A stretch of 53,943 nucleotides of DNA from Aminivibrio sp. (GTDB taxonomy: Bacteria; Synergistota; Synergistia; Synergistales; Aminobacteriaceae). Where the stretch lies: the NCBI RefSeq assembly GCF_016756745.1, contig NZ_JAESIH010000070.1, positions 1-53,943 of the forward strand. Reading direction: 5' to 3'. Position numbers and translations under genes: made by a program. Positions 1 through 53,943 of this stretch are shown here, in pieces (within the stretch, counting starts at the first letter, position 1; every line of letters begins with the position of its first letter). Below the pieces are notes generated by a model. That model was not told the DNA's origin. It made no database searches and worked only from the letters and a program-made list of their open reading frames with translations.

Positions 1-770
1 GGCTTCACGCCCGAAGGATCTCGCTCTTGCCTGCCGTTCTGAGGGGGGCTTCACGCCCGATCGCGCAGCATCCCCGAAGGGGGAGGATCTCCGGTTTGAT
101 TTCTTCGTCCCTCAAGACCGAGATTCTTCGGGCTTCGCCCTCAGAATGACAACAAGGGGCAGACCCTTCGGCCAAGAAGGCCGGCCTCAGGATGACAAAC
201 AAAAGCCCCCGGCGACGTTTTTTTTGTCGTCCTGACGGCGTACTTTTTGCCGGAAGGACCTCGGGCTTGTCCTTGCCTGTCATCCTGAGGGCGGCGTCAC
301 GCCCGATCGCGAAGCATCCCCGAAGGGGGAGGACCTCGGGCTTGATTTCTTCGTCCCTCAAGACCGAGATTCTTCGGGCTTCGCCCTCAGAATGACAACA
401 AGGGCCAGATCCTTCGGCCAAGAAGGCCGCCCTCAGAATGACAAACAAAAGCCTCCGCGACGTTTTTTTTGTCGTCCTGACGGCGTACTTTTTGCCGGAA
501 GGACCTCGGGTTTGATTTCTTCGTCCCTCAAGACCGAGATTCTTCGGGCTTCGCCCTCAGAATGACAACAAGGGGCAGACCCTTCGGCCAAGAAGGCCGG
601 CCTCAGGATGACAAACAAAAGCCTCCGCGACGTTTTTTTTGTCGTCCTGACGGCGTACTTTTTGCCGGAAGGACCTCGGGCTTGATTTCTTCGTCCCTCA
701 AGACCGAGATTCTTCGGGCTTCGCCCTCAGAATGACAGCGAGGGGAAAATCTTGGGGTTGATTTAGGGGG
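1..770. repeat. Interspersed-repeat array, left
   Basis: No gene is supported here. The stretch is made of shuffled short modules: 'GGGCTTCGCCCTCAGAATG' followed by ACAACAAGG, a 'CTTCGGCCAAGAAGGCCGG' module ending CCTCAGGATGAC, and a module beginning TCGTCCTGACGGCG. A block of about 170 bp that includes the T-rich 'GCGACGTTTTTTTTGTCG' hairpin occurs near 195, 440 and 610. Modules occur in both orientations (TCATCCTGAG against CTCAGGATGA), so long hairpins can form. Open frames in it are low-complexity and recur in several frames, which argues against coding. Confidence 0.9.
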
Positions 771-857
771 CGCCCGCCCCCGGATTTTTCGCTCTGCCCA
801 GAAAGACAAACTTGATAAGAAAAGAAGACTATTTTTTAGAACAATCGGTTTTCCGGC

Positions 858-885
858 TTGACGCCCTCTGATTTTTGTGTAAAAT
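858..885 (+). promoter_or_regulatory. Promoter of the tRNA cluster
   Basis: TTGACG (858-863) and TAAAAT (880-885) are separated by 16 bp and lie 28 bp before the first tRNA. This fits a sigma-70 promoter driving all three tRNAs. Confidence 0.7.
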
Positions 886-912
886 AATCACTTGCGCACG
901 CCGGAAAGAGTC

Positions 913-988
913 GAGCCGTTAGCTCAGCTGGCAGAGCACCGGACTTTTAATCCGGGTGTCGTGGGTTCGACTCCCACACGGCTCACCA
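913..988 (+). tRNA. tRNA-Lys (TTT)
   Basis: A complete 76-nt cloverleaf. The acceptor stem GAGCCGT pairs with ACGGCTC, the anticodon loop is CTTTTAA (anticodon TTT), the T arm is GTGGGTTCGACTCCCAC, and CCA is encoded at 986-988. It is the first of three closely spaced tRNAs. Confidence 0.97.
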
Positions 989-995
989 GTTTTAC

Positions 996-1071
996 GGTCC
1001 CATCGTCCAGTGGCCTAGGACACAGCCCTTTCAAGGCTGTGACACGGGTTCGAATCCCGTTGGGACCGCCA
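996..1071 (+). tRNA. tRNA-Glu (TTC)
   Basis: A 76-nt cloverleaf. The acceptor GGTCCCA pairs with TGGGACC, the anticodon loop is CTTTCAA (anticodon TTC), the T-loop sequence is GGGTTCGAATCCC, discriminator G and CCA are encoded. It lies 7 nt after tRNA-Lys, so the two are probably co-transcribed. Confidence 0.97.
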
Positions 1072-1083
1072 TTTTTGTTACGC

Positions 1084-1159
1084 GCCGGTGTAGCTCAGTT
1101 GGCAGAGCAGCGCACTCGTAATGCGCAGGTCGGCAGTTCAAGTCTGCCCGCCGGCTCCA
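1084..1159 (+). tRNA. tRNA-Thr (CGT)
   Basis: A 76-nt cloverleaf. The acceptor GCCGGTG pairs with CGCCGGC (one G-T pair), the anticodon stem GCGCA/TGCGC encloses the loop CTCGTAA (anticodon CGT), and CCA is encoded at 1157-1159. It lies 12 nt after tRNA-Glu. Confidence 0.97.
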
Positions 1160-1169
1160 GTAATAGCAA

Positions 1170-1202
1170 GGGTTCCCGAGATGTGCGGGGGCCCTCTTTC
1201 TG
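1170..1202 (+). terminator. Possible terminator of the tRNA operon
   Basis: An imperfect stem (GGG..CCC against GGG..CCC, 1170-1194) is followed by TCTTTCTG. The T tract is short, so this is only a candidate. Nothing else is evident between 1160 and the next gene at 1356. Confidence 0.3.
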
Positions 1203-1355
1203 TATGTCCCGGATTCCTCATAGCTTCCCGTTTCCCCGGTAAATACCCCCCGAATCACCGGCGCCTCCTCCGGCCGATTCCGGAAAGAACGTCTCCGATA
1301 AGCCCCTTTTCATGTTATCATCGTCGCATAAAAAATTCGCTCTGCGGAGGCTATT

Positions 1356-2006
1356 GTGCCCAGAAAAAGAATTCTCCTCGTGCGCCATGGAAAGACGGAA
1401 TGGAACGGGTTCTCCCGTTTCCAGGGAAAAAGCGACGTCCCCCTCGATGACGAAGGAAAATGCCAGGCAGAGCTGCTGGCGGCAAGACTGGCGGGCTGGG
1501 AACCTGCCGCCGTATTTTCGAGTACCCTGTCGAGGGCCCGGGAGACGGCGGAAGTTCTCGTGTCCCGCAATCCCGGAGTTTCTCCCCTTCTCCGGGAGAA
1601 CCTGGCCGAGAGTGGCTTCGGAACCTGGGAAGGCCGTTCGATCCACGAGATAGAGTCCGCCGACCCCGAGTCCTTCCGCCGGTGGATGGACTCTCCCTTC
1701 GAAAATCCCCCTCCAGGAGGCGAATCCTTTGCTTCCGTGGAATTCCGGGTGAGGTCGGCTCTGGACGAAATCCTGTCAACTGATGGGGAAAGGATAGTGG
1801 TCGTGAGCCACGGAGGAATCCTCCGGGCCATGCTGGTCCTTCTGCTGGACCTCCCTCTTCGGACGGTCTGGAGAATGAAAATCGCCAACTGCTCGCTCAC
1901 GGGCATCGACGTGGGAAAGAGAGGTGCTTCCCTCGCCTTTCTGAACGACGACCTGCACACGAGGATGTCCGGGGAGGGGACGGAAATACCGCTTCTTCCC
2001 GTTTAG
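1356..2006 (+). CDS. Histidine phosphatase family protein (phosphoglycerate mutase-like)
   Basis: A 216-residue member of the branch-1 histidine phosphatase superfamily, which transfers phosphate from a small substrate through a phospho-histidine. The motif LLVRHGKTEWN holds the nucleophile His11, the distal VVVSHGGILRAM holds His152, and the basic/Glu residues of the pocket appear in RARETAEVL. Length fits cofactor-dependent phosphoglycerate mutase-like phosphatases and CobC-type alpha-ribazole phosphatases; the sequence alone does not decide between them, and no cobalamin gene is nearby. The GTG start is chosen because GCGGAGG (1344-1350) is well placed and the RHG motif then begins at residue 10. 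It is followed 60 bp later by the sigma factor gene. Confidence 0.85.
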   Translation: MPRKRILLVRHGKTEWNGFSRFQGKSDVPLDDEGKCQAELLAARLAGWEPAAVFSSTLSRARETAEVLVSRNPGVSPLLRENLAESGFGTWEGRSIHEIESADPESFRRWMDSPFENPPPGGESFASVEFRVRSALDEILSTDGERIVVVSHGGILRAMLVLLLDLPLRTVWRMKIANCSLTGIDVGKRGASLAFLNDDLHTRMSGEGTEIPLLPV

Positions 2007-2066
2007 ACTTCTCTTCCTGTTGCTGATACAATTGACCGTGTTGCGAAACAAAGGAGGCGCAGGGCC

Positions 2067-2753
2067 ATGCCCGACCGGGAGCAGGATGTGAATACCGGGG
2101 AACTCCATGTCTTCCCTGGAAAACAGGAGGTAGAAAGTCGTGTCCTTCCGGGACGAAGGGAGTCCCGGGGTCAGTCCGGCAATGAAAGAAGCCTTTCCCC
2201 CGAAAGGGAAGAAGAATTGTGGCGAAGGCTCTCCGCCTTGGGCGACGAGGATGCCAGGGACGAGATCATCATAGCCTACAGACCCCTTGTCTTCTGGCTG
2301 GCCCGGAAATTCCGCGTTCGGCCGTCCTCCTACCAGGATCTCATCCAGGAGGGAATGGTGGCGCTGATCCGCGCTGTGGACAAGTTCGAGCCCGAGCGCC
2401 ATCTCCGGTTCACCACCTACGCCTTCTACCGGATCAAGGGACAGATGGTGAATTTTCTCCAGAGGAGCGAGCTCAAGGCCCCCATTCCTGTGGACGACGA
2501 CTATCTCATGCCTGAGGATTCCTTCGCCCCGGATTCCTTCGAAACCCTCATCGCCGTTTCAGAGGAAATGCACCGTCTTCCCGCCAGGGAGGAAGACGTG
2601 GTGCAGGCGCTCCTCGTGGAAGGCCGGGACGCGAAGGATGTCGCCAGGAAGCGGGGCATCGACATCAGCCATGTCTATCGGCTCAAGCGGAACGGGGTGG
2701 CGAAGCTGCGCAAGCGGCTCAGCCCGGAGGGAGACACCACAAACAGGGCCTGA
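2067..2753 (+). CDS. RNA polymerase sigma-70 family factor (SigH-like)
   Basis: A 228-residue alternative sigma factor. After a charged N-terminal tail of about 40 residues comes region 2, including YQDLIQEGMVALIRAVDKFE and the -10-reading segment LRFTTYAFYRIKGQMVNFLQ. A linker follows, then a C-terminal helix-turn-helix (AKDVARKRGIDISHVYRLKR) that would read the -35 box. Size and the region 2 sequence resemble the sigma-30/SigH (Spo0H) group rather than an ECF factor. AGGAGG lies upstream of the ATG. No anti-sigma gene is recognisable beside it, although the next gene encodes a one-TM protein. The target regulon cannot be told from the window. Confidence 0.85.
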   Translation: MPDREQDVNTGELHVFPGKQEVESRVLPGRRESRGQSGNERSLSPEREEELWRRLSALGDEDARDEIIIAYRPLVFWLARKFRVRPSSYQDLIQEGMVALIRAVDKFEPERHLRFTTYAFYRIKGQMVNFLQRSELKAPIPVDDDYLMPEDSFAPDSFETLIAVSEEMHRLPAREEDVVQALLVEGRDAKDVARKRGIDISHVYRLKRNGVAKLRKRLSPEGDTTNRA

Positions 2754-2806
2754 AACGGGATAAAGATAATGCGGCACAGACTCTTATCTCCCGGAGGGAC
2801 TGCAAC

Positions 2807-3412
2807 ATGGAAAAAAAGATCGCCCGAATAGTCCGGTGGCTCGACAGATGTTCCAAGGCTTGTTCTGCAAAGTCATGGCAGAGCGCTCTTCTTGACATGG
2901 AATGCGCCAAGGCCGAACTTGACGAAGCCAGGAGCGAGCTTTGGGCCAGGGCGGAGGGAAGTTCCCAGGCATCTCCCGTGATCCGGAAAGTTGGGCGGAT
3001 CAGCCTTGCAGCCGCGCTGGGCCTCTTTCTTGTCCTCTCGGTTGCCGGCCCCCTCTCGGTCCAGACAGCCCGGGAAACGGTGTCCGTTGCGTCAGGCCCC
3101 TCTCTCGAGTGGGTCTCCACCGATGAAAAAGCTCTTCTGTCCGCCCTTCGGCGGAGCCTGAGCGACGCTAATATGGCCCGTCTTTCCACGGAACAGGGGG
3201 AAGAACCTCCGGCCCGTGAGTCAGTGGCTTCGCCTGCTGTACGACCGGCTGACAACAGGAGGAATCTGTCCGTCCGCCAGGGAAGGAAAAATGGAAACCT
3301 GCAGATTGACTCCTCTTCCGGCAGGGAATTTGATACAATAATAAATCTGGTGCAGATAGGGCAAAAGGCGCTTCGGGAAAGAGAGTCCGCGATTCGTTTC
3401 GATGCCCCGTAA
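2807..3412 (+). CDS. Hypothetical one-TM membrane protein
   Basis: A 201-residue protein of unrecognised family. Residues 1-60 are charged and helical with several Cys/Trp (RWLDRCSKACSAKSW). One hydrophobic segment lies at about residues 66-86 (SLAAALGLFLVLSVAGPLSV), and the C-terminal half is polar and low in complexity, ending RESAIRFDAP. This suggests a small cytoplasmic domain, one membrane anchor and an extracytoplasmic tail. CCGGAGGG precedes the ATG. It sits between the sigma gene (53 bp before) and bamA (38 bp after). An anti-sigma role is conceivable from topology and position, but no anti-sigma motif is visible. Confidence 0.65.
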   Translation: MEKKIARIVRWLDRCSKACSAKSWQSALLDMECAKAELDEARSELWARAEGSSQASPVIRKVGRISLAAALGLFLVLSVAGPLSVQTARETVSVASGPSLEWVSTDEKALLSALRRSLSDANMARLSTEQGEEPPARESVASPAVRPADNRRNLSVRQGRKNGNLQIDSSSGREFDTIINLVQIGQKALRERESAIRFDAP

Positions 3413-3450
3413 CGAAGATTTTTCTCAATTTCCGGAAGGAGAGATCGTGT

Positions 3451-5235
3451 GTGAATGTAGATCTTAAAAAACCGTGGCGGGTCCTGGTGTTCCTCTTTGC
3501 GGTGCTCATGTTGCCGAATGCAGCCGGCTTTGCCGCCGAACCCCTTGTTTCTTCCCTCGCCGTGGAGGGAAACAACCACGTGGTGGCGGAGCATATTCTC
3601 GGGGTCGTGGCTACCCGGGTCGGGGAACCCCTCAGCAGAGAGCAGCTTCAGTCGGACGTGGAGGCCATTTACAATCTCGGTTTTTTCTCTTTCGTGGACA
3701 TCAACCTTCAGAACATAGCCGGAGGAGTCGGTGTAACCTATATCGTGAAGGAGAACCCGGTGGTCGAACAGATCACCTTTTCCGGCAACAACATCTATAA
3801 GGACGAGGAGCTCATGAAGGTCGTCTTCACCATGCCCGGCACGGTGTTCAACAGAGTCTTCTTCCGGAACGACCTTGACCGGATCCAGGAAAAATACCAC
3901 AAGGACGGCTACGTCATGGTCAAGATCGCCGACGTTGTTGTGGAAGGCGGCCTTATCGACGTGAAGATTGTGGAGCCGAAAGTAGGCAACATCATAATCC
4001 AGGGGAACAAAAAGACGAAGACCAAGGTCATTGCCCGGGAGATCAAGCTGAAGAAGGGCGATCCGTTCAACGCGACCATACTGCGCCATTCTTTGAATAA
4101 ACTCCAAAACAAGGGGTTTTTCGAGGATGTCAATGTGGGTTTCGAACCGGGAGATGATCCGGAACATGAAACGGATATCATTGTCACCGTCGTGGAGCAG
4201 AAGACAGGAAGCATTGGAATTTCGATGGGCCACGGTACTTCCAGCGGCTGGTCCGGAGGCATAACCTACACCGATACCAACTGGCGGGGACTGGGGCATA
4301 TAGCTGAAACGGGTTTTGAGCTCGGAGACAATGAACAGTACTGGATATCCTACACGGAACCTTATATGGATGCTGATACCTATGGCTGGAAGGTCGGGAT
4401 TTACAAACGGAAATGGGAAGACAAGTATTACTATTACGATAACGTAAAACGACTGGAATACAATGATGATGTCCAGGGGATCTATTTCGGCGCGGGAAAA
4501 AAATTCAGGAGGGACGACCGGTTCAGCTGGTATCTGACGTTTGACTGGCGGGACGCTGATTTCACGAATGTTCAACCGGTTCTTCCGGAATACAAGGACT
4601 ACGAAAAGAACCTTTTAAAGGGCAGGGTTTTTTCCCTCACCGGGACGCTTACAAGAAACAATTCCGATCCATACCTTAGTTACCCCAAGGGCGACATTAT
4701 CGATCTCAACGTCGAGCATGCCCTGGAGGCCCTCGGGGGAGATTATGGCTATACGAAGTACTGGCTGCAGGCCAGGTATTATACCCCCTTCAAGGGGTTG
4801 GGGGACCTTATTGACACCCAGTTCGGTTCAGAAGACAACCCGGCTATTTTTGCGGCAAGGATGCGGATAGGCTTCTCATCCGGACTCATGCCCACGTCTT
4901 CTCTGTATTCCCTGGGGGGCTCCAATACAATCCGAGGGTACGACAGCGGCACTTTTGAAGGAACCGAGATGTTCCTTGGCAATGCTGAATTGCGCATACC
5001 GGTCGATAAAGCTTTCGGTGTGGTGGTATTTTATGATACGGGAAATGCCTGGACCGACGAGGAAAACAGACCCTACGGATCTTCCGCCGAGAGCGGGAGC
5101 TTCAGCCTCTCCGATCTGCACAGTTCATGGGGATTCGGCGTTCGGGTCAAGACTCCTTTGGGCAACGTTCGAGTCGACTACGCCACTGGGGACTATGAAT
5201 CCCAAACCCATTTCGGCTTCGGGGATATGTTCTAG
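3451..5235 (+). CDS. bamA: BamA/Omp85 outer-membrane protein assembly factor
   Basis: A 594-residue Omp85 protein that would fold beta-barrel proteins into the outer membrane. It has a signal peptide (residues 1-29, cleavage after GFAA). Three POTRA repeats follow at about 31-105, 106-182 and 183-260, each with the pattern 'beta, gly-asn, helix, L..GFF..V', for example LVSSLAVEGNNHVV and VGNIIIQGNKKTKTKV. A 16-strand-type barrel runs from about 261 to the end, with the conserved loop motif GGSNTIRGYDSG and a terminal aromatic (GFGDMF) acting as the beta signal. E. coli BamA has five POTRAs and about 810 residues, so this is a short form. The GTG start follows GGAAGGAGAG at a good distance. 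It opens the lipid A operon, an arrangement common in diderm anaerobes. Confidence 0.95.
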   Translation: MNVDLKKPWRVLVFLFAVLMLPNAAGFAAEPLVSSLAVEGNNHVVAEHILGVVATRVGEPLSREQLQSDVEAIYNLGFFSFVDINLQNIAGGVGVTYIVKENPVVEQITFSGNNIYKDEELMKVVFTMPGTVFNRVFFRNDLDRIQEKYHKDGYVMVKIADVVVEGGLIDVKIVEPKVGNIIIQGNKKTKTKVIAREIKLKKGDPFNATILRHSLNKLQNKGFFEDVNVGFEPGDDPEHETDIIVTVVEQKTGSIGISMGHGTSSGWSGGITYTDTNWRGLGHIAETGFELGDNEQYWISYTEPYMDADTYGWKVGIYKRKWEDKYYYYDNVKRLEYNDDVQGIYFGAGKKFRRDDRFSWYLTFDWRDADFTNVQPVLPEYKDYEKNLLKGRVFSLTGTLTRNNSDPYLSYPKGDIIDLNVEHALEALGGDYGYTKYWLQARYYTPFKGLGDLIDTQFGSEDNPAIFAARMRIGFSSGLMPTSSLYSLGGSNTIRGYDSGTFEGTEMFLGNAELRIPVDKAFGVVVFYDTGNAWTDEENRPYGSSAESGSFSLSDLHSSWGFGVRVKTPLGNVRVDYATGDYESQTHFGFGDMF

Positions 5236-5292
5236 TGGAGCGGGGGACGGAGCACGGTGTCCCCGGCGGGGGAATCATTGGGAGGCAGGATA

Positions 5293-6531
5293 ATGATATT
5301 GCGGGCTGTGGCGGTGCTGGTCCTCGCCGCAGCCCTCCTTTTCCCGGATCCGGGCGGAGCGGCTGTCGTCATTGAAGGAGCGCCCCTCTGGCTCAGGAAA
5401 AGGATGGAGCGGAGTGCCGCCACAGTCTGGGCGGAAATCCGGCAGGACGGTTCTTCCTCGGCAAGTGACGGCCTTCGCCTGCTTTCACTGGTGGCGGAGA
5501 GGGTTTTCGCCGGGTATTCGGTGGTGGATTCCTTTTACCGCGGAGAAGATGCCGTCTTGCGGCTCAGGCCCGTGGAAAGAACAGCATCCTGGCGGGTGGA
5601 GATCTTCCAGCCCCAGCTCGCTTCACCCGTAGGGGGGTGGTTCCGGGAGGATGTTTCCGGACTCGGAGAAAAGATCAGAACCCACTTGGGTGATCTTCCT
5701 GTGGATGCCCTTTCCTGGGCGGACACCCCCCTCAAAGAGCTCATCGATACGCTCTGTTCCCCCCGCCTCCCCGGCTGGAGCGCCTCGCTGCTCGTGAGGC
5801 TCGAACAGGAGGGGCCCATCCTCAGGGTATCGTTTATTCCCCGGCCCCCCTTTGTCCTGGCGGTGGTTCCCAGGGTCTCGTCAGACACCCTTCCGGTGAT
5901 GCTCCGGTCCGACCTGAACGAAAACATCCTGCGGACCCTTTCGCCGGTGGTGGGGCTGCCCATCGAATGGGTCTCCGCCCACAGTGAAAAGGTAGAAGAG
6001 ATGGCCGCCGAATCGCTCCGGCAGACGAATATCGTGGGGAACACCCGGTCCGTTGTGGACGTGTCCTTCAAGCCCGCCCAGATTGCGACGGCCGACGCCT
6101 TTGTGGACAGCCCCAAGTATTCCGTCCGCGCATGGGTGGCCGCCTATGCCGGATCCGATACGAAATACCCGGAAATCGGCCTCCACGCGGGAAGAAAATT
6201 TCTTCCCGTATCGGGATGGGACATGGAGTTGTACGGCGAATGGATTCTGACCGCCAATGATTTTACCCTCGAAAGCCGCTGGGGGATTCGCTGGAGTCCC
6301 TGGAAAAATGTCCTTGCCGGGGTCGAACAGGCATATCCAGGCAACGTCACCTGGTACCGCCTCTGGATTGAAGGGGGTGTGCGGGCCCCCTACCTCTGGT
6401 GGCGGGTCAGCGAGGACGGGGATCACCACGCTGGGGCGGGGTACCGGTTGAACCGGAGGATTTCACTGGAAATTTACTACGACGGCCGCGACGATGACAA
6501 GATCAGCATCAGGGCGCTGAGCGACCTCTGA
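5293..6531 (+). CDS. Hypothetical exported protein between bamA and lpxD
   Basis: A 412-residue exported protein of no family I recognise. It starts at an ATG preceded by GGGAGGCAGG and has a signal peptide (residues 1-22, ...[16 protein letters not shown]). The middle (about 60-260) is mixed alpha/beta, with a segment ([20 protein letters not shown]) reminiscent of a POTRA-like fold. The C-terminal 130 residues alternate aromatic and polar residues ([41 protein letters not shown]) as in outer-membrane or periplasmic beta-rich domains. It ends in Leu, not Phe, so a canonical barrel end is absent. Its position 57 bp after bamA and 31 bp before lpxD suggests a lineage-specific role in envelope assembly. 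Confidence 0.7.
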
Positions 6532-6562
6532 ACGCTGCCGGCGCAAAACGGAGAGAGAGAAT

Positions 6563-7630
6563 ATGAACAGTGAAAGAAAACAACTGGGTGAAATTGCCCG
6601 GATACTCAGAGGAACGGTCGTCGGCGACCCCGCTGCTGAAGTAAACCGGCCGGCCTCGCCGAGCGGAGCTCTCGCCGGGGATATCTGCGCTGTGTGGGAT
6701 GTCCGGGACCTGGAAAAAATCAAGGCCGGGGTTCACCTCGTTGCTTCCCCTGATGCCTTTGCCTCCCGGCCCGGACTGTCCGGAATTTCGGTGAACGACC
6801 CTCGGGCAGCCTTTCCGGCCCTACTTTCCCTTTTCGCGCCCGTCAGAAAGGGCGGGGGAATCCATCCGTCTGCGGTGGTTTCTCATCTGGCCACCGTCTC
6901 TCCCGACGCATGGATCGGGCCTCTCTGCGTGGTGGAAGACGGCGCCGTGATCGGGGAAGGAGTCCGGCTCAGGGCCAATGTCTTCGTGGGCGAGGAATGT
7001 GTCCTCGGTTCGGGAACGGTGGTCGAACCCGGAGCGGTCCTCCTCGAAAAAGTCCGTACCGGAAAGAATTGCCTCATCCACGGGGGTGCGGTCCTGGGGT
7101 GCGACGGTTTCGGTATTGTCCCAGCGGAGGAGGGGAACGGCCCCGTCAAAATTCCCCAACTCGGCGGCGTGGTTCTCGGCGACGAGGTGGAGATCGGAGC
7201 CTGCACCACCGTGGACCGGGGAACCCTGGACGACACGATCGTGGGCAGTTTCACCAAAGTGGATGACCATGCCCATATCGCCCACAATGTGGTTATCGGA
7301 AAAAACTGCATTATGGTGGCCATGACGGGCATCGCCGGAAGCGCCGTCCTCGAGGACAACGTCATCATGGCGGCCAGAAGCGGTGTGAATGACCATACGC
7401 GGATCGGCAGGGGGGCTACCGTGGCCGCAAACGCCGGTGCCGTCAAGGATGTGCCTCCCGGAAAGGTGGTGTCCGGGTTCCCTGCCAGGGACCACTGGGA
7501 GAACTTCCGGGTCCAGGCGGCCCAGCAGCGTCTGCCGGAGTTGCTCCTCCGGGTCCGGAAGCTCGAGCAGGCGGTGTTTTCTCAGGAGGAATGCCGCCCG
7601 GGAAAAAAACGGAACGGAGACGGGCAGTAA
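6563..7630 (+). CDS. lpxD: UDP-3-O-acylglucosamine N-acyltransferase LpxD
   Basis: A 355-residue enzyme of lipid A synthesis that N-acylates UDP-3-O-acyl-glucosamine from acyl-ACP in the cytoplasm. Residues 1-95 form the uridine-binding domain. From about 100 to 320 hexapeptide repeats ([IV]G.xx) build a left-handed beta helix. The motif [12 protein letters not shown] contains the catalytic His241, equivalent to His239 of E. coli. A C-terminal helix ([15 protein letters not shown]) supports trimer packing. GGAGAGAGAG precedes the ATG. Its stop codon overlaps the start of lpxC by one base, indicating translational coupling. Confidence 0.96.
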
Positions 7631-8499
7631 TGGAGTACCGTCTGCTCACCAGGGAGATTGTTTTTTCCGGAAAGGGACTCCACACGGGAGAAGACTGCCG
7701 CGCGACCTTGTCGCCCGGCCGTTCCGGGGAAGGGGTGACGGTGGGCCGGGGGGGGGAAGCTTTCCCTCTCGCCGGTTGCACTTTCTCCGGTACAGGGCGG
7801 GGGACGGAAGTCTTCCTTCCCGGCGGCCAGTCCGTCAAGACCCCGGAGCATCTTTTTGCCGCCCTCTACGGCCTCGGCATCTGGTCTGTCCGCATTTCGG
7901 CGGAAGGACCGGAGGTTCCCGCCCTGGACGGCTGTTCCGCCGCCTTCGCGGAGGCCCTCCTGGCAGGATCACGGCCGGTAGCGGAAGGGGAAGAACAGCC
8001 GGAACCTTTTGCCCTTTCCACCCCCATCGCCGTCGAAGATTCGGCCCGCAACGCCCTGGTGTTCGCCTTCCCTTCCGGCGAGCTGTCCCTTTCTTACGTC
8101 ATTACCTACGAAGGCACTCCCATAGGGACCCAGGCGGCAGACTTCCGACTTTCTCCGGGAAGCTTCGGTGCCTTTCTTGCCCCTTCCCGCACCTTCGCCC
8201 TCGCATCGGAAGTACAGTCCCTTCTCGACCGGGGGCTGGCGAAAGGGGGAAGCCCGGAAAACGCCGTGGTGGTGGGAGAAACATCCGTTTCCGCCGCCGG
8301 AGGGCTTCGGTTCCCCGATGAATTCGTCCGCCACAAGATTCTCGACCTCCTGGGCGATCTCTACCTTCTCGGCTGCCCTCTCCGGGCCCGGGTGGTCGCC
8401 CTGCGGGCCGGTCACGCCCTGCACTGCCGCCTCGCAGAGAACCTGTTGTTTCTGTCCTGTTCCAGACATTTCCCAAAAAAGGAGACGAACCATGTTTGA
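7630..8499 (+). CDS. lpxC: UDP-3-O-acyl-N-acetylglucosamine deacetylase LpxC
   Basis: A 289-residue zinc deacetylase that catalyses the committed step of lipid A synthesis. The two-domain LpxC fold is recognisable. KTPEHLFAALYGLG carries the first zinc-binding His and PALDGCSAAFAEAL corresponds to the E..LDGSA segment. FPDEFVRHKILDLLGDLYLLG provides the second His and the Asp ligand, and AGHALHCRLAENL has the general-acid His. The ATG at 7630 overlaps the lpxD stop and fits the family N-terminus (LTREIVFSGKGLHTGE); an ATG 39 bp further up is in frame but less likely. It overlaps fabZ by 8 bp. Confidence 0.96.
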   Translation: MEYRLLTREIVFSGKGLHTGEDCRATLSPGRSGEGVTVGRGGEAFPLAGCTFSGTGRGTEVFLPGGQSVKTPEHLFAALYGLGIWSVRISAEGPEVPALDGCSAAFAEALLAGSRPVAEGEEQPEPFALSTPIAVEDSARNALVFAFPSGELSLSYVITYEGTPIGTQAADFRLSPGSFGAFLAPSRTFALASEVQSLLDRGLAKGGSPENAVVVGETSVSAAGGLRFPDEFVRHKILDLLGDLYLLGCPLRARVVALRAGHALHCRLAENLLFLSCSRHFPKKETNHV

Positions 8500-8956
8500 C
8501 ATCCAGAAAATCATGAAGTGTCTTCCCCACAGGTACCCTTTTCTTCTCGTGGACAGGGTGCTTGAAATTGACGAGCAGCACGCCGTGGGCATCAAAAACG
8601 TCACCATTAACGAGCCCTTCTTCCAGGGGCATTTCCCCTCCGAGCCGGTCATGCCCGGTGTCCTCGTCCTTGAGGCCATGGGACAGGTGGCGGCCATGAT
8701 GATATCCACCCTGCCCGGAAGCGAAAACCTCATCACTTTCCTCACCGGGGTGGAGAAGGCAAAGTTCAGGAAGCCGGTGAAACCGGGCGACCAGCTCGTC
8801 ACCACCGCGGAGATGATAAAACGCAGGGGGAAGATGGGCAAGGTCCGTACCGTGGGCCGCATCGACGGGGCCGTGGCCGCCGAAGCGGAGTTCAGCTTCG
8901 TGGCCGCTGAAACCCTGGACGCTCCTGCCGGGAAGGAGGAGACCGAAAAAGCATGA
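8492..8956 (+). CDS. fabZ: 3-hydroxyacyl-ACP dehydratase FabZ
   Basis: A 154-residue hot-dog fold dehydratase of type II fatty acid synthesis. The active-site His lies in LPHRYPFLLVDRV and the Glu in PGVLVLEAMGQVA, within the family signature GHFPSEPVMPGVL. Residues after about 140 form a short charged tail (PAGKEETEKA) beyond the usual end. GGAG is placed 8 bp before the ATG, inside the end of lpxC. FabZ competes with LpxA/LpxC for 3-hydroxyacyl-ACP, so its place between them is the usual arrangement for balancing lipid A and phospholipid. It shares ATGA with lpxA. Confidence 0.96.
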   Translation: MFDIQKIMKCLPHRYPFLLVDRVLEIDEQHAVGIKNVTINEPFFQGHFPSEPVMPGVLVLEAMGQVAAMMISTLPGSENLITFLTGVEKAKFRKPVKPGDQLVTTAEMIKRRGKMGKVRTVGRIDGAVAAEAEFSFVAAETLDAPAGKEETEKA

Positions 8957-9786
8957 TCTCAATCCATCCCACGGCTCTCGTTTCCCCGGGGGCCGAACTC
9001 GGACCGGACGTGACGATCGGCCCGTACTGCATCGTCAAGGACCATGTGAAAATCGGGAGCGGCACGGTGCTCTCCTCATTCGTCACCCTCCTCGACTTCG
9101 TGGAGATCGGCGACAACTGCCGCATCGCCCAGAACGCCGTTCTCGGCGGCGAACCCCAGGATCACGGCTTCAAGGGAGAGGAATCCTGGGTCAGAATAGG
9201 CCGGGATGTCATCATCCGGGAAAACGTCACCATCCACAGGTCCACCGGTGAAGGCACTGTTACCGCTGTAGGCGACGGCTGCTTCATCATGGAGGGCGTC
9301 CATCTCGGACACAACGTGGTCATCGGGAAGAACGTCACCATGGCCAACAAGGTCGGCATGGCGGGGTTCTCCTCAGCGGGCGACGGGGCGGTTCTGGGCG
9401 GCATGGCCGGAGTCCACCAGTTCGTCCGGGTGGGGAAGCTGTGCATGATCGGCGGCCTGTCCAAGATCGTGAAGGATATCCCCCCCTTTCTCATGGCGGA
9501 CGGACATCCAGCGGGCATTTTCAGCCTCAACAAGGTGGGGATGCGCCGGGCGGGGTATGACGGTCCGGCGAGGGCGGCGGTAAAATCCTTCTACGACAGA
9601 CTGTTCCACAGCGGCCTTCCTTTTCGCAAATCTCTGGAACAACTGGCCGCGTCGGAGGAAGGCATGAGCGATACCGCCCGTGAGATAATCGATTTCTGCG
9701 CAGGGTCGAAACGGGGAGTTTCCCTGTGGCGCCGGCGTCACAGTGTGAGAGAGGACCGCCATGACGATCAGGCTCCTGGCGCTTGA
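8953..9786 (+). CDS. lpxA: UDP-N-acetylglucosamine O-acyltransferase LpxA
   Basis: A 277-residue acyltransferase for the first step of lipid A synthesis. The first 190 residues are hexapeptide repeats of a left-handed beta helix beginning [33 protein letters not shown] contains the catalytic His (His125 in E. coli), and GEPQDHGFKGEE is the external loop typical of LpxA. The helical C-terminal domain (RAAVKSFYDRLFHSGLPF) is present. The last 20 residues (SLWRRRHSVREDRHDDQAPG) look like tail sequence read through the start of kdsC, which overlaps by 26 bp. The start overlaps the fabZ stop as ATGA. Confidence 0.96.
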   Translation: MISIHPTALVSPGAELGPDVTIGPYCIVKDHVKIGSGTVLSSFVTLLDFVEIGDNCRIAQNAVLGGEPQDHGFKGEESWVRIGRDVIIRENVTIHRSTGEGTVTAVGDGCFIMEGVHLGHNVVIGKNVTMANKVGMAGFSSAGDGAVLGGMAGVHQFVRVGKLCMIGGLSKIVKDIPPFLMADGHPAGIFSLNKVGMRRAGYDGPARAAVKSFYDRLFHSGLPFRKSLEQLAASEEGMSDTAREIIDFCAGSKRGVSLWRRRHSVREDRHDDQAPGA

Positions 9787-10234
9787 TGTGGACGGAACTC
9801 TCACCGACGGCGGCGTCTACATGGACGGCGAAGGGGCCGAGTTCAAGCGGTTCGACATCCGGGACGGCATGGGGATCGCCCGTCTCAGAAAAGCCGGTGT
9901 GGAGATCGCCCTGATCAGCGGAAGGCATTCGGAGGCCACGGAGCAGCGGGCCCGGGATCTCGGCATCACCCGGCTCTGCAACGGCGTGGCCGACAAGATG
10001 GCCGTCCTGTCGGCCATCGTGGAGGAATTAGGGATCACATTTGCCGAGACGGCCTTTATGGGGGATGACGTGAACGACGTGGAATGCCTCCGGGCGGCCG
10101 GTCTGGCTGTGGTTCCGGCGGACGGCGTGCCCGAGGCCAGGGCCGCCGCGGATTACGTGACTTTTTCCCCGGCGGGGAGAGGGGCGGTCCGTGAGGCCGC
10201 CGAACTCATCCTCGCCGGAAACGGAGGGCAGTGA
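9761..10234 (+). CDS. kdsC: 3-deoxy-D-manno-octulosonate 8-phosphate phosphatase KdsC
   Basis: A 157-residue HAD-superfamily phosphatase that converts Kdo 8-phosphate to Kdo. It is the short, cap-less C0 type that works as a tetramer. Motif I is LALDVDGTLTDG (nucleophile and acid Asp), motif II is ALISGRHSEA, the lysine is in GVADKMAVL, and motif IV is AFMGDDVNDVEC. The sequence FKRFDIRDGMGIARL is characteristic of KdsC. The start lies inside the end of lpxA. It supplies Kdo together with kdsD, kdsA and waaA further along the window. Confidence 0.94.
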   Translation: MTIRLLALDVDGTLTDGGVYMDGEGAEFKRFDIRDGMGIARLRKAGVEIALISGRHSEATEQRARDLGITRLCNGVADKMAVLSAIVEELGITFAETAFMGDDVNDVECLRAAGLAVVPADGVPEARAAADYVTFSPAGRGAVREAAELILAGNGGQ

Positions 10235-10235
10235 C

Positions 10236-11345
10236 GTGGCGGGAAAAGGCAGAACCTTCGGGCTTCTCGACAGGTACATTCTGAAGGAGCTTTCAGGCTC
10301 CTTTCTTTTCGGCGTCACGGCCTTCACCATGGTCTTCGTGGCGGGCGACCTGCTCTTCCAGGCGGCGAACCTCATGATCGAACAGGGGGTCTCCCTTTCG
10401 CTGGTGACGCGGCTCTTTGTCTACCGTCTCCCCGAGGTCGTGGCCATGACCCTTCCCATGGCGAGCCTCCTGTCGTCCCTGCTCACCTTCAGCCGCCTGT
10501 CCACGAACAGCGAGCTGGTGGCCCTGAAAGCGGCGGGCATCCCCTTCCACCGCATTCTCCGTCCCGTCTTCATCGCCTCCATCCTGGTGGGGATCGTGGC
10601 CCTCGTGGGCAACGAAACCCTGGTCCCCTTCTCCAACAGGGCCGCTGAAAACCTCATGAAGTTCGAGGTCATGCGGGAGAAGCCCTCCATGCTCAAGGAA
10701 AAGGTCTTCCTCCGGGAGGAAAGCGGGGGCGTGCTCCGCCGGGTGATCTACCTTGACCAGCTCAAGGCCAGGGAGGGCACCATGAAGGACGTGATCATCC
10801 AGGAGTTCGAGGGGGGACGCCTCAGCCGCATCTCCCTGGCCGACAACGGAATATGGGGCGACGGAGAATGGTGGCTCCGGGACGGACAGGTCTTCGAAGT
10901 CACCCCGGAAGGCAGGGTCAACCCCCTTCTCCGGTTCGAGCGGCAGAAGCTCCAGCTGAACCTGACCCCGGCCCAGGTGGAAAAGGCTTCCAGAAAGCCC
11001 TCGGAGATGAGCTCCGTGGAACTTCTGGCCCAGATTGCCCTTCTGTCGAAGGAAGGGCGGAACCTGGCTCCCCTCAAGGTGATGTTCCATCTCCGCCTTG
11101 CCCTTCCCTGGGCAAGCGTTGTGCTTGCCGTGCTCGGCGCCAGCCTCGGCGTCCGCTCAAGCAGGGCGGGGCCGGGGATCGGATTCGGTCTCAGCGTCCT
11201 CATCGTCTTCGCCTATTACGTCACCATGTCCTTCAGCCGTGCCCTGGGCGAGGCGGGATACCTCTTCCCGGCCATAGCCGCCTGGATTCCCAACGTGGTC
11301 TTTCTCCTCGTGGGAGGATACTTCGCCCGCCGGGCAAACGGCTGA
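10236..11345 (+). CDS. LptF/LptG family LPS export permease
   Basis: A 369-residue inner-membrane protein of the YjgP/YjgQ family, which with LptB and LptC pulls LPS out of the inner membrane. Three N-terminal TM helices (GSFLFGVTAFTMVFVAG, EVVAMTLPMASLLSSLL, FIASILVGIVALVGNETL) and three C-terminal ones (LPWASVVLAVLGASLGV, GIGFGLSVLIVFAYYVTMSF, AAWIPNVVFLLVGGYF) flank a periplasmic beta-jellyroll (about 120-270). The GTG start is preferred because GGAGGG lies before it and the protein then begins just ahead of LLDRYILKELSG, as in the family. An ATG 45 bp upstream is in frame but inside kdsC. LptF and LptG cannot be told apart, and no second copy or LptB is in the window. Confidence 0.9.
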   Translation: MAGKGRTFGLLDRYILKELSGSFLFGVTAFTMVFVAGDLLFQAANLMIEQGVSLSLVTRLFVYRLPEVVAMTLPMASLLSSLLTFSRLSTNSELVALKAAGIPFHRILRPVFIASILVGIVALVGNETLVPFSNRAAENLMKFEVMREKPSMLKEKVFLREESGGVLRRVIYLDQLKAREGTMKDVIIQEFEGGRLSRISLADNGIWGDGEWWLRDGQVFEVTPEGRVNPLLRFERQKLQLNLTPAQVEKASRKPSEMSSVELLAQIALLSKEGRNLAPLKVMFHLRLALPWASVVLAVLGASLGVRSSRAGPGIGFGLSVLIVFAYYVTMSFSRALGEAGYLFPAIAAWIPNVVFLLVGGYFARRANG

Positions 11346-11346
11346 C

Positions 11347-12210
11347 ATGCTGAAAGGGTTGATTTTTATGAAAAACATGTCAGGCTCCGCCGCCCTCATC
11401 GCCGGAGAAGGCGTCCTTCCTGAAGAAACCGCCCGGCAGATGGTCGGAGCCGGGATGGACGTCACAGTCTATTCCTTCACGGGCGGAGCGGAGGACCGGT
11501 TCCCCTTCCTTCCGAAGGACCGGGTGCTTTCCCTGCTCTCCCTCCCCGGATGTGAAGGGAAGCTGAGTCTTCAGGCCCTCCTCGCCGACCTCAGGACCAG
11601 GGGTATACTGTCCGTCTGCATGGCGGGGCTCATCCCCAAGACCATCATGTACGGCGACGGCACGGCGGATTCTTCCCTCCTCGGGATGCTCTCGCCCGGC
11701 ACAAACGACGATCACAGCCTCCTGGGCCGCATTGTGGCGGCCTTCGAGAGCTTCGGTCTCCAGGTCCTCCCCTACGCGGGGTTTGTAGGTGAGAGCCTGG
11801 CGGCGGAAGGATTTCTCGCGGGCCGGGAACCCTCTGACAATGAACGGGAGGATGTGAGCTGCGGAAAGCGGATTCTTTCCGTCACCCTTCCCCTCTCCTT
11901 CGGCCAGTCTGTGGTGGTGGCCCGGGGCGCCGTGGTCGCCGTGGAAGCCATGGAAGGCACCGACGAAATGATCCGCCGGGCGGGGAAACTGCTTTCAGGA
12001 GCGCCGGGCGTTGTGGTAAAGATGATGCGCCCCGACCAGGACATCCGGTTCGATCTCCCCACGGTGGGGACGGGAACCCTCCGGGCCATGTCGGCTGCGG
12101 GGCTGACTTGCCTCGCCGTGGAGGCGGGACGGGCCATCATCCTGGACCGGCCCGGGTTCGCCTCCCTCGCGGAGAGTCTCTCCATCGCCGTGGAGGGCAT
12201 TACCCCGTGA
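11347..12210 (+). CDS. lpxI: UDP-2,3-diacylglucosamine pyrophosphatase LpxI
   Basis: A 287-residue LpxI (DUF1009) protein that cleaves UDP-2,3-diacylglucosamine to lipid X and UMP; it replaces LpxH in many non-enteric bacteria. Seen features are ALIAGEGVLPEETARQM near the N-terminus, the domain junction around residues 115-135 (PGTNDDHSLLGRIVAAFE) with the conserved DD, and the C-terminal catalytic domain with VAVEAMEGTDEMIRRAG and VGTGTLRAMSAAGLTCLAVE. Both ATG 11347 and ATG 11368 are possible starts; neither has a strong ribosome binding site. Its stop overlaps the lpxB GTG start. Confidence 0.92.
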   Translation: MLKGLIFMKNMSGSAALIAGEGVLPEETARQMVGAGMDVTVYSFTGGAEDRFPFLPKDRVLSLLSLPGCEGKLSLQALLADLRTRGILSVCMAGLIPKTIMYGDGTADSSLLGMLSPGTNDDHSLLGRIVAAFESFGLQVLPYAGFVGESLAAEGFLAGREPSDNEREDVSCGKRILSVTLPLSFGQSVVVARGAVVAVEAMEGTDEMIRRAGKLLSGAPGVVVKMMRPDQDIRFDLPTVGTGTLRAMSAAGLTCLAVEAGRAIILDRPGFASLAESLSIAVEGITP

Positions 12211-13355
12211 CGCAGGGCGGGAGGGGCATCTTTTTCAGCTGCGGCGAGGTCTCCGGAGACGGGTACGCCGCCGCCGTGCTGGACGCCTTGCGGAGGAGGG
12301 GATTTACGGGGTCCCTCTTCGGCATGGGCGGCCCCCTCGCTGCCGGTGCTGGAACGGAGATTGTCTCCGACTCCAGGGCCCTTCATCTCATGGGCGTCGC
12401 GGACGTCCTTCCCGCCATTCCCCGTCTTCTGCGGCTGAAGAAAAGCCTCGTCGACCTTGTGATCTCCCGTCGGCCCGGAGCCGTGCTCCTCATCGACAGC
12501 CCGGACTTTCACCTTCCCCTCGCCGCCTCGCTCCGCAGGAGCGGATGGCGGGGACCCATCGTCTACGCCGTGCCTCCCACGGTGTGGGCCTGGCGTTCCG
12601 GGAGGGTGAAGAACCTCCGCAGGGACACGGACCTCTGCCTTCCCCTGTTCCGGTTCGAGCACGAGTATCTTCTCCGGGCCGGGGTCAATTCGGCATGGAT
12701 AGGGCACCCCCTCGTGGATGAATTTTCAGGGCCCCTCCCGAAGGAATCCGACCCGAAGCGGATCGCTCTCCTCCCGGGGAGCAGGCGGTCCGAAGTTTTC
12801 CGACTCCTGCCGCCCCTGGTGGAATGCGCTTCTTTTTTGAAGGACAGGGGGTACCGTCCGGTGTTCTCCATCGCTCCGGGAATGCCCGAAGATATCAGAA
12901 AGCGCCTGCGGGACGAACTGAAGGGCCATGAAACCTGGGAAGGCCCCGGGCGGGAACTCCTGGCGTCGAGCGCTGCCGCGGCGGGGGCGAGCGGCACCGT
13001 CGCGGTGGAGGCCATGATGCTCGGCAAATTCATGGCCGTTCTCTACAGGGGAGGCTTTCTCTCCTGGCTCGCCTGGAAGGCCCTGGTGAAGACGCCCCGC
13101 ATTTCCATCCCCAACCTCCTTGCCGGAGAGGAACTGTACCCGGAGTTCATTCAGGGCAGGGCCACGGGCAGGAATGCCTTCTCGGCTCTCATGGGCTTCC
13201 TGGAGGACGAGCGGGTCGCGGAACAAGTCCGGGCGGGCCTCTCGTCGGCCCGAAGCGCCATGGGGCTCCCCGGGGCCGTGGATTTCTGGGCGGAGCGCCT
13301 TGAAGCCCTATTTTCGGCTCAAGCAGGAATCCCAGGGAAAGGCGTGGGCGCATGA
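12207..13355 (+). CDS. lpxB: Lipid-A-disaccharide synthase LpxB
   Basis: A 382-residue GT19 glycosyltransferase joining lipid X and UDP-diacylglucosamine into the beta-1,6 disaccharide. The length equals that of E. coli LpxB. Motifs are FFSCGEVSGDGYAAAVL at the start, LLIDSPDFHLPLA, YAVPPTVWAWRSGRVK, IGHPLVDEF, the nucleotide-binding LLPGSRRSEVFRLLP and AGASGTVAVEAMMLGKFMAVLY. The GTG at 12207 is chosen because it couples to the lpxI stop as GTGA and leaves only a few residues before the conserved FFSCGE. It overlaps the next, LpxB-like, gene by 4 bp. Confidence 0.96.
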   Translation: MTQGGRGIFFSCGEVSGDGYAAAVLDALRRRGFTGSLFGMGGPLAAGAGTEIVSDSRALHLMGVADVLPAIPRLLRLKKSLVDLVISRRPGAVLLIDSPDFHLPLAASLRRSGWRGPIVYAVPPTVWAWRSGRVKNLRRDTDLCLPLFRFEHEYLLRAGVNSAWIGHPLVDEFSGPLPKESDPKRIALLPGSRRSEVFRLLPPLVECASFLKDRGYRPVFSIAPGMPEDIRKRLRDELKGHETWEGPGRELLASSAAAAGASGTVAVEAMMLGKFMAVLYRGGFLSWLAWKALVKTPRISIPNLLAGEELYPEFIQGRATGRNAFSALMGFLEDERVAEQVRAGLSSARSAMGLPGAVDFWAERLEALFSAQAGIPGKGVGA

Positions 13356-14452
13356 AGTCCGTCCTTCTCCTCGCCAACGGCCCGGGAGAGCTCTGGGGAT
13401 GGGTCCGTCCCGTGGCGGCGGAACTGAAGCGCCGTTCCCGGAATGTAACCCTCCTTCTTCTTCCCTGCCAATTTGCCTCCGGCGAGGAGCGAAGAGTGGC
13501 GGAAAACCTAGCTCCTGACGAACTCCGGGGACCTTCAGGTCTCGCGGGAACGCTGAGGGACGCCCTTGTTCTGGGGCGCACCGCCGAGGCCGTCCTCCAG
13601 CTCGGGGGTGACCCGGCCTGGGGCCGGATCGCCGCCTGGGCTGGACGGGCCCCTCTTTTGTGCTATGCTTACGGCAGAAAAAACGGCCTTTCCTCCTTCG
13701 ACAGGGTCTTCACAGCCTATCCTCCTATGGCGGAACTCATGGGAGAAGGTGTACAGGTAGTCGGGGACCTGGTCAGGGATTCGCTCGCCCTCGACGGGCA
13801 GGATTTCTCCGGGGACGATGCGGCGCCGGCGGTCCTGTTTTTCCCAGGGAGCCGGGCCGCCATCCGGGAGTTTTCCTTCCCCTTTCTCAGGGAAATGCTG
13901 CCTTTCCTGAAGAACCGGGCCCCGGGATGGCGTTTCAGCGTCGTCCTCTCTCCGTTTTCCACCCAAGGAGAGGAGGAGGCGTGGCGCTCTGCGGGCTTTT
14001 ATTCCGCCAGGGGCGCTGAAGCATTCAGGGGAGCGGAGTTTGCCGTCACCCAGCCGGGGACCAATACTCTGGAACTCATGTACCGGAGAATTCCCTTCTG
14101 CGTGCTTGTGCCCTTCACCTCTCTGCGGAAAATTCCCCTTCCGGGGCTTCCCGGTCTGTTCGCCTCCCTCCCGGGGATCGGGCCGAGTCTTCGGGAAACG
14201 GTTCTCAGGCGCAGGAGGAAAAAAATGGAACTTCTGGCCTGGCCGAACCGACTCGCGGGAAGAATGCTGGCGGAAGAATTTATCGGGGACTATTCCCCCG
14301 AAACGGCGGCGGAGTTCGTGATCTCGTGGCTCCGGGACCGGTCCAGGAGGGACGGGCTCCGGGACGCCCTCGGGGAAGTGGCCGCATCGGCTCCTCCCGG
14401 CGCCGCCGCTGCCGTCGCCGACGAAATAGAAAGGATGGCTGTCAGGGAATGA
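13352..14452 (+). CDS. LpxB-like GT-B glycosyltransferase, paralogue
   Basis: A 366-residue GT-B protein that looks like a diverged LpxB relative. It begins LLLANGPGELWGWVRPVAAEL, matching the position of the LpxB SGEVSGD loop, and has VLFFPGSRAAIREFSFPFL where LpxB has LLPGSRRSE. It has AVTQPGTNTLELMYRRIPFCVLVPF where LpxB has the donor-binding SGT..E motif. The SGEVSGD signature itself is replaced, so it should not be called LpxB. Substrate is unknown; its place between lpxB and msbA by 4-bp overlaps on both sides argues for a step on lipid A or the inner core before flipping. It is one of three LpxB-type modules in this operon. Confidence 0.75.
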   Translation: MKSVLLLANGPGELWGWVRPVAAELKRRSRNVTLLLLPCQFASGEERRVAENLAPDELRGPSGLAGTLRDALVLGRTAEAVLQLGGDPAWGRIAAWAGRAPLLCYAYGRKNGLSSFDRVFTAYPPMAELMGEGVQVVGDLVRDSLALDGQDFSGDDAAPAVLFFPGSRAAIREFSFPFLREMLPFLKNRAPGWRFSVVLSPFSTQGEEEAWRSAGFYSARGAEAFRGAEFAVTQPGTNTLELMYRRIPFCVLVPFTSLRKIPLPGLPGLFASLPGIGPSLRETVLRRRRKKMELLAWPNRLAGRMLAEEFIGDYSPETAAEFVISWLRDRSRRDGLRDALGEVAASAPPGAAAAVADEIERMAVRE

Positions 14453-16227
14453 GCCTGAAGACTACCCAACAAGGCGGCGAAAGCCGGGGAAAGAAATCGG
14501 TCTACCTTCGGCTCCTTGCCTGCGCCCGCCCCTACCGAAAACGGTTTTTCCTCGCGGTAGGGTGCATGTTCCTCGCGTCGGCCTGCAACGTGGTCCCTCC
14601 CTGGCTGCTCAAAAACGTGGTGGACGATGTCCTCATCGCCCGGAATACGACCATACTCAACACCCTTCCTTTCCTCCTGGTGGCCCTCTTCGCCGGGAAG
14701 GGCATCGCCTCCTACGGCCACCAGTACCTGATGAACTGGGTGGGGCAGAACGTGGTCATGGATCTTCGCCTGCGGCTTTACGACCACATCCAGAGAATGT
14801 CCCTCCGGTATCTCTACGGGAACCGCCTCGGTGAGATCATGTCCCGCATCACCAACGACGTGACCATCCTCCAGAACCTGGTCACCTCCGTGCTGATCAA
14901 TCTTGTCGTCCAGTCGGTCTCCTTCCTCGGCATGGTGGGCTTTCTGCTGTACATCAACTGGAAACTCACCCTCATCACTTTCGCCATACTGCCCCCCACC
15001 GTGCTGATCCTCGACCGGGCGTCGAAGAAGCTCCGGGTCGTGGGACACACCATCCAGAGCGAGCTCGCGGGGCTCTCCGCGGTGGTGCAGGAGGCCTTTT
15101 CGGCGGTGCGGATCGTCCGCTCCTTCGCCACGGAGGACCTTGAGCTATCCCGCTTCCGCAGGAGCAACCGGGAGAACTTCAGGGCGGTGATGCACGGCGT
15201 CCAGGTGCAGGCAGCCCTGGCAGCAACCATCGAGCTGGCCCTCATCACCGCCCTGGCCCTCATCCTCTGGCTCGGCGGAAGGCAAGTCGTCGGGGGCGGC
15301 CAGACCCCCGGAGAGCTCATCGCCTTCCTTGGGTACCTTGCGTTCCTGGTTCAGCCCATCCGGGCCTTCACCTCCGTGATCGGCTCCATGCAGCTCGGCC
15401 TCGCGGCGGCCGAGCGCATCTTCGGCCTTCTGGACATTCCCGGGGAGGTGGAGTCCCCGGCGAACCCGGTCCCCCTGGGGGTGCTGGAAGGGCGCATTGC
15501 CTTCCGGAACGTCACCTTCTCCTACACCGAAGGGCAGCCGGTCCTCAGGGACATTTCCCTTGAAATCGCCCCCGGAGAAAAAGTGGCCCTGGTGGGACCC
15601 ACTGGTTCGGGCAAGTCTACTCTCGCCGACCTCATCCCCCGGTTCTACGACCCCGACAGCGGAACAGTCCTTGTGGACGGCGCGGACCTCAGGAGGGTGA
15701 ACCTCCGGGAGCTGAGAAAGCAGATCGGGATCGTTCCCCAGGAGTCCCTCCTGATGAAGGGGACCATCGCCTTCAACATCTCCTACGGCCTGCCGGAACT
15801 TTCTCCGGAGCAGATACGGGAAGCCGCGGACATCGCGGGCATCCTTTCCTTCATCGAATCCCTCCCTGAAGGGTTCGAAACGGAGGTTGGGGAGCGGGGC
15901 GTCACCCTGAGCGGAGGGCAGAGGCAGCGTATCGCCATCGCCCGGGCGGTGGTGCGCAACCCGAGGATCCTCATCCTCGACGAGGCCACATCCTCCCTGG
16001 ACCTCGAGGTGGAGCGGCAGGTCCAGGAGGCCATGAACCGGGCCATGAAGGGACGGACCTCCCTCGTCATCGCCCATCGTCTTTCCACAGTACGGAATGC
16101 CGACCGGATCGTGGTCCTTGACGGCGGGCGCATTGTAGAGCAGGGGCGGCACGAGGATCTTCTTGCCTTTGGTGGAATGTACAGCAGGCTCCACAACCTC
16201 CAGTTCGACCGGGGAACGGGAAAATGA
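14449..16227 (+). CDS. msbA: MsbA-type ABC lipid exporter
   Basis: A 592-residue half-transporter with fused membrane and ATPase domains, expected to flip lipid A-core across the inner membrane as a homodimer. Residues about 20-310 carry six TM helices (for example FFLAVGCMFLASACNVVPPW and LALITALALILWLGG). The nucleotide-binding domain has Walker A GPTGSGKST, Q-loop IGIVPQESLL, signature LSGGQRQRIAIARA, Walker B ILILDEATS and H-loop VIAHRLST. The position, coupled by ATGA overlaps to the LpxB-like gene and to lpxK, supports MsbA rather than a drug exporter. Confidence 0.92.
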   Translation: MSLKTTQQGGESRGKKSVYLRLLACARPYRKRFFLAVGCMFLASACNVVPPWLLKNVVDDVLIARNTTILNTLPFLLVALFAGKGIASYGHQYLMNWVGQNVVMDLRLRLYDHIQRMSLRYLYGNRLGEIMSRITNDVTILQNLVTSVLINLVVQSVSFLGMVGFLLYINWKLTLITFAILPPTVLILDRASKKLRVVGHTIQSELAGLSAVVQEAFSAVRIVRSFATEDLELSRFRRSNRENFRAVMHGVQVQAALAATIELALITALALILWLGGRQVVGGGQTPGELIAFLGYLAFLVQPIRAFTSVIGSMQLGLAAAERIFGLLDIPGEVESPANPVPLGVLEGRIAFRNVTFSYTEGQPVLRDISLEIAPGEKVALVGPTGSGKSTLADLIPRFYDPDSGTVLVDGADLRRVNLRELRKQIGIVPQESLLMKGTIAFNISYGLPELSPEQIREAADIAGILSFIESLPEGFETEVGERGVTLSGGQRQRIAIARAVVRNPRILILDEATSSLDLEVERQVQEAMNRAMKGRTSLVIAHRLSTVRNADRIVVLDGGRIVEQGRHEDLLAFGGMYSRLHNLQFDRGTGK

Positions 16228-18506
16228 GCCTCCTCAAGAGCTACCTTTCCTTCGCCCGGGGAGAAACGGCCCTCTCCCCCTGGGGAATCACCTACCCCTT
16301 CGGGGTTGTGGCCAGGGCCGTGGTATCCCTCCGGAACTTCGGCTACGACCACGGCCTCGTTCCTCCCGTGGAACCTCCCCTTCCTGTGGTCAGCGTGGGG
16401 AACATCACCCTGGGCGGGACAAACAAGACTCCCTTCGTGGAAATGCTCTGCCGCATGTTCCTCGAGGCGGGTATCCCCGTGGGGATTGTCAGCAGGGGGT
16501 ACGGCGGCACAACCAAGGATCCGGTGGTGCTCTCCTCGATCACCCTCCGGGAAAGCGACGGCTTCTGTGCGGAAGACATCGCCGCCCTCCGGGGGCTCGT
16601 GGGGGACGAACCGTTGCTGCTGGCCTCCCGGCTGCGGGGCGTCCCCGTGGCGGTGTCCAAGGACCGGCTCCGTGACATTGAAGCCCTCTCGGACAGGAAT
16701 GTGAAGCTCATAGTCGCCGACGACGCCTTCCAGCACCGGCGGATGGCCAGGGACGTGGATATCGCCCTGGTGGACGCCTGCTGCCCCTTCGGGAACGGGT
16801 GGGTGGCCCCCGCCGGCATTCTTCGGGAACCTCCCGCGGAGCTGTCCAGGGCATCCCTGGTGGTGATCACCAAGGCGGACCAGGTACCGGTCGAAAAGCT
16901 GCGCACCCTGACGGACGAGATCCGGCGCTTCGTGCCGGAAGAGAAGATTTTCTATTCCCGGCTCTCGGTTCCCACCTGGAGGCGGTGGAACGGGTGCTGG
17001 AGTGCGGAGTGCTGCGAAGCCCCCCGCACCGTCCTTGCCTTTTCCGCCATCGGAAGCCCGGAGAGTTTTCGGAGATCCCTGGAGCAGCAGGGAATAACCA
17101 TCGTCAGGGAACACCGGTTCAAGGACCACCACCGGTACGGCCGGGAAGACATGGAGATGCTCGAAAAAGCCTTCGCCGGGTGCGGGGCGGAAGCCATGAC
17201 CTGCACCGAGAAGGATATCTACAACCTCCCCACTGACTGGAGACCCTCCCGGGACATCCTCGTCCCCCTCATCTCCACGGAGCTCGACGACGAACCCCGC
17301 TTCCGGAAGGCTCTCGCGGGAGCCCTCCGGCCCAGGATCGTGGTGGCGTCCAACGGCTACGGCGAAGACTCCATGGGAGCCCTCCTGGCGAGAAAGTTCA
17401 GAGAACGGTTTCCCGTTGCGGCCGTCTCCTCCTTTCCCATCGTGGGCAAGGGGGAGCATTACCTCAGGGAAGGCATTCCAGTGGACTCGGTCCCCGAGGA
17501 TTCTCCCAGCGGCGGGGTCATCAAGTATCGCCTGTCCGACCTTTGGAGAGACCTCCGGTCGGGCCTTCTCCGCTCCATCGCCAGGCAGATGGGGGCGTGG
17601 AAGCGGCTCCGGGGGGCCATCCGCACTCCCGTCTGCGTGGGGGATGTCTACCTCCTGCTCCACGCCCTGTGGGGCCAGGGGCAGCTCCCCGTCCTGGTGG
17701 CCACGGCCAAAACGGTTTACCTCAGCGGTCACTGGCGGCTCGAACGGTTCATCATCAAGCACAGAAGCCGCATCGCCTGGACCCGGGACAGGGACACCGC
17801 CGAGGAACTTCTCCGGTCCGGCGCCACTGCCCGGTTCGACGGCAATCCCATAATGGACCTGACCTGTGATAATACTATCGAGAAGGTGGCATGGGGCGAA
17901 AAGGACGGTTTTCGGGTTCTCCTCCTGCCCGGCAGTCGCAGCAGGGCCTACCAGGACGTCCGGCTCCTTCTCGACGCCGTGGAGCTGCTGAGCGAACGCG
18001 TTTCCTGCTCATACCTCATGGTCATCGCCCCCACCCTCGACATGGAGGAACTGCTGGCATCCTGCCGGGGCTGGACCTCCTTCGAAGAGGACGGACGGAA
18101 AGGAATACGGAAAGGAAAGGCAACCATCTCCCTCTTCTTCGGTCCCCTTCCCGCCGTCACGGAGGGAGCCCACCTGCTCATCGGCCTGGGCGGCACGGCG
18201 AACCAGGTCTGTGCCGGTATGGGTGTACCCGTGGTGTCCATAGAGGAGAAGGGGAAGTTTGTGCAGAAAAAACTGCTCGGAGAATCGGAGCTCCTCGTCC
18301 CGCCCACGGCCCGGGACCTTGCCGGCGGCGCGGAGAAAATACTCGCCGATGAGGAACTCCGCCTCCGGATGGCCAGAGAGGGACGGGAGCGCCTCGGCGG
18401 TCCCGGCGCCCTCGACATGGTGGTGGAACACACCGCGTCCGCCATGGGATGGGAACTCCGGTGCGAAGTGTATTCGACGCTGTCGGAGCGCTGGGGCAGC
18501 GTATGA
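16224..18506 (+). CDS. lpxK: LpxK (tetraacyldisaccharide 4'-kinase) fused to an LpxB-related domain
   Basis: A 760-residue two-domain protein. Residues 1 to about 368 are LpxK, the membrane-associated kinase that phosphorylates the 4' position of the disaccharide. They carry the P-loop-like VVSVGNITLGGTNKTP (family GGTGKT, here N for G), SRGYGG, IVADDAFQHRR and AMTCTEKDIYNLP. Residues about 372-760 are a second GT-B-type domain beginning RIVVASNGYGEDSMGALLA, with LLLPGSRSRAYQDVRLLL and LLIGLGGTANQVCAGMGVPVV. These resemble the 'lipid-A-disaccharide synthase-related' family known as a separate protein in cyanobacteria and Deinococcus. E. coli LpxK is about 330 residues. The reading frame is continuous across the junction near 17335. 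The last 23 codons are repeated twice downstream. Confidence 0.9.
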   Translation: MSLLKSYLSFARGETALSPWGITYPFGVVARAVVSLRNFGYDHGLVPPVEPPLPVVSVGNITLGGTNKTPFVEMLCRMFLEAGIPVGIVSRGYGGTTKDPVVLSSITLRESDGFCAEDIAALRGLVGDEPLLLASRLRGVPVAVSKDRLRDIEALSDRNVKLIVADDAFQHRRMARDVDIALVDACCPFGNGWVAPAGILREPPAELSRASLVVITKADQVPVEKLRTLTDEIRRFVPEEKIFYSRLSVPTWRRWNGCWSAECCEAPRTVLAFSAIGSPESFRRSLEQQGITIVREHRFKDHHRYGREDMEMLEKAFAGCGAEAMTCTEKDIYNLPTDWRPSRDILVPLISTELDDEPRFRKALAGALRPRIVVASNGYGEDSMGALLARKFRERFPVAAVSSFPIVGKGEHYLREGIPVDSVPEDSPSGGVIKYRLSDLWRDLRSGLLRSIARQMGAWKRLRGAIRTPVCVGDVYLLLHALWGQGQLPVLVATAKTVYLSGHWRLERFIIKHRSRIAWTRDRDTAEELLRSGATARFDGNPIMDLTCDNTIEKVAWGEKDGFRVLLLPGSRSRAYQDVRLLLDAVELLSERVSCSYLMVIAPTLDMEELLASCRGWTSFEEDGRKGIRKGKATISLFFGPLPAVTEGAHLLIGLGGTANQVCAGMGVPVVSIEEKGKFVQKKLLGESELLVPPTARDLAGGAEKILADEELRLRMAREGRERLGGPGALDMVVEHTASAMGWELRCEVYSTLSERWGSV

Positions 18507-18634
18507 TTTTGTCAACCGGAAGCGTTTTTTTTCTGTCCGCCATGGGATGGGAACTCCGGTGCGAAGTGTATTCGATGCTGTCGGAGTGCTGGGGCAGCGT
18601 ATGATTTTGTCAACCGGAAGCGTTTTTTTTCTGT
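18437..18634. repeat. 98-bp tandem duplication of the lpxK 3' end
   Basis: The end of lpxK from GTCCGCC (18437) through the stop codon and the following T8 tract is repeated immediately at 18535. GTCCGCC occurs at both junctions, so 7 bp of microhomology bounds the unit. The second copy has two base changes (GATGCTG, GAGTGCTGG) against the native one (GACGCTG, GAGCGCTGG). Confidence 0.9.
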
Positions 18635-18763
18635 CATCCTGAGGAGCGCAGCGACGAAGGATCTGCCCTTGATTCTGACCTGCCTCAAGGGATCTCGATA
18701 CTGGTCCGCCCTGAATCAAAAAACCAGATCCCTCGTCGCATAAAACCGCTCCTCGGGATGACA
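18632..18763. repeat. 132-bp MITE-like element with long terminal inverted repeats, copy 1
   Basis: It begins TGTCATCCTGAGGAGCG and ends CGCTCCTCGGGATGACA. These ends are complementary with one mismatch, and inside them CGACGAAGGATCTG faces CAGATCCCTCGTCG. The arms are about 35 nt around a 58-nt centre. It has no coding capacity and is the same family as the arrays at the window ends and at 35650-37095, but here as a single clean unit. Confidence 0.8.
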
Positions 18764-18815
18764 AGCAAAGTCGAACAAACAAAGGATGAGTACTAACACT
18801 AGGAGATGATTCCAG

Positions 18816-18986
18816 ATGAGCGATAAAGAACAAAAAGCGGCCTTCACCCCGGTCCGGGTGGCAGACCTTTCCGGCGAGGGACGCTGGGATTTTGTCAACC
18901 GGAAGCGTTTTTTTCTGTCCGCCATGGGATGGGAACTCCGGTGCGAAGTGTATTCGACGCTGTCGGAGCGCTGGGGCAGCGTATGA
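18816..18986 (+). pseudogene. Chimeric 56-codon frame: kdsA start fused to lpxK tail
   Basis: The duplication created an open frame that uses a copy of the kdsA ribosome binding site (AGGAG) and ATG. It reads the first 27 residues of KdsA (MSDKEQKAAFT...RWDFV), then NRKRFFLS translated from the lpxK-downstream sequence, then the native LpxK C-terminus AMGWELRCEVYSTLSERWGS. The T tract at the junction has 7 T here against 8 in the other copies, which keeps the two halves in one frame. It lacks every KdsA catalytic residue, so it is a by-product of rearrangement unless shown to be expressed. Confidence 0.75.
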
Positions 18987-19013
18987 TTTAGTCAACCGGA
19001 AGCGTTTTTTTTC

Positions 19014-19145
19014 TGTCATCCTGAGGAGCGCAGCGACGAAGGATCTGCCCTTGATTCTGACCTGCCTCAAGGGATCTCGATACTGGTCCGCCCTGAATCA
19101 AAAAACCAGATCCCTCGTCGCATAAAACCGCTCCTCGGGATGACA
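19014..19145. repeat. 132-bp MITE-like element, copy 2
   Basis: This copy appears identical to the one at 18632-18763. It arose by the tandem duplication and not by a second insertion, because the flanks are duplicated too. Confidence 0.8.
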
Positions 19146-19146
19146 A

Positions 19147-19216
19147 GCAAAGTCGAACAAGCAAAGTCGAACAAACAAAGTCGAACAAACAAAGTCGAAC
19201 AAACAAAGTCGAACAA
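19147..19216. repeat. Five tandem copies of a 14-bp repeat before kdsA
   Basis: The unit RCAAAGTCGAACAA is repeated five times (the first two start with G, the others with A). The upstream duplicate has a single copy at 18765-18778. It ends 23 bp before the kdsA ribosome binding site and is a likely slipped-strand length polymorphism. Confidence 0.9.
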
Positions 19217-19253
19217 ACAAAGGATGAGTACTAACACTAGGAGATGATTCCAG

Positions 19254-20162
19254 ATGAGCGATAAAGAACAAAAAGCGGCCTTCACCCCGGTCCGGGTGGC
19301 AGACCTTTCCGGCGAGGGACGCTGGGATTTTGTCATAGGGGAGGGGAGCCTCGCCCTGATCGCAGGCCCCTGCGCCCTGGAAACCCCCGAACTGGGACTG
19401 GAGATCGCCGAGACGGTGCGGGACCTCTGCAGGCCCCTGGGAATCAACTACATCTTCAAGGCCTCCTTCGACAAGGCCAACCGCACGTCCCTGAAAGGAT
19501 TCCGGGGCCCCGGCCTGGAAGAGGGACTCATCCACCTGGCCCGCATCGGCCGGAAGGCCGGCGTTCCGGTGCTCACAGACATTCATGAATCATGGCAGGC
19601 CGATTCAGCCGCCCGTTCCGTGGACATCCTCCAGATACCGGCCTTTCTCTGCCGCCAGACGGACCTTCTCCTTGCCGCAGCCCGGACCGGCAGGCCCCTC
19701 AACGTGAAGAAGGCCCAGTTTCTCGCCCCCTGGGACATGAAGCATGTCCTGGAGAAATGCCGGGAGGGCGGAGCTCCTTCAGTGATGCTCTGCGAGCGGG
19801 GGACCACCATGGGGTACGGCCAGCTGGTGGTGGACATGCGGTCCCTGCCGGTCATGCGCTCCTTCGGTTGCCCCGTGGTCTTCGACGGCACCCACAGCGT
19901 CCAGATGCCGGGAGCCGCGGGCAGCGCAAGCGGCGGCGACCGCCGCTTCATCCTTCCCCTTGCCAGGGCCGCCGTCGCCGCCGGGGTGGACGCCCTTTTC
20001 CTGGAAACCCACCCCCGCCCGGAAAAAGCCCTCAGCGACGGCCCCAATCTCGTTCCCCTCAGGAAGATGAAGTTCCTCCTGGAGCAGCTTGCCGAGCTCC
20101 ACTCCCTGGTGAGGGACAGACTCGGCATGCCGTCCCTGGAGTGGGCCGGGGAGGATCGATGA
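19254..20162 (+). CDS. kdsA: 3-deoxy-8-phosphooctulonate synthase KdsA
   Basis: A 302-residue aldolase that condenses arabinose 5-phosphate with phosphoenolpyruvate to Kdo 8-phosphate. Motifs are LIAGPCALETPELGLEIAE, YIFKASFDKANRTSLKGFRG, LTDIHES, DILQIPAFLCRQTDLL, NVKKAQFLAPWDMK, CERGTTMGYGQLVVDMRSL and FDGTHSVQMPG. It is about 20 residues longer than E. coli KdsA through an N-terminal extension (residues 1-28). AGGAG at 19239-19243 precedes the ATG. Its 5' end and leader are present a second time upstream (18816). It begins the second Kdo block and is followed after 1 bp by kdsD. Confidence 0.95.
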   Translation: MSDKEQKAAFTPVRVADLSGEGRWDFVIGEGSLALIAGPCALETPELGLEIAETVRDLCRPLGINYIFKASFDKANRTSLKGFRGPGLEEGLIHLARIGRKAGVPVLTDIHESWQADSAARSVDILQIPAFLCRQTDLLLAAARTGRPLNVKKAQFLAPWDMKHVLEKCREGGAPSVMLCERGTTMGYGQLVVDMRSLPVMRSFGCPVVFDGTHSVQMPGAAGSASGGDRRFILPLARAAVAAGVDALFLETHPRPEKALSDGPNLVPLRKMKFLLEQLAELHSLVRDRLGMPSLEWAGEDR

Positions 20163-20163
20163 C

Positions 20164-21219
20164 ATGATCTGCCTTCCCTGGGAGCGGGAGGGGCGATGCC
20201 TCTCCGATGAACAGCTCCTTGAGGCCGGAAAGGGAATCCTTCGGTCCGAGGCGGCCGAGATCCAGCGGGCGGCGGACAGGATGGACATGGAGCTTGTCCG
20301 GGCCGCCAGGATCATCCACTCCTGCAGGGGGCGCCTCGTGGTGGCCGGTATGGGCAAGTCGGGGATCATCGGCAGGAAAATCGCCGCGACCCTCGCTTCC
20401 CTGGGTACGCCCTCCTTTTTCCTCCACGCGGCTGAAGGTTCCCACGGCGACCTGGGGATGGTCTGCCGGGACGACGCCGCCCTCATCCTGAGCAACAGCG
20501 GGACCACGGCGGAGGTGCTCTCCATCCTGCCCCACTTCCGGAGGCTCGGAGCGCCCATCATCGCCATAACGGGAGGGCTGAAATCGCCCCTGGCCCAGAA
20601 CGCCGACGTGGTCCTCGACTCCTCGGTGGTCTCCGAGGCCGGCATCCCGGCGGAGGTCACCCCTGCTGACGGCACGGGACAGGACGAGGACGCCCTGAAC
20701 CTGGCCCCCCTCTGCAGCACCACCCTCCAACTCGCCATAGGGGACGCCCTCGCGGGGATGGTGACGGAACTCCGGGGCCTTCGCCCGGAGGATTTCGCCC
20801 TTTTCCACCCGGGGGGAGCCCTGGGCCGGCGGTTGCTGACACGGACCCGGGACGTGATGGCCACGGGGGAGAAGCTTCCCATAGTGGGGCTTTCCGTGAA
20901 GGTGAGCGACGCCCTCTTCGAGATGACCAGCAAGGGATACGGGGCCACCATCATCGTGGATGACCGGGGGGACCTGGCGGGAATCTTCACCGACGGCGAC
21001 CTCCGGCGGCTCATCGCCCGGAAGGGCGTGGAATGCCTCTCCGAAGAGGTGTCGGGAGTCATGATCGCCAACCCCCTGGTGATCGCCCCGGACAAGCTTG
21101 CCGCGGAAGCGGTCCGGATCATGGAACAGCGGGAGATCTCCGCCATCATCGTGGTGGAGGGGAAGCGACCCGTGGGCATCCTCCACCTCCACGATCTTCT
21201 CAAGGCGGGGGTGGCCTGA
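20164..21219 (+). CDS. kdsD: Arabinose-5-phosphate isomerase (KdsD/KpsF/GutQ family)
   Basis: A 351-residue enzyme converting ribulose 5-phosphate to arabinose 5-phosphate, the first step towards Kdo. The SIS domain (about 40-205) shows VVAGMGKSGIIGRKIAATLAS, HAAEGSHGDLGM and ILSNSGTTAEVLSILP. Two CBS domains follow (about 225-285 and 290-350; TIIVDDRGDLAGIFTDGDLRR, SAIIVVEGKRPVGILHLHDLL). About 20 extra residues stand at the N-terminus compared with E. coli KdsD. It is closely linked to kdsA and waaA, which fixes the role to Kdo synthesis over a sugar-catabolic GutQ role. Confidence 0.94.
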   Translation: MICLPWEREGRCLSDEQLLEAGKGILRSEAAEIQRAADRMDMELVRAARIIHSCRGRLVVAGMGKSGIIGRKIAATLASLGTPSFFLHAAEGSHGDLGMVCRDDAALILSNSGTTAEVLSILPHFRRLGAPIIAITGGLKSPLAQNADVVLDSSVVSEAGIPAEVTPADGTGQDEDALNLAPLCSTTLQLAIGDALAGMVTELRGLRPEDFALFHPGGALGRRLLTRTRDVMATGEKLPIVGLSVKVSDALFEMTSKGYGATIIVDDRGDLAGIFTDGDLRRLIARKGVECLSEEVSGVMIANPLVIAPDKLAAEAVRIMEQREISAIIVVEGKRPVGILHLHDLLKAGVA

Positions 21220-21220
21220 C

Positions 21221-22486
21221 CTGAATCTCCTGCTGTACCGGGCCCTCGTCTCGGCGGTCTACCCGGTGGTCTACCCCTGGCTGGCGAAGAAATACGCCCC
21301 TGGCCTGAACGAGCGGCGGGCCCTTTATCCCGGGGAGAAGGCAGGCGGGTTTCCTGAACGGCCTCTCTGGATCCATGCTGTTTCGGTGGGGGAGGTGCAG
21401 TCCGCCTGGCCTCTTCTCGATCTGCTCGCTCGGGAGAATCCGGGAGAGCAGATCCTCCTCTCCACCACTACCGCCACGGGGCGGGAAACGGCCTTCCGCC
21501 TTGCTGACGGGCTTTTCGGAGAACACATCTACTACCCCTGGGATGTCCCTCGGATCGTCCGCCGGTCCCTCGACCGGATCCGCCCGAAAGGGTATATTGT
21601 GATGGAGACGGAAATCTGGCCCGCCATGCTCATGGAGCTGAAGAACCGCTCCATACCTGCCTTCCTGGCCAACGGACGCTTCTCCGAGAGGACGGCCCGG
21701 AATGTCCGGAAGCGTCCCTCTTTCTGGAGGCATGTCTACAATCTCTTTTCCCTGCTGCTGGTGCGCTCCGCCGCCGACCGGGATTTCCTGGCGGATCTGG
21801 GGGTTCCGGGAGAAAAGGTCCGGGTCACCGGCGACTGCAAGGTGGATGCCCTGCTGCTCCGGAAACGGGCGGCGGATCTTACCCGGATCCGGAAAATTGT
21901 GGCGGGACAAGGCCCCGTCTTCGTGGCGGGAAGCACACACCAGGGAGAGGAATCGATCGTCCTCGCCGCCTTCCGGCACGTACGGGCGCGGATCCCTGAA
22001 GCCCGGCTGGTCATTGCCCCCCGCCATCCGGAGAGAAGCGGGGACGTGCTGGAGGCGGCCTCACGGACGGCGGAAGCCGCCCTTCTGTCAGAAGCCGAAC
22101 GGCCCGGCGGGGCATCATGGGACATCCTCGTGATCGACCGGATCGGCGTGCTCTTCGACCTCTACGGTGTGTCCGACGGCGCCTTCATCGGCGGCAGCCT
22201 GGTGGACAAGGGCGGGCAGAACATCATGGAACCCGCCGTTTTCGGGATACCCTTTTCCCACGGCCCCTACATGCGGGATTTCGTGGAAGCGGCAGGGGAG
22301 CTGGAAAAACTGGGGGCGGCAACCCTCGTCAGGACAGAGGCGGAAATGGCCGCCCACTGGGAGCGGTGCCTGGACCGCAATGAACGGGAAAAGGCGCGCC
22401 TCGCCTCCGGTGCCTACTTTCAGGCTGCGGGGGGAGCCGCGAGGGTCACTCTCGAAGAAATCCGCAGGGAGATGACAAAGAAATGA
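21221..22486 (+). CDS. waaA: Kdo transferase WaaA (KdtA)
   Basis: A 421-residue GT30 transferase that adds Kdo to lipid IVA at the inner membrane. An N-terminal membrane anchor (LLLYRALVSAVYPVVYPWLAK) is followed by IHAVSVGEVQSAWPLLDLL (with the catalytic Glu), TTTATGRETAFRL, METEIWPAMLMELK, VTGDCKVDALLL, VAGSTHQGEE, VIAPRHPER and the Kdo-transferase signature FIGGSLVDKGGQNIMEPAVFG. No ATG, GTG or TTG lies in frame between 21098 and the anchor. CTG at 21221 stands about 9 bp after GGCGGGGG, gives a length close to the 425 of E. coli WaaA, and aligns with its N-terminus. ATG 21098 would overlap kdsD by over 120 bp. Confidence 0.92.
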   Translation: MNLLLYRALVSAVYPVVYPWLAKKYAPGLNERRALYPGEKAGGFPERPLWIHAVSVGEVQSAWPLLDLLARENPGEQILLSTTTATGRETAFRLADGLFGEHIYYPWDVPRIVRRSLDRIRPKGYIVMETEIWPAMLMELKNRSIPAFLANGRFSERTARNVRKRPSFWRHVYNLFSLLLVRSAADRDFLADLGVPGEKVRVTGDCKVDALLLRKRAADLTRIRKIVAGQGPVFVAGSTHQGEESIVLAAFRHVRARIPEARLVIAPRHPERSGDVLEAASRTAEAALLSEAERPGGASWDILVIDRIGVLFDLYGVSDGAFIGGSLVDKGGQNIMEPAVFGIPFSHGPYMRDFVEAAGELEKLGAATLVRTEAEMAAHWERCLDRNEREKARLASGAYFQAAGGAARVTLEEIRREMTKK

Positions 22487-22707
22487 CCATCAATGAACAA
22501 CTTCTGAATGAATACTACGGGTCCTTCGGTGAACGCTCCAGAGCGGCCCTGGACGAAAGGGCGGAATCCCCTGAGCGGCTCCCGATCCTGGAGCCCGGCT
22601 GCCCCATGACGGCGGCGGTCGCCCGGGTGAAGGGCGGACAGAGCGTGGACACGCCCGATGACCTGGAGAACGTGCGGGCAATCTTCCGGGAGATGGAAAA
22701 GGAGTGA
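22483..22707 (+). pseudogene. KdsB (CMP-Kdo synthetase) C-terminal remnant, 74 codons
   Basis: A 74-codon frame whose second half (SPERLPILEPG...GQSVDTPDDLENVRAI) matches the extreme C-terminus of CMP-Kdo synthetases, including the family ending 'VDTPEDLERVR'. All nucleotide- and Kdo-binding motifs of the roughly 250-residue enzyme are absent. The ATG overlaps the waaA stop as ATGA, where a full kdsB would be expected in this gene order, so an internal deletion fusing start and tail is likely. It could still be translated. Working KdsB is needed for WaaA, so a functional copy should lie elsewhere. Confidence 0.65.
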
Positions 22708-22711
22708 TACC

Positions 22712-23887
22712 GTGACGGCCTGTCCCTCCCTGGTCTTTCTTCTGAGCGATGGCATCCGGGGTCACCTCTTCCAGGGAAGGGGCGTCGCCGGGTGGCTCTC
22801 CCGCTTCACCGGGGCCGACGTGGTTGAAATGGACGTTCCCCGTCCCACAGGGTGGGAGCGGATCAGCCTCTTTCAATGGAAGGCCCGGTTTCTTCCCTCC
22901 ATGGACGGCGCCGGGGCTGCCCGCTGGATTGAAGAAGCCGGCGCGGGGCACCTGCTTGACAGTGCGAAGCACGAGCTGACCGCAAAGAAATGCGGCGGAA
23001 ACACAGCCCTCTTTCTCTCCGCGGGGAGCGGCGCCGCCCCCTTCACCCTCGCCCTCGCCAGGGCGACAGGGCAGAAATGCTGCACCATCATGACCCCGTC
23101 GGTGCTGGGGACGGCTCCCTTCGATTTTGCCGTTGTTCCCGAGCACGACCATCCGGAAAAAAGGAACAACGTTCTTTCCACCCTCGGGGCGCCGAACGCC
23201 ATATTCCCCGACGAACTCGAGCTGAAAGGGTGGGAGCTTGCCCAGAAATACCCCCCCGGAGAAACGGACGGGCAGGAGAACCGGTGGGGTGTGCTCGTGG
23301 GGGGCGATGACGCAAACTACCGGGTTTCGCCTGAATGGGTGCGCCGGACTATAGGGCCGATTCTCGAAGTTGGCAGAACAGCGGGCGCCGACATCTACAT
23401 CACCACCTCCAGGCGGACCAGCCCGGAGGCCGAGGAGGAACTGCTCAGACTGACGGAAGGCCATCCCTCGGTAAGGATGGTCCTTCTCGCGTCAAAGGAC
23501 CCCTTCAATCCCGTTCCCGGCATGCTCGGACTCTGCCCCCGCATATTCGTCACCGAGGACTCCGTTTCCATGGTCTCCGAGGCAGTTACCGCAGGCAGGG
23601 AGGTTTTCCTCCTCAGGACCGGACGGCAGAGCCGTGCCGGGACGGCCCTTCAGGAGGCGACGGCCTTCCTGGTAAGAAAAAGACTCCTTCCGGGAAGCTG
23701 CCTCTGGGGAATACCCCGGTTCGACGCCCTTTTCTCCGGTCTTGCCTCCAGGGGATTTCTGAAAGAAGCCCCCTATGATAAACTGTATACGTCAACGGGG
23801 ACATCCGTGTCCCTCCACCCGGATGGTCCGGTCCTCAACGAGGCGAAGCGTGCTGCGGAGTGGATTGTGGAGAAATGGGGAGTTTAG
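22712..23887 (+). CDS. ELM1/GtrOC1 family putative glycosyltransferase (DUF1022)
   Basis: A 391-residue member of the family named after plant ELM1, which in bacteria occurs in LPS loci and is predicted to be a GT-B glycosyltransferase. Seen features are FLLSDGIRGHLFQGRGVAGWL at the start, FLSAGSGAAPFTLALAR, FDFAVVPEHDHPEKRNN, WGVLVGGDDANYRVSPEW, IYITTSRRTSPEAEEEL and FVTEDSVSMVSEAVTAGREVFLL. This last segment is the sugar-nucleotide-site-like one. The GTG start lies 4 bp after the kdsB remnant. Its last few codons are duplicated around 27941, ahead of the second glycosyltransferase pair. Confidence 0.82.
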   Translation: MTACPSLVFLLSDGIRGHLFQGRGVAGWLSRFTGADVVEMDVPRPTGWERISLFQWKARFLPSMDGAGAARWIEEAGAGHLLDSAKHELTAKKCGGNTALFLSAGSGAAPFTLALARATGQKCCTIMTPSVLGTAPFDFAVVPEHDHPEKRNNVLSTLGAPNAIFPDELELKGWELAQKYPPGETDGQENRWGVLVGGDDANYRVSPEWVRRTIGPILEVGRTAGADIYITTSRRTSPEAEEELLRLTEGHPSVRMVLLASKDPFNPVPGMLGLCPRIFVTEDSVSMVSEAVTAGREVFLLRTGRQSRAGTALQEATAFLVRKRLLPGSCLWGIPRFDALFSGLASRGFLKEAPYDKLYTSTGTSVSLHPDGPVLNEAKRAAEWIVEKWGV

Positions 23888-23936
23888 CGGCAAAAGGAAT
23901 TGCGTTTTCGAATTCCAGCCGAAGGGGATGTGCTGT

Positions 23937-25019
23937 GTGAAGGTTCTTTTTTGCTCTGATTCCATGATAGTCGATGGTGTGACGTCCTTTGTATTTCACC
24001 TTTCCACTGCATTGAAAGAAGCCGGACACGATGTTGCCGTGCTGGGCCGATGGGCAGGAAAAGGCTACCAGCCCCGACTCCGCGAAAGAGGCGTTACAGT
24101 TATTCAGTGTCTTTCTCCTACTGTCGGTAACTTTTGGTTTGATAGGAAAGCAAAAGAATTTTCACCTGACGTTATAGTGACCGATTCAAGACGTTCCTTT
24201 CCCTTGGCTGCAAGACTGAAACAAATCACCGGCGCGAAGGTGTTGACGTTTTTTCTTGATAGGCTCCAGAAGACTGACCGCAAGGGAAGGGATCTTGATT
24301 CACTGATCCGCTTCAGTGACGCGTGGTTGTGTGCGGAACCGCCGTTACTCGAAGAACTGAACCGGATAAAGACGCCGTTTCCCAAATTTCTTTTTCAGAG
24401 ACCTCTCAAGGGGCTCATCACGCCAACCCCCCTTCCGGGAAAGGACCCTTTCCGGGTGCTGTGTTTCGGCCGGATCAGCGGATACAAATCAGCAGGGGCC
24501 TGGTCTATTCTGAAAGAGGCGACCCGACTCAAAAAAAACATTCCTTCCCTCGAAATAGCATTTGTCGGCGGGGGATGGAGAACGGTCAAGTTCAGGCTTG
24601 CCGCCTTGAGAGCAAACCTCGCGATGAAGGAATCGTTTATCAGAGTACTGGGAACTCAGACAAATCCCGATAAGTGGTTCAATTGGGCGTCCCTCGTCTG
24701 TGCGGGTTCGACATCGGCCATAGAAGCGGTGCTGGCTCACAGGCCTGTGGTGGCCTTATCGGCATTCTGGATCGGAGAGATTACCCCGGATACATTGGAC
24801 AAGGCATTTGACTTCTATTTCGCCGAACGCGGCGGAGCTTTTTTGGTGAGGGATCACCCTGAGGTAGTTGTTCAGGAAATATTGAACATATATGAAAAAT
24901 GGGACCAGGAAAATGTTGAAAAATCTGTAACATCGGTCAGAAAAAAGGTCGAGCCCCGTTTCGAAAGGAAGACGGCGGCAGGAGAGTTTCAACGAATCGT
25001 GGACGTACTTTCCGGATAG
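23937..25019 (+). CDS. GT-B type glycosyltransferase, LPS cluster
   Basis: A 360-residue protein with a two-Rossmann layout. The N-terminal domain opens VKVLFCSDSMIVDGVTSFVFHLSTALKE, typical of GT4-like enzymes, and the C-terminal domain has FRVLCFGRISGYKSAGAWSILKEA, LEIAFVGGGWR and VCAGSTSAIEAVLAHRPVVAL. The donor and acceptor sugars cannot be told. The GTG at 23937 is preferred because AAGGGG lies 9 bp before it and the paralogue at 28031 starts at the same point; ATG 23928 is an alternative. It is the intact member of a duplicated gene whose other copy (28031) has lost about 140 codons. Confidence 0.8.
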   Translation: MKVLFCSDSMIVDGVTSFVFHLSTALKEAGHDVAVLGRWAGKGYQPRLRERGVTVIQCLSPTVGNFWFDRKAKEFSPDVIVTDSRRSFPLAARLKQITGAKVLTFFLDRLQKTDRKGRDLDSLIRFSDAWLCAEPPLLEELNRIKTPFPKFLFQRPLKGLITPTPLPGKDPFRVLCFGRISGYKSAGAWSILKEATRLKKNIPSLEIAFVGGGWRTVKFRLAALRANLAMKESFIRVLGTQTNPDKWFNWASLVCAGSTSAIEAVLAHRPVVALSAFWIGEITPDTLDKAFDFYFAERGGAFLVRDHPEVVVQEILNIYEKWDQENVEKSVTSVRKKVEPRFERKTAAGEFQRIVDVLSG

Positions 25020-25048
25020 GCCTAAGTGACCTGTCCGGAAAAAAATAT

Positions 25049-25545
25049 ATGAAAATTTTGCGCGTAATGCCGGAAATGCATGAAGGCGGAGCAGAGAGGC
25101 ATGTCCTTTGGTTATCGAATGAACTGTCGGCCATGGGGCAGGATGGGGTTGCCGTTTCTGCAGGAGGAAAACTTGAAGCTGATGTGCACGATGTTCAAAC
25201 TGTCAATCCGCCGGTACACACCTAAATCCTCATTCCGCTTTGGTTTTAGCTGTACAGGTCGCTCGTATCGCAAAAAACAAAGAATCGAAACGATTCATGC
25301 TCGCTCGAAGGTTTCCCCATGGATTGGCTGGTGGACCTCACTTTTCCCGGAGATTCCCCGGGTTGCGACATACCGCGGATTGTACGGCAGGAAAGCAGGG
25401 TCCCATCCTTACTCGAAGGCGCATCCGCTTATAGTGTACGCCAAGAGTGCGGGATTATTTCTCTCCTATTCAGAGAGTCTTGTGTGGTCGTGGTTCTTGA
25501 CGGGTTGTCCGAAACGCCTTTATCCTGGCAGACTTCTGGTTCGGA
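25049..25545 (+). pseudogene. Decayed GT4 glycosyltransferase (paralogue of the gene at 28680)
   Basis: The first 58 codons (MKILRVMPEMHEGGAERHVL...) align with the intact gene at 28680 (MNIIHILPEMDEGGVERHVL...) and then stop at TAA 25223-25225. Similarity continues through frame changes: ETIHARSKVSPWIGWW near 25288 matches EVIHAHSRVPAWIAYW, and VVLDGLSETPLSWQ near 25492-25535 matches VILNGMPETNFSW. The C-terminal nucleotide-sugar-binding half is missing, because the O-antigen ligase gene begins right after. Overlapping open frames here are shadows of this ruin. Confidence 0.88.
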
Positions 25546-25552
25546 GGATTGC

Positions 25553-26827
25553 ATGGTAATGTATTTAAATCCACTGTGTAAATGGGGATGGAGATCCATT
25601 TCCCTTGTCGAATTCGGTTTTCTCTGGTCCGTTTTCTTTGCATTCTGGGGACCTGTCCCCAGGTATTTCGGCTGGCTGATAGCGATCATCGGCCTGTTGG
25701 CGGAATTTATCAGGAAGAAAAAAGCTGTGTCTTCGCTCGATAGAAAGGTGCAAATTCTGCTTTTGTTTATACTCGTGTGGGGTTTTTTCCCGAGTTTTTT
25801 CAGGCTCCCTGATCTGTATTCATTTATAAAAGGGTACTCGTTGGTTTTGGAATTTGCATTTTCTTTATGGATCGCCGCAAGGCTCTATTCCGAAGAAATG
25901 ATCAAAAGATTTTGGAGTGTATTCTTGCTGACGGCTGTTATATCGTCTATTTATTCTCTTTTTCTTTTTTTCTCTAAAAATCATTTTGCCGGAATTTACA
26001 GCAATATCTTAAGTCTGGGACTGCACGGAGTAGTCATACTCCCCTTTGTGCTCTCCCGGGCTTTTAGCAATGGGACGAATTGTTTTTTTTGGATATTGTC
26101 TGCCGGAGTTTTCGTGTTAATAGCCATTAGTTCCAGTTCAGGAGCGTGGACGACAAGCGTTTTTTGTCTGTTTTTTCTCTGCGTTCTGGGCGGAAAAAGC
26201 TACCTGAAGAAAATTTTGCTTCTGCTTTTTCTGTTTATTGCCTTGTTTGGCGGAATGGTGGGGATTCTTGAGAAAACAAATCCCGCGTTAAAAAAACAAC
26301 TTGTTACATACATGACGCGAGAATACAGCCAGCTAACGTCTTTTCATGATTTTGGAAAGTTCACTACAAATAGAGCGTTTATTTGGAAAGGTTCTCTGAA
26401 TCTTATAAAAAAATACCCGATTTCAGGGTGGGGATGGGGAGCTTTTTCCGAGCCATTTGCGCAGGTGAACAAAAGTTGGTGGAACGAAAAACAAACAGGA
26501 ATGAAAGTTGATCGCATTTACGACTCCCACAATATGTATCTTAATCTTGCAACTTACGCGGGAATTCCGTCGCTGGTAGCGGTGGTATTAATTTTTATTT
26601 TTGCGGCATACAAATCTTTTCTGTATTCAAGAATGTGCTTCGAAAACCGCTGGTTCTGGATTGCGGTATGTGTTTCTGTTCCTTCGATCCTTTTTTTGGG
26701 TTTTGGGGGAGATATTTTTTCAATCCGTTATAAATTTGCCTGTGTTTTCTGGTATTTATTGGGATTTGCCTGTAAAGCGGCTGGAAATGAGACAACACAA
26801 GGAATATGCTCTGAAACTGAAACATGA
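25553..26827 (+). CDS. O-antigen ligase/polymerase family membrane protein
   Basis: A 424-residue polytopic protein of the Wzy_C (WaaL/Wzy) type, with about ten to eleven TM helices. The diagnostic part is the large periplasmic loop and its borders: LIAISSSSGAW at the end of one helix, TNRAFIWKGSLNLIKKYPISGWGWGAFSEPF, then DSHNMYLNLATYAGIPSLVAVVLIFIF, matching the conserved 'G.G.g.f' and 'HN.yL' features. It would join O-antigen or other glycan to lipid A-core, or polymerise repeat units. GGAGG (25543-25547) precedes the ATG; a second in-frame ATG lies 6 bp on. Base composition is clearly more AT-rich than the lipid A operon, a sign of exchange common at LPS loci. Confidence 0.82.
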   Translation: MVMYLNPLCKWGWRSISLVEFGFLWSVFFAFWGPVPRYFGWLIAIIGLLAEFIRKKKAVSSLDRKVQILLLFILVWGFFPSFFRLPDLYSFIKGYSLVLEFAFSLWIAARLYSEEMIKRFWSVFLLTAVISSIYSLFLFFSKNHFAGIYSNILSLGLHGVVILPFVLSRAFSNGTNCFFWILSAGVFVLIAISSSSGAWTTSVFCLFFLCVLGGKSYLKKILLLLFLFIALFGGMVGILEKTNPALKKQLVTYMTREYSQLTSFHDFGKFTTNRAFIWKGSLNLIKKYPISGWGWGAFSEPFAQVNKSWWNEKQTGMKVDRIYDSHNMYLNLATYAGIPSLVAVVLIFIFAAYKSFLYSRMCFENRWFWIAVCVSVPSILFLGFGGDIFSIRYKFACVFWYLLGFACKAAGNETTQGICSETET

Positions 26828-27011
26828 AGAGACGGCAAAACCTGCCGGGCTTTGGGGGCCTCCGAGGCCCAATCATGATAAAAACGGGACATGGATACAC
26901 AAAGCTACCTTCTGTCCTTGCGGGTATTTTCAGAGAATCAAGCCGCCCATCATCGAATTTGTGGCATCAGCATGCTTTTGGGAAAGCACACCGGAAAGTG
27001 AAGGTGATTCT

Positions 27012-27818
27012 ATGATTCCCCTGTCGGTATATTTCGTTACCTTAAATGAAGAGAAACGGCTGTCCCTTGCCCTCGAGAAGGCCGCTCTTGTCGCTGATGA
27101 GATTGTGGTCGTGGACTCGGGCAGTGTTGATGGAACGGAATCAGTGGCAAGAAAATATGGAGCTGTTTTTATTTTTCATCCGTGGGAATCCATAGGTCAC
27201 CAGGTAAGTTTTGCTGAAAAGTGTTGCTCGAACCGGTGGGTGCTGCGCCTTGACGCGGATGAAGTGCTCTCCGATGAACTTGTCGAGGAGATCAAAAGGG
27301 TAAAGGAGGAGCCTCGATACCACGGCTACAAAGTGAGGATTGGAAACATGTTTCCCGGCAGGAGCGCTCCGATTCGCTGGGTGAAGCATTACCGGTGGGT
27401 CCGGCTCTACAATCGTGACGCCATGGAAATGAGCGGTAGGTTAGGCCATGATGACGTTGTCTTCAAGATCAAAAACCCCAGAATAAAAACTCTTCACGGC
27501 TTTGTGCACCATTTCTCCTATTTTGGCCTGAACAACCTTTTCCGGAAACGCCTCCGGGCATCGGACATGCAGCTCAAGAGAGCGATAGAGGAGCGGAAAA
27601 GTTATTCTCCATGGAGGATGGTCGGAGCCTTGCCTCTCAATGTTCTTAAAGTTTTTATTCTCGACCGCTTCTTTCTTTACGGGTTTTGGGGGTTTATCTT
27701 CGCGGTAAGCGTCGGACATCATCGTTTCCTGAAATTTGCCAAGTTCTATGAGTATGATTGCCTGTCAAAACATGGATATCTTGGACTTGAAGATACCCTG
27801 ACTGACTGGGAAAAATGA
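27012..27818 (+). CDS. Family 2 glycosyltransferase (WaaE/KdtX-like)
   Basis: A 268-residue GT-A enzyme resembling the LPS-core beta-1,4-glucosyltransferase family. The N-terminus VYFVTLNEEKRLSLALE, VDEIVVVDSGSVDGT-type motif (ADEIVVVDSGSVDGTESVA), the DxD-like WVLRLDADEVLSDEL and the C-terminal HHFSYFGLNNLFRKRLRAS are all as in that family. The chosen ATG follows AAGGTGATTC. The same frame is open for about 400 bp upstream but that part overlaps the ligase gene. It stands alone after a 184-bp gap, before the second glycosyltransferase pair. Confidence 0.85.
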   Translation: MIPLSVYFVTLNEEKRLSLALEKAALVADEIVVVDSGSVDGTESVARKYGAVFIFHPWESIGHQVSFAEKCCSNRWVLRLDADEVLSDELVEEIKRVKEEPRYHGYKVRIGNMFPGRSAPIRWVKHYRWVRLYNRDAMEMSGRLGHDDVVFKIKNPRIKTLHGFVHHFSYFGLNNLFRKRLRASDMQLKRAIEERKSYSPWRMVGALPLNVLKVFILDRFFLYGFWGFIFAVSVGHHRFLKFAKFYEYDCLSKHGYLGLEDTLTDWEK

Positions 27819-27940
27819 TCTTTGCCCGGTCAAGCTGATGAAATGAAAAATGTATAATACAGCAATAGTACGTATTTCCAATTGCGGAAGGAATGTACTG
27901 AAAGCAAAATTCTCTTCGCCTTGTGCTTATTGGCTGAAAA

Positions 27941-28030
27941 GCAGAGTGGATTGTGGAACGGCGGAGCGGTGCATGAACCGGAATTTCCCTTTCCCGGCCT
28001 TCGATTTGATAACCTGAAGGAAAAGAGCTG
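27941..28030. repeat. Duplicated leader containing the end of the ELM1 gene
   Basis: GCAGAGTGGATTGTGGA at 27941 matches GCGGAGTGGATTGTGGA near the end of the ELM1-family gene, and weaker similarity continues to the next start codon. It marks the left border of the block duplicated from the 23860-25545 region. The rest of 27819-28030 shows nothing else. Confidence 0.65.
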
Positions 28031-28669
28031 ATGCCGATGAACGTTCTTTTTTGTTCCGACGCCCTCATTGCGGATGGGGCGGCATCCTTTGTTTTTCATC
28101 TCTCTGCGGCTCTTGCCCGGTCGGGGACGGATGCTGCCGTCCTGGGCGGATGGGCCGGAAAGGGACTCCAGTCGCGGCTGCGGAAGGATGGCGTCAGGGT
28201 CAATCAGCGCCTTTTCCCCACGGTCGGGAACGTTTGGTATGACCGTAAGGCCGGGGAGTTTGCCCCTGACGCCATCCTCACCGGTTCGCGGCGTTCTTTC
28301 CCTCCCGCCGCCCGATCGAAGGCTGTCGCAGGAGCGAAGGTCCTCACCTTTCTTCCTGACAGCCTGGAAAAAACCGACCGCGGGGGACCGGACGCGGATT
28401 CTCCGATCCGCTGCAGCGATGCGTGGCGTGCCGCGGAACCTCCGCTGCCGGAGGGAAGTGGGACGGTTGTGGTGAGAGAACATCCTGAATTGATTCCAAG
28501 GGAAACCCTGAACGTCTGTGAAAACCGGGACCATGCGAAAATGGAAGAGTCGGGGGCTTTTCTCAGGTGGGGAATCGAACCCCGTTTCGAACGGGAGAAT
28601 GCCCCGGACGAATTTCGCAGCATCGTAAACGAGCTCGGTGTACAGCCTTTCCGGGGATCCGGGGCGTGA
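28031..28669 (+). pseudogene. Glycosyltransferase paralogue with internal in-frame deletion
   Basis: A 212-codon frame that aligns with the intact gene at 23937 from the start (MNVLFCSDALIADGAASFVF) through SDAWRAAEPPLPE. It then jumps to VVVREHPELIPRETLNV, which matches LVRDHPEVVVQEILNI near the end of the intact protein. About 140 residues, including the whole nucleotide-sugar part of the C-terminal domain, are missing, yet the frame is kept. It is unlikely to be an active transferase. Base composition is more GC-rich than its paralogue, so the copies have been diverging for some time. Confidence 0.8.
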
Positions 28670-28679
28670 AACTGACCCC

Positions 28680-29705
28680 ATGAATATTATCCACATTCTT
28701 CCGGAAATGGACGAGGGCGGTGTTGAACGGCATGTCCTGTGGCTGGCGAACGAACTGGCGGCCCTGGGGCATAATGTCACCGTCGTTTCTGCGGGAGGAA
28801 AGCTGGAAGCCCAGTTGAAAGGCGTTAAAATCGTCCATCTGCCGGTGCACCGGAAAAACCCCCTGACGGCACTGTATTCTTCGGTCAGAGTCGCCCGGAT
28901 CGCGAAAAGTGAAAAGGCGGAGGTCATTCATGCCCATTCAAGAGTGCCGGCATGGATAGCTTACTGGGCTGCGAGGATGGCCGGAATTCCTTTTGTAGTC
29001 ACTGCTCACGGCGTATTCAGCAACAAGACGGCATGGATTTATCGTCCCTACAGGAAGGCCGGCAGGGTGATCTGTGTCAGTTCAGCCGTGAAAAAAACCA
29101 TGGAGTCATTTTTCGGCAATAATACGACAGTTATCCTCAACGGAATGCCGGAAACGAATTTTTCCTGGAAGGGGCCTGCGGACGGAATAACCCGTTTTCT
29201 CTTTATCGGTCGCCTTACGTCTTTGAAGGGGATTCAGGACTTGGTGGAAGTTCTTCCCGGACTTGACGGTGACTGGATTTTTGACGTAGTGGGAGACGGT
29301 CCGCTTTTTAGTTCACTGTCGGCAAGAATTAAAGAACTTGGGCTGAGTGAACGGGTTTTCCTCCATGGTTTCCGGGATGATACGGATCGCCGGCTTTCGG
29401 AGTGCTCTTGCCTCCTGTTTCCCTCCTACACCGAAGGGATGCCCCTGACACTGGCCAGGGCGGTCCAGATGGGAGTGCCGGTACTTGCCTCATCCATCCC
29501 CCCCGTCATCGAGATGGCTGAAACCGAAGAAGGACTATTGCCGCCGGGAGAAAAAGATGTTTGGAGGCGGACGTTGCAGGGATTTATGGAAGGAAATTCT
29601 GTCCTTTCCCGTTTCTCCCCGGAGAAAATCCCGACGGTAAAAAAAATGACTGACGGAGTTGAGGCAGTATATGCGGAAGTCTGCGCGGAGGGAGAGAAAA
29701 AATGA
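28680..29705 (+). CDS. GT4-family glycosyltransferase
   Basis: A 341-residue GT-B enzyme. Motifs are IIHILPEMDEGGVERHVLWLANEL, VIHAHSRVPAWIAYWAA, TRFLFIGRLTSLKGIQDLVEVLPGL, FDVVGDGPLFSSL and the E-x7-E region FPSYTEGMPLTLARAVQMGVPVLAS. It probably adds a hexose or heptose to the LPS core or O-chain. The ATG at 28680 lines up with the pseudogene at 25049; a GTG at 28638 is in frame. No clear ribosome binding site is seen, so coupling to the upstream broken gene is possible. It is the intact member of its duplicated pair. Confidence 0.86.
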   Translation: MNIIHILPEMDEGGVERHVLWLANELAALGHNVTVVSAGGKLEAQLKGVKIVHLPVHRKNPLTALYSSVRVARIAKSEKAEVIHAHSRVPAWIAYWAARMAGIPFVVTAHGVFSNKTAWIYRPYRKAGRVICVSSAVKKTMESFFGNNTTVILNGMPETNFSWKGPADGITRFLFIGRLTSLKGIQDLVEVLPGLDGDWIFDVVGDGPLFSSLSARIKELGLSERVFLHGFRDDTDRRLSECSCLLFPSYTEGMPLTLARAVQMGVPVLASSIPPVIEMAETEEGLLPPGEKDVWRRTLQGFMEGNSVLSRFSPEKIPTVKKMTDGVEAVYAEVCAEGEKK

Positions 29706-30775
29706 GAATCCTCCATTATGTGAATGAAGCCAATCTTGCGTGGGGGCGTCCGTGGGTCCAGCTTCTTCTTAGCCTGGAGGAAATGGGATTGAGGAATGTC
29801 GTACTCTGTCCTCCCGGGGGGACTCTCGCCCGGCTGCTCGAAGAGTACTCGGTTCCCCATATCTATTCAGGAGCTTTGGTTCCGTGGTTTCCTCCCTTCT
29901 GCAAAGGAGTGGGGAATGCCATTGAAAAAATCCGTCCCGATGTGCTCCACACCCGGCTTTCTTCCGCAGCCTTCATTGGCGGTTATTGGGGAAGCCGGCT
30001 CGGAATCCCTGTTGTTTCCACAATCGATAAGTATCCCCGGAAAAAATACTACTATATGAATTCTGGTGTTATTGTCGGATGTTCCGCTGCCGTATCAGCG
30101 CACATGGAAAAAATTGGTTTCCCCGCGGACCGGATTGTCACAATCCGCAATCCGGTGGATAGCGACTTCTACCAGCGCTCCTCGGAAGAAAGAAGCAGGA
30201 TCCGAAACACTGCAGGCGTTTCGGAAGACGACGTTGTGTTTTTGGGGCTTGGGCGATTCGTGGACTGGAAGGCTTTTGACATCCTCATCCAGGCGTGCGC
30301 AAGGATTCCGAAAACTGCAAAGTGGCGGTTATGGCTTGTGGGAGACGGGCCGGAACACAAAAAATTGAAACGGCTTGTAGATGAGTACGCTTTGGAGGAC
30401 CGAACCTTATTCTGGGGGTATGTCTCTGATGTTCGCCCGTTTCTCTGGGGTGCCGATTTTTTTGTACAACCTTCGAACAAACCGGAGGGATTCAGTCTCG
30501 CCCTCCTCGAAGCCATGGCCGCAGGGCTCCCCGCAGCCGCGACGAAAATTGGCGGTACTCTGGATATTTTAGATGGAGGCGGAGTGTTTCCTTGTGAGCC
30601 GGATGATGTTGAAGAGCTGCGCGCTATTCTCGAAACCTTTCTCTCGCTTTCAAAAGAAGAACGGGATGCTCTGGGGCGCGATTCCTTGAAATCATCATCC
30701 CGTTTTTCCGTGCAGGTAATTGCAAAACAGTATTCGGAGTTGTACCGTGCGTGCTTTGCCCTGCCCCCGATTTGA
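29702..30775 (+). CDS. GT4-family glycosyltransferase
   Basis: A 357-residue GT-B enzyme. The N-terminal domain has MRILHYVNEANLAWGRPWVQ and DVLHTRLSSAAFIGGYWG. The C-terminal domain has VVFLGLGRFVDWKAFDILIQA, WRLWLVGDGPEHKKLKRLV, LFWGYVSDVRPFLWGADFFV and the Glu-rich donor site KPEGFSLALLEAMAAGLPAAAT. Its start overlaps the previous stop as ATGA, so both transferases are made together. It closes the LPS glycan cluster. Confidence 0.87.
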   Translation: MRILHYVNEANLAWGRPWVQLLLSLEEMGLRNVVLCPPGGTLARLLEEYSVPHIYSGALVPWFPPFCKGVGNAIEKIRPDVLHTRLSSAAFIGGYWGSRLGIPVVSTIDKYPRKKYYYMNSGVIVGCSAAVSAHMEKIGFPADRIVTIRNPVDSDFYQRSSEERSRIRNTAGVSEDDVVFLGLGRFVDWKAFDILIQACARIPKTAKWRLWLVGDGPEHKKLKRLVDEYALEDRTLFWGYVSDVRPFLWGADFFVQPSNKPEGFSLALLEAMAAGLPAAATKIGGTLDILDGGGVFPCEPDDVEELRAILETFLSLSKEERDALGRDSLKSSSRFSVQVIAKQYSELYRACFALPPI

Positions 30776-30943
30776 TGGACAGTATAAAGAGACGATATAC
30801 TGGAGATCGGAGAGGTAGTGTCATGAGCTTTTCAGTGCGTCCTTCCCCCGGGGCAGGCTGTTCACGCGTCACCTCCCCTCCCCTCGGTCGAGGACGCGTC
30901 GGGCGCTCAGTAATTATACGTAAAAATAGTTCTTAGGTCCTAT

Positions 30944-30971
30944 TTGCAGAAAGGCGGTCCTCGTCTACAAT
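30944..30971 (+). promoter_or_regulatory. Probable promoter of the SLH porin gene
   Basis: TTGCAG (30944-30949) and TACAAT (30966-30971) have a 16-bp spacer. It would give a leader of about 270 nt for the abundant-protein gene at 31246. A TTGACA at 31000-31005 has no good -10 partner. Confidence 0.5.
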
Positions 30972-30975
30972 GCAT

Positions 30976-31245
30976 CAAGAAACGGTGTATTGGCGTACTT
31001 TGACAATATAACCTTGGATTCATCAGCTTCTATGCTTCCGTGCAGAAATCCCGACGGCGTGAAAGGAGGTGCAAACCCCCAGGCCAACAAGGACGAGCGG
31101 AAGCTGAAGGCGGAAAACTGTTTTACGAAGCGAAAGGGGAATGGGAAAAGGAAACGAGGAAACTTCGTCCCGAACCCCCCCGAAGCGGAGAAAAACGGAA
31201 ATCCGCGAAAATAAAAAACACACAAACCAAGGGGGTTAACACACA
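30976..31245 (+). other. Long leader/intergenic region before the SLH porin
   Basis: From 30776 to 31245 there is no supported gene. A purine-rich tract (31080-31200, GGGAAAAGGAAACGAGG-like) precedes the porin ribosome binding site, and CCTCGGTCGAGG (30886-30897) is a small palindrome. Short open frames here have a skewed Lys/Asn-rich composition and no start signal. A long stable leader on an abundant outer-membrane protein message is the likeliest use. Confidence 0.45.
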
Positions 31246-32778
31246 ATGAAAAAGATTCTTGCGCTTGTTGCAGTAATCGCGCTTGTGGCCTTCGCCGCTC
31301 CTGCGTTCGCCGCCGCCAACCCGTTCATGGATGTTCCCATGAACCACTGGGCCTACGACGCAATCGGCCAGCTTGCCGCCCGGGGCGTGCTTTCCGGCTA
31401 TCCCGACGGCACCTACAAGGGCAACCAGCCCATGACCCGCTACGAAGTCGCTTCCGCGGTCGCCCGCGCTCTGGCAGTCGTCGACATGACCAAGGCCAGC
31501 AAGCAGGATGTCGAAATGCTGAAGAAGCTCGTCGTCGAATTCAAGGACGAACTTGACGCTCTCGGCGTGAAGGTCGACAAGCTTGACAGCAGGGTTGCCG
31601 TTCTTGAGGAAGGCGTCGGCGGCTGGAAGCTGACCGGAGAATTCCGCTTCGACTCCAGGACCACTGACAATGACAACAGTACTCTCTATGGTGTCAATAA
31701 CAAGTGGGACCAGAATACTACCCGTGTCCGGCTTCACTTCTATAAGCAGATTTCCGACGGTGTGAGCTTCTACGGGCGGTTCCATGGCGCAGGCGGTGAT
31801 TCTCCGAAATGGACCAGGGCTTATGTCGACGTCGACCTTCCCTGGGAGATGCACCTTCGTGCAGGCCGCCAGTCCATCGACTGGGAAGATGCGCTCTACT
31901 GGGTTCCTTTCGGAACCTGGCAGACCGACGGTCTCCTCACGGACCGCGATGGTCTTGAGGCGTTCTACCTGACGAAGAATTTCTCCATGGGGCAGTTCGG
32001 GCTGTATGCTTCCAGGAAAGACAGTGCTGAAGAGGTAACTAATCCTGCTGATAAGGATTATACGGGTATTAAGGAGCACTGGGAGTACGCCGCCCGCTTT
32101 GTCTTCAACTTCAACGAACAGTTCAGCCTGATGGCCGGGTACCAGATGATCGATTTCGAAAACGAGGAACCTGGTAATACTAAAGATAATGATTTTGCAA
32201 CCTGGTATGTGGAGCCGCAGGTCAAGTTCAGCGAAAACTTCATACTGAAGGGTGCGTATTACTCTCAGGATACCGAGCATTTCGGGGATAAGGTAGTTGG
32301 TGCCTCTGACGATCCGAGCGCCTGGAGGGCGATTTTCGAGGTGAAGCAGGAAGCTCTTAAATTCACCTCTCTCTGGCTGGAGTACAACCAAGTTGATGCC
32401 GGTTTCGTGACGCCGAACAAGGAAACGTATAAGTTCATAGCAAACGTTTATGATTATGCTCCTCTGTATAGGAACTACGGTTACGGCGATTTCATGCAGA
32501 TTCAGAACGATGCCGATATCTGGAGGATCGGCGCTTTTCAGAAGTGGAGCGACAAGTGGGATACCTTCCTTCACTATGCCAAGTTCGACATCGACGGAAT
32601 GTCACCGCGTACTAATGGGGGCAGCCTTGTGGACAACGATGCGGACAACTATTCCATCGGTTTCAACTACCACTACACTCCCGCGGTCACCTTCTCGCTT
32701 GCCTATGACAAGTTCGACAGCGATATCGAGAAGTATGACGACGATATGATCCATTTCCGGACCAGAGTGGTGTTCTAG
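31246..32778 (+). CDS. SLH-domain outer-membrane porin (OmpM/Omp-alpha-like)
   Basis: A 510-residue porin of the type that both spans the outer membrane and binds the cell wall. It has a signal peptide (residues 1-23, ending FAAPAFAA) and one SLH domain (about 25-78; NPFMDVPMNHWAYDAIGQLA, GVLSGYPDGTYKGNQPMTRYE). A coiled coil follows (about 82-125; ASKQDVEMLKKLVVEFKDEL), then a C-terminal beta-barrel (about 130-510) of alternating aromatic/polar strands ending HFRTRVVF with the terminal Phe. This layout is typical of diderm lineages without Lpp/Pal tethering, such as Negativicutes, Synergistota and Deinococcus. Strong codon bias and its own promoter and terminator suggest high expression. Confidence 0.92.
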   Translation: MKKILALVAVIALVAFAAPAFAAANPFMDVPMNHWAYDAIGQLAARGVLSGYPDGTYKGNQPMTRYEVASAVARALAVVDMTKASKQDVEMLKKLVVEFKDELDALGVKVDKLDSRVAVLEEGVGGWKLTGEFRFDSRTTDNDNSTLYGVNNKWDQNTTRVRLHFYKQISDGVSFYGRFHGAGGDSPKWTRAYVDVDLPWEMHLRAGRQSIDWEDALYWVPFGTWQTDGLLTDRDGLEAFYLTKNFSMGQFGLYASRKDSAEEVTNPADKDYTGIKEHWEYAARFVFNFNEQFSLMAGYQMIDFENEEPGNTKDNDFATWYVEPQVKFSENFILKGAYYSQDTEHFGDKVVGASDDPSAWRAIFEVKQEALKFTSLWLEYNQVDAGFVTPNKETYKFIANVYDYAPLYRNYGYGDFMQIQNDADIWRIGAFQKWSDKWDTFLHYAKFDIDGMSPRTNGGSLVDNDADNYSIGFNYHYTPAVTFSLAYDKFDSDIEKYDDDMIHFRTRVVF

Positions 32779-32795
32779 GAAATACCCGAAATACA

Positions 32796-32826
32796 AAAAG
32801 CGGACCTCAGGGTCCGCTTTTTTTGT
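32796..32826 (+). terminator. Rho-independent terminator of the SLH porin gene
   Basis: GCGGACC (32800-32806), loop TCAG, GGTCCGC (32811-32817), flanked by A4 upstream and T7 downstream. The stop codon is 18 bp upstream. Confidence 0.92.
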
Positions 32827-32851
32827 CCCTGAAAATAGGCAGGATCACCGA

Positions 32852-32879
32852 TTGGGAAGGCATCTTTTTCTGGTATACT
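32852..32879 (+). promoter_or_regulatory. Promoter before the secreted coiled-coil protein
   Basis: TTGGGA (32852-32857) and TATACT (32874-32879) with a 16-bp spacer, located after the porin terminator and 53 bp before the next start codon. Confidence 0.5.
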
Positions 32880-32931
32880 TCTCTCGGTGAGATGTACCAT
32901 TTGACGCGATTGTGCGGGGGGTATCGATGAT

Positions 32932-33696
32932 ATGAAGAAAATGATCCTTTGTATTCTTTTCGTATTTCTGCTGTCGGGCGCGGCAGAGTGGGCTGAGGCC
33001 GCCGCAGACAAGCGGCTGGAATCCGTAATGTCGCGGTGGACGAGGAAAGAGTTCTACGCTGAAAAGGATACTCAGGGCGGTCTGGAGATCGAGATCACCC
33101 TGTATTCCGCCGAATACGTGGAAGCGCTCATTGAGGCGGAGGCGGAAAAGAATCTCTGGACAGCCGACGAAAAAGAGCAGTACAAATACCAGCTTTTGAA
33201 AACGCTGAACCTCGAGGAGTATGTTCCGTTCCATTTTTCCTTCAACAACAACGGACCGTCCATGCATATGGCGCCCTTTGACAAGATGGTGAACCTCTGG
33301 TTGGGAAAAAACAAGTATGCTCCGGCGGACTACGACAAACGGTTCAATTTCAAGCTCCAGGGCCGCCGGGACGGTATGGTCTGGTTCCCCCGGTACGATG
33401 AAAAGACGGGTAAGTCCCTCCTTGATGGAGTGAGGACGATAAAGTTGGATGTCAGCGGCGCGATAAGCCCTTTCCTGTCCAATAAGCTTTCTGTGTCCTT
33501 CCTTTGGGATATCGACAAAGACAACCCCGGAAAGCTCTATGCGGGCCGGGCAGCATCACGGCTGGAGCTTGACCGTCTCATAAAGAGAATCGAGAAACTC
33601 ACTGCCGAGAAGAAGGACCTTGAAGACAAGCTCAATGAAGTAAATAACGAACTGTTGACCGTAAACAAACGCGTGGAAGAACTCCAGAAGCAGTAG
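32932..33696 (+). CDS. Secreted hypothetical protein with C-terminal coiled coil
   Basis: A 254-residue exported protein of no recognised family. A signal peptide (MKKMILCILFVFLLSGAAEW...AEAA, about 1-24) is followed by a mixed alpha/beta domain of about 190 residues rich in aromatics (HFSFNNNGPSMHMAPFDKM, RRDGMVWFPRYDEKTG). The final 45 residues form a clear heptad coiled coil (LDRLIKRIEKLTAEKKDLEDK). There is no lipobox. It has its own promoter and terminator, so it is monocistronic. Its position after the SLH porin suggests an envelope role, but no function can be assigned. Confidence 0.75.
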   Translation: MKKMILCILFVFLLSGAAEWAEAAADKRLESVMSRWTRKEFYAEKDTQGGLEIEITLYSAEYVEALIEAEAEKNLWTADEKEQYKYQLLKTLNLEEYVPFHFSFNNNGPSMHMAPFDKMVNLWLGKNKYAPADYDKRFNFKLQGRRDGMVWFPRYDEKTGKSLLDGVRTIKLDVSGAISPFLSNKLSVSFLWDIDKDNPGKLYAGRAASRLELDRLIKRIEKLTAEKKDLEDKLNEVNNELLTVNKRVEELQKQ

Positions 33697-33712
33697 GTGT
33701 TCGCTCGAAGGG

Positions 33713-33747
33713 AAAGAGGGTCCGGTTTTTTCGGGCCCTCTTTTTTT
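33713..33747 (+). terminator. Rho-independent terminator
   Basis: AAAGAGGG with CC (33713-33723) pairs with GG and CCCTCTTT (33733-33744) around a T-rich loop, followed by a T run. It ends the unit of the secreted coiled-coil protein. Confidence 0.85.
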
Positions 33748-33821
33748 CGTGACCTCTCGTGACCTCTGTGGTAGGATAAATCCTGTCTTTATTCAGAGAA
33801 TCCGGGAGGGAAGAAGACATC

Positions 33822-34784
33822 ATGATGAAACGCATTGCGGTGTTGACGAGCGGAGGCGACGCGCCGGGGATGAACGCGGCTGTCAGGGCGGTGGTCCGGA
33901 CGGCCCTGTACCACGGCATGGAGACCATCGGGGTGATGCGGGGCTTTGAAGGGCTCATGGACGGCGACTGCATGACCCTGGACCGGGCGGCCGTGGGCGG
34001 GATTATCCACCGGGGGGGCACCATCCTCCGGACGGCCCGGAGCGAGCGGTTCAAGACCGAGGCCGGACAGCGGGCGGCCCTTGTGCAGATGGAAAACCGG
34101 AAGGTGGACGCCCTCGTGGTTATCGGGGGCGACGGATCCTTCCGGGGCGCGGCGGAACTGGAAAGGCTGGGCCTTCCCGTCATCGGCGTTCCCGGCACCA
34201 TAGACAACGACATCGCGGGGACGGACGTGACCATAGGCTTCGATACGGCGGTGAACACGGCCCTCTCGGCGGTGCAGAAACTCCGGGACACGGCGAGCAG
34301 CCACGACCGGCTCTTCATCGTGGAGGTCATGGGACGGGACACGGGCTTTCTCGCTCTCGAGGTGGCCGTCTCATCGGGCTCGGAGTACGTGGTGCTGCCG
34401 GAGATTCAGCTTGACATCGCGAAGTTGTGCGACCATCTCCACTACTCCAGGAAGCGGGGAAAGACCCATTCCCTCATTATCCTGGCCGAAGGGGTCATGT
34501 CGGCCCTCGCGCTGAGGGACCGCCTCCAGGACACGGGCGGGTATGACGCCCGGGTGACGGTGCTCGGATATATCCAGCGGGGCGGCAGCCCGTCCTCTTT
34601 CGACACCGTTCTGGCGTCCCGGATGGGGGCCTTCGCGGTGGAATCTCTCCTGGAGGGGAAATCGGGATCCATGGTCTGTTCCATCTGCGGCCGGATGACC
34701 CTCTGTCCCCTGGAGGAGGCATGGAAGGCGCCGAAGCACCTCAATCCGGAACTTCTGGACCTGGTGGAGAAACTGAGCGTGTAG
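33822..34784 (+). CDS. pfkA: ATP-dependent 6-phosphofructokinase
   Basis: A 320-residue glycolytic enzyme phosphorylating fructose 6-phosphate. The N-terminal AVLTSGGDAPGMNAAVRAVVRTA binds nucleotide, VVIGGDGSFRGA and GVPGTIDNDIAGTDVTIGFDTA form the active site, and EVMGRDTGFLALEVA and VTVLGYIQRGGSPSSFD bind substrate. Gly at the GGDGS and PGTIDND positions marks the ATP-using type; pyrophosphate enzymes have Asp and Lys there. GGGAGGGAAG precedes tandem ATGs. A direct repeat CGTGACCTCT (33749-33768) lies in the promoter region. Its stop is 1 bp from the DUF4392 gene, so the two are co-transcribed. Confidence 0.95.
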   Translation: MMKRIAVLTSGGDAPGMNAAVRAVVRTALYHGMETIGVMRGFEGLMDGDCMTLDRAAVGGIIHRGGTILRTARSERFKTEAGQRAALVQMENRKVDALVVIGGDGSFRGAAELERLGLPVIGVPGTIDNDIAGTDVTIGFDTAVNTALSAVQKLRDTASSHDRLFIVEVMGRDTGFLALEVAVSSGSEYVVLPEIQLDIAKLCDHLHYSRKRGKTHSLIILAEGVMSALALRDRLQDTGGYDARVTVLGYIQRGGSPSSFDTVLASRMGAFAVESLLEGKSGSMVCSICGRMTLCPLEEAWKAPKHLNPELLDLVEKLSV

Positions 34785-34785
34785 C

Positions 34786-35643
34786 ATGGATATCTGCGGT
34801 TCCGTCGGCCGGCTCATTGCCTCCGACAGGGGGGGGAGAAAGGTGTCTTCCCTCTTTCGCTCCGGGTTTCTTGACGAAGCCGGTAAATTGCTGGAGGGAG
34901 CGTCCAGAGTTGCCGTGGTGACGGGTTTTTTTGTCCCGGCCTGCGGCTCCCCGGAGACGGACGGGCCCGGCGGTGCCGTGGCGCTTGGCAGGTCGGTGGA
35001 GAAGAGCGGACGGGAAGCGGCGCTGTTCACGGACAGGCTGTGCCTGGAGGCCGTGAAGGCCTGTTCCGCTTCGGTCGGCGGTCCTGCCGTTCTGGAGGCA
35101 GCGGGTGCGGAGGAGATTCTCGCCTTCGGCCCCGATCTGATTGTTTTTATCGAGCGCCTGGGAAGGGCAGAGGACGGCCGGTATTACAATATGCGGGCCG
35201 AAGACGTCACGGCGACCACCGCTCCCCTGGACGAGGCGGCCTTGTCCGGGAACGGGCTGAAGGTTCTGGCTGTGGGCGACGGAGGGAACGAGGCCGGCAT
35301 GGGCCTGTTTCGCAGGGAGCTGGCGGAGCTGCTTCCCGGCTATGCTTCCTGCCTTTCCGTTGTGGAAGCGGATGCGGCTCTTCCGGTGGATGTCTCCGAC
35401 TGGGGAGGGTATGCCCTCGCCTCCCTGCTGTCGGTGGGGTGCGGAGAATGGATCGGCCCGGAGGAAGATGAGACCGGATGTATGCTGGACGCCCTCATTT
35501 CAGCCGGTGCGGTGGACGGGGTGACCCGGCGCCGTGAACCCACCGTGGACGGCTTCCCGGAAGGGGAGCACAAGCATGTCATCCGGGAGCTGAAGGAGCT
35601 TGTTACATCCCGCCTCCGGAACTTCGGGAAAGAGCTTGCCTGA
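34786..35643 (+). CDS. DUF4392 protein (D-glutamate cyclase-like)
   Basis: A 285-residue protein of the DUF4392 family; the mammalian relative converts D-glutamate to 5-oxo-D-proline. Motifs seen are VAVVTGFFVPACGSPETDGPGGAVALG near residue 45-70, VFIERLGRAEDGRYYNMRAED, VLAVGDGGNEAGMGLFR and a C-terminal EEDETGCMLDALISAGAVDGVTRR. These give a full-length gene. It follows pfkA by 1 bp. The last 208 bp are repeated at 51795-52002, where they overlap the end of the convergent ECF gene. This shows the original gene order and marks the left border of the island. Confidence 0.85.
   Translation: MDICGSVGRLIASDRGGRKVSSLFRSGFLDEAGKLLEGASRVAVVTGFFVPACGSPETDGPGGAVALGRSVEKSGREAALFTDRLCLEAVKACSASVGGPAVLEAAGAEEILAFGPDLIVFIERLGRAEDGRYYNMRAEDVTATTAPLDEAALSGNGLKVLAVGDGGNEAGMGLFRRELAELLPGYASCLSVVEADAALPVDVSDWGGYALASLLSVGCGEWIGPEEDETGCMLDALISAGAVDGVTRRREPTVDGFPEGEHKHVIRELKELVTSRLRNFGKELA
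35436..35643. repeat. 208-bp direct repeat, left copy (island border)
   Basis: From GGGGTGCGGAGAATGG to the stop codon TGA this matches 51795-52002 at all but one position (TATGCTGG here, TATCCTGG in the right copy). The copies are 16,359 bp apart. The similarity ends exactly at the TGA on the right side, and repeat-array sequence starts 7 bp later on this side. Confidence 0.96.
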
Positions 35644-35649
35644 CCTGAT

Positions 35650-37095
35650 TCTTGTCATCCTGAGCGATAGCGATCGCAGAAGGACTTGATTCTTGTCATC
35701 CTGAGCGATAGCGATCGCAGAAGGCCCTGATTCTTGTCATCCTGAGCGAAGCGATCGCGCAGCATCCCGAGCCCAGCGAGGGGAGGATCTCGGTCCTGGT
35801 CTTTCGTCCCGAGCCCAGCGAGGGGAGGATCTCGGTCCTGGTCTTTCGTCCCGAGCCCAGCGAAGGAAGCATTTCGCTTTTGTCATCCTGAGGAGCATAG
35901 CGACGATCGCGCAGCATCCCGAGCCCAGCGAGGGGAGGATCTCGGGGTTGGTCCTCAGAATGACAACAAGGGCGAGATCCTTCGGCCATAAACCCGGCCT
36001 CAGGATGACAAACCGCTTTTGTCCTCCTGAGCGATAGCGATCGCGGAAGGACCTGATTCTTGTCATCCTGAGCGAAGCGATCGCAGAAGGCCCTGATTCT
36101 TGTCATCCTGAGCGAAGCGATCGCAGAAGGCCCTGGTTCTTGTCATCCTGAGCGAAGCGAAGGATCTCGGTCCTGGTCTTTCGTCCCGAGCCCAGCGAGG
36201 GGAGGATCTCGGTCCTGGTCTTTCGTCCCGAGCCCAGCGAAGGAAGCATTTCGCTTTTGTCATCCTGAGGAGCATAGCGACGAAGGATCTCGGGGTTGGT
36301 CCTCAGAATGACAACAAAGGCGAGATTCTTCGGGCTTCGCCCTCAGAATGACAACAAAGGCGAGATCCTTCGGCCAAAAAGCCGGCCTCAGGATGACAGA
36401 ACAGACGTCCTCCTGAGCGCAGCGATCGCGGAAGGACCTGATTCTTGTCATCCTGAGCGATAGCGATCGCAGAAGGACCTGGTTCTTGTCATCCTGAGCG
36501 AAGCGATCGCAGAAGGCCCTGGTTCTTGTCATCCTGAGCGAAGCGATCGCGTAGCATCCCGAGCCCAGCGAGGGGAGGATCTCGGTCCTGGTCTTTCGTC
36601 CCGAGCCCAGCGAGGGGAGGATCTCGGTCCTGGTCTTTCGTCCCGAGCCCAGCGAAGGAAGCATTTCGCTTTTGTCATCCTGAGGAGCATAGCGACGAAG
36701 GATCTCGGGGTTGGTCCTCAGAATGACAACAAAGGCGGGATTCTTCGGGCTTCGCCCTCAGAATGACAACAAAGGCGAGATCCTTCGGCCATAAACCCGG
36801 CCTCAGGATGACAAACCGCTTTTGTCGTCCTGAGCGAAGCGATCGCGGAAGGACCTGATTCTTGTCATCCTGAGGAGCATAGCGACGATCGCGCAGCATC
36901 CCGAGCCCAGCGAGGGGAGGATCTCGGGGTTGGTCCTTCGCCCCTCAAGACCGGGATTCTTCGGGCTTCGCCCTCAGAATGACAAACCGCTTTTGTCATC
37001 CTGAGGAGCCCAGCGACGATCGCGCAGCATCCCGAGCCCAGCGAGGGGAGGATCTCGGGCTTCGCCCTCAGAATGACAACAAGGGCAAGGGCAGA
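35650..37095. repeat. Interspersed-repeat array, middle
   Basis: About 1.45 kb with no gene. It is built of modules such as TTGTCATCCTGAGCGAAGCG, 'GAGCCCAGCGAGGGGAGGA' + TCTCGGTCC, CGGGCTTCGCCCTCAGAATG and CCTTCGGCCA...CCGGCCTCAGGATGAC, in changing order. The octamer GCGATCGC occurs at least ten times, alternating with GCGAAGGATC in otherwise the same context. It starts 7 bp after the DUF4392 stop and ends about 65 bp before the araD stop codon. Confidence 0.92.
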
Positions 37096-37159
37096 TAGGA
37101 AAAGGAAGGAATCCGAAGCATCGTTACGAAACGGAAAGATATTCGCATGATTTGACTGT

Positions 37160-37873
37160 CTATTTCTTGGGGGACCCCGCATCGCTCTTTTGGCCATAGG
37201 TCGCTCCTGGGCCGTGTTTGCGAAAATAATGCCGGTCAAGAAGCTCTTGCTGCATATACGGAGCCGCTGGATCCAGAGTGAGCGTATTCAACGCTATTTT
37301 AGCCACTTCTTCGAGAATTACTGAGTTCTCCACGGCCTGAGCAGCGTTTTTCCCCCATGTGAAGGGGCCGTGTCCCGCTACAAGTACCGCCGGAATGTCG
37401 AGAGGGCGAATCCCGGCGAACGTTTTTACAATAAGATACCCGGTGTTTTTCGTGTATTCCCCCTCGATCTCTTCTCTGCTCAAGAGAGGGGTGCACGGAA
37501 CGGATCCGTAAAAAGAGTCTGCGTGCGTTGTCCCGAGGGGGGGGATGGAACGTCTCGCTTGAGCCCAAGCGGTCGCCGCGGCAGAATGGGTATGGGCCAC
37601 CCCGCCTATTTCGGAAAATGCTCTGTAGAGCACAAGATGGGTCGCCGTATCCGAGGATGGACGACGGCTCCCTTCCACCACTTTCCCGTCGAGATCAAGG
37701 AGCACCAGATCCTCCGGGGACATCTCTTCATACGGAATGCCGCTCGCTTTAATGGCGACGATGCCGGCACTCCGATCGATTCCGCTCGCGTTGCCCCAGG
37801 TGAGCGGCGCCAGACCATACGCTGCAAGCTTCATATTTGCTTCGAAAACATCCTGCCTGAGCTGTTCGAACAT
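37160..37873 (-). CDS. araD: L-ribulose-5-phosphate 4-epimerase (AraD/UlaF family)
   Basis: A 237-residue class II aldolase-family enzyme that would interconvert L-ribulose 5-phosphate and D-xylulose 5-phosphate. Substrate-binding TWGNASGID and IKASGI are followed by SSDTATHLVLYRAF and the zinc ligands in GGVAHTHSAAATAWAQ. The catalytic segment PPLGTTHADSFYGSVPCT and the third zinc His in LVAGHGPFTWG are also present. E. coli AraD is 231 residues. GGGAGAG precedes the ATG. It is the second gene of a two-gene unit with the FGGY kinase, 24 bp downstream of it. The specific role (L-arabinose, L-xylulose or ascorbate type) is not fixed by sequence, because no araA or ulaE-type neighbour is certain. 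Confidence 0.9.
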   Translation of the reverse strand: MFEQLRQDVFEANMKLAAYGLAPLTWGNASGIDRSAGIVAIKASGIPYEEMSPEDLVLLDLDGKVVEGSRRPSSDTATHLVLYRAFSEIGGVAHTHSAAATAWAQARRSIPPLGTTHADSFYGSVPCTPLLSREEIEGEYTKNTGYLIVKTFAGIRPLDIPAVLVAGHGPFTWGKNAAQAVENSVILEEVAKIALNTLTLDPAAPYMQQELLDRHYFRKHGPGATYGQKSDAGSPKK

Positions 37874-37897
37874 AGAGGCTCTCCCGACTGCCTTGCT

Positions 37898-39439
37898 CTA
37901 TACACCGCTCGCCTGCATTTTCGCGAGTTCGGTCATGATCTCCTTCGACTGCGTATAGAGTTTCTTGTACAGTTCAAAGTAACGGGAATAGATTTCGTGA
38001 TTCTTCTGGTCAGGAATCGTCTGTTCCCGGAAACCAAGCCAGGATTTGATCTCCCCGGGATTTTTGAAGACTCCTGTTCCAAGCCCCGCGAGGAACGCGT
38101 CGCCGAAGGGAGCTTCCACATCCTGATCGAGACGTTTCATCGTAAAACCTGTTACATCGGCGAAAATCTGTGTCCACAGGTCGCTTTTGGAAGGGCCTCC
38201 CACCATGTAGCATACATCGTCGAGCGAGATTCCCGCTTTGACGGCTTCCTCCATATTGTGTCGAAGAGAGTGGGCCACGCCCTCCATACAGGCGCGGTAG
38301 ATATGTTCTCTGGTGTGGAGGAGAGAGAGGCCGAGGATAGAGCCTCGCGCGTCCGGGTTCCATATCGGGGAGCGTTCCCCCATGAAATAGGGGAGCACCA
38401 GGAGGCCTCCGCTTCCCGGCTTCACATTCCGAGCCTTCTGTTCCAGGAGCGAATATGCTGAAATACCGGTTTTCCTCTCCTCTTCTTTCTCCTTTGCGCC
38501 GAATTCGTCCCGGAACCATCTGATCACGGCACCGGAGGTCGCTCCTCCTCCGAACGTGTAGATACTCGTGTCGTCGTTCACCACATAGGGAAAGCTGATG
38601 AGTCCGGGAGAGAGGTATTTCCCGTTGTGAACCGTCCCCCAGCAGATGGATGTTCCCGTCATGGCGACGTGCTCTCCCTCGTTTATAACTCCGCAACTGA
38701 ACTGCGCCACGGGAGCGTCGATTCCTCCTGCGACCACAGGAGTGCCTTTCAGCAGACCTGTCGCCTCGGCGTAGTGCTTGTTCAGGCGACCGACTATATC
38801 GAACGAGCTGGTGATTCGTTCCGGAAAGAGGGAGAGAGGGATTCCGAGTATATCGCACATCTCCGGTGACCATGTTTTTTTGTGGATGTCGAAGATCCCG
38901 CCGATGTTACCCGCAGATGAAAAATCCGTAGCGAGGACGTCAGTGAACTTATAAATGACGTAGTCCTTCGGGGTGACGAACTGATATGTGCGCTTCCAGA
39001 GTTCCGGCTCGTTGTCCCGCATCCACATGATTTTTGTGAAGCCGTAGTAGCTGTCCACGTAGTTGCCGGTGATTCCGAAGATTTTATCGAGCGGAACGTT
39101 GTCCTTCACCCATTGCGTCTCATTACGGGCACGGCGATCCATCCAGATCATACAGGGCCGAAGAGGTTTTTTATCTCTATCTACAGGGATGCCCGAGCCC
39201 CCGTAAAGCCCGCTGATGGCGACTCCGGCGATATCTCCCGGCTTCAGCCCGGAGCGCTCGAAGGCCTCCTTCAGCGTGACCTGAACGGCGTCGAGCCACA
39301 CGTCGGGCCACTGTTCCGCCCACGAAGGGGCGGGAGTAAGAACACTGTATTCGCGAAAACTTTGGCTTATGATTTTCCCCTTAATATCCAGTACAACCGC
39401 CTTTGTCCCGCCTGTCCCGATGTCGATGCCTATCAGCAC
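37898..39439 (-). CDS. FGGY-family carbohydrate kinase
   Basis: A 513-residue sugar kinase of the xylulose/gluconate/fuculose kinase group. The ATP-binding IGIDIGTGGTKAVVLD opens the protein, MIWMDRRARNE and the catalytic Asp in VVAGGIDAPVAQFSCG follow. The C-terminal domain has FMGERSPIWNPDARG and YMVGGPSKSDLWTQIFADVTG. The GTG at 39439 is chosen because GAGAAGGGGG lies just before it and the phosphate-binding motif then begins at residue 2; an ATG at 39499 would add 20 residues of unlike composition. It precedes the AraD-like gene, so the product is probably a ketopentose 5-phosphate. Erythritol kinase EryA is also an FGGY enzyme, so a tetritol is an alternative substrate. Confidence 0.88.
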   Translation of the reverse strand: MLIGIDIGTGGTKAVVLDIKGKIISQSFREYSVLTPAPSWAEQWPDVWLDAVQVTLKEAFERSGLKPGDIAGVAISGLYGGSGIPVDRDKKPLRPCMIWMDRRARNETQWVKDNVPLDKIFGITGNYVDSYYGFTKIMWMRDNEPELWKRTYQFVTPKDYVIYKFTDVLATDFSSAGNIGGIFDIHKKTWSPEMCDILGIPLSLFPERITSSFDIVGRLNKHYAEATGLLKGTPVVAGGIDAPVAQFSCGVINEGEHVAMTGTSICWGTVHNGKYLSPGLISFPYVVNDDTSIYTFGGGATSGAVIRWFRDEFGAKEKEEERKTGISAYSLLEQKARNVKPGSGGLLVLPYFMGERSPIWNPDARGSILGLSLLHTREHIYRACMEGVAHSLRHNMEEAVKAGISLDDVCYMVGGPSKSDLWTQIFADVTGFTMKRLDQDVEAPFGDAFLAGLGTGVFKNPGEIKSWLGFREQTIPDQKNHEIYSRYFELYKKLYTQSKEIMTELAKMQASGV

Positions 39440-39673
39440 GATGAAAGCCCCCTTCTCTTGTCCGAATGTAGCCGTGCGAGAACTATTTTCTTTACTCAAC
39501 TTCCGTTGGACCTTGACAACCTAAAAACCGGTGCGACGCCTGAGAAAAGTGACAAGAAGACCTCTGTTTCGTAAAATTGTAAATGCGATAAAAAAACACC
39601 CCGCACAACAGAAGACCTTCCCATGAATTCCATTCTACAGCAAGCCGCATTTTCCGACGAGCCCCTTTCTTTA

Positions 39674-39740
39674 GCCTAAATCCGCACCTCAGCGGGGAGT
39701 GCCAACGGGGAACGCTCCCCGTTGAGGTGCGGATTTAGGC
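39674..39740. promoter_or_regulatory. Large inverted repeat between the divergent kinase and regulator genes
   Basis: Left arm 39674-39699 begins GCCTAAATCCGCACCTCA and continues GCGGGGAG. The right arm 39715-39740 is its reverse complement with one mismatch, around a 15-nt loop. It ends 13 bp before the -35 box of the regulator promoter and has no T run, so it looks more like an operator or cruciform site than a terminator. From 39440 to 39673 nothing certain is seen; that stretch must hold the leftward promoter. Confidence 0.7.
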
Positions 39741-39753
39741 GATCAACGAGTTA

Positions 39754-39782
39754 TTGACAAAAAATAAGAAGTGCTATATAAG
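39754..39782 (+). promoter_or_regulatory. Promoter of the SorC regulator/catabolic operon
   Basis: A near-consensus sigma-70 promoter: TTGACA (39754-39759), 17-bp spacer, TATAAG (39777-39782). The start of transcription would fall near 39790, immediately before two palindromic sites. Confidence 0.82.
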
Positions 39783-39793
39783 AAGTCTATTGA

Positions 39794-39823
39794 GTGAATG
39801 TTCACGCCATGAGCATTTGCTCA
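39794..39823. promoter_or_regulatory. Two adjacent palindromic operator candidates
   Basis: GTGAATGTTCAC (39794-39805, arms GTGAA/TTCAC) and TGAGCATTTGCTCA (39810-39823, arms TGAGCA/TGCTCA) share a TGA(A/G)...(T/C)TCA pattern and lie at the predicted transcription start. Autoregulation by the SorC-family protein encoded next is the simplest reading. Confidence 0.6.
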
Positions 39824-39880
39824 CTTTTAAGGCTTTTTCAGGTAAACCCGACCAATCCTGTTTCTCAAGGGAGTGCGGAA

Positions 39881-40873
39881 ATGGTTTTAAACGCCGATGA
39901 CCAACGCCTCATGGTCAAGGTAGCCCGAAAATATTATGAGGAAGAGATGACTCAGGCTGCGATAGCCGAGTTTTACGGTGTTTCTCGTCAGAAAGTCCAG
40001 CGGCTCCTTGATCAGGGAAAGAAGGACGGAATCGTTCGGATCTCTATTCGCCCCCCCCTTCATCTTCATGAAAAACTTGAAAGCGACTTGGAAAGTCTTT
40101 ATGGCCTGCGCGAAGCCGTAGTCGTCGACACGGAACTCTGCGGTATCCCCGGTATGGTTCGGACAAGCATAGGTATTGGCGCTGCGGAATATCTCCTGAA
40201 GATCCTCAAGGACAACCTGAAAATCACCATAAGCTGGGGCGAGACGCTTCTCTGCATGGCGAAAGCGCTCGTACGCTGCTCTGTGGCGAAAAAAACAAAG
40301 AATATCACTGTTATTCAGGGGCTTGGTTTTGTCTCCGAGCCGAGTATCGACTCTCATTCGTGTGAGATCGTCAATCTTATCGCAGGTGTGCTCGACGCGA
40401 AAAAATACCTTCTTTCCGCGCCCGGAATCGCGGCGACACACGAAGCCCGTGAAGTCTTCCTGAGCGATCCGAACGTCTCCGAGGTGCTTCAGATAGCGCG
40501 ATGCGCCGATGTTGCCTTCCTCGGTATTGGAACGCTGACCCCGGACACCATGATTATAAAAAAGAACGACAGTATTTCGTGGAGCGAAATGAAAGCCCTC
40601 AAAGATCGGGGAGCTGTCGGCGATATCGCCCTACGTTATTATGATAAAGATGGAAGGCTCGTCCCTTCTGTCGTTGATAAGAGAGTGGTTGGGCTTGCTC
40701 TCGACGAATTACGGAACATCAAAACTGTCGTAGGCGTTGCGGGCGGCCTGGAAAAAGTGGAGGCTATACGCGGAGCCCTTACGGGAAAGCTTATCGACGT
40801 TCTTGTGACAGACTGCTTCACGGCCAGAGAACTGCTGCTTCTTCAGAGCGGAGAAACGGTCTGTCATGATTGA
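39881..40873 (+). CDS. SorC/DeoR-type sugar-binding transcriptional regulator
   Basis: A 330-residue SorC-family regulator. The N-terminal helix-turn-helix (RLMVKVARKYYEEEMTQAAIAEFYGVSRQKVQRLLDQG) is followed by the sugar-phosphate-binding domain of the isomerase-like fold, with SIGIGAAEYLLKIL, TISWGETLLCMAKAL, CADVAFLGIGTL, GAVGDIALRYYDKDGR and VVGVAGGLEKVEAIRGAL. Such proteins sense a phosphorylated pathway intermediate; EryD, the erythritol repressor of Brucella, belongs here. The ATG at 39881 is preferred because AAGGGAG (39867-39873) lies just before it. It is the first gene of the rightward catabolic operon and probably controls both directions through the sites upstream. Confidence 0.9.
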   Translation: MVLNADDQRLMVKVARKYYEEEMTQAAIAEFYGVSRQKVQRLLDQGKKDGIVRISIRPPLHLHEKLESDLESLYGLREAVVVDTELCGIPGMVRTSIGIGAAEYLLKILKDNLKITISWGETLLCMAKALVRCSVAKKTKNITVIQGLGFVSEPSIDSHSCEIVNLIAGVLDAKKYLLSAPGIAATHEAREVFLSDPNVSEVLQIARCADVAFLGIGTLTPDTMIIKKNDSISWSEMKALKDRGAVGDIALRYYDKDGRLVPSVVDKRVVGLALDELRNIKTVVGVAGGLEKVEAIRGALTGKLIDVLVTDCFTARELLLLQSGETVCHD

Positions 40874-40929
40874 CGGATGAGCTGATTCACAGTACGAACT
40901 ATCTTCGAAAAAGAAAGAGAGGGTTCCAT

Positions 40930-41934
40930 ATGCAGCGTTTCGTGAATGATCCGTCCAGAGTTGTTGATGATATGCTCATCGGTTTCGTGAAAAGTCATGG
41001 AAATCTTGTGGAGACGACGGAGAATTCCAGGGTACTTAAAACCCGCTCCGCCCCTGTGAAAGGACGAGTGGGTATTGTGACGGGCGGCGGCTCGGGACAC
41101 AAACCCGCTTTCATAGGGTATCTCGGCCGCAACATGGTAGATGCTGTGGCTGTTGGCGAAATCTTCTCGTCCCCCCCCGCAAAAGCTTTCTACGACGCTT
41201 TTGTGGCTGCCGATGGAGGGGTTGGAGTCGCCTGTCTTTACGGAAATTATGCCGGAGACAACATGAATGTGAAGATGGCGAAGGAATCGGCTGAGGAAGA
41301 CGGCATAAAGATCATGACGGTGGTCGCGAACGACGATGTGCCTTCTGCCCCCAAGGGACAGGAAAATAAACGCCGCGGCGGTGCGGGCGAAATTTTCATG
41401 TGGAAAGTGGGGGGCGCGAAGGCTGCCCGGGGAGGGTCTTTGGAAGAAGTGATCGCCGCCGCGCAGAAGGCCATAGACAATACACGGAGCGTGGGCGTGG
41501 GGCTTACACCGTGCACTATACCGGCTGTGGGAAAACCGAATTTCAAAATAGAACCGGGAAAGATGGAGATAGGTATCGGTCACCACGGCGAGCCGGGAAT
41601 TGAAGTTGCCGATCTTGCCCCCGCTGACGAAATTGCGGAATCCATGGTCAACATCATTCTCCCCGACCTGCCTTTCGTGAAGGGCGACGAAGTGACGGTG
41701 CTTGTTTCCGGTTTGGGGGCCACGCCGGTAATGGAGCTCTACATTCTCTTCGGAAAAATGGCGGAGTGTATCGAAGCGAAAGGCATCACAATTCACTCGT
41801 CCTACGTCGGGAACTATTTCACCTCCCTTGAGATGATGGGTGCGACTCTTACGGTGATGAAGCTTGACGAAGAGTTGAAAGAGCTTATGGACTTCGAGGC
41901 CGAGAGTATGGGCCTCACCCAATTTCAGAGGTAG
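40930..41934 (+). CDS. dhaK: DhaK-family ketose kinase, substrate-binding subunit
   Basis: A 334-residue DhaK subunit that binds dihydroxyacetone or a related short ketose covalently through a histidine. The substrate residues of E. coli DhaK (His56, Asp109, His218) are all present one position on: His57 in GGGSGHKPAFIGYLG, Asp110 in YAGDNMNVKMA and His219 in GIGHHGEPGIEVAD. Relatives in Mycobacterium (LerK, DerK) phosphorylate L- or D-erythrulose, and the neighbours here favour that use. GAGAGGG precedes the ATG. It is followed 3 bp later by dhaL, and there is no DhaM phosphotransferase gene. Confidence 0.92.
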   Translation: MQRFVNDPSRVVDDMLIGFVKSHGNLVETTENSRVLKTRSAPVKGRVGIVTGGGSGHKPAFIGYLGRNMVDAVAVGEIFSSPPAKAFYDAFVAADGGVGVACLYGNYAGDNMNVKMAKESAEEDGIKIMTVVANDDVPSAPKGQENKRRGGAGEIFMWKVGGAKAARGGSLEEVIAAAQKAIDNTRSVGVGLTPCTIPAVGKPNFKIEPGKMEIGIGHHGEPGIEVADLAPADEIAESMVNIILPDLPFVKGDEVTVLVSGLGATPVMELYILFGKMAECIEAKGITIHSSYVGNYFTSLEMMGATLTVMKLDEELKELMDFEAESMGLTQFQR

Positions 41935-41937
41935 ACG

Positions 41938-42594
41938 ATGACGAGGGCGGCGTTTTCGAACAGAGAAGGAGCCTGTATCATCAAGGATCTTATTCGGGTG
42001 ATCCGGGAGAACAAGGCCTACCTCAGTGAAATCGACGGAGCAATAGGCGACGGCGACCACGGGGTCAACATGGAGAAGGGGTTCTCAATGTGTCTCTCTC
42101 GGGTGGACTGGGAGACGAGCGATTTCTCCGGCGCGGCGAAGACGCTCGGCCGAATCCTCCTGATGGAGATCGGAGGCTCGATGGGGCCTATCTACGGAAC
42201 TTTCTTCAGTAAGCTGGCAAAGGAGACGCAAGGCAAAGAAAAAATCGGCGGGGAAGAATTCAGTGCCATGATGAACAGTGCAATGGCGGGAATAGTAGAG
42301 CTTGGAGGTGCGAAGCAGGGCGACAAGACGCTGCTGGATACGCTCATCCCCGCGGTGAATGCCTTTGACAGGGCGTTCGCTGAAAAAAAAGATTTTAATG
42401 CAGCCTTGCTCTCCATGCAAGAAGCGGCAAAAATAGGTTGGGAGTCCACAAGAGATATGGTTGCGAAAGTAGGTCGCGCAAGCCGACTTGGAGAACGTTC
42501 CCGAGGGGTTCTCGATGCGGGTGCCACCTCCTGTTATCTATTGCTCGACGCTATGGCGGAATCGATCCGGCGTATTTTGATGGAGGTTCCATGA
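41938..42594 (+). CDS. dhaL: DhaL-family kinase, nucleotide-binding subunit
   Basis: A 218-residue DhaL subunit holding the nucleotide and two magnesium ions. The three metal Asp residues are in AIGDGDHGVNM, the phosphate-binding segment is IGGSMGPIYGTFF, and the lid/adenine segment is GRASRLGERSRGVLDAGATSC. It works with DhaK to phosphorylate the ketose. In PTS-linked systems DhaL keeps ADP and takes phosphate from DhaM; no DhaM or EI/HPr gene lies here, so direct use of ATP by separate K and L subunits is likely. A longer N-terminal stretch (residues 1-12) precedes the usual start. Confidence 0.92.
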   Translation: MTRAAFSNREGACIIKDLIRVIRENKAYLSEIDGAIGDGDHGVNMEKGFSMCLSRVDWETSDFSGAAKTLGRILLMEIGGSMGPIYGTFFSKLAKETQGKEKIGGEEFSAMMNSAMAGIVELGGAKQGDKTLLDTLIPAVNAFDRAFAEKKDFNAALLSMQEAAKIGWESTRDMVAKVGRASRLGERSRGVLDAGATSCYLLLDAMAESIRRILMEVP

Positions 42595-42619
42595 AAAGTT
42601 CGGGAAGGAGCGTGCTCGA

Positions 42620-43084
42620 ATGGTACGCATAATCTTGGGGTGTGACAATGCCGCCGTCTCTCTTAAAAATGAAATTACGGCGTTTCTGAAGTCCAAAGGA
42701 GTCGATGTAGAGGATATGGGGGTCATGGACGCTTCCGATGAGACACCCTACCCCGAGGTGGCGGCCCGAGTGGCGAAGAGGATTATCAAAAGCGGCTACG
42801 CCGATAAGGGCATCCTCATTTGCGGCACGGGGATAGGAATGGCGATAGCGGCGAATAAGTTCCCGGGAATTTACGCCGCACAGGTCCATGACGTCTATTC
42901 CGCAGAGCGGGCATGTCTCAGCAATAATGCCAATGTTATCACCATGGGGGCCAGGGTCATAGGCCCGGAGCTTGCGAAAAAGCTTGTGGAAGAGTGGCTT
43001 CCCCTGGAGTTCATCCCGGGAAGATCGAGTTCGAAGCTGGATGCTATCAGGAAAATCGAGAAAGAAAATTTTCGGAATGTATAG
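42620..43084 (+). CDS. rpiB: RpiB/LacAB-family sugar-phosphate isomerase
   Basis: A 154-residue isomerase. The N-terminal IILGCDNAAVSLKNEIT is the phosphate- and ring-opening region, YPEVAARVAKRI holds the conserved Tyr/Pro, and GILICGTGIGMAIAANKFPGIYAAQVHD is the active-site loop; NNANVITMGARVIGPELAKKLVEEWL closes the protein. The usual catalytic Cys is in ICGTGIGM. RpiB relatives convert ribulose 5-phosphate or, in tetritol pathways (EryI, DerI), D-erythrulose 4-phosphate to D-erythrose 4-phosphate. GGAAGGAG precedes the ATG. It follows dhaL by 25 bp. Confidence 0.9.
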   Translation: MVRIILGCDNAAVSLKNEITAFLKSKGVDVEDMGVMDASDETPYPEVAARVAKRIIKSGYADKGILICGTGIGMAIAANKFPGIYAAQVHDVYSAERACLSNNANVITMGARVIGPELAKKLVEEWLPLEFIPGRSSSKLDAIRKIEKENFRNV

Positions 43085-43118
43085 ATACTGCTCTATACCC
43101 GTTCTCAAAAATGACAAT

Positions 43119-43633
43119 CCTCCGCTGGAGGCGGAGGACCCCGGAGTTTGACAGTTCCGGAAATATGAGCGGCTCTCCCTCTGTAAACCGATCAAAGTTC
43201 TCTTGGGAGGAGAAGCTCCATGAACGACATGACCTTTTTATGTCATGGTGGATGGGGTTGCAAGTATCATTCGGTGTGGATACCGACATGCCGGCGGACA
43301 CCTCCCAAATATGCGGCGGAGCGGTTCGTGGCTTTCGAGAAGGGCAAGAGTGCGATACATTTCGCGAGGACGTATGAAGGCGAAGCGCGGAATTTCACTG
43401 GTGAGCGTTTCCGGGTGCGGGAATCTTTCGTATCGGCTGCGGGTCGTGACGAACAGGTGATGCGGGAGTGTATTCGGGGGCAGGAGCAAGAGGATAAGCA
43501 CTTGGATCAGTTGAGGCTGCTGGATTGGCCGTCTTTATGCGGTTTTTTGATGTACCCGCCGCCGTGGGTGGTTCATGATTTTCACCCGCTTTGAGCGGTT
43601 CATAAAACCAGGCCCCCACCTTCGGCGGGGGGC
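43119..43633 (+). mobile_element. Decayed IS200/IS605-type element
   Basis: A broken Y1 transposase frame (43220-43594) lies between two hairpins of the kind that end IS200-type elements: CCTCCGC/GCGGAGG at 43119-43137 and GCCCCC/GGGGGC at 43612-43633, with a further small hairpin at the stop codon. It fills the 575-bp gap between the RpiB-like gene and the first permease and may separate the operon into two transcripts. Confidence 0.65.
43220..43594 (+). pseudogene. IS200-type transposase TnpA remnant
   Basis: A 124-codon frame. Its first part, LCHGGWGCKYHSVWIPTCRR, matches the IS200 TnpA start (LSHTRWNCKYHIVF.PKYRR). It then jumps to PPKYAAERFVAFEKGKSA, matching the later PPKYSVSSFMGYLKGKSS segment, and continues to MRECIRGQEQEDKHLDQLRL near the end. 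The missing stretch of about 35-45 codons contains the HUH metal-binding histidines, so it cannot be active. The frame has stayed open after the loss. Confidence 0.72.
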
Positions 43634-43659
43634 GGTGACAGAAAGAGGGGGCGTGTCTA

Positions 43660-44571
43660 TTGGTGGGACGAAACGAGCTGTACTCTAAACAACCTTTTTC
43701 AGTCCGCGTCAGGCCGTATCTTATTATTGCGCCGGCGCTCCTGCTCACAATCGGAATCCTGTATCCTTTTTTCACGGCGATCTATTACTCCTTAACGAAC
43801 CTCTCGTTCCGGCGGCCTACGGTACGATTCGTAGGGCTTGAAAACTGGATATTCATGTTCAAGGATCCCGCTTTCTGGCATGCCGCATGGGTTACATGCA
43901 AATATGCTTTTGTTACCACGGGTTCGGAAATGCTTCTCGGTCTGGGAATCGCCCTGCTCATCTGCAAAAGGGACAACTGGTTCAGCCGGACGCTGAAGGT
44001 CATACTTGTCTTCCCCCTCATGATCGCTCCTGTTATCGCTACCATTATATGGCAGCTCATGACCAATACCTCTGTAGGGATTCTTGAAAAGTTTTTGAAC
44101 TACTTTGGGGTTTACGGTTTTCCGTGGGCATCATCGCCTCAAACGGCTCTTTTTACGGCCGCGCTTATTGACATATGGGTGTACACGCCCTTTGTCATCG
44201 TCCTCATAGTGGCGGGGATCAACTCTCTCCCCAAGTCTCCTTTCGAATCCGCGCTTATCGACGGAGGTTCGGCGTGGTTTACATTCAAAAATCTGACCCT
44301 CCCCATGTTGAAACCCTTTCTCTATATCGCTCTCATATTTCGTCTGATGGCTTCCATGCAGGAGTACGGCATTATTTTTGCCCTGACAAAAGGAGGGCCG
44401 GGAGATACTCTCATGAATTTGTCTCTTACCGCGTACAACAAGGGGTTCGCTTTTCTTAAGTTCGGCGAAGCTATGCCCTATATCCTGTTCCTTTGGGTCG
44501 TTATTTACATAATAAGCAAGAAGCTCGTGAGCAACTGGCTTATCGTGCAGCGGAAGGCATCCGGAAGGTAG
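43660..44571 (+). CDS. ABC sugar transporter permease (MalF/UgpA type)
   Basis: A 303-residue inner-membrane permease of the CUT1 carbohydrate family. Six TM helices are visible (YLIIAPALLLTIGILYPFF first, PYILFLWVVIYIISKKL last). The cytoplasmic EAA loop is FESALIDGGSAWFTFKNLTLPMLKP, which docks on the ATPase subunits. The start is TTG 43660 or GTG 43663, both after GAGGGGG (43645-43651). It begins the transport part of the operon, directly after the IS200-type remnant. Confidence 0.9.
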   Translation: MVGRNELYSKQPFSVRVRPYLIIAPALLLTIGILYPFFTAIYYSLTNLSFRRPTVRFVGLENWIFMFKDPAFWHAAWVTCKYAFVTTGSEMLLGLGIALLICKRDNWFSRTLKVILVFPLMIAPVIATIIWQLMTNTSVGILEKFLNYFGVYGFPWASSPQTALFTAALIDIWVYTPFVIVLIVAGINSLPKSPFESALIDGGSAWFTFKNLTLPMLKPFLYIALIFRLMASMQEYGIIFALTKGGPGDTLMNLSLTAYNKGFAFLKFGEAMPYILFLWVVIYIISKKLVSNWLIVQRKASGR

Positions 44572-44579
44572 GAGGGAAA

Positions 44580-45401
44580 ATGATGAAGAACAGTCCGATG
44601 GAATTTCTCGCCCGTAATGCAATGCTCTTTCTATGGACGATTTTCGCTATCTTTCCTCTTTTCTGGATGATCGTCATCTCTTTCAAGAGCGATGCCCAGA
44701 TGTTCAATACCACGTTTCTCTTCGATCCCACTCTCGAAAACTATAATGCTGTACTGTTGAAAACAGATTATTTCAAGTATTTTATGGACAATCTTATTGT
44801 CAGCGGCGGCGCGGTGCTCGTCTCGATACTGGTAGGAGTCCCGGCGGCCTACTCTCTGGCCCGCTTCGATTTCCGAGGAAAAGAGGACCTTGCCTTCACC
44901 ATTCTTTCCTTCAAGTTCGCGCCGGAAATTCTCGTGGTGCTTCCTCTTTTCCTTGTCTACCAGAAGATAGGACTTTACGATACATACATCGGCCTGATCT
45001 GGGTCTATCAGCTTATTACCTTGCCTCTTCTGGTATGGGTGCTCCGCGGCTATTTCGAGGATATATCCGTGGAGATAGAACAGGCGGCGCAGCTCGACGG
45101 CTACAAATGGTATCAGATCTTCATCCGTATCCTGCTGCCGCTCATCAAGCCGGGGCTTGTCGCATCCGCCCTTTTGGCGTTCATCTTCGCCTGGAACAGC
45201 TTTACATTCCCGCTGTTGCTCAGTGGATTCAATATTATGCCGGTTACCGTCGCCTCCTTGAGATATATAGCTTCGGATACCGTCCATTACGGCCAAATGG
45301 CTGTGGCGGCGGTCGTGACGGCCACTCCGGAAGTGATACTGGCCCTGGTCATTCAAAAACACCTTGTCCGCGGACTAAGTTTCGGCGCGGTCAAAGGATA
45401 G
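44580..45401 (+). CDS. ABC sugar transporter permease (MalG/UgpE type)
   Basis: A 273-residue partner permease with six TM helices. The first is LFLWTIFAIFPLFWMIVISF. The EAA loop is EIEQAAQLDGYKWYQIFIRILLPLIKP, and the last helix leads to HLVRGLSFGAVKG, the usual MalG-type end. AGGAGGG precedes tandem ATGs at 44580 and 44583. It starts 8 bp after the first permease gene stop. Together they form the membrane channel of the putative polyol importer. Confidence 0.92.
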   Translation: MMKNSPMEFLARNAMLFLWTIFAIFPLFWMIVISFKSDAQMFNTTFLFDPTLENYNAVLLKTDYFKYFMDNLIVSGGAVLVSILVGVPAAYSLARFDFRGKEDLAFTILSFKFAPEILVVLPLFLVYQKIGLYDTYIGLIWVYQLITLPLLVWVLRGYFEDISVEIEQAAQLDGYKWYQIFIRILLPLIKPGLVASALLAFIFAWNSFTFPLLLSGFNIMPVTVASLRYIASDTVHYGQMAVAAVVTATPEVILALVIQKHLVRGLSFGAVKG

Positions 45402-45414
45402 GAGTTGTTTCCCC

Positions 45415-46557
45415 GTGGCACATATTACGCTTGATGGAATATCGAAATCCTTCGGTAAAATCCAGGCATTGAAGAATATCGACCTTGAAGTGCGGGACAG
45501 GGAGTTTTTCGTCCTCTTCGGGCCCTCGGGAGCGGGAAAGACGACGGTTCTCAAAACAGTGGCGGGCATCGAATTTCCGGACGGAGGGCTGCTGCGCTTC
45601 GACGATGAGATCATGAACCTCGTCGAGCCGGCGCTCCGTAACGTCTCAATGGTATTCGAGAATTATGCCCTCTACCCGCACATGACTGTGTACGACAATA
45701 TTGCGTCCCCGATGAGAAGTCCTCTGCACAGGAAAGACGAACAGTTTATAAAACAGAGTGTGCAGAAAGTAGCCGACATGCTGGGTATCGGCCATTTACT
45801 GGAGAGGCTGCCCTCTCAACTCAGCAACGGACAGCGTCAGAGAACGGCGATAGGGCGCTGCCTTGTCCGTTCGCCCCGCGTCTTTCTCATGGACGAACCT
45901 CTGGCTCATCTCGATGCGAAACTGCGGCATCTCATGCGTACGGAGCTGAAAGCAATGCAGACGGAGTTCGACACGACAACTATATACGTAACGCACGATT
46001 ATACCGAAGCCATGAGCCTCAGCGACCGTGTCGGCATTATTGATAAAGGCGAAATCGTTCAGATTGGAAGCAGCGATGAAATTTATTATACTCCGGTCAA
46101 CGAATTCGTGGCGAAGCTTGTCGGCGAACCCGAGATCAATATGGTCGACATCGATCTTGTCCGTCGGGGCGATCTGCTCTACGCCGTATCTTGCGACAGC
46201 GGTCATTTTTTCCCGGTGGAAGAGGATGTTGCACGGGTTCTGGAAAACGCTCCCTATGACGGGGTCGGGAGATGGCGCATGGGAATTCGCGGGATCAACG
46301 TGGGGTATTCCTTCGAGAAATCGGATGACTGTGTAGAAGGTACCGTCTATAATCTTGAACCCATAGGCAATAAATCCATCCTTACCATCAAGGTGAAGGA
46401 TTTATTCTTCCAGGCTGTGGCACAAAATGACCTCCAGGCGGAACTGGATTCGCGCATTTTTATGACGCTCGATATGCAAAACGCCCTGTTTTTCAACGGC
46501 GAGACAGGAGCTTTCGTCACACGTCATAATCAGGCTGAACTGGTAGGGAGGCATTAG
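45415..46557 (+). CDS. ABC sugar transporter ATPase subunit 1 (degenerate signature)
   Basis: A 380-residue MalK/UgpC-type ATPase. Walker A is FGPSGAGKTTVL, Walker B VFLMDEPLAHLD and the H-loop YVTHDYTEAMSL. The ABC signature reads LSNGQRQR instead of LSGGQ, and the Q-loop position reads MVFENYALYP with Glu where the family usually has Gln. The C-terminal third (from about residue 240) is the OB-fold regulatory domain. The GTG start follows a weak ribosome binding site (GGAG). With the next gene it should form a heterodimer, as GlpS/GlpT do in rhizobial glycerol importers. Confidence 0.9.
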   Translation: MAHITLDGISKSFGKIQALKNIDLEVRDREFFVLFGPSGAGKTTVLKTVAGIEFPDGGLLRFDDEIMNLVEPALRNVSMVFENYALYPHMTVYDNIASPMRSPLHRKDEQFIKQSVQKVADMLGIGHLLERLPSQLSNGQRQRTAIGRCLVRSPRVFLMDEPLAHLDAKLRHLMRTELKAMQTEFDTTTIYVTHDYTEAMSLSDRVGIIDKGEIVQIGSSDEIYYTPVNEFVAKLVGEPEINMVDIDLVRRGDLLYAVSCDSGHFFPVEEDVARVLENAPYDGVGRWRMGIRGINVGYSFEKSDDCVEGTVYNLEPIGNKSILTIKVKDLFFQAVAQNDLQAELDSRIFMTLDMQNALFFNGETGAFVTRHNQAELVGRH

Positions 46558-46559
46558 GA

Positions 46560-47669
46560 ATGGCTCGGCTTGTGTTGAAAAACGTGTTTAAGCGGTATGA
46601 AACCAAAAAAAAGGTCGCGAACGAATATGCCGTCAACGATTTTTCCCTTTCGTGCGAGGACGGCGAGTTCGTGGGCATTCTCGGCCCTTCGGGCTGCGGC
46701 AAGACGACGACGCTTCGTATGATCGCCGGGCTGGAGACGATTACGAAGGGAGATATCTTCATAGGGGATTCCCGAATCAACGACCTTCACCCCAAAGACA
46801 GGAACATCGGTCTCGCCTTCGAAGACTACGCCCTTTACCCACCGCTGAATGTTTACGACAACATCGCGTTCAATCTTTTGGCGAAGAACATCTCGAAGGA
46901 TGAAATTCATCGGCGGGTGATGGAGATCGCTCCCCTTATGAAGGTGGAGGATCTGCTTGAGATGAAGCCCGCCGGACTTTCCGGAGGGCAGAAGCAGCGG
47001 GTGAACATTGCCCGGGCTCTCATACGGAGGCCGATGGTGCTGCTTCTCGACGAACCTCTTTCTCATCTTGACGGAAAAATGAGGCAGGTTCTCCGGACGG
47101 AGATCAAGCGGATACACAATCGGATAAAGTGTACCACTGTGCTCGTCACCCATGATCAGATGGAAGCGATGTCGCTGGCGGACCGCATCGCCATCATGGA
47201 CGAAGGCAAGCTCCAGCAGTTCGGGACGCCTCTTGAAGTCTACGACAGTCCCGCCAACTTGTTTGTCGCGGGGTTTATCGGCGAACCTCCCATGAATCTC
47301 ATGAAGGTGAGCATCGTGGAGGAGGATGGAAAGATTTACTTCCTTTTCCCCCGCAAAGGAATTCGCGTGGCGGTACCCCGCAAGTACAGAGGGATGGTAA
47401 AGTCCGGAATGAACGTAGTCCTTGGAGTTCGTCCGACTGATATCATCATCAATAACGAAGCCGAAGCGGTCTCTGAGGCTGTAGTCGACGTGTTCGAGAA
47501 TCTCGGAGACGAAAAACGAATCAGCATCGACGTCGGAGAGGAAGAATTTCTGACCATTACAACGGAAGATGAACGACGGTATCAAAAAGGAGATAGAATT
47601 CATCTTCAATTTCATGAAGCTAAAACGCACATATTCGATATTGAGACAGGCAATAGGATTCAGGCGTGA
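46560..47669 (+). CDS. ABC sugar transporter ATPase subunit 2
   Basis: A 369-residue MalK/UgpC-type ATPase. Walker A is LGPSGCGKTTTLRMIAG, the signature LSGGQKQRVNIARAL is canonical, Walker B is LLLDEPLSHLD and the H-loop LVTHDQMEAMSL. The Q-loop position again carries Glu (LAFEDYALYP). A regulatory OB-fold domain follows from about residue 235 (VVLGVRPTDIII). It begins 2 bp after subunit 1, so the two are made in equal amounts. The canonical signature here and the altered one in subunit 1 suggest one strong and one weak ATP site. Confidence 0.92.
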   Translation: MARLVLKNVFKRYETKKKVANEYAVNDFSLSCEDGEFVGILGPSGCGKTTTLRMIAGLETITKGDIFIGDSRINDLHPKDRNIGLAFEDYALYPPLNVYDNIAFNLLAKNISKDEIHRRVMEIAPLMKVEDLLEMKPAGLSGGQKQRVNIARALIRRPMVLLLDEPLSHLDGKMRQVLRTEIKRIHNRIKCTTVLVTHDQMEAMSLADRIAIMDEGKLQQFGTPLEVYDSPANLFVAGFIGEPPMNLMKVSIVEEDGKIYFLFPRKGIRVAVPRKYRGMVKSGMNVVLGVRPTDIIINNEAEAVSEAVVDVFENLGDEKRISIDVGEEEFLTITTEDERRYQKGDRIHLQFHEAKTHIFDIETGNRIQA

Positions 47670-47722
47670 CGGGAAAAAATTATGGGTCGCAAAAACTGTA
47701 TAGCGAAGGGAGCGGTGTGTTC

Positions 47723-48799
47723 ATGACTGATCTGCCGAAAAAAATGAAGGCTCTTGTTGCATATGCGCCGAAGGATTACCGTTACGAGGAGGTTGATGTT
47801 CCCGTAGCCGGAGAGGGAGAGATCATCATCAAGGTCGAAGCGTGCGGAATCTGCGCCGGAGACACGAAGTCCTACCTCGGAGCCCCCCGCTTCTGGGGCG
47901 AAGAGGGAAGGCCTTCCTACATCAAGGCCCCCGTCATTCCTGGACATGAGTTTATCGGTCATATAGTGGAGATGGGTCCCAACGTGAAGGGCGACTTCCA
48001 AATCGGCGATAGAGTGACTTCCGATCAGATCGTCCCCTGCTGGGAATGCAAGTTCTGCAAAAGCGGGCGCTACTGGATGTGCCAGAAACACGATGTATAC
48101 GGTTTTCAGTACAACGTGAACGGCGGCATGGCCGAGTATATGCGTCTTCCCAAAGAGGCGCTGGTGTACAAGATTCCCAAGGACATTCCCATGGAGGCGG
48201 CAGTCCTGGTGGAACCCTTTGCGTGCTCGAAACACTGTATCGATCGGGCGCAGATCGGCAATGAGGATATTGTGGTGATCGGCGGCGTCGGATGTCTTGG
48301 CCTCGGTATGATCGGCGCGGCGAAGCTTCGCAATCCCAAAACACTCGTTGTTCTTGATGTCAACGATCATCGCCTCGAATTGGCAAAGAAGTTTGGAGCC
48401 GATATCGTCATGAACCCGACAAAAGAGGACGTAGTGAAGAAAGTGCTTGACATGACCGGCGGCTACGGATGCGACATCTACATCGAAGCGTCGGGGCACC
48501 CTTCCGCGGTGCAGCAGGGGCTGGATATGATCCGCAAGCTTGGACGTTTTGTGGAGTTCAGTGTTTTCGGCCATCCTGTGACGGTTGATTGGAGCATCAT
48601 TAGCGACGAAAAGGAACTTGACCTTCTGGGGGTTCATCTCAGCCCGTACTGTTTCGAACCTGTCATTGAGTGGATAGCGGAAGGAAGAATTCCCACGGAG
48701 GGCGTGGTCTCTCACAAGCTGCCTCTTGAAAAGTGGAAAGAGGGGTTTGAACTGGCTCTCAAGGGCGAGGGCGCTGTTCGGGTTGTTCTCGTCCCCTGA
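47723..48799 (+). CDS. Zinc-dependent alcohol/polyol dehydrogenase
   Basis: A 358-residue medium-chain dehydrogenase. The catalytic zinc site is set by CGICAGDTKSYLGAP and PGHEFIGHIVEMG, the structural zinc site by four Cys in CWECKFCKSGRYWMCQ, and the NAD-binding fold by VVIGGVGCLGLGMIGAAK with D355-type acidic residue in VVLDVNDHRLELAKKFGAD. The insert SYLGAPRFWGEE resembles, from memory, erythritol/L-threitol dehydrogenases of actinobacteria. The role would be oxidation of the imported polyol to a ketose such as erythrulose. ATG 47723 is preferred (GGGAG 10 bp before); the frame is open upstream to 47666. Confidence 0.88.
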   Translation: MTDLPKKMKALVAYAPKDYRYEEVDVPVAGEGEIIIKVEACGICAGDTKSYLGAPRFWGEEGRPSYIKAPVIPGHEFIGHIVEMGPNVKGDFQIGDRVTSDQIVPCWECKFCKSGRYWMCQKHDVYGFQYNVNGGMAEYMRLPKEALVYKIPKDIPMEAAVLVEPFACSKHCIDRAQIGNEDIVVIGGVGCLGLGMIGAAKLRNPKTLVVLDVNDHRLELAKKFGADIVMNPTKEDVVKKVLDMTGGYGCDIYIEASGHPSAVQQGLDMIRKLGRFVEFSVFGHPVTVDWSIISDEKELDLLGVHLSPYCFEPVIEWIAEGRIPTEGVVSHKLPLEKWKEGFELALKGEGAVRVVLVP

Positions 48800-48929
48800 T
48801 GGACGGCTTCATGCGCGCGAGGGGAGGTGACGCGTCGCCGGGGGTGAAGAACTGAGAAGAAGAGGATCGTGTGGTGTTACTCCGTTACCGGAAGAGATGT
48901 GCTGGCATTTTTAAGGAGGGACGACTGAT

Positions 48930-50288
48930 TTGAAGAAAATAGTGCTTCTGCTCGTCGTTACTATGTTCCTGATCAGCGCAGGCACGGCTGTTGCCGCTGA
49001 ATTCAACTGGAAACAGTGTGAAGGTAGGACTATCAAGGTTCTGTTCAACCAGCACCCCTATGCTGAAGGAATCATCAAGAAATTGCCGGAATTCGAAGCT
49101 AAAACGGGCATCAAGGTTGTACACACCATGATCCCCGAGGAGAATTACTTCGATAAGCTCACCACATCTCTCAGCAGCAGATCGGGAGACCCCGACGTCT
49201 ACATGACGGGCGCCTACCAGTGCTGGGACTATGCCACATCCGGGTACATGGTCGATCTCAACACGTTCTTGAACGATCCCGCAAAGACAGCCCCCGACTA
49301 CGACTATGCCGACTTCTTCCCCGGTATCGTCGGCGCTCTTCGCTGGGATCTCGTCCCCGGCCACAAGGTCGGAACGGGCGGGCAGTGGGCGCTCCCCATC
49401 GGCTTTGAAGACAACGTTCTTATGTACAACATCGAGGTCTTCGACAAGTTCGGTGTAAAGCCTCCGAAGACCATCGACGAACTTCTCGAACTGACGAAGA
49501 AGCTCAACGAATTCGAAGGCAAGGGAACATATGCGCTCGCAGTCCGCGGCACCCGCAACTGGGCCACAATCCATCCGGGCTACATGACCACGTTCGCCAA
49601 CTACGGCGCGACCGACCTTGTTATTGAAGACGGCAAGCTGGTCTCCAAGGTGAACTCTCCCGAAGCCGTAGCGATGACCGACATGTGGGTCCAGCTTATA
49701 AAAGCCGGAGGCTCCCCCACCTGGTCGTCGTACACATGGTACCAGTGCGGAGCGGATCTTGGTGCCCGGAAGGCCGCAATGCTCTTCGACGCCGACTGCA
49801 ACGGCTACTTCCAATCCGTGCCGGGCGCTTCCAGCCAGTCTGGGAAGATCGCCTTCGCGCCTCCTCCTCTGCCCAAGGGCAAGACGGAGATCAAGTCCAA
49901 CCTCTGGGTGTGGTCTCTCGCCATGAACGCAACATCTAAACAGCAGGACGCAGCGTGGCTCTTTCTGCAGTACTTCACAGGCAAGGAGTTCCAGTCTTGG
50001 TCCGTGACGGAGTGGAAATCGGTGGATCCCCCCCGCAAATCCGTCTTCGACAACCCCGCATTCCAGAAGATTATCGAAGCCACTCCGGGGTTCAAGGAGA
50101 CCTTCGAGGCCACCGTGCCCGGAACGACCATCTACTTCACGCCGAACCCCTACTTCTTCGAGCTTACGACGGAATGGGCCGCCACGCTTCAGGATCTCGT
50201 GGCAGGCAATTACAAGTCCACCCAGGAAGCCATGGACCAACTGAAGGTGAAGATGGACAGAGCTCTTGCGGACGTCGAGGTAAAATAG
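48930..50288 (+). CDS. Extracellular sugar-binding protein of the ABC importer
   Basis: A 452-residue family 1 solute-binding protein. The signal peptide (VLLLVVTMFLISAGTAVAA) has no lipobox, so it should be free in the periplasm. The mature part has the usual two lobes: IKVLFNQHPYAEGIIKKLPEF at the start, DPDVYMTGAYQCWDYATSGY, WALPIGFEDNVLMYNIEVFDK and AAMLFDADCNGYF. Abundant Trp and Tyr fit a polyol or sugar ligand. The TTG start follows TAAGGAGGG. It is the last transport gene, with a 130-bp gap before it and a terminator after it. Confidence 0.92.
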   Translation: MKKIVLLLVVTMFLISAGTAVAAEFNWKQCEGRTIKVLFNQHPYAEGIIKKLPEFEAKTGIKVVHTMIPEENYFDKLTTSLSSRSGDPDVYMTGAYQCWDYATSGYMVDLNTFLNDPAKTAPDYDYADFFPGIVGALRWDLVPGHKVGTGGQWALPIGFEDNVLMYNIEVFDKFGVKPPKTIDELLELTKKLNEFEGKGTYALAVRGTRNWATIHPGYMTTFANYGATDLVIEDGKLVSKVNSPEAVAMTDMWVQLIKAGGSPTWSSYTWYQCGADLGARKAAMLFDADCNGYFQSVPGASSQSGKIAFAPPPLPKGKTEIKSNLWVWSLAMNATSKQQDAAWLFLQYFTGKEFQSWSVTEWKSVDPPRKSVFDNPAFQKIIEATPGFKETFEATVPGTTIYFTPNPYFFELTTEWAATLQDLVAGNYKSTQEAMDQLKVKMDRALADVEVK

Positions 50289-50307
50289 AAATTTTTTTCA
50301 GCAGGGA

Positions 50308-50335
50308 GACGGAGGGGGATCCCCCCTCCGTTTTG
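50308..50335 (+). terminator. Rho-independent terminator after the binding-protein gene
   Basis: ACGGAGGGGG (50309-50318) pairs with CCCCCTCCGT (50322-50331) around a 3-nt turn, followed by TTTTGT. Read-through or a separate promoter must serve the isomerase gene downstream. Confidence 0.88.
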
Positions 50336-50640
50336 TATTGTGCGACCGGCATAGGCGTTACCTATAAGGAAAATGGAACGGATTTCTCGGCCTGTCTCAC
50401 GACGACGCCATGAAGATAGCCTCCTACCGGAAAAACCGCCGGCGGCTTGTAGGCCCCAGCTCCGTATGGCCACGGAGAACCGATACATCAGACCCATCGG
50501 TCTGTTCGGTCCGGCGTCCGGGTAACGCTTCGGTCAATCTTCGTGAACCGCCGTTACCGAACGGTACCTATGTGTCAGAGGACGGGGGCCGGGTGCCCCC
50601 TCCTATACGATCGGCGCGTGCCGCCGAAGGAGGAGCGAAA
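50336..50640. other. Structured non-coding gap before the isomerase gene
   Basis: No gene is supported. Small hairpins are visible: CAGACC/GGTCTG (50489-50504) and GGGGGC/GCCCCC (50584-50600). No clear sigma-70 promoter is seen. The frame of the next gene is open through here, but the strong AAGGAGGAG at about 50627 and a TTG 6 bp later fix the start at 50641. Confidence 0.5.
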
Positions 50641-51588
50641 TTGAAGAAACAGCGTTTTGAAGAGAAGAACGCCGCCATTCTCGATGCTTTCGATGCTTTA
50701 CGGAAACAGCATCCCGAGAAGTTGAAGGAGCGTCTAAAACTCTCATGGAGCAACTGGGGGTTTGGTATGGAGACTCTGGATGATTCGTGCGCCCGTCTCG
50801 CTGCAGCGGGCGTGGAATATATAGAGCTCCATGGGAATATGTACGGCCCCGATCTGGGCTATAAGACGGAGGAGACTCTTGCCGTACTGAAAAAGTACGA
50901 TATGAAGGTCTCGGGAGTGTGCGGTATGTTCTCCGTCCACAACGACCTCTCCTCCAATATTCCCCACCAGCGGCAAGCCGCGGTGGACTACATTCGCAGG
51001 GTGGTTCCGTTTACAAGCTCCGTGGGCGGTTCATACATGCTGGTGGTCCCCGGCGCCGTGGGGCGTCCGGATGCCTACGACGACGGCGAGTTTCACCGTA
51101 GCGTGGAGACGTTGAAAATTGCGGCGGATCTTTTTGTTCAGTATAATGTGAAAGCCGCAGTGGAGCCTATTCGCGCCGATGAAGTGAGTCTCGTCCATAC
51201 AATAGCCGAAGCCGGAGAGTATATCGCGGCAGTGGGCCATCCGGGAGTTCGTCATATCAACGGCGACCTGTATCATATGCAAAGCGCCGAAGCCCACCTT
51301 GGAACGGCGATTCTCGAGGCAGGGGAACGGCTGGTCAATCTTCATCTTGCAGACAGCAACCGCCTTGCTCTCGGCGACGGTTCTCTTGATATCGATACGG
51401 TGATTCGGGCGCTGTACCTCATCGGCTACAACAGCGGCAATCGTTTCATTACCGCCGAACCGTTGGGTCCCGGAGGGAATCCGTACGCCGCGATGAATGG
51501 CCTTCCGGACAAAGGAGCTCTTGACGATTTGGTAAAGAAAACAGTCTCGTATTTCCGCGAAAGAGAAGAAGCGGTGCTTCGGGGCTGA
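50641..51588 (+). CDS. Sugar-phosphate isomerase/epimerase (xylose isomerase-like TIM barrel)
   Basis: A 315-residue AP-endonuclease-2-family TIM barrel. Metal and substrate segments are SWSNWGFGMETLDDSCARL, YIELHGNMYGPDLGYKTEE, AAVEPIRADEVSL (metal Glu), RHINGDLYHMQSAEAHLG (Asp/His), LVNLHLADSNRLALGDG and the closing FITAEPLGPGGNPYAAMNG (second metal Glu). The family includes UlaE-type 3-epimerases, hydroxypyruvate isomerases and the tetrulose-phosphate isomerases EryC and LerI; with DhaK/DhaL and RpiB nearby, an erythrulose-phosphate isomerase is the best guess. The first 30 residues are charged and helical, longer than usual. The TTG start is set by a very strong ribosome binding site. Confidence 0.87.
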   Translation: MKKQRFEEKNAAILDAFDALRKQHPEKLKERLKLSWSNWGFGMETLDDSCARLAAAGVEYIELHGNMYGPDLGYKTEETLAVLKKYDMKVSGVCGMFSVHNDLSSNIPHQRQAAVDYIRRVVPFTSSVGGSYMLVVPGAVGRPDAYDDGEFHRSVETLKIAADLFVQYNVKAAVEPIRADEVSLVHTIAEAGEYIAAVGHPGVRHINGDLYHMQSAEAHLGTAILEAGERLVNLHLADSNRLALGDGSLDIDTVIRALYLIGYNSGNRFITAEPLGPGGNPYAAMNGLPDKGALDDLVKKTVSYFREREEAVLRG

Positions 51589-51794
51589 ACGAGTGCGTGC
51601 CGATGGGGGGGGGGAAGCGATTCTCTTATCTCCCGGAGTGGTTTTAGTATCTAAGGAAGCTCCGAGAAAAAGAATATTTTGTCCTCACGAGACCCGATAG
51701 AATCTGTTTTTTTAACACATTAATCGGCATTGTTCAGAGGTTCCCTAAAACTGATCGCTTTTTGATGGAACGACAGCCGAAATTTGACCGCATG
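51589..51794. other. Right-end sequence of the island
   Basis: No gene is seen. A run of G (51605-51614) and a T-rich stretch (51708-51714) occur, and GTTCAGAGGTTCCC (51730-51743) looks like, but cannot be shown to be, an insertion-sequence end. The direct repeat begins at 51795. Confidence 0.4.
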
Positions 51795-52002
51795 GGGGTG
51801 CGGAGAATGGATCGGCCCGGAGGAAGATGAGACCGGATGTATCCTGGACGCCCTCATTTCAGCCGGTGCGGTGGACGGGGTGACCCGGCGCCGTGAACCC
51901 ACCGTGGACGGCTTCCCGGAAGGGGAGCACAAGCATGTCATCCGGGAGCTGAAGGAGCTTGTTACATCCCGCCTCCGGAACTTCGGGAAAGAGCTTGCCT
52001 GA
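51795..52002 (+). pseudogene. 3' fragment of the DUF4392 gene; right 208-bp direct repeat
   Basis: The last 68 codons of the DUF4392 gene, ending GKELA and TGA, without the rest of the gene. Only one base differs from 35436-35643. It carries no start signal of its own. Its final 41 bp overlap the end of the ECF gene on the other strand, so this copy keeps the original junction. Confidence 0.95.
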
Positions 52003-52453
52003 GGGGCTTCAACGCCGCCAGGGCAAGGGCGGCCCCCATGCCGCACTGCAGCAGGTCCGTGACCAGTTCAACCGGCGCGGCGGCCCGACCGTAGAGCACT
52101 GCGGCCATGGTTGAGTAGCCTGCGGTCATGACGGCGGCTCCCGAGGTGATGCCGAGAAGGGGCGACCGTATTCCGAGTTTTCCCGTGACGTAGCCTTCGG
52201 TTCCCTTGATGAAGAGAGTGAAGGGAGCCCAGAGAGGGTACCCGAGGAGGAGATCCGCCAGGGATGCGCCTATGCCGCCGGCGGCCGCACCCCACGCGGG
52301 GCCGAGGAGCAGGGCAGCCGTGTAGATGATTCCCTCCCCGAAGTTGAAGTAGAGCCGGAAGCCGGGCACCGGAATGCTGAGCATGGTGGCCCCGGTGACG
52401 GCGGCGATGAGGAGCCCCCTGAGGGCGACTTTTTTCGCGAGAGTGGCGTTCAT
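51962..52453 (-). CDS. ECF transporter S component (substrate-specific membrane subunit)
   Basis: A 163-residue integral membrane protein of the energy-coupling-factor S-component type. Five to six hydrophobic helices are visible, including GLLIAAVTGATMLSI, GEGIIYTAALLLGPAWGAAAGG and LLGITSGAAVMTAGYSTMAAVLYG. The segment GFRLYFNFGEGI followed by SLADLLLGYPLWAPFTLFIKGTEGYVTG is the usual S-component layout of a small vitamin-type transporter. It would need ECF A/A'/T subunits from elsewhere; the ligand cannot be told. AGGAGG precedes the ATG. Its 3' end overlaps the DUF4392 fragment tail to tail. Confidence 0.85.
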   Translation of the reverse strand: MNATLAKKVALRGLLIAAVTGATMLSIPVPGFRLYFNFGEGIIYTAALLLGPAWGAAAGGIGASLADLLLGYPLWAPFTLFIKGTEGYVTGKLGIRSPLLGITSGAAVMTAGYSTMAAVLYGRAAAPVELVTDLLQCGMGAALALAALKPLRQALSRSSGGGM

Positions 52454-52489
52454 GAGACGATGCCTCCTTTTTAGATTATTCGGGGTGTT

Positions 52490-53943
52490 GCAGTCATCCT
52501 GAGCGATAGCGATCGCAGAAGGACCTGGTTCTTGTCATCCTGAGCGAAGCGATCGCGGAAGGACCTGATTCTTGTCATCCTGAGCGAAGCGAAGGATCTC
52601 GGGCTTCGCCCTCAGAATGACAACAAAGGCAAGATCCTTCGGCCAAAAAGCCGGCCTCAGGATGACAAACCGCTTTTGTCGTCCTGAGCGAAGTGATCGC
52701 GGAAGGACCTGATTCTTGTCATCCTGAGCGAAGCGAAGGATCTCGGGCTTCGCCCTCAGAATGACAACAAAGGTGAGATCCTTCGGCCATAAACCCGGCC
52801 TCAGGATGACAAACCGCTTTTGTCGTCCTGAGCGATAGCGATCGCAAAAGGCCCTGGTTCTTGTCATCCTGAGCGAAGCGATCGCAGAAGGACCTGGTTC
52901 TTGTCATCCTGAGCGAAGCGATCGCGGAAGGACCTGATTCTTGTCATCCTGAGCGAAGCGAAGGATCTCGGGCTTCGCCCTCAGAATGACAACAAAGGCG
53001 AGATTCTTCGGGCTTCGCCCTCAGAATGACAACAAAGGCAAGATCCTTCGGCCAAGAAAGCCGGCCTCAGGATGACAAACCGCTTTTGTCATCCTGAGCG
53101 ATAGCGATCGCAGAAGGCCCTGGTTCTTGTCATCCTGAGCGAAGCGAAGGATCTCGGTCCTGGTCTTTCGTCCCGAGCCCAGCGAGGGGAGGATCTCGGG
53201 GTTGGCCCTCAGAATGACAACAAAGGCGAGATCCTTCGGCCAAAAAGCCGGCCTCAGGATGACAGAACAGACGTCCTCCTGAGCGAAGCGATCGCGGAAG
53301 GACCTGATTCTTGTCATCCTGAGCGATAGCGATCGCAGAAGGCCCTGATTCTTGTCATCCTGAGCGAAGCGATCGCGTAGCATCCCGAGCCCAGCGAGGG
53401 GAGGATCTCGGTCCTGGTCTTTCGTCCCGAGCCCAGCGAGGGGAGCATTTCGCTTTTGTCATCCTGAGGAGCATAGCGACGAAGGATCTCGGGGTTGGTC
53501 CTCAGAATGACAACAAGGGCGAGATCCTTCGGGCTTCGCCCTCAGAATGACAACAAAGGTGAGATCCTTCGGCCATAAACCCGGCCTCAGGATGACAGAA
53601 CAGACATCATCCTGAGCGATAGCGATCGCGTAGCATCCCGAGCCCAGCGAGGGGAGGATCTCGGGCTTCGCCCTCAGAATGACAACAAAGGCGAGATCCT
53701 TCGGCCAAAAAGCCGGCCTCAGGATGACAAACCGCTTTTGTCCTCCTGAGCGATAGCGATCGCGGAAGGACCTGATTCTTGTCATCCTGAGCGAAGCGAT
53801 CGCGCAGCATCCCGAGCCCAGCGAAGGGAGGATCTCGGGGTTGGTCCTCAGAATGACAACAAAGGCGAGATTCTTCGGGCTTCGCCCTCAGAATGACAAC
53901 AAAGGCGAGATCCTTCGGCCAAAAAGCCGGCCTCAGGATGACA
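52490..53943. repeat. Interspersed-repeat array, right (continues past the window)
   Basis: No gene is supported. The modules are the same as in the array at 35650-37095 (TCATCCTGAGCGATAGCGAT, GGGCTTCGCCCTCAGAATG, CCTTCGGCCAAAAAGCCGG + CCTCAGGATGACA), again with many GCGATCGC octamers. It starts about 37 bp upstream of the ECF gene start codon, so that gene has little room for a promoter outside the array. Confidence 0.92.

Follow-up and report, generated by a model that had tools for sequence, protein, structure and literature searches.

Genes for surface polysaccharides lie together in the loci of the Enterobacteriales, and this co-location eases the transfer of alleles and genes via homologous recombination (PMC7305143). 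In such mosaic polysaccharide loci, variable sugar genes are swapped between conserved genes. The locus described here resembles them, in that relatedness changes sharply inside a conserved gene and the content differs between the same conserved flanks; a donor lineage, which supports but does not strictly define a mosaic locus, was not found among the genomes searched. In contrast to the mosaic loci, old alleles appear here to be stacked, not cleanly swapped, the event is recorded by relics and a hybrid gene, and the host belongs to the Synergistota.

The locus also resembles the outcome of tandem duplication followed by reciprocal gene loss, with two units that have decayed in a complementary manner and one apparently working copy left of each gene. 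However, the units predate the split from the closest congeners, and one of the two surviving genes is recombinant. The surviving genes, A1 and B2, match the GT4 glycosyltransferases of LPS core and O-chain synthesis (Glyco_trans_4_4, Glyco_transf_4, and Glycos_transf_1) and lie near kdsA, kdsD, kdtA, and lpxK, whereas the Pfam matches of A1 are weak, A1 matches no NCBIfam model, and B2 reaches no curated NCBIfam cut-off; the enzymes are putative. In two Synergistota MAGs from another family of the order (G041 and G058), a module of ELM1, A, and B is likewise found, uninterrupted and intact, but there in a single copy, with A 64% and B 41–45% identical to those of the window. A literature search for cases of reciprocal loss, or of hybrid glycosyltransferase genes, at loci of this type returned nothing. 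The locus is an unusually well-preserved example of how surface-polysaccharide loci ordinarily evolve.

The window, i.e., the whole stretch of 53,943 nucleotides that was analysed, is contig C70 of an Aminivibrio sp. genome of 2.94 Mb. The region at 16–31 kb is an LPS core cluster with lpxK, kdsA, kdsD, kdtA, ELM1, glycosyltransferases, and a Wzy_C ligase. The following features of it are considered here.

22483..22707, forward strand: relic 5' of ELM1, the start of a 403-aa gene fused to ~48 codons from the end of kdsB.
22658..23887, forward strand: ELM1-family gene (Mito_fiss_Elm1, PF06258, Pfam E 3e-48), left edge of the putative exchanged block.
23937..25019, forward strand: A1, complete gene for the GT4-type glycosyltransferase A of 360 aa, starting with GTG (Pfam Glyco_trans_4_4 and Glyco_trans_1_4).
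25049..25546 (end approximate), forward strand: B1, remnant of glycosyltransferase B that retains the first ~170 codons, with frameshifts and without the 3' half.
25553..26827 (start 25553 or 25559), forward strand: Wzy_C-type O-antigen ligase (Pfam E 2.7e-13).
27012..27818, forward strand: GT2 glycosyltransferase (Pfam E 1.6e-13).
27941..27976, forward strand: probable relic of the ELM1 3' end, AEWIVERRSGA*, 36 nt, just before A2, assessed by shuffle tests.
28037..28669 (start 28031 or 28037), forward strand: A2, open frame of A minus the equivalent of A1 residues 140–296, junction at ~28451, conserved positions decayed.
28680..29705, forward strand: B2, whole, with a Pfam match.
28680..28922, forward strand: B2 5' part, codons 1 to ~81–82, foreign to the genus and B1-like.
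28923..28940, forward strand: recombination junction in the conserved HAHSRVPAW coding motif, from max-chi-square (28927) and alignment.
28923..29705, forward strand: B2 3' part, 259 codons, of the genus type.
29702..30775, forward strand: GT4c, native glycosyltransferase downstream of B.

The order in the window is native ELM1, A1, B1, ligase, GT2, ELM1 tail, A2, and B2. An earlier note on this DNA had described it as a block of the ELM1 end, A, and B that occurs twice, with the ligase and GT2 genes in between. Both the duplicated block and the position of the two intervening genes were borne out by the DNA and protein alignments, in which the A copies are 69% identical in DNA over 412 nt (E 2e-34) and the B copies 72% over 171 nt (E 7e-22). 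In copy 1, as that note had stated, A1 is whole and B1 is ruined, with its frames broken, an internal TAA, and the C-terminal half gone. In copy 2, A2 has lost its core and B2 is whole, again as stated, but it had been missed that B2 is a hybrid gene whose two parts meet near 28925. The losses are complementary and leave one intact A (A1) and one intact B (B2), apparently working. The end of ELM1 said to precede A2 was found as the short relic at 27941–27976 only. Out of 1000 shuffles, 1–2 matched or exceeded its score at the DNA level and 9 at the protein level; for the alignment extended from upstream as far as A, the number was 3 out of 2000. The sequence is thus probably, not certainly, a relic of the ELM1 3' end.

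For glycosyltransferase A, both Rossmann-like halves are present and Pfam-matched in A1, as they are in B2. A2 aligns to residues 1–139 (68% aa identity, E 7.7e-55) and 297–358 (44%, E 1.5e-9) of A1, the deletion being in frame; it matches the N-terminal Pfam model alone, and weakly, so that the two halves of a GT4 glycosyltransferase are not both found in it. At 108 positions that are invariant in seven close A homologues, A2 deviates at 30 and A1 at 9, and in a leave-one-out control each homologue deviated at 0–9. Across all other A homologues, 56 positions are invariant; A1 departs from them once and A2 12 times, with several leucine-to-proline changes among the 12. These results indicate that A2 is to be regarded as dead, despite having no stop codon, and that A1 looks alive.

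The best matches of A1 (64–70% identity) come from a different genus of the family and from a different family, with no closer donor source among the genomes searched. The A homologues that could be identified by name are from Synergistota, mostly Synergistaceae MAGs. A is present in 11 of 61 relatives and in 18 of 83 genomes of the family, and has no match in the other four genomes of the genus, one of which (G003) is a weak witness for this absence because it is also without matches for B, HldE, mutS, and mutL. The synonymous sites of A1 and A2 are saturated (pS 0.75; dS 4.5 or undefined), whereas dS to the congener G002 is 0.36 for KdtA, 0.42 for ELM1, and 0.35 for GT4c. The divergence of A1 and A2 is thus far older than the parting from the closest congeners, which have no A. 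Both copies of A were acquired from outside, whether one by one or as a pair that had diverged beforehand. In the tree, A1 and A2 form the best grouping (82–87% bootstrap), but placing either of them with other genera is not rejected by the AU test; the columns are too few, and A2 evolves too fast, for the tree to settle whether the two are direct sisters. Over the shared part, GC3 is 0.47 for A1 and 0.63 for A2.

For glycosyltransferase B, the tblastn matches of the relic B1 cover ~170 codons from the start of B2 and are spread over several frames; B1 has an in-frame TAA inside and is directly followed by the ligase gene. The protein identity of B2 to the congeners stays low over the first ~80 codons and rises to the genus level after them. 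The DNA identity before and after 28927 is 0.60 and 0.84 against G002, and 0.64 and 0.85 against G001 (max-chi-square; 0 of 1000 shuffles as strong), and no such step was seen across B in the control comparison of G001 with G002 (0.84 and 0.88). The dS to the congeners is 1.75–2.0 before the break and about 0.5 (up to 0.53) after it, so that the step is not merely one of relaxed protein constraint. In addition, the C-terminal part groups with G001 and G002 at 99/98 support; the N-terminal part forced together with these two was rejected (AU p 0.013), whereas its placement beside all three congeners was not (AU p 0.37). These results indicate that B2 is, as read from its sequence, a hybrid of a foreign 5' part fused to a native 3' part, and the HAHSRVPAW motif would be a natural place for a homologous crossover. 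The 5' part shares the rare states M10, A44, and V71 with B1, with which it groups at 78/0 support; dS between the two is 0.87, estimated over only 58 codons, and is lower than that between A1 and A2. A1 and B2 presumably add core sugars to Kdo-lipid A.

On both sides of the block, the sequence is of the genus. ELM1, whose start codon may be at ~22730, is native right to its end, being 85% identical to that of the congeners without a drop at the C-terminus, and GT4c is 88% identical to its counterpart in G002, which occupies the same place after B. By tblastn, the relic 5' of ELM1 corresponds to residues 1–71 of the 403-aa protein and residues 203–250 of KdsB (67%). Apart from this relic, the 403-aa gene and the kdsB of the congeners are missing at this locus, and a second kdsB (47% identity) lies elsewhere in the genome, on contig C51. 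The GC content of the stretch from A1 and B1 through the ligase to GT2 is 0.42–0.51, compared with 0.61 for A2 and 0.62 for ELM1. This composition leans slightly toward two sources for the block, and only slightly because the LPS genes of the genus are low in GC anyway.

The three congeners that hold this stretch (G001, G002, and G004) carry kdtA, the 403-aa gene, kdsB, ELM1, a gene for a GSU2086-family protein, HldE, B, and GT4c, in this order and without A; in G001, the GSU2086 gene is shortened and B is followed by a less closely related GT4c (39%). Compared with these, the segment of the GSU2086-family gene and HldE has been replaced here. The congeners' ligase and GT9 genes, which sit downstream of GT4c, are missing from that place; the ligase of the window is 54% identical to theirs, and its GT2 gene has no match in the other four genomes of the genus. 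In other genera, ELM1 and B are directly adjacent (G010, G017, G021, G026, and G045), and in G036, G061, and G062 ELM1 is followed by A. Because the content between ELM1 and B differs among relatives in this way, the interval appears to be a site of repeated exchange.

HldE has no match in this genome, although the same query finds it in three congeners, and the LPS may therefore lack heptose. A further candidate, namely that A replaces heptose, was rejected: the mutual exclusion of A and HldE across the 61 relatives (1/11 versus 40/50, p 2e-5) was a lead only, it fails within the genus g16 (3/12 versus 5/31, p 0.66), and two g9 genomes carry both.

The locus probably arose when homologous recombination, acting at ELM1 and at B, stacked divergent alleles of the ELM1-A-B module, which were then pruned. 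The LPS core cluster would have been rebuilt through recombination with the conserved ELM1 as the left edge and B as the right. In this process, what the congeners have at this place, namely the GSU2086-family gene and hldE together with ~82 codons from the start of B, would have been swapped out, and two divergent ELM1-A-B alleles would have ended up in tandem. The right crossover would have fallen in the HAHSRVPAW motif of B, which would explain why B2 is a foreign/native hybrid, and the block would have entered by recombination at the ELM1 3' end, for which a leftover ELM1 tail is the expected mark. Redundancy would then have been removed, with A2 losing its core and drifting, and B1 losing its 3' half and its frame. 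That there were two separate imports, their order, and the use of ELM1 as a crossover site are what we infer from these features.

This reading is supported by the mosaic B2, the saturated divergence between A1 and A2, the GSU2086-HldE content of the congeners, the intact ELM1-A-B modules elsewhere, the composition, and the absence of hldE. Against two separately imported alleles, A1 and A2 are each other's best tree partners (with the alternatives not rejected), and B1 and the B2 5' part have rare states in common and a lower dS than A1 and A2, which leaves room for a single module duplicated in a donor. Further points against it are the AU result for the N-terminal part with the three congeners, the mere 36 nt of the ELM1 tail, and the lack of a donor among the genomes searched.

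A duplication of the A-B module long ago in a donor lineage is the strongest alternative, though an unlikely one. The tandem would have moved as one block, with the right crossover in the native B and the reciprocal decay taking place either here or in the donor. Such a history would fit the grouping of A1 with A2 and the states M10, A44, and V71 common to both B sequences, and would also account for the hybrid junction. However, A1 and A2 differ in GC3 despite the single history presumed for them, and of the gene orders that might have survived in relatives, the intact single-copy module was found in G041 and G058, whereas the tandem pair was found in no genome examined.

The scenario of the earlier note, in which the block was tandemly duplicated within this lineage, the ligase and GT2 genes were inserted later, and the copies decayed in a complementary manner, is less probable still. 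The block order, the ELM1 tail, and the complementary decay are as it predicts, and its grouping of A1 with A2 was not rejected. Conversely, since the split of A1 and A2 is older than that from the congeners (saturated synonymous sites against flanking dS of 0.35–0.42) and the four congener genomes have no match for A, duplication in this lineage is unlikely and poorly supported; it is also at odds with a B2 whose 3' part is of the native genus type and whose 5' part is not. The synonymous divergence thus counts against a recent duplication, and the complementary loss itself stands. An assembly or binning artefact, i.e., a chimeric contig of two strains joined at the conserved B motif, is highly improbable, for although the genome is in 100 contigs and the junction lies within the most conserved stretch of B, no second A or B was found in the genome outside this contig, the right-hand sequence is 84–85% like the congeners and identical to neither, an assembler cannot make decayed relics, and the estimated contamination is 1%.

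If the alleles were stacked and pruned as proposed above, the locus would retain an intermediate step in the turnover of surface polysaccharides of which normally no trace is left, with both module alleles, the crossover gene, and the relics still in place. A swap of LPS core genes would then be able to run via the conserved ELM1 and B and to remove ADP-heptose synthesis.

The relics also offer a rare direct look at the drift of unconstrained DNA in a GC-rich member of the phylum. Base changes were counted at sites conserved in intact homologues, for three relics (A2, B1, and the kdsB end) on the one contig. In A2, AT→GC changes were found at 24 of 107 sites and GC→AT changes at 4 of 123. The corresponding counts were 12/54 and 5/62 for B1, and 11/48 and 7/88 for the kdsB relic, each marginal alone. 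For the three relics pooled, they were 47/209 and 16/273 (odds ratio 4.8, p = 1.5e-7), a ~4-fold difference per site. The neutral equilibrium implied by these rates is ~79% GC, near the GC3 of the housekeeping genes of the cluster. The sample is small, with three relics on a single contig, and the threshold for conserved sites matters, as with 13 references the counts for A2 were 17/92 versus 4/90 (p 0.004). Loss of mismatch repair was rejected as a cause of the drift in A2, mutS and mutL being present.

This direction is the opposite of the usual bacterial drift toward AT: GC to AT changes are described as being in excess in bacteria and in the pseudogenes of M. leprae (PMC2936529), and GC drifts downward in most bacterial genomes above 40% GC (PMC8153448). 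We tentatively suggest, at somewhat less than even confidence, that neutral DNA in this GC-rich Synergistota lineage drifts toward GC. If so, its high GC would be owed to GC-biased gene conversion or GC-biased mutation rather than to codon selection. One published study (PMC4450053) reportedly argues for biased gene conversion in bacteria. The living A1 runs in the opposite direction to the relics, with AT→GC changes at 5 of 113 sites and GC→AT changes at 17 of 149.

HldE, the enzyme of ADP-heptose synthesis, had no match anywhere in the window's genome in a whole-genome search, suggesting that the LPS of this genome may be without heptose. In three congeners, the HldE gene sits between ELM1 and B (for example, at 8408-9892 of the congener locus L047). 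Across the order, A and HldE are mutually exclusive, HldE being present in 1 of the 11 relatives with A versus 40 of the 50 without it (61 relatives). In the survey of these relatives together with 83 family genomes, this exclusion breaks down inside the genus g16, and it also fails in two genomes of the genus g9.

The GSU2086-family gene that lies between ELM1 and HldE has been cut short in one congener, G001 (L048:7831-8210), which indicates that erosion of the ELM1-B interval is under way there too.

The window itself carries a relic of kdsB:

22483-22707: small fusion ORF between kdtA and ELM1, the start of the 403-aa gene joined to the end of kdsB

The second kdsB match of the genome is on another contig (G000:C51:71853-72548), with 47% identity to the kdsB of a congener.

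At sites that are otherwise conserved, three gene relics, pooled over 28037-28669 (A2), 25049-25451 (B1), and 22561-22704 (kdsB) of the window, have gone from AT to GC more readily than in the reverse direction (pooled odds ratio 4.8, p = 1.5e-7). Whereas the decay of bacterial pseudogenes is usually AT-biased, these relics drift in the opposite direction, toward GC. Both mutS and mutL were found in this genome.

The intergenic stretch following lpxK (window 18437-19300) is made up of near-identical repeats, with units of 259 nt (two copies, 98%) and 101 nt (three copies), and a 14-nt unit in tandem. A second cluster, at 35652-36398, with the motif TTGTCATCCTGAGCGA..GCGATCGC and 128-nt copies that are 98% alike, resembles dispersed intergenic repeats.

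Among the loci from the search for A homologues, a contig of 8,539 bases was deposited in two MAGs (L086 and L087), with contig number and match identical in both. One MAG is named Phycisphaerales Planc_01 and the other Synergistales Syner_01, which places them in different phyla; one of the two binnings must be wrong.
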